Positions 1-33,246 are shown, counted from the stretch's first letter. The stretch is 33,246 nt of DNA from Verrucomicrobiota bacterium (GCA_021209225.1 JAJOIW010000030.1:1-33246), one strand, 5' to 3'. The notes: generated by a model from the letters alone, not told the origin. Program-made: numbers and translations.

Positions 1-1569
1 TTTGAAAGCAGATTGAGCAGTATCTGGCGGGTCCTTCCCGGATCGCCCTTCACCAGGGCCGGAACGTCTGGGCAAATATACAATTGGAATAAGAGGCCTT
101 TGCTGCGGGCCTGATTCTTGAATATACGAACCACTTCATCGATTTCCTGGAGTAGATTGTATTCTATATGCTCCACCTTGAGCCTGCCTGCCTCCAGTTT
201 GGAGAAATCCAGTATTTCATTAATGACCTGCAGGAGGGATTTTGAGCAGGCGGCAGCCGTATTCACATGTTCAATCTGCTCTTCTGTCAGATGTTTCTGG
301 CGCAGCAGGCACAGAGAACCAACAATTCCATTGATGGGAGTTCTTAACTCATGACTCATTGAAGCAAGAAATTCGCCTTTGATGCGTGCCGCTTCCACCG
401 CCTTTTCTTTGGCGGCCTCCAGTTCGGTGGTTTGTCTTGTGAGCTGAGCGTTTTTGAATTTTTGTTTGTTCTTTAACCTCGAGAATCCGGTTTATCAATA
501 ATTGGCGTTTATTGGATTCGTGAATTTTCCAGAGAAACAAGCCCACGAGTAGACTCAGGGACAATGATGTGGTGTAGTTACGTTCGGTCTGGAGTCCTAC
601 AAGTTCGGAGTAATATTCGGGACGGACGGTTAAAAGACAGACCAGAGTGGCCCCATGAACGGAGTTGAAACCGGATAAGGGCGTCATTATCATCACCCCG
701 TCTTTACTGGAAAAAGTCAAATGTTCGTCCCGGATTGATTCGAGATTTGCCTGATTTTCCAGAATGAGGTCCTTATGACCGGAAAAAACAGATTGGGTGG
801 TGGAACTGAATGGGGTGAGCATTTCGCCACCACTGGTCATGAATGCAATGTCAATATATTTATCATTTATAGAAATTTTATCGATGATCTGGGGTATGTG
901 GTCAAAGCGGAAACGCGTGCTGATGATACCCAGGACAGAACCAGATGCCGGGGAGATGACTTGCTGTGAGACGCCGATAGTGAGCCCTTCATTCTGGCCA
1001 TTGAAAAAGATCTGACTGAGCTGGCATTCGTGGAAGGCACCAACACAAATGGAATCCTCCGGGCTTGGGGCGTCCAGGGATTGTCTGATGATCCTGCTAG
1101 TGGAAAAATCACAATCCGATAATCCGGGGAAAATTTTTGTGTCGTAAGGATGCCCCTCATGACTGATCGTGTTGTAGGCCTTGAGTTCAGCATCCGGTGA
1201 GAAGAATGTGATGAGTTCAACTTCCGTGCAGTTGACAATTTTCTGATTGAACCAGTTTTGAATTTCGGGCCATTTTTCCTGCTCGATAAGGCCTATCAAC
1301 GTGGGATCCCGGGCGACCATACTGGTGCGGGCCAGGGCTGGTTCGAGGTGATCAGACACCCGGCCAAGGATCACCTTGGAGTATGTTGCCATCATTTCAA
1401 TTCCCTGATCATGGAACGAATGGGATTGCTTGTCGCGCGAGAAAACACTGAGAGATAAGACAAAAACTGCGCTCATGAAAAGCAGCACGGAAATTCTGCC
1501 TTTTTTGAAGCAAGCTGGTCCCAGCAGTTCTTTTTCCAGTTTGAGGCGCTTGTTCAGTTTTGAATTCAT
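1..1569 (-). CDS. Membrane sensor histidine kinase (hybrid-type N-terminal part; truncated by window start; frameshift near 455-465)
   Basis: ORF 349..1569(-) has an N-terminal TM, a periplasmic sensor region and a second TM (SLSLSLLVGLFLWKI). After a frameshift at a T/A homopolymer the minus-strand reading continues as ...LTRQTTELEAAKEKAVEAARIKGEFLASMSHELRTPINGIVGS...LLQVINEILDFSKLEAGRL, a canonical HisKA H-box. Confidence 0.88.
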
Positions 1570-1939
1570 TTCTCCAGAAACTCCTTATCGGTTGAAACCC
1601 ATGATTTGTTAAAAGTGGCACAGGGAAAGCCGAACTTCTGCATGAAAAGTGGACAGAGGTATATCGTGAAGCTGGAAATTATGCTGAGATTGCAATTCGA
1701 TGGGATTCCACGCCGGACGCCAAGCTGTACCGCGGAAGGATGACACTGGGTATGCTGGTGTAGTCCTATTGATGTGAGGATGCCTCAATCTTTCATACCC
1801 TTCTTCATTTCCTTGGCATTCTGAGTTGTTCTCAAATCTGAATCCTTTGGATTTCAGTGAGACTCGGATCATCATGCCGACGGTCCTGGAGTTCAGTTGC
1901 CCGTGAGGATTCCTCTGGCCTACTCCAGCGTCAGAGTTT

Positions 1940-2290
1940 TCACACTGCGCTGCTGACACCGGCGAGCACTTCCCGCTGGACCGCCTCACGCGTGGAATCA
2001 TCATCTTTGAGAGCTCTCCAGGATACGAGTTCCACTTCACTGGATTGACCTGTTTGCGGATCAACCTGCCTCACACGCGGCCGGTTCAGTGACTTCCTTT
2101 TCCCTTGGATTGTCACAGTGGCCTGGGTGCTTCCAGCGCGGACATAGGAGCTGTTTTCCAAGGGACGATGACTGGGACCGCAAAGCATGGAGCGTTCCTC
2201 TTCAAGAACATGGAGCAGGGCCTGGTAGGCGATCCGGCGAATCGGTTCCTGAAAGATCTGACGGAACTCTTCAGGAGCTTGACTGAACAC
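1940..2290 (-). pseudogene. IS256/mutator-type transposase, N-terminal remnant
   Basis: Translation ...RIAYQALLHVLEEERSMLCGP...RAGSTQATVTIQGKRKSLNRPRVRQVD...SSEVELVSWRALKDDDSTREAVQREVLAGVSS resembles the N-terminal region of IS256-like transposases (LCGP..., G+RRKVRRPRVR..., AVLxxVLAGVS). The frame breaks and no DDE core follows. Confidence 0.6.
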
Positions 2291-2777
2291 GCTGGGGATG
2301 GTTTGGTTGTGCGTGGGCAGTTTCTCTCTCTTTGTTTAAATCACCCGAATTCCAGGGGATTCGGAAGAGAAACTCACCCGCTGACTTTTAAAAGATTCTG
2401 GGGCCCTTCCATGTGTTGCATCGAGAAATTTGCAATCAGCACGCATCACAATAATAATGTGGTTGGAGTCAATGAAGGCGTTTTCTTTTCCTCAGATGTT
2501 TTATCGCAAGAGCGATTAACAGACTCTGAAGTTATTAATAACTTGAAATTATGTAAGAGAAATAGTGTTAATATCAGAGGCTGTTATACGGAGGCTATGC
2601 GGGGCCCGCTAATATCAATAGGCGCCACCCCAGATTCTAATATATGTTTTGAAGGCACCTGTGGCGATGCGCCGTTCCCTCTGCCTGGAAGGCTTGGCGT
2701 CAATCTTCCAAGGCAATTGATAACTACCAAAGATAGACCCAGTAGAAAGATTAAATTTTAATTTGTATAGTTTCAAA

Positions 2778-3137
2778 ATGAAAGCCAGTAATAAATTGTT
2801 AAAGATCGCTATATTATTTATACTGATATTATGCGTATTCATATTAGGTTTTCTGGCTAGTTACCCAGTGCATAATTTTGCATGGGGAGCATATGACACG
2901 GCAAAACTCAGAAATAATATCAAGAATGGATATTATAAACCAGGAAAAGAGGAGCCCGTGTTGCACGTTCCAAAAGCACAGTTGACTATTTCATATACAA
3001 ACACAGCCGGAAAGAGAATATTAGAACGCCTTTATATGGATGCAAAAGGGTATATAGTAAAAATCAGAGTCGAGAACGGTTTAATTGAGTCAGTTGTGTA
3101 TCCAAAAGATTCTGGCACGGGAATATTACATGAATGA
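2778..3137 (+). CDS. Small hypothetical protein with N-terminal signal/TM segment
   Basis: ORF 2763..3137; MKASNKLLKIAILFILILCVFILGFLASYPVHN hydrophobic N-terminus; lower GC than flanks. Confidence 0.55.
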   Translation: MKASNKLLKIAILFILILCVFILGFLASYPVHNFAWGAYDTAKLRNNIKNGYYKPGKEEPVLHVPKAQLTISYTNTAGKRILERLYMDAKGYIVKIRVENGLIESVVYPKDSGTGILHE

Positions 3138-3621
3138 GCAGCGCCGCACAGTGAAGCGAACACTGCCCATGAAAAATTCCCTACTTATTTTTGTTTTGTG
3201 CGTAATTGCTTCCTCATGCCAACGCCACCCTGCCGTCACGGTAATTTGGGAGCTGCCTAGTGGCATTATATACAAACGTTTGGAAAATGTTGGCAACGGG
3301 GTGCGTGCGCTGTCTTTGGCTCGCCAGCGCCAGAGTGACACGGGTTATTCCAGTATGATTATAGTGCCACCTGACATTCTATGGTGCGAGATCCGAGGAA
3401 ATCAAATCATTGGTGAGAAAGCCTCGTTTCCCCCTCTCGCGCAGTGGATGAATTCGAATGATTGGGAGCGAGCCGGATTCTTTATTCTCAATCCATCAGC
3501 CATTAAGCCCCAAGCAGCAACTGAAGATGAAATGCTTGGGACGGCAATATCATGGTTTGCGACCAAAGAAGAGTTGGAGAAAGCTATCGAGCTGGCGTCC
3601 CGTGCGCCTCAGATCCCTTGA
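3133..3621 (+). CDS. Hypothetical lipoprotein
   Basis: In ORF 3085..3621; MKNSLLIFVLCVIASSCQ resembles a lipoprotein signal with a lipobox-like Cys; start overlaps the end of the upstream ORF. Confidence 0.5.
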   Translation, partial: NEQRRTVKRTLPMKNSLLIFVLCVIASSCQRHPAVTVIWELPSGIIYKRLENVGNGVRALSLARQRQSDTGYSSMIIVPPDILWCEIRGNQIIGEKASFPPLAQWMNSNDWERAGFFILNPSAIKPQAATEDEMLGTAISWFATKEELEKAIELASRAPQIP

Positions 3622-3642
3622 GTTTCTGGGCGCTTCATCTTT

Positions 3643-3822
3643 ATGCATGTTTTGGGACAACGCCAAGATTTGCATAGTCGCGAAGGGAACAAGGTATTCT
3701 TAACTTTTCCTCCCAGATATCAAATTATAGAAAGATTACTTCTTCGATGTTTAAAGAACCTAAAAATAGATGGACTAGATATTTTAGGCGCATTCGATTC
3801 AGCTCTTGATATGTTACATTAG
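3643..3822 (+). CDS. Short hypothetical ORF (59 aa), possibly a gene fragment
   Basis: ATG at 3643 to TAG at 3822: MHVLGQRQDLHSREGNKVFLTFPPRYQIIERLLLRCLKNLKIDGLDILGAFDSALDMLH. Below the ORF track length cutoff. Confidence 0.3.
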   Translation: MHVLGQRQDLHSREGNKVFLTFPPRYQIIERLLLRCLKNLKIDGLDILGAFDSALDMLH

Positions 3823-3828
3823 AAGACA

Positions 3829-4724
3829 ATGCGAGGAATCATCATGCCTTCCGGAGGCTTAGGGTATTCTGTAAATATGTGGGTTGCCTTACGGGCACTC
3901 CGGAGATTGGGATGCCCGCTTCAGGTAGAGTGCTGGTGCCTGAATGAACACGAGCTTGATCCCACGTTTTTAAACCTGGCTGCACTATTCGATGTGAGTT
4001 ACAGAGTCGCGTCTCAGGAGTCTGTAAACGAAGTGAGGCCAACCCATGGCTGGGAACTCAAAGCCTACGCTCTGGTTCATAGTGCCTTTGACCAGGTGAT
4101 ACTTCTGGATGCCGACAACGTTCCTGTGCGTCATCCCGAATTTCTTTTCGAGACGCCTCAGTTCAAGGAGACCGGAGCGCTATCTGGCCCGATCGTGGGC
4201 GGATTGCTGAAACCAACCCGATCTGGGATATCTGCGGTGTTGAGTACCGCGACGAGCCCGAGTGGGAGAGCGGTCAGATCGTGGTGGACCGGACCCGTTG
4301 CATGGATGCTCTCAACCTGGCCCTCGAATACAACCGCAATCGGGAGGTGATTTATCAGCACGTTCACGGGGACAAGGAAACCTTTCATCTGGCTTTCCGA
4401 AAAACCGAAACCCCTGTCGCCATGCCTGAGAAGGGTGTCCGGCACGAACATGGTGTGCATTTTCAGCACGACTTTGAGGGCAATCTCCTGTTCCGGCACC
4501 GGAGCCTGGCCAAGTGGAAGCTTTTCGGAAAAAACCCGCGGATCCCCGGCTTTCAGTTTGAGGAGGAATGCCTTGGTTATCTGGATGAGCTGCGCGAAAA
4601 GTGGGACTTCAGGTTTCCTGAGCTGACCCGTTACCGGGCGGACGAGGCGTCGGATGACAAGCGGCAGGAGGCGGAGGACCTGAAGAAAGGAGAGTGGTGG
4701 GGCCGGATATCTGGCGCGGTATGA
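3829..4724 (+). CDS. Putative mannosyltransferase/nucleotide-diphospho-sugar glycosyltransferase (frameshift near 4180)
   Basis: Frame 1: MRGIIMPSGGLGYSVNMWVALRALRRLGCPLQVECWCL...WELKAYALVHSAFDQVILLDADNVPVRHPEFLFETPQFKETGAL. Frame 3 continues WPDRGRIAETNPIWDICGVEYRDEPEWESGQIVVDRTRCMDALNLALEYNRNREVIYQHVHGDKETFHLAFR. LDADN is a GT-A DxD-type motif. One missing base near 4180 explains the split. Confidence 0.78.
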
Positions 4725-4754
4725 CGCGACCAAAGGGTGGATTTCCAGTAAAGG

Positions 4755-5075
4755 TTGGAAGGGTATGAGAGACCTCCCTGTCGTCATCCTCGCGGCTGGT
4801 CGCGGCAGTTTAATCGAGGGTCTGGAAAGGTCATGAGAGAATTCCTCGATGTGGGCAGCCACGTGCATGGAGGTCACGCCTTGAATGGGGAGACCTTTAT
4901 AATCGACCCAGCTGAAGAAATGGAGAGGGTTCCGGAAAATACACCTTGCGGGTATTTTTGTTGCGTATCTGGGCGGCAAAGAACTCGAGGAATCGGTCAG
5001 CCGCGCGATCGCCTTCATGGGCGATGCACAGGGGGATATCCCGCCAGGGATATTTCGAATGGCGGTGGAAATTCC
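4755..5075 (-). pseudogene. Tyrosine recombinase/integrase, N-terminal SAM-like core-binding domain remnant
   Basis: Two minus frames joined near 4940 read IAHEGDRAADRFLEFFAAQIRNKNTRKVYF / RNPLHFFSWVDYKGLPIQGVTSMHVAAHIEEFSHDLSRPSIKLPRPAARM, matching the pattern (FxxFxxxIRNxNTRxxYxxxxxxFFxWxxxxGL...VxxYIExLxxxLSxPSIKxxLAAxRM). No catalytic domain follows. Confidence 0.68.
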
Positions 5076-5294
5076 GGGAAAGAAAGAAATTCCACAGACA
5101 GCTATTTTCTGGCAGCAAAGCGGATTATGGCTCGTGCTCTTTATTCCAATCTTTTTTCCATGGCTTGGACGTATGGTCGATGGCATCTCGTTTAAGTATT
5201 TCCCGATAAAGTTCCCGTGAGTTTCAGGCAAAGCAGTGGTGGAAGATCAGGGGGACCCTGTCACCACGGCTTCCGAATTGGGTGTCCTGTTTGT

Positions 5295-5315
5295 GAGGCA
5301 ACGGGCCTCTTTTTC
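5295..5315 (+). terminator. Weak candidate Rho-independent terminator
   Basis: GAGGC-aacgg-GCCTC followed by tttttc. Confidence 0.3.
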
Positions 5316-5435
5316 TTGTCCGGGAATTTTCCTTCGGTGTCCTCTTCAATGAGGCAACCCGGCCACCAAATCACCTGAAATAAACGGTGGAAATTTGTGC
5401 AGTTCCTAATTAACCTGAGTGAAATTCTGAGCATT

Positions 5436-6418
5436 ATGGGAAAAATTTTTAACAACATCATTGAGACAGTTGGGGGCACACCTCTGGTTAGATTGAATAA
5501 AGTGACAGCGGGACTTGAGGCGGAGATTTTACTGAAGTGCGAATTTTTCAATCCATTAGGCAGTGTGAAGGATCGGATTGGAATGGCGATGATTGAGGCA
5601 GCCGAAAGGGATGGCAGGATATCTGCGGATACGGTCATCATTGAACCAACCAGCGGAAACACAGGCATAGCCTTGGCCTTTGTGTGTGCGGCCAAGGGGT
5701 ATAAACTGATTCTGACCATGCCGGAAACCATGTCTCTGGAACGCAGGACTCTCCTGGCGCTGCTTGGGGCACAGCTGGTATTGACGCCTGGTCCCAAAGG
5801 AATGAAAGGGGCGATAGAGAAAGCCCATGAACTGGCGGAACACACGCCTCATGCCTGGATTCCGCAGCAATTTGAAAATGCGGCGAACCCGGAAATTCAC
5901 CGGAGAACAACGGCAGAAGAAATCTGGAATGATACCGATGGCAGGGTGGATATCCTGGTGGCTGCCGTGGGAACAGGTGGCACAGCTACGGGAATAACAG
6001 AAGTGCTCAAGCTGAGAAAACCCGGATTCCAAACTATCGTGGTGGAACCAGAGGATTCTCCAGTGATCTCACAGACCCTCGCCGGTGAACCCCTGACCCC
6101 GGGACCCCACAAAATCCAGGGAACAGGCGCTGGATTTGTCCCCCGCATCTCTACTTGAAAGATGAAGCTGGAAACCAGCAGATTTCCGAATGCATCAAAG
6201 TATCCAATGAAAATGCTTTGGTCATGGCGCGCCGGCTGGCAAAGGAGGAGGGGATTCTGGGAGGCATCTCAACAGGCGCAAACGTTCACGCGGCGATTGA
6301 ATTGGCGCGCCGGGCGGAAAATAAGGGGAAAGTGATTGTGACGATCGGGTGCTCGACCGGAGAAAGATATCTGAGCACAGCCCTGGCGGATGAAGCCCGC
6401 GCTGCTGTTCAAAGCTGA
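5436..6418 (+). CDS. cysK: Cysteine synthase (O-acetylserine sulfhydrylase), frameshift near 6140-6146
   Basis: [23 protein letters not shown]...[14 protein letters not shown]-type PLP-Lys motif (seen as [13 protein letters not shown]), [29 protein letters not shown], then in another frame [44 protein letters not shown]. One missing C in a C run (GTCCCCCGC) restores [10 protein letters not shown]. Confidence 0.93.
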
Positions 6419-6446
6419 CAGATTATCCCCAGTCAGGCCCGGTAAC

Positions 6447-6471
6447 AAGCTGCTCCCACGGGCAGCTTTTT
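6447..6471 (+). terminator. Rho-independent terminator after cysK
   Basis: AAGCTGC-tcccacgg-GCAGCTT followed by a T-run, 29 nt after the cysK stop. Confidence 0.65.
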
Positions 6472-6555
6472 GCTTGATGGATCAGAAATGGCGAACTGAT
6501 TTTCTCGCGATAATTTCATTCAGTTCGTGGGAAGAGTGGGCTAGGATGGGGCTTT

Positions 6556-7812
6556 ATGAAGCTGGAAAGTCCATTGGATTGGGCCATTGATCAGTTTGCT
6601 GAGATTGGGGTGGATGCAGAATTGGCCCTGAGAAAGCTTTCGGGTCTGGCTATTTCGATCCATTGCTGGCAGGGGGATGATGTTCAGGGATTTGAAGGGG
6701 GATCGGGCATTCCCGGCAGTGGCCTCGCTGTCACCGGAAATCACCCTGGACGTGCCAGATCCATTGACGAACTCTGGAACGACCTGGAAAAAGCATTGTC
6801 GCTGATTCCAGGAAAGCATCGAATCAATCTCCACGCGTCCTACGGGGATTTCCGGGGTAAGCCAGTGGAGCGGGACCAAATCTGTGCCGACCATTTTGAC
6901 GCATGGATCGATTGGGCAAAGACGCTTGGGGTGGGATTGGATTTTAATCCCACATTTTTCGGGCATCCATTGGCGGCGGATGGTTGGACTTTGGCGCACA
7001 GGGATTCATCCATACGGAAATTCTGGATTGATCACGGCATGGCATGCCGCGAAATAGCCAAAGTCATGGGACAAAGGATCGGGTCACCATGCATGAATAA
7101 TATCTGGGTGCCAGATGGATACAAAGACACTCCCGCAGATCGTCACAGTCCAAGGCAAAGATTGACGGAGTCACTGGACCATATTTTCTCAAAAGATTTC
7201 GATCCGGGGCATATTCTGGATTCAGTTGAATCGAAGCTGTTCGGGATAGGCAGTGAATCCTATGTGGTGGGCTCGCATGAGTTTTATTTGGGGTATGCGA
7301 TCACGCGCCGGAAATACCTTTGCCTGGATGCCGGGCATTATCATCCGACAGAAACGATTGCGGACAAGATCAGCAGTATAGCGCCATACGTGCCCGGACT
7401 ATTGTTGCATGTGAGCCGTGGAGTCCGATGGGACAGCGACCATGTGGTCAGTCTCAATGACGACCTGCTGGAAACCGCGAGAGAAATCTGTCGCGGCGCC
7501 CGCTTCGATTCCACCCGCATTGGTTTGGATTTTTTTGATGCCAGTCTGAATCGGGTGGCCGCTTGGGTGATCGGAACGCGGAACATGCTGAAGGCTTTAA
7601 TGATGGCACTTCTCGAGCCAGGATCCAGACTTGAGCAATTGGAAATGCTGGGTGATTTCACTGGCAGGCTGGCCCTTATGGAGGAAATGAAATTAATGCC
7701 ATATGGTGTGCTCTGGGAGCATTACTGTCGATGCAACAATGTCCCTGGCCGCAACGGGTGGATGGATGAGATACGATCCTACGAAAAGGGAGTGATGAAT
7801 CTCCGCCATTGA
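6556..7812 (+). CDS. rhaA: L-rhamnose isomerase
   Basis: Intact 418 aa. Motifs strongly match RhaA: ISIHCWQGDDVQGFE, TGNHPGRAR, LIPGKHRINLHA, LGLDFNPTFFGHPLAADGWTLAHRDSSIRKFWIDH, NIWVPDGYKD, VESKLFGIGSESYVVGSHEFYLGYA, CLDAGHYHPTE, HVSRGVRWDSDHVV, IGLDFFDASLNRVAAWVIGTRNM. Confidence 0.97.
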   Translation: MKLESPLDWAIDQFAEIGVDAELALRKLSGLAISIHCWQGDDVQGFEGGSGIPGSGLAVTGNHPGRARSIDELWNDLEKALSLIPGKHRINLHASYGDFRGKPVERDQICADHFDAWIDWAKTLGVGLDFNPTFFGHPLAADGWTLAHRDSSIRKFWIDHGMACREIAKVMGQRIGSPCMNNIWVPDGYKDTPADRHSPRQRLTESLDHIFSKDFDPGHILDSVESKLFGIGSESYVVGSHEFYLGYAITRRKYLCLDAGHYHPTETIADKISSIAPYVPGLLLHVSRGVRWDSDHVVSLNDDLLETAREICRGARFDSTRIGLDFFDASLNRVAAWVIGTRNMLKALMMALLEPGSRLEQLEMLGDFTGRLALMEEMKLMPYGVLWEHYCRCNNVPGRNGWMDEIRSYEKGVMNLRH

Positions 7813-7816
7813 AAGC

Positions 7817-9340
7817 ATGATGTCCCTTCCACCATATGCTGTTGAAATGGATGGATTAAGTAAATCCTACGGGGGGGTTTATGCCATTCAGGATCTGACA
7901 TTCTCCATAGAAAAAGGAACATTCCATTCGCTGTGCGGTGAGAATGGGGCAGGGAAATCGACCCTGATCAAATGCTTATCCGGCAATGCACAACCGGATC
8001 GTGGTCGGGTTCTGATTGATGGAGTGGCACTGGAAATGGGATCTGTTCTGAAAAGTATCGGTTCCGGCATCGCTGTCATCCACCAGGAAACTACAATCTT
8101 TCCCGATTTAAACCCGATCCAGAATATTTTTGCCGGCAGAGAATGGGTGGGGCCTGGGTCCATGTTAAAAAAGAAATCCATGGCTCAGGAGGCAGGGAAA
8201 TGGCTGGATCGCCTTGATCTGGAGGTGGATTTATCCCGTCCCTGTGGCGAACTGCCATTGGCTCAGCGTCAATTGATCGCCATAGCCCGTGCTCTATCGA
8301 TGAATTGTCGCATTCTCATTCTGGATGAACCGACGGCATCCATGTCAGCGGGTGAGTCGTCCAATCTGCTGCGCATGTTGAATTCCCTGCGCGCGGAAGG
8401 TGTGACCATACTTTTTGTCAGTCATCGATTGGATGAAGTGATGGAAATGTCAGATAACATCACGGTGCTGCGGGACGGGAAGCATGTGGGGACCCGCCAG
8501 AAGTCCCACATCGATAAGCCGGGCCTCATTCGATTGATGGCAGGTCGATCGGTGGAGGTTGAGCCGGGTCGGACTGAGCGCATCCCCTCCGTGTCGATTC
8601 CGGCACCAGTGCTGGAGGTGCAGGGGTTATGTTCCGCGGGGACATTTCAGGACATTGAATTCAGTCTTCTTCCTGGGGAGATTGTGGGGTTGGCTGGTCT
8701 GGTTGGGGCGGGCCGATCCGAATTGGCTAAAGCAATTTTTGGTGTGGACACCTATTCTCAGGGAAAAGTAAAAATCAATTCACGACCCCTGGAGAAGGGC
8801 AATGTCCGGGAGTCTATCCGGCAGGGTCTGGCATTCGTCCCTGAAGACCGACAGCATGAGGGGCTCATTCTGCCGCTCTCTATAGGGAGAAATATGAATC
8901 TGGCCATTTCCAATATGCTTCCTGGCATGGGAATTCTGGATAAGACTTCGGAGAATCAAAGGGTGGAGAATTTCAGGAAGGAACTTGGTATCCGCATGCA
9001 ATCAGGTGAGGACCCGGTTGAATCGTTATCCGGGGGCAATCAGCAGAAAGTGGTTCTTGCGAAATGGCTGGCCACTCAACCCAAAGTATTCATATTGGAT
9101 GAACCCACCCGGGGAGTCGATGTGAGGGCCAAATCACAAGTCCATCAGATCATCCGGGAGCTGGCCCATCGGGGGCTGGCTGTCCTCGTCATCTCCTCAG
9201 ATTTTCCTGAAATTCTGAGTCTGACAGATCGCATACTCGTGATGTGCGAAGGGAAATTGACCGCCCAACTCACCACCCATCACGCGACTCAGGAATCCAT
9301 TCTCAGGCATGCTTTTCCCCAATCGGAAACCATATCATGA
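7817..9340 (+). CDS. Sugar ABC transporter ATP-binding protein (RbsA/MglA class; likely rhamnose importer ATPase)
   Basis: Intact 507 aa with two ABC domains: CGENGAGKSTLIKCLSG, LILDEPTASMS; second half GLAGLVGAGRSELAKAIFG, LSGGNQQKVVLAKWLA, FILDEPTRGVDV. Confidence 0.95.
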   Translation: MMSLPPYAVEMDGLSKSYGGVYAIQDLTFSIEKGTFHSLCGENGAGKSTLIKCLSGNAQPDRGRVLIDGVALEMGSVLKSIGSGIAVIHQETTIFPDLNPIQNIFAGREWVGPGSMLKKKSMAQEAGKWLDRLDLEVDLSRPCGELPLAQRQLIAIARALSMNCRILILDEPTASMSAGESSNLLRMLNSLRAEGVTILFVSHRLDEVMEMSDNITVLRDGKHVGTRQKSHIDKPGLIRLMAGRSVEVEPGRTERIPSVSIPAPVLEVQGLCSAGTFQDIEFSLLPGEIVGLAGLVGAGRSELAKAIFGVDTYSQGKVKINSRPLEKGNVRESIRQGLAFVPEDRQHEGLILPLSIGRNMNLAISNMLPGMGILDKTSENQRVENFRKELGIRMQSGEDPVESLSGGNQQKVVLAKWLATQPKVFILDEPTRGVDVRAKSQVHQIIRELAHRGLAVLVISSDFPEILSLTDRILVMCEGKLTAQLTTHHATQESILRHAFPQSETIS

Positions 9341-10327
9341 AGTCTATGACTCCCATTTTTCAAAGGACTGTCCGTCATCGGGCATTCGGCCTGATTTTCA
9401 TGATATGTATTGCGGTTGTTGGGGTGGGGTGTTTTGAGCGATCCTTTTTAACCTGGGCGAACTGGAAGGACATCCTGGTGCGATGTGCTCCGACGGCCAT
9501 CGTTGCCTGCGGAGTCATGACCGTCATATTGACAGGGGAGATTGATATTTCCACTGGATCTCTGATGGCATTGTCAGCCTCCGTGATGGGAATCGTCATG
9601 TCGGGTGATCATCTGGGTTGGAGTCCATGGATAGGGGTTCCGATCACTATCCTGACCGGGGCATGTGTCGGCGCAGTCACTGGTCTGCTTGTGGACCTGG
9701 GGGAATGTTCCATCCATCATTGTCACTTTGGGTTGGCTGGCGAGTTTCAGAGGACTGACCACTTTGCTTATGCGTGGGGGGAACATCGGAAACCTGCCTG
9801 ATGGGCTGGTGGAGGCGGCCAAGCGAGGGTATTTGGGGATTCCATTGTCCATCTGGGTGGCAGTAGTCGTTATAAGTGCCACTGGGTTCATCCTCCATAA
9901 ACTGCCACTGGGCTGGAGAATCAAGGCGGTTGGCAGTTGTCGGCATTCCGCAGAGATGCTTGGACTGAATACGCGCAGGATACGATTTTTCACCTTTGTA
10001 TACACAGGCATACTGACAGCTGTTGCGACACTGATCGAAGTTCCGAGGTTGCCTCGGATAGAAGCGGGTATTGGGGTTGGGTTTGAATTGCTGGTCGTGA
10101 CCTGTGTGGTTGTTGGAGGGGTTTCCATATCTGGCGGGCGGGGAAATTTATGCGCGGTAATGTTCGCTGTGCTTCTGATGACGCTCATTCGTCCCATGCT
10201 CACTTTCTTGAATATTGGCGATGCGGCGGAGAAGTGGACGCGGGCGGTTCAGGGCTGCTTTATTCTGGTGGCTGTGGTTTGGGACGCCATCCATCACAAA
10301 TGGAATGCAAAGGAGAATTCCAGATGA
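9337..10327 (+). CDS. Sugar ABC transporter permease 1 (RbsC/RhaP-like), frameshift near 9698-9702
   Basis: MKSMTPIFQRTVRHRAFGLIFM...GVMTVILTGEIDISTGSLMALSASVMG (binding-protein-dependent permease signature), then an extra G in GGGGG; continues NVPSIIVTLGWLASFRGLTTLL...GVGFELLVVTCVVVGGVSISGGRG. ATG overlaps the ATPase stop. Confidence 0.9.
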
Positions 10328-11308
10328 AATGTCCGACATGGAAGGTTTCTCAGGAGGCTGCTTTGGTGGCATTACTGGGTATCGTCATGCTGACTGGGGT
10401 TTTATTAATTCCCGGGTTTGCTGAATGGAGGACGCAGATGTTTCTTTCCCGTCAGGTATGGGAGATCGCGTGGATTTCCATACCCATGACGTGCATCATC
10501 CTCACCGGGGGAATTGATCTCTCCGTTGGATCCATCATGGGATTGAGTGCAACCAGCTTCGGGTTGACTTTTCAGAAAACCCAGAACCTCACATTGGCCT
10601 GCCTGGCTTCTTTGCTCACCGGGCTCTTTTGTGGTGCAGTCAATGGATTATTCATCGCCCGGTGGAAACTTCATCCATTGATTGTGACCCTGGCGACATT
10701 TGCCACATTCCGCGGGATAGCCGAAGGTGTGAGTCAAGGCCGGTCCTTTTCAGGATTTCCGGATATATTTTTCTGGTTTGGTCGTGGAAATATTGCAGGC
10801 ATCCCACCGGCAGGCGTGGGATACATCATACTGACTGGAATTGCATTGCTGGTGCTTCATCGGTTTTATGTGGGTAAAAATTTATATGCGATTGGTTTGA
10901 ACAGAGTGGCATCAGGATTTTCCGGGGTCCCGGTCAGAATGACGGAATTTTTTTTTATATATGGGATCCGGACTGGTATCCGGGGCGGCAACAATCATCT
11001 ATATTTCCAGGTTCAATACTGCCAAGGCGGATGCAGGGATGGGGATTGAGCTGGATGTGATTACGGCGGTTGTTGTGGGTGGGACCTCCATATTCGGAGG
11101 AAGGGGAACGCTGATAGGAACGGTATTGGGGGTGATGCTCATTCATGAGACAAAAATGCTTGTGGGGAGATACTGGCAGGTGGAGGAACTGAAAACAATT
11201 CTGGTGGGATTCATGTTGATTGGGACAGTTTTATGCCATCGTTTTTTTGCCCTGCGCCCGGTTCGCTCCAGACAGGCGGCCGGCACATCCATCATCAGGA
11301 CACCATAA
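10324..11308 (+). CDS. Sugar ABC transporter permease 2 (RbsC/RhaQ-like), frameshift near 10949-10957
   Basis: MKCPTWKVSQEAALVALLGIVM...IPMTCIILTGGIDLSVGSIMGLSA...LIVTLATFATFRGIAEG; frame shifts at a T8 tract and continues MGSGLVSGAATIIYISRFNTAKADAGMGIELDVITAVVVGGTSIFGGRGTLIGTVLG. Confidence 0.9.
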
Positions 11309-11311
11309 TTT

Positions 11312-12546
11312 ATGAGACTCATCAGTTTATTCGGGATAGTTGTATTTATCTGCCTCGCATGGGGGCTCTCAGATAATCGTCGCAGATTCCCATGGCGGTG
11401 TGTTTTAAGCGGATTGGGACTTCAGATCGTTTTTGCATTGTTTATATTAAAATCCGCACCGGGACTGGCAATATTTGAAGGGGCACGCGAATTATCGGCA
11501 AAGGTTCTTGGATTTGCCAATGATGGAGCCGCGATGGTACTTGGGCCATTGGCCAATCCCGAATTGTTGGGGCAGGTATTTGGTGCTGAGAGGGGATTTA
11601 TTCTGGCGGTATCTATTTTTTCCACCATTGTATTTGTGTCAGCCATTTCATCATTGCTTTTTCATTGGGGCATATTGCAGCGCGTTGTCCAGGGACTGGC
11701 ATGGGTGATGAAGAGCACGATGCGCAGCAGTGGGAGTGAAAGCCTTGCGGCTGCAGCGAATATATTCATGGGTCAGACCGAGGCCCCTCTGGTGGTGAAA
11801 CCATATCTCAGCAAAATGACCCGGAGTGAGCTGATGTCACTTATGACGGGAGGCATGGCCACCATCGCTGGATCCGTTCTCGCCGTTTATGTTTCACTGG
11901 GAATGGATGCTGGCCACCTGATTACCGCATCTGTTTTAAGTGCACCTGGAGCACTGATGATGGCCAAGATATTCACTCCGGAAACGGACCTCAGTGAAAC
12001 GCCGCGGGGGCGCAGGTGGCAAGGGAACGAACCGCCATCAACAGTATCGATGCTTTATGCCTTGGGGCACGCGATGGGATCATGCTCACATTGAATGTGC
12101 TCGCCATGCTGGTGGCATTTGTAGCCACGATCGGATTATTCAACTTTATTCTTGCGGCACTGACATCGCTGTTTTGGAGTGATGGACTGACTGTCCAGAA
12201 TATTTTCGCATGGACCCAAGTTCCCTTTGCCTGGCTGATGGGGATTCCGGCTGAGGAATGTTCAGTCATTTCCAAAGCGCTGGGCGATCGGATTGTGTTT
12301 AATGAATTTCTGGGATATCAGGCACTGACCACCATGGAGGAGGGTCTATCAGATCGAGGCAGAACTCTTGCAGCGTATGCCTTGTGCGGCTTTGCAAATT
12401 TTGGCAGTATCGCCATACAAATCGGAGGCATAAGCCAATTGGCGCCGGATCGTCGGGTGGATCTTGCCAGATTGGGGTTGCGATCCATGGTGGCGGGGCT
12501 TCTGACCTGTTATTTGACCGCCGCCATTGTCGGAATCATTCTCTGA
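11312..12546 (+). CDS. nupC: Concentrative nucleoside transporter (NupC/CNT family), frameshift near 12005-12012
   Basis: RRFPWRCVLSGLGLQIVFALFILKSAPG...FANDGAAMVLGP...ISTIVFVSAISSLLFHWGILQRVVQGLAWVMKSTMRSSGSESLAAAANIFMGQTEAPLVVKPYLSKMTRSELMSLMTGGMATIAGSVLAVY, then in another frame DGIMLTLNVLAMLVAFVA...WLMGIPAEECSVISKALGDRIVFNEFLGY...LCGFANFGSIAIQIGGISQLAPDRR. All are classic CNT motifs. Confidence 0.93.
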
Positions 12547-12573
12547 AAATCATTTTATCAATCCATACATAAC

Positions 12574-13463
12574 ATGAATATCCTGGTCAAAATTGGGCTT
12601 TATCTGGCTGTTGTTGGGGTCACCGCGTTTTTTGCCTGGATGGGTTATCAGGAATCCCAGGCGATCCTGGCCCAGCCAAACCGCTTTGACAGCGAATTAA
12701 CATCCGTGCAGGGAGGACCCGCACGCGATGCGCAAAGCCTGATGGGAAAGGCCAGGATTCCAGTTCAGTGGTCTCCACAAACACTCCGGTGGGGGATGCA
12801 TCCCTGAATGACGGGAAGTCTGCCAGTGAGGCATCTGGAAATATCAACCCGGCAGGCAGCAAACGAACGGGCAGCCAATCAAAAATGATTCAATGGTTTT
12901 TGCTGGCGGCTGTAGGGCTTATCGCCACCGCATTTCTGATTGCCCGGGATGTGGCGGTGTTTTCAGCGGAAAAAGCTGTGGAGTTTGTGTATAATCTGGA
13001 GGGCGAAACCACTAAAAGTGAAAGTTATGAAGCGGCCGAGCAAGCCTGTTCGGAGGGAAGGTATCTGGATGCTATTGAGCTGATGAAGGCCTATTTCGCG
13101 GCCAACCCCCGGGATGTTTTTGCGGCACGGCGGGTGGCTGAGATATATGAAAAGGATCTTCAGAATTTTTCAGCGGCGGCTATGGAGTATGAGGATATTC
13201 TTCGTTTGCCACTTCCGGCTGTTCGTTGGAGCTGGATGGCCATTCACCTGTGCAATATCTACACAGGAAAACTGAACAACCAGGACAGGGCATTGGAACT
13301 TCTGCAGCAGATTGTCATCGAGCATCCCCAAACCCCGGCCGGGAAAAAAGCCCGGGAAAGATTGGAGATGCTCGGATATGAAATTGAAATTGTGGATGAG
13401 CCGGATGCGGCCCCGGAACCTGGCTCAGGCGCCATGCCGAAAGGTTTTAAACCGCGATCCTGA
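12574..13463 (+). CDS. Membrane-anchored TPR-like tetratricopeptide protein (frameshift near 12745-12755)
   Basis: N-terminal TM (MNILVKIGLYLAVVGVTAFFAWMGYQES) and a second TM (QWFLLAAVGLIATAFLIARDV), then TPR-like helices (AAEQACSEGRYLDAIELMKAYFAANPRDVFAARRVAEIYEK...ALELLQQIVIEHPQTPAGKKARERLEML). The two ORFs join by a one-base shift. Confidence 0.6.
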
Positions 13464-13490
13464 GCCCCCCAATGGATTGGAATATCAGCC

Positions 13491-14929
13491 GTGATTCAGA
13501 TCAATAAACTGCTGGAGTCCTTCATAACCGGGATGATTTTTCTGCTCCCGCTGTCTGGCCGGACCTCTGATCCAAGTTGGGATCAGTTCCGTGGGCCGAA
13601 TGGGAATGGAGTCAGCGAAGAGTGCAGAATACCTGAACATTTGTCCAATAGGACTCCAGCCTGGAGAATCGCATCGGGATCAGGTCATTCGTCCCCATGT
13701 CTCTTTGGGAATTGCCTGATTCTGACCTCCTTTGAATCGAACCGCTGGCACGTCCGGAGCTATCAGCAGGCAACAGGTCAGGTATTGTGGGATTGGTCCG
13801 TCGAAGCCCGCGAAGTGGAGCGGGGTCACCGCAACGGGAGTCCAGCTGCCAGTTCAGTCGCTATAGGAGAGGATGGTGAACTGGTGGCGTACTCGGGAGC
13901 CTTCGGGTTGAGTCTGCCTATCTCCCGGGGGGGGAGTTACTTTGGGCTCTGCCACTGCCAACACCTGTCACACAGCATGGAGCCGGGACCTCACCGGTGC
14001 TGGCTGGCGATCGTCTCATTCTTTGCCTCGACCAGGACATCCATTCTTATATTCTCTGTGTGAACCGGCATACCGGGCACGAAATATGGAGGAAGAGTCG
14101 GCCAGGATTCCGGCGTGGATTCTCCACACCACTGGTGTTGAATCACCGGAACCAGCCTATGGGAGTTCTGGTCGCGGGCACATTGCGCGCGGTCTGCTAC
14201 GACCTGATTGATGGAACTGAGAAATGGTCTGTTTCCGGACTGCCAAACGAACTGTGCGCGACCCCGGTTCTCGCGAACAATAAAATTTTCATCTCTGGAT
14301 GGACAGCGGGGGCAGGGGTCTCCAGATTGCCGGATTTCTCTGAACTTCTCCAGATCGGAGATGCCAATCACGACGGGGTGCTTTCCCGGGAAGAAGCGCC
14401 AGCGGGAAGTCCAGCTCAAATGCATTTTCCCTATGTGGATGCTGATAAAGACGGCGAGATCACCGCTGGAGAGTATGAATCCCTGATAGAGATATTCCGC
14501 AAATCTGAAAATGCATTACTGGCGGTCGAATGGGATGGGGAGGAGAAAAAGGCTTCCCCCCGCATTGCATGGAAACAGCAGCGCGGACTTCCCTATGTTC
14601 CATCCCCGCTTGCCTACCGGGACCACCTGTACCTGGTCAGGAATGGAGGAATGGTCAGTTGTTTTCAGCAATTGGATGGCACCATTGAATATCTCCAGGA
14701 AAGACTGGGGACAGTTGGAGATTACTATGCTTCGCCCGTAGCTGGAGATGGGAAAATTCTCTTCTGTTCTCAATCCGGAGTCGTGACCACGATTGAAGCG
14801 GGCGGTGATTTTCGGGTATTGGATACCTGGGATACGGGTGAACCCATCTATGCCACACCCGCTCTGAGCCGGGAGTTTATCTTTGTGAGAACGAACCAAT
14901 CCTTGATGGCCATCCCCCTTGATCAATGA
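13491..14929 (+). CDS. PQQ-like beta-propeller protein with EF-hand pair (frameshift near 13908-13912)
   Basis: WDQFRGPNGNGVSEE...TPAWRIASGSGHSSPCLFGN; joined frame ESAYLPGGELLWALPLPTPVTQHGAGTSPVLAGDRLILCLDQD...; EF-hands DANHDGVLSREEAP and DADKDGEITAGEYESL. Confidence 0.85.
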
Positions 14930-14992
14930 TTTACGTTAAGCGGGCGGAAGTGGATATGCCCTTTCCCGCGGGATACGTTCAGATCAGCCCGG

Positions 14993-15020
14993 AGACAGGT
15001 GGATAAGGTTTCTGTCTTTT
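14993..15020 (+). terminator. Weak candidate terminator downstream of PQQ gene
   Basis: AGACAG-gtggataaggttt-CTGTCT followed by TTT. Confidence 0.3.
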
Positions 15021-15714
15021 ATGGTTGGCTGGTTTCCAGTCCAGCTTTTTCCCATCCGGAATACCCGCCATCCAGGTGGTAAATTTTTTCAAAGCCCAAC
15101 GACTTGAAAACCGTCAGCGCTTGCGTGCTGCGCCCGCCGGACTGGCAGTGAATCAAATACTTTTTATCGCGGGACAGCTTTTTCAGGTTGTCTGAGAATT
15201 CGCTGGCACGGAAATCAATATTGATCGCAGCTGGGATCATTCCTTTGGCGACCTCCCCTGGAGTGCGGAGGTCCAGAACAACCACGTCGGGATTCTCCAC
15301 CAACAGCGTCGCCGCCTGGGTGGCGTCCACATGAATTTCCTCCATCGCTTTTTTCGCCTGGCTCACCAGATTGCTGGTTGTTTCAGCGACTGACTGTTGG
15401 ACAGAACTGAGGTCTTCAACTGGGCGGGAATTGCCGGCTGGCATGGGGGGAACCGGCAGTATCCCAGGTTTTTGCGCTGATTCCGCCATGGTCTGGCTGG
15501 ATGGGGCGGCCTGATTCAATGCCGGGGCAGGGGTGGATGATGTCACTGCCTCGACGGACACTTCATTCGTACTTGTCCCCAGCTCATTTCCAGCTGATGA
15601 ATCAGTGTTTTTGCTGCAAGCACTTCCAACAATCAGAGTAGTTGTCAGGCTGAGCCCAAGGATTATGTTTTTCCCATTTATATTCATCACTTCAGATATT
15701 TTCGTCTTCATCAT
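15019..15714 (-). CDS. Rhodanese-domain lipoprotein
   Basis: In ORF 15019..15837(-); start within MMKTKISEVMNINGKNIILGLSLTTTLIVGSACSK (lipobox); rhodanese domain VVVLDLRTPGEVAKGMIPAAINIDF...YLIHCQSGGRSTQALTVFKSLGFEKIYHLDGGYSGWEKAGL with active-site Cys in CQSGGRS. Confidence 0.88.
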   Translation of the reverse strand: MMKTKISEVMNINGKNIILGLSLTTTLIVGSACSKNTDSSAGNELGTSTNEVSVEAVTSSTPAPALNQAAPSSQTMAESAQKPGILPVPPMPAGNSRPVEDLSSVQQSVAETTSNLVSQAKKAMEEIHVDATQAATLLVENPDVVVLDLRTPGEVAKGMIPAAINIDFRASEFSDNLKKLSRDKKYLIHCQSGGRSTQALTVFKSLGFEKIYHLDGGYSGWEKAGLETSQP

Positions 15715-16053
15715 GCGATGAGTTTTCGGGGTGTAAAGCATGTTTGCTGGGAACCCGGCAATTTTCAGCGCATCTTCAATGATTTTGAGCAGAAGGATTG
15801 TGCGGTGTGGCACCTCTGTGCAGGTTATCAGTCGCACTGGCGGGGTGATTTTCCAGGTCTCTCATCTCTGGATTCGGGATAACCACATGAACTGTGTCCC
15901 TTTCAATGCATCGGACCTGTTGGAAATCGAATCGGGAGCAGCCAATTTTCCCTGCACCTCCGGAACCTCCACCCCACCACCGCTTTCCTGCCCGAATACA
16001 TCCATGCCACCACCGGGCCGCGAAATAAAATTCCAAACATCCCCAGAATAAAC

Positions 16054-16097
16054 AAAAAAACACCTGCGGCCGTCCATTCTGCCAGGTGTCATTTTTT
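16054..16097. terminator. Bidirectional-looking Rho-independent terminator
   Basis: A7 - ACACCTG - 16-nt loop - CAGGTGT - catttttt; A-tract on one side and T-tract on the other. Confidence 0.5.
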
Positions 16098-16260
16098 ATG
16101 TCCTCCGTTCTCCATTGATCCGTCTGGAGAGATTTTTGTGAGGTTTTGGCGACAGAATGAGCACGAATGCCACGGATGGATTTCCCACCCTGAATCCAGG
16201 ATGCGAATTTTACAGGAAATTCATTGGCTTAAGGCTTTGGTTTGTTGTTTATTGGTTCAT

Positions 16261-16305
16261 GCCTGCGCTGGATTGTCCGACATGTGTCCGGATTTCAGCG
16301 CAGGC
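16261..16305. promoter_or_regulatory. Strong inverted repeat / RNA hairpin upstream of pilB
   Basis: GCCTGCGCTG (16261-16270) and CAGCGCAGGC (16296-16305), perfect 10-bp arms, 25-nt loop with inner TCCG/CGGA pairing; no T-tract on the + strand. Confidence 0.5.
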
Positions 16306-16422
16306 AAAAAGATCAGGAAACAGCTGGGTTTGACATTGGCTTTTGAACCGATATGATCCTCGCCGTTTCCATGCCTGACCAGGCCGTTTGAACGAAGACA
16401 GCCCAACAGAAATCAAGTTACC

Positions 16423-18138
16423 GTGGCTAGCTCTGACGATTATCTATTAGAAAATTTGGTCGAGCTGGGATTTGTGACCCAACAACAGGTCGAAAATGCC
16501 CAACTCGATGCGGACTCCACCGGCGATGGTGTCGTCGACACACTCGTTAAAAGCGACGTGTTGCGCACACTCGACCTTGCACATGCCAAAGCGGCCTACT
16601 TCGGAAAGGAGTATGTCAACTTAGGTGAACTGAGACTGAGCGATGAAGTGATTGCTTCGGTGCCCAGACACCTGGCAAAAAAATACCGGGCAGTGCCAGT
16701 CTTTGCAACAGAAGGGGAAATTACGGTGGCCATTGCTGATCCGTCGGATCTTGAGGCTATTGATGGCCTGGAGCAGAGTCTGAACGCCGTCGTCAACGTC
16801 AATATCGCCACGGAGCAGGACATCGAAGAAAGCCTCAACCGGTATTACGAGTCCAACGACGAAGGGGTTGCCAAAATGATTCAGGACATCACTGAAGGCA
16901 ACGTTGGTGAGATGACCCTGTCTGACATTGGCAATCTGGCAGATGATGGCGGGGAACTGGATGCCGATACTCCGATCATACGCCTGGTCAGCCAGATTAT
17001 ACTGGACGCTTACAAGATTGGCGCCTCGGATATTCACCTGGAACCAATGGAACATGAGTTCCGCATCCGATACCGCATTGACGGGGTGTGCATGGCGCAG
17101 CCCAGCCCTCCGAGACGTCTTTTTCCCCCTATCATCAGCCGCCTTAAAATCATGGCGAAGATGAAGATCGACGAGAAACGGATTCCCCAGGATGGTCGTA
17201 TTCAGACGCCTGTGGCCGGTGGGAAAACCATCGATCTCCGTGTCAGCTGCCTTCCCACCTCCCACGGTGAAAGTATCGTCATGCGTATCCTCGACAAAGA
17301 GGGACTGAAGCTCGGCCTGGCTGAACTGGGATTTTTTGCGGATGACCAGTTGACTTTTGAGCGTTTGATCAGTCTGCCGGATGGCATTCTGCTTGTGACC
17401 GGTCCAACGGGATCAGGAAAAACCACCACACTTTACTCCTGCCTGAACTTCATCAACAAACCCGACAGAAAAATTATCACCGTTGAGGATCCGGTGGAAT
17501 ATCAGCTTGCTGGAATCAACCAGGTCCAAGTCAATAATGATATCAAGTTCACATTCTCTGCGGCGTTGAGAGCCATGTTGCGACAAGCCCCGAACATCAT
17601 TATGCTCGGGGAGATCCGGGATTTGGAAACCGCATCTATTGCTATGCAGGCATCCATCACGGGCCACCTGGTTTTCTCCACACTGCACACGAATGATGCT
17701 CCCAGTGCCGTGACCCGACTTGTCGACATGGGGATCAAGCCGTTCCTGGTGGCTTCCGCGGCTCGAGGCCTCATGGCGCAACGACTGGTGCGGAAAGTCT
17801 GCAAAAGTTGTGCAGAAAAATCTCTTCCACCCAAGGAGGATCTGGAAATGCTCGGTATCAATTTGGATGAAATCGAAAATGCCAACTTCACACACGGCAA
17901 AGGCTGCTCGGTCTGCAATAAAACCGGTTACAAAGGTCGATTCGGTCTTTTCGAGGTTTTTGTTCTCAATGACGACTCCAGGCGCCTGATTTTCCGGAAT
18001 GCAACCGCCAACGAATTGCGCGCCCACGCCAGAGCAATTGGAATGCGGACACTCCGGGAGGACGGCATCAGAAAGGCCATAGCAGGCGCAACGACCACAC
18101 GTGCCGTCATCCGCGCTACCGCCACCGACTCCCACTGA
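16423..18138 (+). CDS. pilB: Type IV pilus/type II secretion assembly ATPase, PilB/GspE family (copy 1)
   Basis: Intact 571 aa from GTG. MshE/GspE N-domain, DIHLEPMEHEFRIRYRIDGV, DEKRIPQDGRI, Walker A GPTGSGKTTTLYS, EDPVEYQ, LGEIRDLETASIAMQASITGHLVFSTLHTNDA, CxxC zinc motif CKSC...CSVC. Confidence 0.95.
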   Translation: MASSDDYLLENLVELGFVTQQQVENAQLDADSTGDGVVDTLVKSDVLRTLDLAHAKAAYFGKEYVNLGELRLSDEVIASVPRHLAKKYRAVPVFATEGEITVAIADPSDLEAIDGLEQSLNAVVNVNIATEQDIEESLNRYYESNDEGVAKMIQDITEGNVGEMTLSDIGNLADDGGELDADTPIIRLVSQIILDAYKIGASDIHLEPMEHEFRIRYRIDGVCMAQPSPPRRLFPPIISRLKIMAKMKIDEKRIPQDGRIQTPVAGGKTIDLRVSCLPTSHGESIVMRILDKEGLKLGLAELGFFADDQLTFERLISLPDGILLVTGPTGSGKTTTLYSCLNFINKPDRKIITVEDPVEYQLAGINQVQVNNDIKFTFSAALRAMLRQAPNIIMLGEIRDLETASIAMQASITGHLVFSTLHTNDAPSAVTRLVDMGIKPFLVASAARGLMAQRLVRKVCKSCAEKSLPPKEDLEMLGINLDEIENANFTHGKGCSVCNKTGYKGRFGLFEVFVLNDDSRRLIFRNATANELRAHARAIGMRTLREDGIRKAIAGATTTRAVIRATATDSH

Positions 18139-18205
18139 TAAAAAAAGCTGTCGTCGCAATTTATCACTTTTTGACTTCAATAATCAGCATATAGAATAAA
18201 CGAGT

Positions 18206-19306
18206 ATGGGTTACCAAATGTCCGATTTATTGCACCTGATGGTTACGCAAGGTGCTGCCGATCTCCACCTTCGGGTCAACATTCCACCTGTTATCCGAGT
18301 TCATGGCACGTTGGTCAAAGTGGATGGTCCTCAATTGACTGATGAAACCTGCGAAGACTTGGTTCGCAGCATAGCATCAGAGGACCACATCCGTCAGGTT
18401 CGCGAAAAAGGAGGCGCCGACTTCGGTTTCGCCTTCGGGACCATGGCACGATTCCGGGTGAGTGTTTTCAAGGAGCGTGGTCACTACGGTATGGTGTTGC
18501 GGCAGATACCATCAGAAATGTTGACCATGGAGAAAATTGGTCTTCCGCCGTCGGTCAAGGAGCTTTTATGGAAGCCAAGGGGCCTGGTTCTGGTCACCGG
18601 ACCAACCGGTTCCGGCAAATCGACAACCCTGGCATCCATGATCAATATCATCAACCAGGAACGGGATGACGCCCACATCATCACTATTGAGGACCCCATC
18701 GAATATTACCATGACCACAAGGAGGCGGTCATCACCCAGCGGGAGGTTCACGTGGATGTGCCGAGCTTTGCTGAAGCCTTGCGCCGGGCATTGCGTCAGG
18801 ATCCGGATGTCATTCTCGTGGGAGAGCTCCGGGATCTGGAAACCATTGAGGCGGCTATCACGGCTGCTGAAACCGGTCACCTCGTGTTCGGAACCCTCCA
18901 TACCACAGGCGCCGCCAAGACCATTGACCGGATAGTCAACGCATTTCCCACCAACCAGCAGGAACAGATCCGGATCCAGCTCTCCACGGTGACCCAGGCG
19001 ATCATCTCCCAGCTTCTGTTGAAACGCGTGGACAAGCCAGGCCGGGTTGCCATATTCGAGATCATGGTCAACACCCCGTCCATTGGGGCATTGATCCGCG
19101 ATAATAAAACTTTCCGTATCAACTCGGACATCCAAACCGGGGCAAAATATGGCATGATCACCCTGGATGGATTCCTGATTGAGAAATACAAGGAAGGCAA
19201 GATCTCCCAGGAGGATGTGATCACCAAGTCTCAGGACCCCACTTCAGTTATGGCAAAACTTCAGGAGCTTGAGGAAGAGCGTGCCCTCCAGGAGGCCGAA
19301 GGGTAA
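18206..19306 (+). CDS. pilT: Type IV pilus retraction ATPase PilT
   Basis: Intact 366 aa. [126 protein letters not shown]. Confidence 0.96.
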
Positions 19307-19374
19307 AAAACCCGGGAGATTTCACCATCCATTTCAGACCATCACTCAGAAACCCGAACCAGAAATTCACGACC

Positions 19375-21078
19375 ATGGCCGACTTCAGCACCATACCAGT
19401 TCTTAATCTCTTATACGAAATGGGGCTAGCAGATGATCAGCAGCTCCAGGAGGTGGCTGACGAATCAGAACGCACCGGAAAAAATCCCATCCAGACCGCC
19501 GTTGACCTGGAAATCATGGATCGGGACTCCATCATGCAGACAGTGGCGGACTCACTGTCCACCGAATATATCAACCTCGATAAACAGGAGCCCTCAGAAG
19601 AAGCGATCAAAGCGGTCGACGCAAACACAGCGCAGATGTTTCAGGTGCTCCCACTCGAATTGTATGATGACACGCTGCGGGTGGCATTTGTCGATCCACT
19701 CGATCCGTCACGTCTCGATGAATTTGCTTTCACAATAGGCAAGGAAATTCAGGTGGTGGTCGCGGATCCCAAGAAAATTGCCAACTACATCGATAAGTAT
19801 TATGCCAAAAGCAAAGGGGCTGGCTATGGGGACATTCTCAAGGAGATGGGAGATGCTTATGCCCACAATGACGCCTTATTGGATGAGTCCTCCGCTGCGG
19901 TTATCAGTATGGAGGACGCCGATGCGACCGATGTCACCCGCCTGGTCAATGCCTACCTGATTCAGGCGGTCAAAGACCGTGCCAGTGACATTCACTTCGA
20001 GCCCTTTGAAGAGAACTTTCAGATCCGCTACCGCATTGACGGAGCCCTCGTGCAATTAAAAGCGCCGCCACACCAACTATCCAGCCAGATTGCCTCGCGC
20101 ATCAAAGTGATGGCTGACCTGAAGGTGGATGAAAAACGCAAACCTCAGGATGGACGTATCCCGTTGAATCTGGGGGATAAACAGGTGGAGTTGCGGGTTT
20201 CCACGCTGCCAACTCAGTTTGGGGAATCTATTGTGCTGCGGGTTCTGGATAGGACATCCCAAAAGCTCGATATGACTGTTCTGGGGATGCCGGATGACGT
20301 ATTCAAGGGAGTGGATCTCATTGTCAATCAACCTAACGGCATTTTCATCGTCACCGGGCCGACCGGATCGGGCAAAACCACCACTCTCTATTCCTGCCTG
20401 CAGCGGGTCAATGACCCGGGAAGCAAGCTCCTGACCGCCGAGGAACCAGTCGAATATGATTTGGACGGCATCATGCAGGTTCCGGTGAAGTCGGGCACAG
20501 GTATGACTTTTCTAGCGGCTCTCCGAGCCTTTCTTCGTCAGGACCCGGATATCATCATGGTTGGCGAAATGCGGGATCTGGAAACAGCCCAGATTTCCAT
20601 TCAAGCCTCCCTGACCGGACACTTGGTGATGACCACTGTTCACGCGAATGATTCCGCGGGAACGGTCACCCGTCTTGTCGACATGGGAGTCGAACCCTTT
20701 CTTGTGTCCTCCACGCTGAGAGGCGTTTTATCTCAGCGCCTGGTGAGAACTATCTGCAAGCGCTGCCGAACTACTTTTGAACCCACTAAAACCCAATTGG
20801 ATGCCCTCGGTTTGGCCCTTTCGGACATTGAAGGAAAGTCCTTCTATTTTGGGAATGGATGCAGTGGGTGCAACGACACCGGGTATCGGGGCCGGAAGGG
20901 CATCTACGAGCTACTGAAGATTTCTGAGAAAATTGCCAACCTGATCAATGAGCGGGCGCCCACACTGGTCATCCGCGACAAAGCTGTTGAGGAAGGAATG
21001 CGCGGGCTCAGACAGGATGGGATCAAAGCCATTCTCGAAGGGGAAACCACTATCGACGAAGTCCTCAAATACACCTGA
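19375..21078 (+). CDS. pilB: Type IV pilus/type II secretion assembly ATPase, PilB/GspE family (copy 2)
   Basis: Intact 567 aa. DIHFEPFEENFQIRYRIDGALV, GPTGSGKTTTLYSCL, LRQDPDIIMVGEMRDLETAQISIQASLTGHLVMTTVHAND, CKRC...CSGC. Confidence 0.95.
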   Translation: MADFSTIPVLNLLYEMGLADDQQLQEVADESERTGKNPIQTAVDLEIMDRDSIMQTVADSLSTEYINLDKQEPSEEAIKAVDANTAQMFQVLPLELYDDTLRVAFVDPLDPSRLDEFAFTIGKEIQVVVADPKKIANYIDKYYAKSKGAGYGDILKEMGDAYAHNDALLDESSAAVISMEDADATDVTRLVNAYLIQAVKDRASDIHFEPFEENFQIRYRIDGALVQLKAPPHQLSSQIASRIKVMADLKVDEKRKPQDGRIPLNLGDKQVELRVSTLPTQFGESIVLRVLDRTSQKLDMTVLGMPDDVFKGVDLIVNQPNGIFIVTGPTGSGKTTTLYSCLQRVNDPGSKLLTAEEPVEYDLDGIMQVPVKSGTGMTFLAALRAFLRQDPDIIMVGEMRDLETAQISIQASLTGHLVMTTVHANDSAGTVTRLVDMGVEPFLVSSTLRGVLSQRLVRTICKRCRTTFEPTKTQLDALGLALSDIEGKSFYFGNGCSGCNDTGYRGRKGIYELLKISEKIANLINERAPTLVIRDKAVEEGMRGLRQDGIKAILEGETTIDEVLKYT

Positions 21079-21142
21079 TGCTCAGCTTTACCATTGCTGC
21101 AAATCAAGAATTCTGCTAAATTACCTTCACTCAATACAAAAC

Positions 21143-22435
21143 ATGCCTAAATTCAGTTATGTAGCTCTAGATGCGGCCGGGAAGGAAAAAAAGGGCGAAT
21201 TGGAAGTCCCCTCCCAGAACGACGCAATTACTGCCCTTAAGAATATGGGCATGTATCCTACAAAAATTGCCCCCTTGGCTGTAAAAGCCGGGGTCGCCAG
21301 GTCGGCCAAAAAATCCCCGGCCCGCGGTGGGGGCAAGGCTGGAGCCAAGAAAGGTGGATTTTCTTTTCCTGGGGCAGGGGGGAAATTCACCACCAAGCCG
21401 TTATCTATTTTCACCCGCCAGCTGGCTACCCTGCAGGAAGCAGGCTTGCCGCTCCTGAGGGGGCTGAAGGTTCTAGAGAAACAGGCCGTCAAGCCAGCTC
21501 ATGGTAGAATTATTGGGCAACTGGCCAGTGCAGTCGAAGGCGGTGCCACATTTTCCGAGGCCTTGGCACTCCATAAAAAATCCTTCAACAAGCTCTACGT
21601 CAATATGGTGAAGGCCGGGGAGATTGGTGGTGTGCTGGAGCTCGTGCTCAAACGTTTGGCCGAGTTCATGGAGAAGGCTGAGAAAATCAAGGGGAAAGTC
21701 GTGGCTGCGATGTTCTACCCGGTGGCTGTGCTGGTGGTTGCGGTACTTATCCTCGCCATCCTCATGGTTTTTGTTATTCCCAAATTCAAGGAGATCTTCG
21801 ATGACATGCTTGAGGGAGCCGCCTTGCCGGCCTTCACGGAAATCGTTCTCAAAATCTCCGATGCCATCCGCTTTCGAATCCTCTACATCCTTGCTGGCGG
21901 GGTTGGAATCTGGATTGCTTTCATCATTTTCAGCAAAACCAAATTCGGTCGGTATGTGCTGGATTTGGTCAGCCTGAAAATTCCGGTGACAGGCCCGGTG
22001 CTGAGTAAGGTTGCCATATCGAGATTCACCCGAACCCTGGGCACGCTGGTATCGTCGGGCGTTCCCATCCTGCAATCCCTGAACATCGTGAAGGAGACAG
22101 CGGGAAATATGGTGATCTCCAATGCGGTCGCCGGAATTCATGAAGCAGTCAAAGAAGGGGAACCCATCACCCGCCCGCTCGAAGCGGCCAAAGGTGGTAT
22201 ATTCCCTCCTATGGTCATCAGTATGGTGGAGGTTGGTGAACAAACCGGAGCTCTTCCTGAGATGCTCCTGCGGATCGCGGATCAGTACGATGAGGAAGTC
22301 GACAATGCCGTGGCGGCCATGACCTCACTCATTGAACCGATTATGATCGTCTTCCTGGCTGTGATCGTGGGATCGATCGTTATTGCCATGTTCCTCCCGC
22401 TGATTGTCATGATCGAAAAACTGGGTGGAAACTGA
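21143..22435 (+). CDS. pilC: Type IV pilus/type II secretion inner-membrane platform protein PilC/GspF
   Basis: Intact. MPKFSYVALDAAGKEKKGELEVPSQNDAITALKNMG...LSIFTRQLATLQEAGLPLLRGLKVLEKQ...VAISRFTRTLGTLVSSGVPILQSLNIVKETAGN...FPPMVISMVEVGEQTGALPEMLLRIADQYDEEVDNAVAAMTSLIEPIMIVFLAVIVGSIVIAMFLPL. Confidence 0.96.
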   Translation: MPKFSYVALDAAGKEKKGELEVPSQNDAITALKNMGMYPTKIAPLAVKAGVARSAKKSPARGGGKAGAKKGGFSFPGAGGKFTTKPLSIFTRQLATLQEAGLPLLRGLKVLEKQAVKPAHGRIIGQLASAVEGGATFSEALALHKKSFNKLYVNMVKAGEIGGVLELVLKRLAEFMEKAEKIKGKVVAAMFYPVAVLVVAVLILAILMVFVIPKFKEIFDDMLEGAALPAFTEIVLKISDAIRFRILYILAGGVGIWIAFIIFSKTKFGRYVLDLVSLKIPVTGPVLSKVAISRFTRTLGTLVSSGVPILQSLNIVKETAGNMVISNAVAGIHEAVKEGEPITRPLEAAKGGIFPPMVISMVEVGEQTGALPEMLLRIADQYDEEVDNAVAAMTSLIEPIMIVFLAVIVGSIVIAMFLPLIVMIEKLGGN

Positions 22436-22473
22436 TTCATCCACCCTCCCAGCTGTTTTCTTCCCAAGAACTC

Positions 22474-22508
22474 GCCCAGCTTGATTCCCGAGCTGGGCTT
22501 ATCCTTTA
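22474..22508 (+). terminator. Rho-independent terminator after pilC
   Basis: GCCCAGCT-tgattcccg-AGCTGGGC followed by ttatccttt, about 40 nt after the pilC stop. Confidence 0.6.
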
Positions 22509-22674
22509 GGGATCGGGCCCCTTATGTCTCACTCCCGGTTATTTCCCTCTCGCATTCTTAATCGCCGGAACGCCTGACTGAATCATCCCACTGGAAATTT
22601 TCTCTGATACTTTCGTCTCAACGGTGGACAAATCCCTTCGATGTCATTACATTGTATAGACAAAACCGAAACTT

Positions 22675-22965
22675 ATGGAGTTTGACTGGAACCAACTGCC
22701 TTTTGATCTGACGGAAAATGGGTTGTCGATGGTTGAGATTGAGGAATCCTTCGAAGATCCATTTTCAGTCAAGATACTGCCCGACAGTTCGGCGTTTGGC
22801 TCGAGATCCAGATATTTCAACATTGGTCGGAGTATGAATGGGAAGAATGTCATCTCTGTCTACTCGACCAACGGAAAGATCATTCGCATCATCTATTCAC
22901 GCGAGTGCGTGCATGAGGAAGCTTATTTTTACCTTAAACAAATGAACGAATCGCTCATGGCTTGA
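22675..22965 (+). CDS. brnT: BrnT-like toxin (type II toxin-antitoxin)
   Basis: MEFDWNQLPFDLTENGLSMVEIEESFEDPFSVKILPDSSAFGSRSRYFNIGRSMNGKNVISVYSTNGKIIRIIYSRECVHEEAYFY follows the BrnT layout (F.W.....N...G.S..E....F.DP......D......R...IG.S..G....V.......IRIISAR.....E...Y). The KHG motif is replaced by ENG. Confidence 0.72.
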   Translation: MEFDWNQLPFDLTENGLSMVEIEESFEDPFSVKILPDSSAFGSRSRYFNIGRSMNGKNVISVYSTNGKIIRIIYSRECVHEEAYFYLKQMNESLMA

Positions 22966-23021
22966 ATCCGGAGACATGGATGTGAACCACTGAGGGACAG
23001 ATTATTTGACCTATCCAGGAT

Positions 23022-23375
23022 ATGGCTGAACCACAATTTCAATTTCAGGGCAGGGAAGCGGGCGACTCACGTCCTCCTGTGGCGCACATTCATCCCATCA
23101 AGCAATGGGAGGAGGTTCCATTCTTTCAGGATGAAATTGCTGAAGCCGCGTATTGGTCCATGAACCGGTTGTCCGTGGGCCTCATGGAATCATCTGCTAT
23201 GGGATCCAAATCGTCCCCGGGAGAATCGGTCACCATTTCTTTGCGCATCGATGCAAAAATGTTAGCCCGGATCAAACGCATGGCACGCACCCGGTTTCTC
23301 AATTACCAGAGTATGATGAAGCAATGGCTTGCCGAACGCATGGAACAGGAGCTTCCCAACAATCCGGGGGAGTAA
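23022..23375 (+). CDS. brnA: BrnA/CopG-type antitoxin
   Basis: EVPFFQDEIAEAAYWSMNRLS...SVTISLRIDAKMLARIKRMARTRFLNYQSMMKQWLAERMEQEL: 'F.sE.EEA.fW' linker plus ribbon-helix-helix (V.ISLRID..ML.RIK..A.....YQS....WL.ER) typical of BrnA/CopG antitoxins. Confidence 0.75.
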   Translation: MAEPQFQFQGREAGDSRPPVAHIHPIKQWEEVPFFQDEIAEAAYWSMNRLSVGLMESSAMGSKSSPGESVTISLRIDAKMLARIKRMARTRFLNYQSMMKQWLAERMEQELPNNPGE

Positions 23376-23419
23376 AATCTTATCAATCTTTGCTTTGAAA
23401 ATGTGAATAACTTCTGATT

Positions 23420-24187
23420 ATGATCCGGTCCGTTAAAAATTCCAGAATGAGATATACAGCTGAAAAACGCCACAGTGGCTTCACCCTGCTTGAAATGCTG
23501 GTTGTGATTGGGGTGATTTCCATCCTGGCGGCGATGACCGTTGGTGTCATCAGTATTGCAAAAACCTCCAGCACGGAAAAACGCATCGAAGGCCAATTGA
23601 ATAAACTCATCACTGCAATTGAACAATACAAAAGCAAGACCGGATTCTATCCACCGGACCACCAGACAAAAACTGTCAGCGGCCAGATCCGTTACACTCA
23701 ATACGGCAAACCCATCGTCAACCCAGTTCTGAATCCCCTCTATTATGAGCTCAATGGAGTGCTTGTGGATCTGAATACAAAATCCTATCTCGCGAATGGG
23801 GATCCCGCTGAGTACGCCCTGAATGATAATCAGGTTGTATCCTGGTTCGGCATGAGTGGATTCCAGAATTCCGCTAAAGATCCAGCCAGCTTGAAAAGTT
23901 CTTTCGATGGATTCAAGCAATCGGATTTGGTTCAGGTGGATGGAGCCATTGTCAATGCGGCACCGAAGCCGCAAGGCAGGGTCACGTTATTGTCCGTTCC
24001 TTCGCCATGGCCGAAGCAGTTTCAGGACCGCAATCCTCTCGGGAACACATCGTTGAATGTATGGTATTACAATTCATCGAACCCGACCAATAATCCTGCC
24101 ACTTTTGACCTTTGGGCTGAAATGCCTATCGTCAATGAAAGTGGACAATATGAGGTGAAGCGTATCGGAAATTGGAAAACGGAGTGA
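23420..24187 (+). CDS. Type II secretion GspG-like prepilin
   Basis: Prepilin motif HSG|FTLLEMLVVIGVISILAAMTVGVISIAK; GspG-like ITAIEQYKSKTGFYPPD. Confidence 0.85.
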   Translation: MIRSVKNSRMRYTAEKRHSGFTLLEMLVVIGVISILAAMTVGVISIAKTSSTEKRIEGQLNKLITAIEQYKSKTGFYPPDHQTKTVSGQIRYTQYGKPIVNPVLNPLYYELNGVLVDLNTKSYLANGDPAEYALNDNQVVSWFGMSGFQNSAKDPASLKSSFDGFKQSDLVQVDGAIVNAAPKPQGRVTLLSVPSPWPKQFQDRNPLGNTSLNVWYYNSSNPTNNPATFDLWAEMPIVNESGQYEVKRIGNWKTE

Positions 24188-24292
24188 TATCCAGCCGGAC
24201 GTCTCATGGTCTGCATCAGGAAAGAAATTTGTGCGGACAATCGATTGACCTGAAACCGACCTGACATCAACATCCATTACTTATATTTAAAA

Positions 24293-25093
24293 ATGAAATC
24301 TGGAAACATTAACAAAAACATGGGAAGCCGATCTCAGGGATTCACCTTGATTGAATTGCTTGTGGTCATTGCCATCATTGCCATTCTGGCCAGTATGTTG
24401 ATCCCTGCCTTGGGGAAAGCCAAAGACAAAGCGCGGGTTGCGCAGGCCACCAGTGAGATCAGCAGTATCAAAGGGGCGATTGAGCAGTATTTTTCCACCT
24501 ACAGTCGGACACCCGCCTCGAAAGAAGCCAGAGCCGCTGTCAATAACACCATCACCGATTTCACCTACGGCACATTTGACCGGGCCATCGGAGGCGTCCT
24601 GACACGTCCAAGACCCACGACCCCAATGCCCCAAGTCTATACCAACGTGGGATACAAAGAGAGCAATGCGGAATTAATTGCGATCCTGACAGCTGTCGAA
24701 CAATTCCCCAACGGCCGCCAGACACCGAACACGAACAACAATCTCAACCAGAGAAAGACCGTCTTTCTCAATGGAAAAAACGTTTCAGACAATACACGCC
24801 CAGGCATCGGACCTGATGGAGTCTATCGGGATCCCTGGGGAAATCCGTATATCATCTCCGTGGATCTCAATTTTGACGGGTTTGTTCAGGATGCATTTTA
24901 CAGCCTTCCTGGGATTTCCCGACAGTCGGGAAATATTGGTTTCAATGGACTGGCGGTCCAACCGTCCACACCCAATCTCGGATTTCTGCACAAGGGTCGG
25001 GTGATGGTGTGGTCCATGGGGCCGGATGGTTTGGTTGATGGCACAGTTCCAGCGAATGCTGGAGCCAACAAAGATAACGTCATCAGCTGGTAA
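24293..25093 (+). CDS. GspG-like prepilin/major pseudopilin candidate
   Basis: SQG|FTLIELLVVIAIIAILASMLIPALGKAKDKARVAQATSEISSIKGAIEQYFSTYSRTP; C-terminal RDPWGNPYIISVDLNFDGFV (GspG-type DPWGNPY). Confidence 0.87.
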   Translation: MKSGNINKNMGSRSQGFTLIELLVVIAIIAILASMLIPALGKAKDKARVAQATSEISSIKGAIEQYFSTYSRTPASKEARAAVNNTITDFTYGTFDRAIGGVLTRPRPTTPMPQVYTNVGYKESNAELIAILTAVEQFPNGRQTPNTNNNLNQRKTVFLNGKNVSDNTRPGIGPDGVYRDPWGNPYIISVDLNFDGFVQDAFYSLPGISRQSGNIGFNGLAVQPSTPNLGFLHKGRVMVWSMGPDGLVDGTVPANAGANKDNVISW

Positions 25094-25189
25094 TCCGTTT
25101 ATCCCAACGGTCATTATTCATCAAACAAGCTGGAATCTCCTCAAAGCAATTCAAGTCTTCAGTGGATTCATAAAAGTCAGGAAATCTTC

Positions 25190-26083
25190 ATGCACGAATC
25201 TGAACAATACCTGCCCCGGAATCAGAACCAGCCCATAGGCTGTTCGACGGGCGTGGAGGACATCCATCCCTGCCGATCCCTGAATGGCCAGAGTAAGCGG
25301 GCATTCACTCTTCTGGAGCTTCTGGTGGTCATCAGCATCATCGGGATACTGGCATCCATTGCTTTCCCTGCCTTTTCCGGTCTGGGACAGAGCAATGCCA
25401 TGGATGGGGCCGTCAGACAGGTGCTGGATGATCTTTCGTATGCACGTCGGTTAGCCTTGTCCACCCGATCCACCGTTTTATTTCTCATGGTGGCGGATGA
25501 TCCCAACAATGATATTCCCTCTCTGGCAGGTCTCAAATACCGCTCATACGCCATCTATTCCCGATCCAGTGTTGGGGATCAGCCGGGCAGACCGACCGAA
25601 AAATTCCTGACCGAGTGGCGCACACTGCCGGATGGAGTGACCTTTGAACCGACCAAGCTCGGCTACTTTTCCCTGAACAGCTCCACTCGCACCCGGACCG
25701 TTTTCAATTCCGGAATTGCCCCGACAAACCGCCCGCATCTCTACCTTGGGGAAACTCCCCAGAACATGCTTCCTCAAAACATTCCGTCGTTTCACAATCT
25801 GGCCATTCCGGTGGATACCGAGTGGAATAACACGAGAAGACAAGTGCCTGGCCGGTTTGCCTACATCGCTTTCCAGCCATCCGGGCAATTGGCTGTTCCG
25901 TTTGATGAATTTGTCCGCCTCAGAAAATCCAGTGTTGTCTATCCCAAAGACAATGCGGGCCGATTCCTTTCCACTGCCGTCACAGATTTAATTGTTGATC
26001 AGACCGATCCGGGCCGCTTCATTCAGATTAACTGGCTGACCGGCCGGTCGCGCGTTTTTGAAGTACCAAACAATGGCGGCTAA
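25190..26083 (+). CDS. GspH-like pseudopilin; candidate Verru_Chthon cassette protein D
   Basis: KRA|FTLLELLVVISIIGILASIAFPAFSGLGQSNAMDGAVRQVLDDLSYARRLALSTRSTVLFLMV; GspH/FimT-like 'L..D...AR..A'; first gene of a 4-gene set before the 1254-aa protein. Confidence 0.75.
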   Translation: MHESEQYLPRNQNQPIGCSTGVEDIHPCRSLNGQSKRAFTLLELLVVISIIGILASIAFPAFSGLGQSNAMDGAVRQVLDDLSYARRLALSTRSTVLFLMVADDPNNDIPSLAGLKYRSYAIYSRSSVGDQPGRPTEKFLTEWRTLPDGVTFEPTKLGYFSLNSSTRTRTVFNSGIAPTNRPHLYLGETPQNMLPQNIPSFHNLAIPVDTEWNNTRRQVPGRFAYIAFQPSGQLAVPFDEFVRLRKSSVVYPKDNAGRFLSTAVTDLIVDQTDPGRFIQINWLTGRSRVFEVPNNGG

Positions 26084-27005
26084 TCCTGCTCAAATCCACC
26101 CCATTTACCCCATGAACCCATATCCGCCAGTGTCAGAAATTCAAATGATGAGGAGCCACAATCATCGTCGGGGATTCACGATGATTGAAATAGCGATCAG
26201 TCTGGCGATTGTCGCAGTGGCCATGGTCGCCATTCTCGGCATTCTGCCAGCCGGCCTGAATGTGCAGAGAGAAAACCGGGAGGATACCATCATCGACCTG
26301 GAAGCTGACTATTACCTGCAATTGATCCGCAGCAGTGGCATGCAGTTTGGGCCACTCTTTGTCGCCGATCATGTCGATCAGATTTCAGTCACAAGAACCA
26401 ATCACTCCACCCGCGCTGCCAATACTGTGCTGTATAACCGCACCCGGACAACCGGTCTGGGATTTTCCTGGAACTCCCGGCAGGTGATCCGCAAGTTACT
26501 CTCCACCCCCAGTTGGGATCTGGGCACTGTGCCCTCAACGCCCGATGCAGTATTCACCCCCGCCCAAGGACTGAGGATCATCGAGGAAAATGAAGTGCGG
26601 GCCATCGTGCGCGCCATTCCTGGAAGGGCTTCAGATCTCTCCCCAGCGTATTCCGATTCTGCCTTGCGTTATGAAATGAAAGTGAGCATTCATCCGGCAG
26701 TCACACCAACTATTTTTTCAGGATATGGCCAGGACAATACCACATCCACGGCATTCAATAACCTCAATTCTGCCGGGCCTGCGGGGCAGGGGGAGTTATT
26801 ACGCCAGGCGGCCCTCAGCTCAAATCTGTGGGAGGTCGAATTGGAGATTCGCTGGCCGGTGAATAACTTTGATCCAGCTGCCGGCACATATTCTTTGGGA
26901 CGCAATTCACGCACTTACAGGACGTATGTCGCAGGCACTCTGGAACAGGACCCCCGCAGTCGAAATTTGTTCGTCTTTAACCGCGGCCAATACCAAACCC
27001 AATAA
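26073..27005 (+). CDS. GspI-like pseudopilin; candidate Verru_Chthon cassette protein B
   Basis: RRG|FTMIEIAISLAIVAVAMVAILGILPAGLNVQRENREDTI; ATG overlaps the upstream stop (alternative starts 26058, 26112). Confidence 0.75.
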   Translation: MAANPAQIHPIYPMNPYPPVSEIQMMRSHNHRRGFTMIEIAISLAIVAVAMVAILGILPAGLNVQRENREDTIIDLEADYYLQLIRSSGMQFGPLFVADHVDQISVTRTNHSTRAANTVLYNRTRTTGLGFSWNSRQVIRKLLSTPSWDLGTVPSTPDAVFTPAQGLRIIEENEVRAIVRAIPGRASDLSPAYSDSALRYEMKVSIHPAVTPTIFSGYGQDNTTSTAFNNLNSAGPAGQGELLRQAALSSNLWEVELEIRWPVNNFDPAAGTYSLGRNSRTYRTYVAGTLEQDPRSRNLFVFNRGQYQTQ

Positions 27006-27016
27006 TCAGGCCCACC

Positions 27017-27955
27017 ATGAATCCTTCCCATCTTCATCCCAGAACCAGAGTTAAGAATCCGCGAGCAGGTTTCACACTCCTGGAAATGCTCATGGCTGTG
27101 ACCATAACAACCATCATCACGGTGGCCCTTTATTCTATTTTTGATCAGACACAGAAAGCCTTCCGTGCTGGAATTGCCCAGGTCGACGTTCTGGAAGCTG
27201 CCCGCGCCACCGGAGAAATATTCGACCGAGATATTGCTGGATTGACAGTCAATCCTCTGGAAATCTCACTCGGTCGAGTCGCTCTGCCCACCAACCTCAA
27301 TTTTAATGATTATCCCTATAATGTGTGGATAGATGCGCGATCCACACAGAACTGGCTGGGCACAATTGCCGCCGGGACCACAGTTTTCCTGGCCCAGCAG
27401 AACGTCGTGTTTTTCACCCGCACCAATGATGTCGTCACCATGATTGGTTACTACAATTTTCCGATGCAGCTGAATTGGGCAGGCGGGTCCCGTCCGCCCA
27501 CCATTCCACAAATATCCACCCTGTACCGTTTCACCCGCACCTTTCAGGCATCGCAAATGACAGAGGCACTTGTGCGCGGGCACCTCGCCACATTCCGTGC
27601 CGGACCACTCGCTTCCATCAATGATCCAACCCGGCCATTCCAGGAGATCGTGCGTGGGGTCATCCACAATCGTTGGACTCCATTCGGATCCAATGGTCAG
27701 TGGTGGCAGAATGCGGCGGATCCATTGCTTGCCAAATTCAATCCTGGTTCGAATTCCTTGAGTGGATTGACCGGAGGCGGGGCCCTGGTTCCGGCTCAGA
27801 TGGAGTATGAGTTGATGATTTTACAAGACGATATCATGCAGCAGCTCATTGCCCTGGCGGAATCCAATACCGCCCAGGCCCGGAGCTTTCTCGAATCCAA
27901 ACTGCCGGAGATCCACGTCATCCGCAAAAGAGTTTCCACCGCCCTTTATCAATAA
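27017..27955 (+). CDS. GspJ-like pseudopilin; candidate Verru_Chthon cassette protein C
   Basis: RAG|FTLLEMLMAVTITTIITVALYSIFDQTQKAFRAGIAQVDVLEAARATGEIFDRDI, similar to GspJ/PulJ. Confidence 0.76.
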   Translation: MNPSHLHPRTRVKNPRAGFTLLEMLMAVTITTIITVALYSIFDQTQKAFRAGIAQVDVLEAARATGEIFDRDIAGLTVNPLEISLGRVALPTNLNFNDYPYNVWIDARSTQNWLGTIAAGTTVFLAQQNVVFFTRTNDVVTMIGYYNFPMQLNWAGGSRPPTIPQISTLYRFTRTFQASQMTEALVRGHLATFRAGPLASINDPTRPFQEIVRGVIHNRWTPFGSNGQWWQNAADPLLAKFNPGSNSLSGLTGGGALVPAQMEYELMILQDDIMQQLIALAESNTAQARSFLESKLPEIHVIRKRVSTALYQ

Positions 27956-30900
27956 TGATGAATCCTTTCCACAATAGACAGGGCGTTGCGCTCGTCACCA
28001 CTGTGATTATGCTCTCCATAGTCACGATTATGGCAATTGCCTTTCTTGGTGTGACACGCCGGGAACGCGCATCTGTCATTGCGTCGACTGACTTCACAAT
28101 CGCCAAGCAGATGGCTGTTATGGCTTCCGAGCGGGCTGCGGCCGAAGTTGTCTCGCGCATGGTTCGCGACAATGCCCTTGGTTCCATCGACTTGCTGGTT
28201 TCCACAAATTATTATAATCCGACCGGATTTCTGCCAGGTGTGGCTAATGCCGGGAACGTCAACTATTTCCAGCGCAACAATGGGGCAGATCTCAATAATG
28301 CCGACCTGATACAGAATATAGCCAACCTCCAGATAGACCCCAGACCGCCGGTCTTTTATCAATCCATTGTCAATCGGCGGCCAACCAATGAGTTCCGGTT
28401 TTTTCTCGACATCAATCGCAATCGTGCGTTTGAGGACACCGGCGTGATTCAACTCATACGCAATGGAAGACTCTCGAATGAATTTCAACTTTTAAGCGGA
28501 GATCCACAATGGATTGGCGTTCTGGAAAATCCGGATTTCCCGCACTCGGCCACAAACCGGTTTATAGGCAGGTATCTCTTCTATGCTCTGCCGACCGGAC
28601 GCAGTCTCGATATCAACTATATTCACAACCAGGTGAAGCAGGCGAATCTGGGTGGCCAGGCGACTGCCGAGGGCTACTATCGCAATCAAGGGGCAGGGGC
28701 CTGGGAGATCAACCTGGCTGCATTCCTGCATGAACTCAACACGAATTTCTGGGATTATAACTATAATACCAACCTGGTGGGCTCGAGTTTCGGTCGAGCG
28801 TTCACCGATTCTCTGGACCTGATGCTTTATCGATTGACGAACATCACCACGCGAACTGGAGGGTATTTGTCGTTGAGCGAACCCATCAACCATTTTGCCA
28901 GCACTGTCAATAAAGTGGGATTGATCGATGCGTTCCGGGACGATGGATCCGATAACTTTGGGGACGGACTGCTCACCACGGCCACTGGAGATGAGGATGA
29001 ACCTGTTGCCCGAAAGTGGTTTGGGTCAGATTCCCCACAAATTTATTACGATCCTCAGGAATTGTTCACAGCTGGCCGTCCCTATTCTCTCACTTCCGGG
29101 GACACGTCCCGCGGCGGGTTCGCCTGGCGCATGACCGCCTCTATGACCAATCTCCTGAACAACGATTCCGAAAACCGCTACACATTCTATAAAATGTTGA
29201 GCCAGCTGGGTGTGGATTCACTCCCAGCCAATCGAGACCGCATCCATCTCAATTACGACAATCGTTCGCAATTGAACCGATCGGTAACATTGCCTGTGGG
29301 AGACACACGCTTCAGAACCTCGGAGTTCCTCCCCTGGAACCCACAGATCCAGTTCCTCGAAGTGGCGGATCGCATGCTCAAAGAACGATTCCGCATTCTG
29401 GGACGATCGCCGAATGACATCTCCATTACCAACATCTCCATCTATCCGAATTTCAATTACGGCCCGGAAATTCATCAGGTTCTTCAGATGTGCGCCAATA
29501 TTGTGGATGCCAATTACCACGGCAATATCACAGAGAGCCGCCAGATTCGTCTCAGCGACAATTCCATTTTCACCTTTCCTATGGTATTCCGGCCTGTTTT
29601 TGGCAGACTTCCCGACAGTTCCATCGCCATTACCAACTGGCTGATGCTTGGGGAAAGAGGCCTGGATTTCATCACCAACCAGCCCTGGTATGATCTGTCC
29701 CGCCAACAGGATGTGTCACAACTGCAATCCAGCCTCAACCCCAACGGCAATATCTACGGCGTTCCATACGTCATCGCCGCCCGGCAGAACGTTCCTAATT
29801 TCAACGAGGTTCTTTTTGAGACCCATGCCACAGTCACACGCAAAGTCATTGCCTCCAAGCGGTCGCCCTTTGAGACCTTCGACCGACCCAAAGTTTTCCA
29901 GCAACTCCATTTTCTCAGCCTCTCAAATGTTGTCGGTCTGGAATCCTGGAATTCAGCCCGGACAGCATTCCCTCGGGAAGTGACTTTGGGTGCCACGAAC
30001 ATCTTTGGTGTCGGAATCTATAATCAGAATGGCTTGATCCGTTCACGTGAATTTCTCCGAAGCAATGTCGAATCCATTCCTGCCGATGGGTGGCCAGGAT
30101 CCAGTGATGCCACCTTCACCACGACGGCACAGAAGGATGCTTCATTCAGAATGCCTCTCCTGGGCTATTTTGTCAGTGCCACCAACGAGCTGTATATACG
30201 CAATTCATTGCTGAGCACGAACAATATCGTTTTTGAATCCGAGCTGACCCCATTGCAGGTGTCCCTGGCCACCACCAATCGTGTCACCTACTACATGGCG
30301 GACAGGGCCACAGGCCATATACTCGACTTTGTGAATTTGAGTCCCATGACCAACATTTACAATCTGTCCGGTGAGCTGCAGCAGCAATCCAATTTCTGGC
30401 TCACCAACTCCTTCAATTACGAACGCTCCACGGTTCCGGTCAATGAAGGCATCATGAACCAGATCAATGAGTCGCTCAGTGGAGCCGCCAACGATTGGCG
30501 CCCTCACAGCCAGGACCCGATCGCCGGGGACGACAAAGCAAAAGCCATTGAAGGTTTCCGCGATTTCATGGGAATCAACACGACAGGTATCCCGTCCATT
30601 CCGAGGACGACGACGACGATGCAGTTGCCATATAGTCCAACTTCAAAATTCCGTTGGCGGAGTCTGTTGCAGGCCAATGACCCACTTGTTCATTACACGT
30701 TATCTGATCTGATGGATGTCGATCAGCCTGGCGATCAGGCGCAGTTTATTCCGCTCACCCAGATGTTCAGCCAGAATATCACCAACAACAACCTGCTGGC
30801 TCTCAATGACCGCTTCAACCCATGGGGTGGAAACCCGTCCAAATCGCAGGCTCAGGCTTCGTCCAACGCCAGCAATGACCCAAGAAATCCAGCCCTCAAA

Positions 30901-31719
30901 GATCCCTCTGTCACGGAACCATCCCTTTTTCAGCTTCCTGCTTATAACCGGACTCTTGGATATAAATATCCCAACATCGGGGCTCTCGGTGCCATCCACC
31001 GGGGGACACCATGGCAAACCATCTACCTCAAAAGTGAAGGACCAGGAAATAATAAAATAACTCTCAGACAGTGGCGGAGCTGGACCGGACATCCCTTTCC
31101 GCAAATGACCCATCCCACCAACGATTGGAGCATACTGAGTCATTTCACCACCTCACTGAATGACAATTCCAGCCGGGGCCTGCTTTCAGTCAACCAGACC
31201 AATCGGGCAGCCTGGTCCGCCATATTGGGAGGTATCCGGCTTAAATCTGTGGCCGATGCAGAAATTGAGGACCGGGTCATTACCCCTGCAACCTCAGAAA
31301 TCTACAACCTGATTGATGGTATCAACCTGGCACGCCAATCCTTCCCTCCGCAGCGACAAGGTGGATTGAGCCTCTTCCCGTATCTGGGTGGGATTCTGGC
31401 AGCCCCAGAATTGACAATCAGTTCTCCCTACCTTGGATCTGGAATGATCACCGATGAGACCATGGAAGCGATACCCCGACAAATGCTGTCACTTGTCAAA
31501 GACGATGATCCACGGATAGTGGTTTATGCATATGGTCAGGCATTGCGGCCTGCGGATCGCTCAGTGGTCGGGACAGCGGATCAATTCAACGGCCTGGTCA
31601 CAAATTACGTGCCGACCAGTGAATACGTCACTAAAACACTCATAGAATTTTACACTGATTCCAACGGAGTCCTACGACATCGAACCGAATCATTCTCAGT
31701 TGTCAGCCCAACGGAGTAA
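27955..31719 (+). CDS. Large (1254 aa) GspK/PilX-like protein; candidate Verru_Chthon cassette protein A
   Basis: Single intact ORF starting in TAATG overlap with the upstream gene. N-terminus RQG|VALVTTVIMLSIVTIMAIAFLGVTRRERASVIASTDFTIAKQMAVMASERAAAEVVSRM: pilin-like hydrophobic helix lacking Glu5, as in GspK/PilX; the rest is a long Asn/Pro-rich exported-looking region. Confidence 0.78.
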   Translation: MMNPFHNRQGVALVTTVIMLSIVTIMAIAFLGVTRRERASVIASTDFTIAKQMAVMASERAAAEVVSRMVRDNALGSIDLLVSTNYYNPTGFLPGVANAGNVNYFQRNNGADLNNADLIQNIANLQIDPRPPVFYQSIVNRRPTNEFRFFLDINRNRAFEDTGVIQLIRNGRLSNEFQLLSGDPQWIGVLENPDFPHSATNRFIGRYLFYALPTGRSLDINYIHNQVKQANLGGQATAEGYYRNQGAGAWEINLAAFLHELNTNFWDYNYNTNLVGSSFGRAFTDSLDLMLYRLTNITTRTGGYLSLSEPINHFASTVNKVGLIDAFRDDGSDNFGDGLLTTATGDEDEPVARKWFGSDSPQIYYDPQELFTAGRPYSLTSGDTSRGGFAWRMTASMTNLLNNDSENRYTFYKMLSQLGVDSLPANRDRIHLNYDNRSQLNRSVTLPVGDTRFRTSEFLPWNPQIQFLEVADRMLKERFRILGRSPNDISITNISIYPNFNYGPEIHQVLQMCANIVDANYHGNITESRQIRLSDNSIFTFPMVFRPVFGRLPDSSIAITNWLMLGERGLDFITNQPWYDLSRQQDVSQLQSSLNPNGNIYGVPYVIAARQNVPNFNEVLFETHATVTRKVIASKRSPFETFDRPKVFQQLHFLSLSNVVGLESWNSARTAFPREVTLGATNIFGVGIYNQNGLIRSREFLRSNVESIPADGWPGSSDATFTTTAQKDASFRMPLLGYFVSATNELYIRNSLLSTNNIVFESELTPLQVSLATTNRVTYYMADRATGHILDFVNLSPMTNIYNLSGELQQQSNFWLTNSFNYERSTVPVNEGIMNQINESLSGAANDWRPHSQDPIAGDDKAKAIEGFRDFMGINTTGIPSIPRTTTTMQLPYSPTSKFRWRSLLQANDPLVHYTLSDLMDVDQPGDQAQFIPLTQMFSQNITNNNLLALNDRFNPWGGNPSKSQAQASSNASNDPRNPALKDPSVTEPSLFQLPAYNRTLGYKYPNIGALGAIHRGTPWQTIYLKSEGPGNNKITLRQWRSWTGHPFPQMTHPTNDWSILSHFTTSLNDNSSRGLLSVNQTNRAAWSAILGGIRLKSVADAEIEDRVITPATSEIYNLIDGINLARQSFPPQRQGGLSLFPYLGGILAAPELTISSPYLGSGMITDETMEAIPRQMLSLVKDDDPRIVVYAYGQALRPADRSVVGTADQFNGLVTNYVPTSEYVTKTLIEFYTDSNGVLRHRTESFSVVSPTE

Positions 31720-31960
31720 TCGTGTCAAAAAGATGGCAGATTCCGATCATTTGGCACCTTCCTCCAGTTCTTGTCTCCTTGTCTATGGGAAACCGGATGG
31801 TTGCTGGAATCAATCCGCCGGTCTGACATTAACTCCTTGGCCATTAAACATTTATTAACTAAATTTAATTATCAGTGATGAAATCTCGTTTCGTGAGTTT
31901 CCTGCCACCACAGTGGTTGGCATGTGAAGAGGTTTCATTCTGAGACTATGGAAAATATTT

Positions 31961-33246
31961 ATGCGACTTTCACGTCACATATTCGCAGTAGCCAGTTTGG
32001 TCTTTGTGCTAGCCGTTCTGATAACCTGGCAGGTCATCGATAGGAGGAACGACAGGCATCGTTCTGTACCAGCCATCTCTCTCAACAGCAGTCAGAATGA
32101 TGCTCAAGGCCAGGATCACACACCCGACAGATCATCCGCATTTGACCTGACTTCAACCGATGCAGAGCTGAGCTCCCGGGATGAGCAGCCAGAGAATGGG
32201 GGCTTTCAGGAAAGTGCATCTCCTGCTCGTGATTCAGCTCAATCCCCGGCGGATTCCCGGCATCCCTACCGGTTGCTCAATTCTGGAAAACCGCTCAGTC
32301 AACTCATTCGCTCGGAACAGGCCATCCTTCTGGAGAATGCTTCACTGGATACGTCCGAGCCATTGGATCTGGATATTCCTGATCACTTGAGATCACAAGG
32401 TCCGGTGGGAGCATATGTTGTGCAGTTTGACCATCGGCTCACCCAGGCGGACTATGTGCGGATGGAGGTCAATGGAGGACGTGTCGTCTCCTACATTCCC
32501 AACAACGCACTGCTTGTTGAAGGGCAGGCACAGAATATTGAATCACTCGGTCATCAGGCAGGTATTCAAACCATAATTCCCTGGGAACCCTACTTTAAAT
32601 TCAAAGAAACTCTTTTGGAGAAAGCGGTGAAAAATCTGCCATTGGAGCAGGATCAATGGATCAGCGTGGTGGGATTCCCCGGAACAAGTGACACTCTGAG
32701 AGCAGAGATCGAATCCTTGGGGGGGCGGATCATGGTGGAGGAAACAACCCCTTTCGGACCAGCGGTTGTCATTCAACCTGACTTCCAGGATTGGGTGAAA
32801 ATCGCCCATAGTTCACAGGTGATGATCATTGAGACATTCCACCCCAGAAAACTGGCGAATGACCTGGCCCGCACCCGCCTGGGGATTGCCCCGGATTCCT
32901 TGTCATCCACCAATTACCTTGAACTCAGTGGCAAGGGGATAGTGGTGAACGTCAATGATACAGGCGTGGATGCGACCCATCCCGATTTACAGGGACGCGT
33001 TCAACCTGGGGACCCATCGGACCCATCGTCCATCAGGGACTTCGATGGCCATGGAACCCATGTGGCGGGAAGTATTGCCAGTTCTGGTCTCAGCTCACCT
33101 GGTCCGGATGAGGATGGGGAACCCGCAGCTTATGGGTCCGATCCGGAGGCTGATTTCCGGGGCATGGCACCAGAAGCCTCCATATACCCACTGCCAATCT
33201 TTCTCAATGTGGGACCGGTTCAATCGGACACCTATCTGATTGAGAA
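31961..33246 (+). CDS. Secreted S8 (subtilisin-like) serine protease, C-terminus beyond window
   Basis: MRLSRHIFAVASLVFVLAVLITWQVIDRR signal/TM; propeptide-like region; GKGIVVNVNDTGVDATHPDLQGRV (Asp motif) and DFDGHGTHVAGSIAS (His motif). Frame open to the window end. Confidence 0.9.
   Translation, partial: MRLSRHIFAVASLVFVLAVLITWQVIDRRNDRHRSVPAISLNSSQNDAQGQDHTPDRSSAFDLTSTDAELSSRDEQPENGGFQESASPARDSAQSPADSRHPYRLLNSGKPLSQLIRSEQAILLENASLDTSEPLDLDIPDHLRSQGPVGAYVVQFDHRLTQADYVRMEVNGGRVVSYIPNNALLVEGQAQNIESLGHQAGIQTIIPWEPYFKFKETLLEKAVKNLPLEQDQWISVVGFPGTSDTLRAEIESLGGRIMVEETTPFGPAVVIQPDFQDWVKIAHSSQVMIIETFHPRKLANDLARTRLGIAPDSLSSTNYLELSGKGIVVNVNDTGVDATHPDLQGRVQPGDPSDPSSIRDFDGHGTHVAGSIASSGLSSPGPDEDGEPAAYGSDPEADFRGMAPEASIYPLPIFLNVGPVQSDTYLIE

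Follow-up and report, generated by a model that had tools for sequence, protein, structure and literature searches.

The minor pilins of type IV pili and the GspG-H-I-J-K proteins of type II secretion systems (T2SS) are the closest described counterparts of the genes analysed here. In Myxococcus, the minor pilins FimU, PilV, PilW and PilX form a priming and tip complex together with PilY1, and the Glu5 residue is missing in PilX as well as in GspK (PMC7541494). Searching the literature on Verrucomicrobiota minor pilins and Pedosphaera pili, we found nothing to the point. A third group for comparison is represented by the Verru_Chthon cassettes (TIGR02600, TIGR02598, TIGR02599 and TIGR02596); a literature search did not find the cassette by name in any paper.

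The DNA analysed (the window) is a stretch of 33,246 nucleotides from a genome which we judged to belong to the order Limisphaerales and whose assembly is fragmentary (57.7% complete, 248 contigs).

Organisation and conservation of the prepilin operon

The first-pass annotation had described six consecutive ORFs on the same strand, five of them with a prepilin motif and the sixth without Glu5, and both the coordinates and the profile matches agree with this description. The ORFs extend over positions 23420–31719 of the plus strand and code for two GspG-type (major-class) prepilins, G1 (23420–24187, 255 aa, with a Glu5 motif) and G2 (24293–25093, 266 aa), followed by four putative minor prepilins: the GspH/FimU-like D (25190–26083, 297 aa), B in the position of GspI/PilV (26058–27005, 315 aa), the GspJ/PilW-like C (27017–27955, 312 aa) and the giant GspK/PilX-like A (27955–31719, 1254 aa). 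The start of B is likelier a later ATG near 26145, and the stop codon of C overlaps the start codon of A by one base. The first five proteins all match the N_methyl model PF07963 and TIGR02532 above the cut-offs. G2 scores 23.9 bits with PF08334, which is above the cut-off, and 58.5 bits with TIGR01710, which is below that of the model. The N-terminus of A, RQGVALVTTVIMLS, is a pilin-like hydrophobic helix without Glu at mature position 5, and this position is occupied by I, V, T or L, never by Glu, in all 67 readable orthologues. Because prepilin motifs are frequent in this genome (49 matches), the motif alone is unremarkable, and it is the ordered, recurring block that is remarkable.

The block is preceded on the same strand by genes for a PilB/GspE-type extension ATPase (E1; 16423–18138, PF00437 with 444.8 bits plus an MshEN domain), which is syntenic in most related loci, the retraction ATPase PilT (18206–19306, TIGR01420 with 449.1 bits at a cut-off of 319.1, about 76–82% identical to its relatives), a second PilB/GspE-type ATPase (E2; 19375–21078, PF00437 with 432.6 bits) and a PilC/GspF platform protein with two PF00482 domains (20948–22435). 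The ORF of the latter overlaps E2 at its start, and the true start is probably located later. Two small genes on the plus strand lie between pilC and G1 and occupy the same place in most loci, one coding for a BrnT-like protein (22675–22965, PF04365 with 26.3 bits, below the cut-off of 34.5), the other for a CopG/BrnA-type ribbon-helix-helix protein (23022–23375, PF12441 with 35.9 bits at a cut-off of 28). Downstream of A, also on the plus strand, follows a gene for an S8 (subtilase) protease (31961–33244, PF00082 with 53.8 bits) which is cut by the contig end. It is found 3' of A in nearly all related loci with contigs reaching that far, and the protease may be a substrate of the system, a processing enzyme or a mere neighbour of the pilin genes.

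Of 58 relatives, 55 have a homologue of A, including all 39 of those at least 90% complete. In 20 loci representing 20 families, the order BrnT-CopG-G1-G2-D-B-C-A-S8 barely varies; 13 of these loci include the PilB-PilT-PilB-PilC genes, and at least four show no ATPase or PilC gene in the several kb fetched upstream, so the linkage of pilin and motor genes is common, not universal. The order G-G-D-B-C-A is likewise nearly invariant in 80 named Limisphaerales loci, with losses mainly at contig ends, and PilC falls inside the stretch in 40 of them. About 12 loci of other classes also contain D-B-C followed by A, which measures about 730–1040 aa there; GspG-like genes are often found alongside, and PilC adjoins two of these D-B-C blocks.

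Profile relationships of the six proteins

Profiles were built from the orthologues of the window block, from T2SS sets of Limisphaerales and from 14 loci in seven genomes scoring above the TIGR02600 cut-off, and were compared after removing the N-terminal helix common to all pilins, using reversed templates as controls (scores of 9–25 against the window families). Among five Gsp profiles, the best helix-free match was GspG for G1 (E 1.4e-7) and G2 (E 7.6e-6), GspH for D (E 0.0019), GspJ for C (E 9e-5) and GspK for A. The matches of D, C and a compact form of A exceeded the reversed-profile controls. The gene content, the gene order and the assignment of G1 and G2 to GspG, of D to GspH and of C to GspJ are well supported. 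With the helix included, the profiles of the true cassettes paired best in the same manner, VC_D with GspH, VC_C with GspJ, VC_B with GspI (E 1.3e-8) and VC_A with GspK. A sequence search of PDB chains with the D, C, A and B profiles returned only pilin helices or chance matches.

The direct helix-free matches of A to GspK (E 0.029, best of the Gsp profiles; score 28 vs. a reversed maximum of 25) and to VC_A (E 0.019, best overall) are close to the control level. Because they are too weak alone, we used the compact A family of the other classes (about 730–1040 aa) as a bridge. It aligns with the whole length of window A (E 4.8e-13) and matches GspK with E 4.5e-4 (score 40.7 vs. a reversed maximum of 18.8), and a merged A profile matches GspK with E 6.5e-4 (score 41 vs. 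15 reversed). This supports A as a probable GspK equivalent. No Pfam model, T2SSK (PF03934) included, matched A up to E 0.1, and genuine GspK proteins are encoded on other contigs of the same genome, which contains two further GspF-G-H-I-J-K sets on contig 181 (GspK frame of 464 aa) and contig 115 (423 aa). A occupies the position of the ordinary GspK in both of these sets. The set on contig 115 (L110, 6683–13276) differs from the T2SS of contig 181 and counts as a third set of the GspF-G-H-I-J-K-like kind; its ATPase frame is split.

The AlphaFold2 model of A (residues 41–1234) is poor (pLDDT 61.6); its best-predicted part is a beta-sandwich domain at about residues 530–803 (29542–30363, plus strand). 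Foldseek searches of the model against the PDB, the beta-sandwich included, gave non-significant matches only. A GspK-like C-terminal module at about residues 995–1245 (30937–31689, plus strand) was aligned, in the comparison with the merged A profile, to GspK columns 239–406, which represent the C-terminal module of GspK.

The weakest assignment is that of B, which did not match any profile without the helix. With the helix, it matched VC_B with E 1.7e-11 (next best 2.3e-6), in the first 72 columns only, and the matching segment contains a common LP-x-G motif just past the helix. The AlphaFold2 model of B reached a pLDDT of 84.9, yet did not match any fold in the PDB and therefore provides no fold support for GspI; from its N-terminus and position, B may correspond to PilV/GspI. 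The earlier proposal of an H-I-J-K-like order for the last four genes is borne out by the profile matches of D, C and A, and their reading as GspH/I/J/K equivalents stands for D and C helix-free and for A via the compact form. For B, it extends to the N-terminal segment and the position.

Relationship to Verru_Chthon cassettes

The last four genes had also been taken for a Verru_Chthon D-B-C-A cassette linked by this locus to its ATPase and platform genes. The third to sixth proteins are indeed hit by the Verru_Chthon models D, B, C and A in this order, with all scores below the curated NCBIfam cut-offs (39.9 vs. 70 bits for D, 24.2 vs. 51.4 for B, 24.8 vs. 256.5 for C and 11 vs. 332.3 for A), and a TIGR02600 search of the own genome gave no match. 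Past the helix, homology to the cassette families is present in D (E 4.9e-12) and C (E 4.6e-8), along their globular parts; A is colinear with a directly weak match (E 0.019, close to controls), and B shares the N-terminal motif without any match beyond it. The true loci mostly show the order A-B-C-D, with B-C-A-D in L092 and B-C-A in L093 and L094, as opposed to D-B-C-A in the window. While the window set lies beside pilus motor genes, no PilB, PilT or PilC homologue was found in the 20 kb fetched around 14 true cassettes, so the suggested link of true cassettes to such genes finds no support in these stretches. The homology of D and C and the weaker one of A remain from the cassette proposal, and judged by these scores and by gene order, the label denotes a relationship and not membership. 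In the simplest history, H-I-J-K would be the ancestral order, and the cassettes would be offshoots with a rearranged one.

Some true cassettes adjoin genes for giant proteins with PATR repeats or Ig/PKD domains (L089:6886–14307, L095:4175–12628, L100:6324–9947). L223, L224, L227, L228, L229 and L233 each code for a large single protein whose N-terminal helix resembles that of Verru_Chthon A (in L229 rather that of GspK), and no D-B-C neighbours were found in the stretches fetched.

A probable type IV pilus with a candidate giant tip subunit

The locus combines PilB, PilC and PilT with prepilins, a set of genes used to recognise a type IVa pilus, and we read it as a type IV pilus locus rather than a T2SS. 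It has the gene order of the T2SS GspG-H-I-J-K genes, to whose profiles those of G1, G2, D, C and A are related. It differs from them by the presence of PilT, scoring above the cut-off, and by A, which is about three times as long as the GspK of the same genome (423–464 aa) and lacks a Pfam T2SSK match. We set aside the T2SS pseudopilus reading of the first-pass annotation because PilT is part of the operon and separate T2SS-like sets are located elsewhere in the same genome. PilM was matched in all 38 relatives searched, with a secretin near PilM in two loci away from the pilin block, and the order in the relatives is PilM, two unnamed genes and the secretin; PilN, PilO and PilP were not identified by Pfam. 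When 57 Limisphaerales genomes were searched with the PilY1 Pfam model, without a positive control, no match exceeded the cut-off.

Compared with the type IV pilus minor pilins described (PMC7541494), the window likewise contains four minor pilin genes, a PilX-like protein without Glu5, and PilB, PilC and PilT. The differences are the K/X-type protein of 1254 aa, the lack of a PilY1 Pfam match above cut-off in the order, and a single operon that combines the pilin genes with those for two PilB-type ATPases and for the BrnT/CopG-like pair.

Given the genes present, their conserved order and the matches obtained with the profiles of G1, G2, D, C and A, we consider it probable that the six genes code for the filament of this type IV pilus, with G1 and G2 for the shaft, D-B-C-A for a priming and tip complex and A as an adhesive cap. 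The GspG-class proteins G1 and G2 would form the fibre shaft, and D, B, C and A would take the places of FimU/GspH, PilV/GspI, PilW/GspJ and PilX/GspK. By analogy with the Myxococcus FimU-PilV-PilW-PilX-PilY1 complex (PMC7541494), they would form a physical complex which primes assembly and stays at the tip. Lacking Glu5 like PilX and GspK, A would cap the filament and expose its several hundred extra residues, among them the beta-sandwich, at the tip, where they would bind a surface or a substrate, the task of a separate PilY1-type protein in other systems. PilB, PilC and PilT would extend and retract the fibre. By this analogy, the extra mass of A is a likely replacement for PilY1. We propose more tentatively, and with less than even confidence, that in Verrucomicrobiota one giant GspK/PilX-type pilin with a beta-sandwich replaces both PilX and PilY1, and that the Verru_Chthon cassettes originated as copies of the tip module that became detached from the pilus operon and were recruited for use with other surface proteins.

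A different explanation would be a dedicated secretion pseudopilus exporting one substrate, e.g., the S8 protease, with A as an oversized, substrate-recognising GspK. The H-I-J-K order, the protease gene kept directly after A and the giant PATR-repeat proteins next to some true cassettes would fit this explanation, which we regard as unlikely because the operon has a conserved gene for the retraction ATPase PilT and the genome already has separate GspF-G-H-I-J-K sets with an ordinary GspK.

If D, B, C and A were instead a Verru_Chthon cassette proper, i.e., an independent system merely beside the pilus genes, this would agree with D and C being homologous to the cassette families along their globular parts, and A less clearly so. 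As all four proteins score below the curated cut-offs, occur in the order D-B-C-A rather than A-B-C-D and are positionally equivalent to the H-I-J-K sets of the same genome, we consider this explanation very improbable. Even less credible is a mapping to H/I/J/K that merely reflects the shared pilin helix, with unrelated globular parts and a coincidental order. It fits B, which has neither a helix-free nor a fold match, and is opposed by the helix-free matches of G1, G2, D, C and, via the compact form, A, each of them best with the expected partner; for D and C it is already disfavoured.

With the type IV pilus filament as the preferred reading, four named families of no described function would gain a testable identity as H-I-J-K-type minor pilins, and the operon would exemplify a form of pilus tip that is distributed across the phylum and has a capping subunit about two to three times as large as the GspK of the same genome. 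If A carries the tip activity, this would illustrate how a pilus lacking PilY1 is equipped with an adhesive tip.

Additional observations

The BrnT-like and CopG/BrnA-like genes between PilC and the first pilin are about 45–60% identical among most Limisphaerales loci and more conserved than the pilins; they may be a toxin-antitoxin pair that has become a regulator of the operon. The literature on BrnT in pilus operons yielded nothing to the point. On contig 68 of the own genome (3601–5489), PilM is split into two overlapping frames by either an assembly error or a real frameshift. Upstream of the pilus genes, the window contains a probable sugar-uptake block (6556–12094) consisting of genes for RhaA, an ABC transporter ATPase, two permeases and a nucleoside transporter-like protein.
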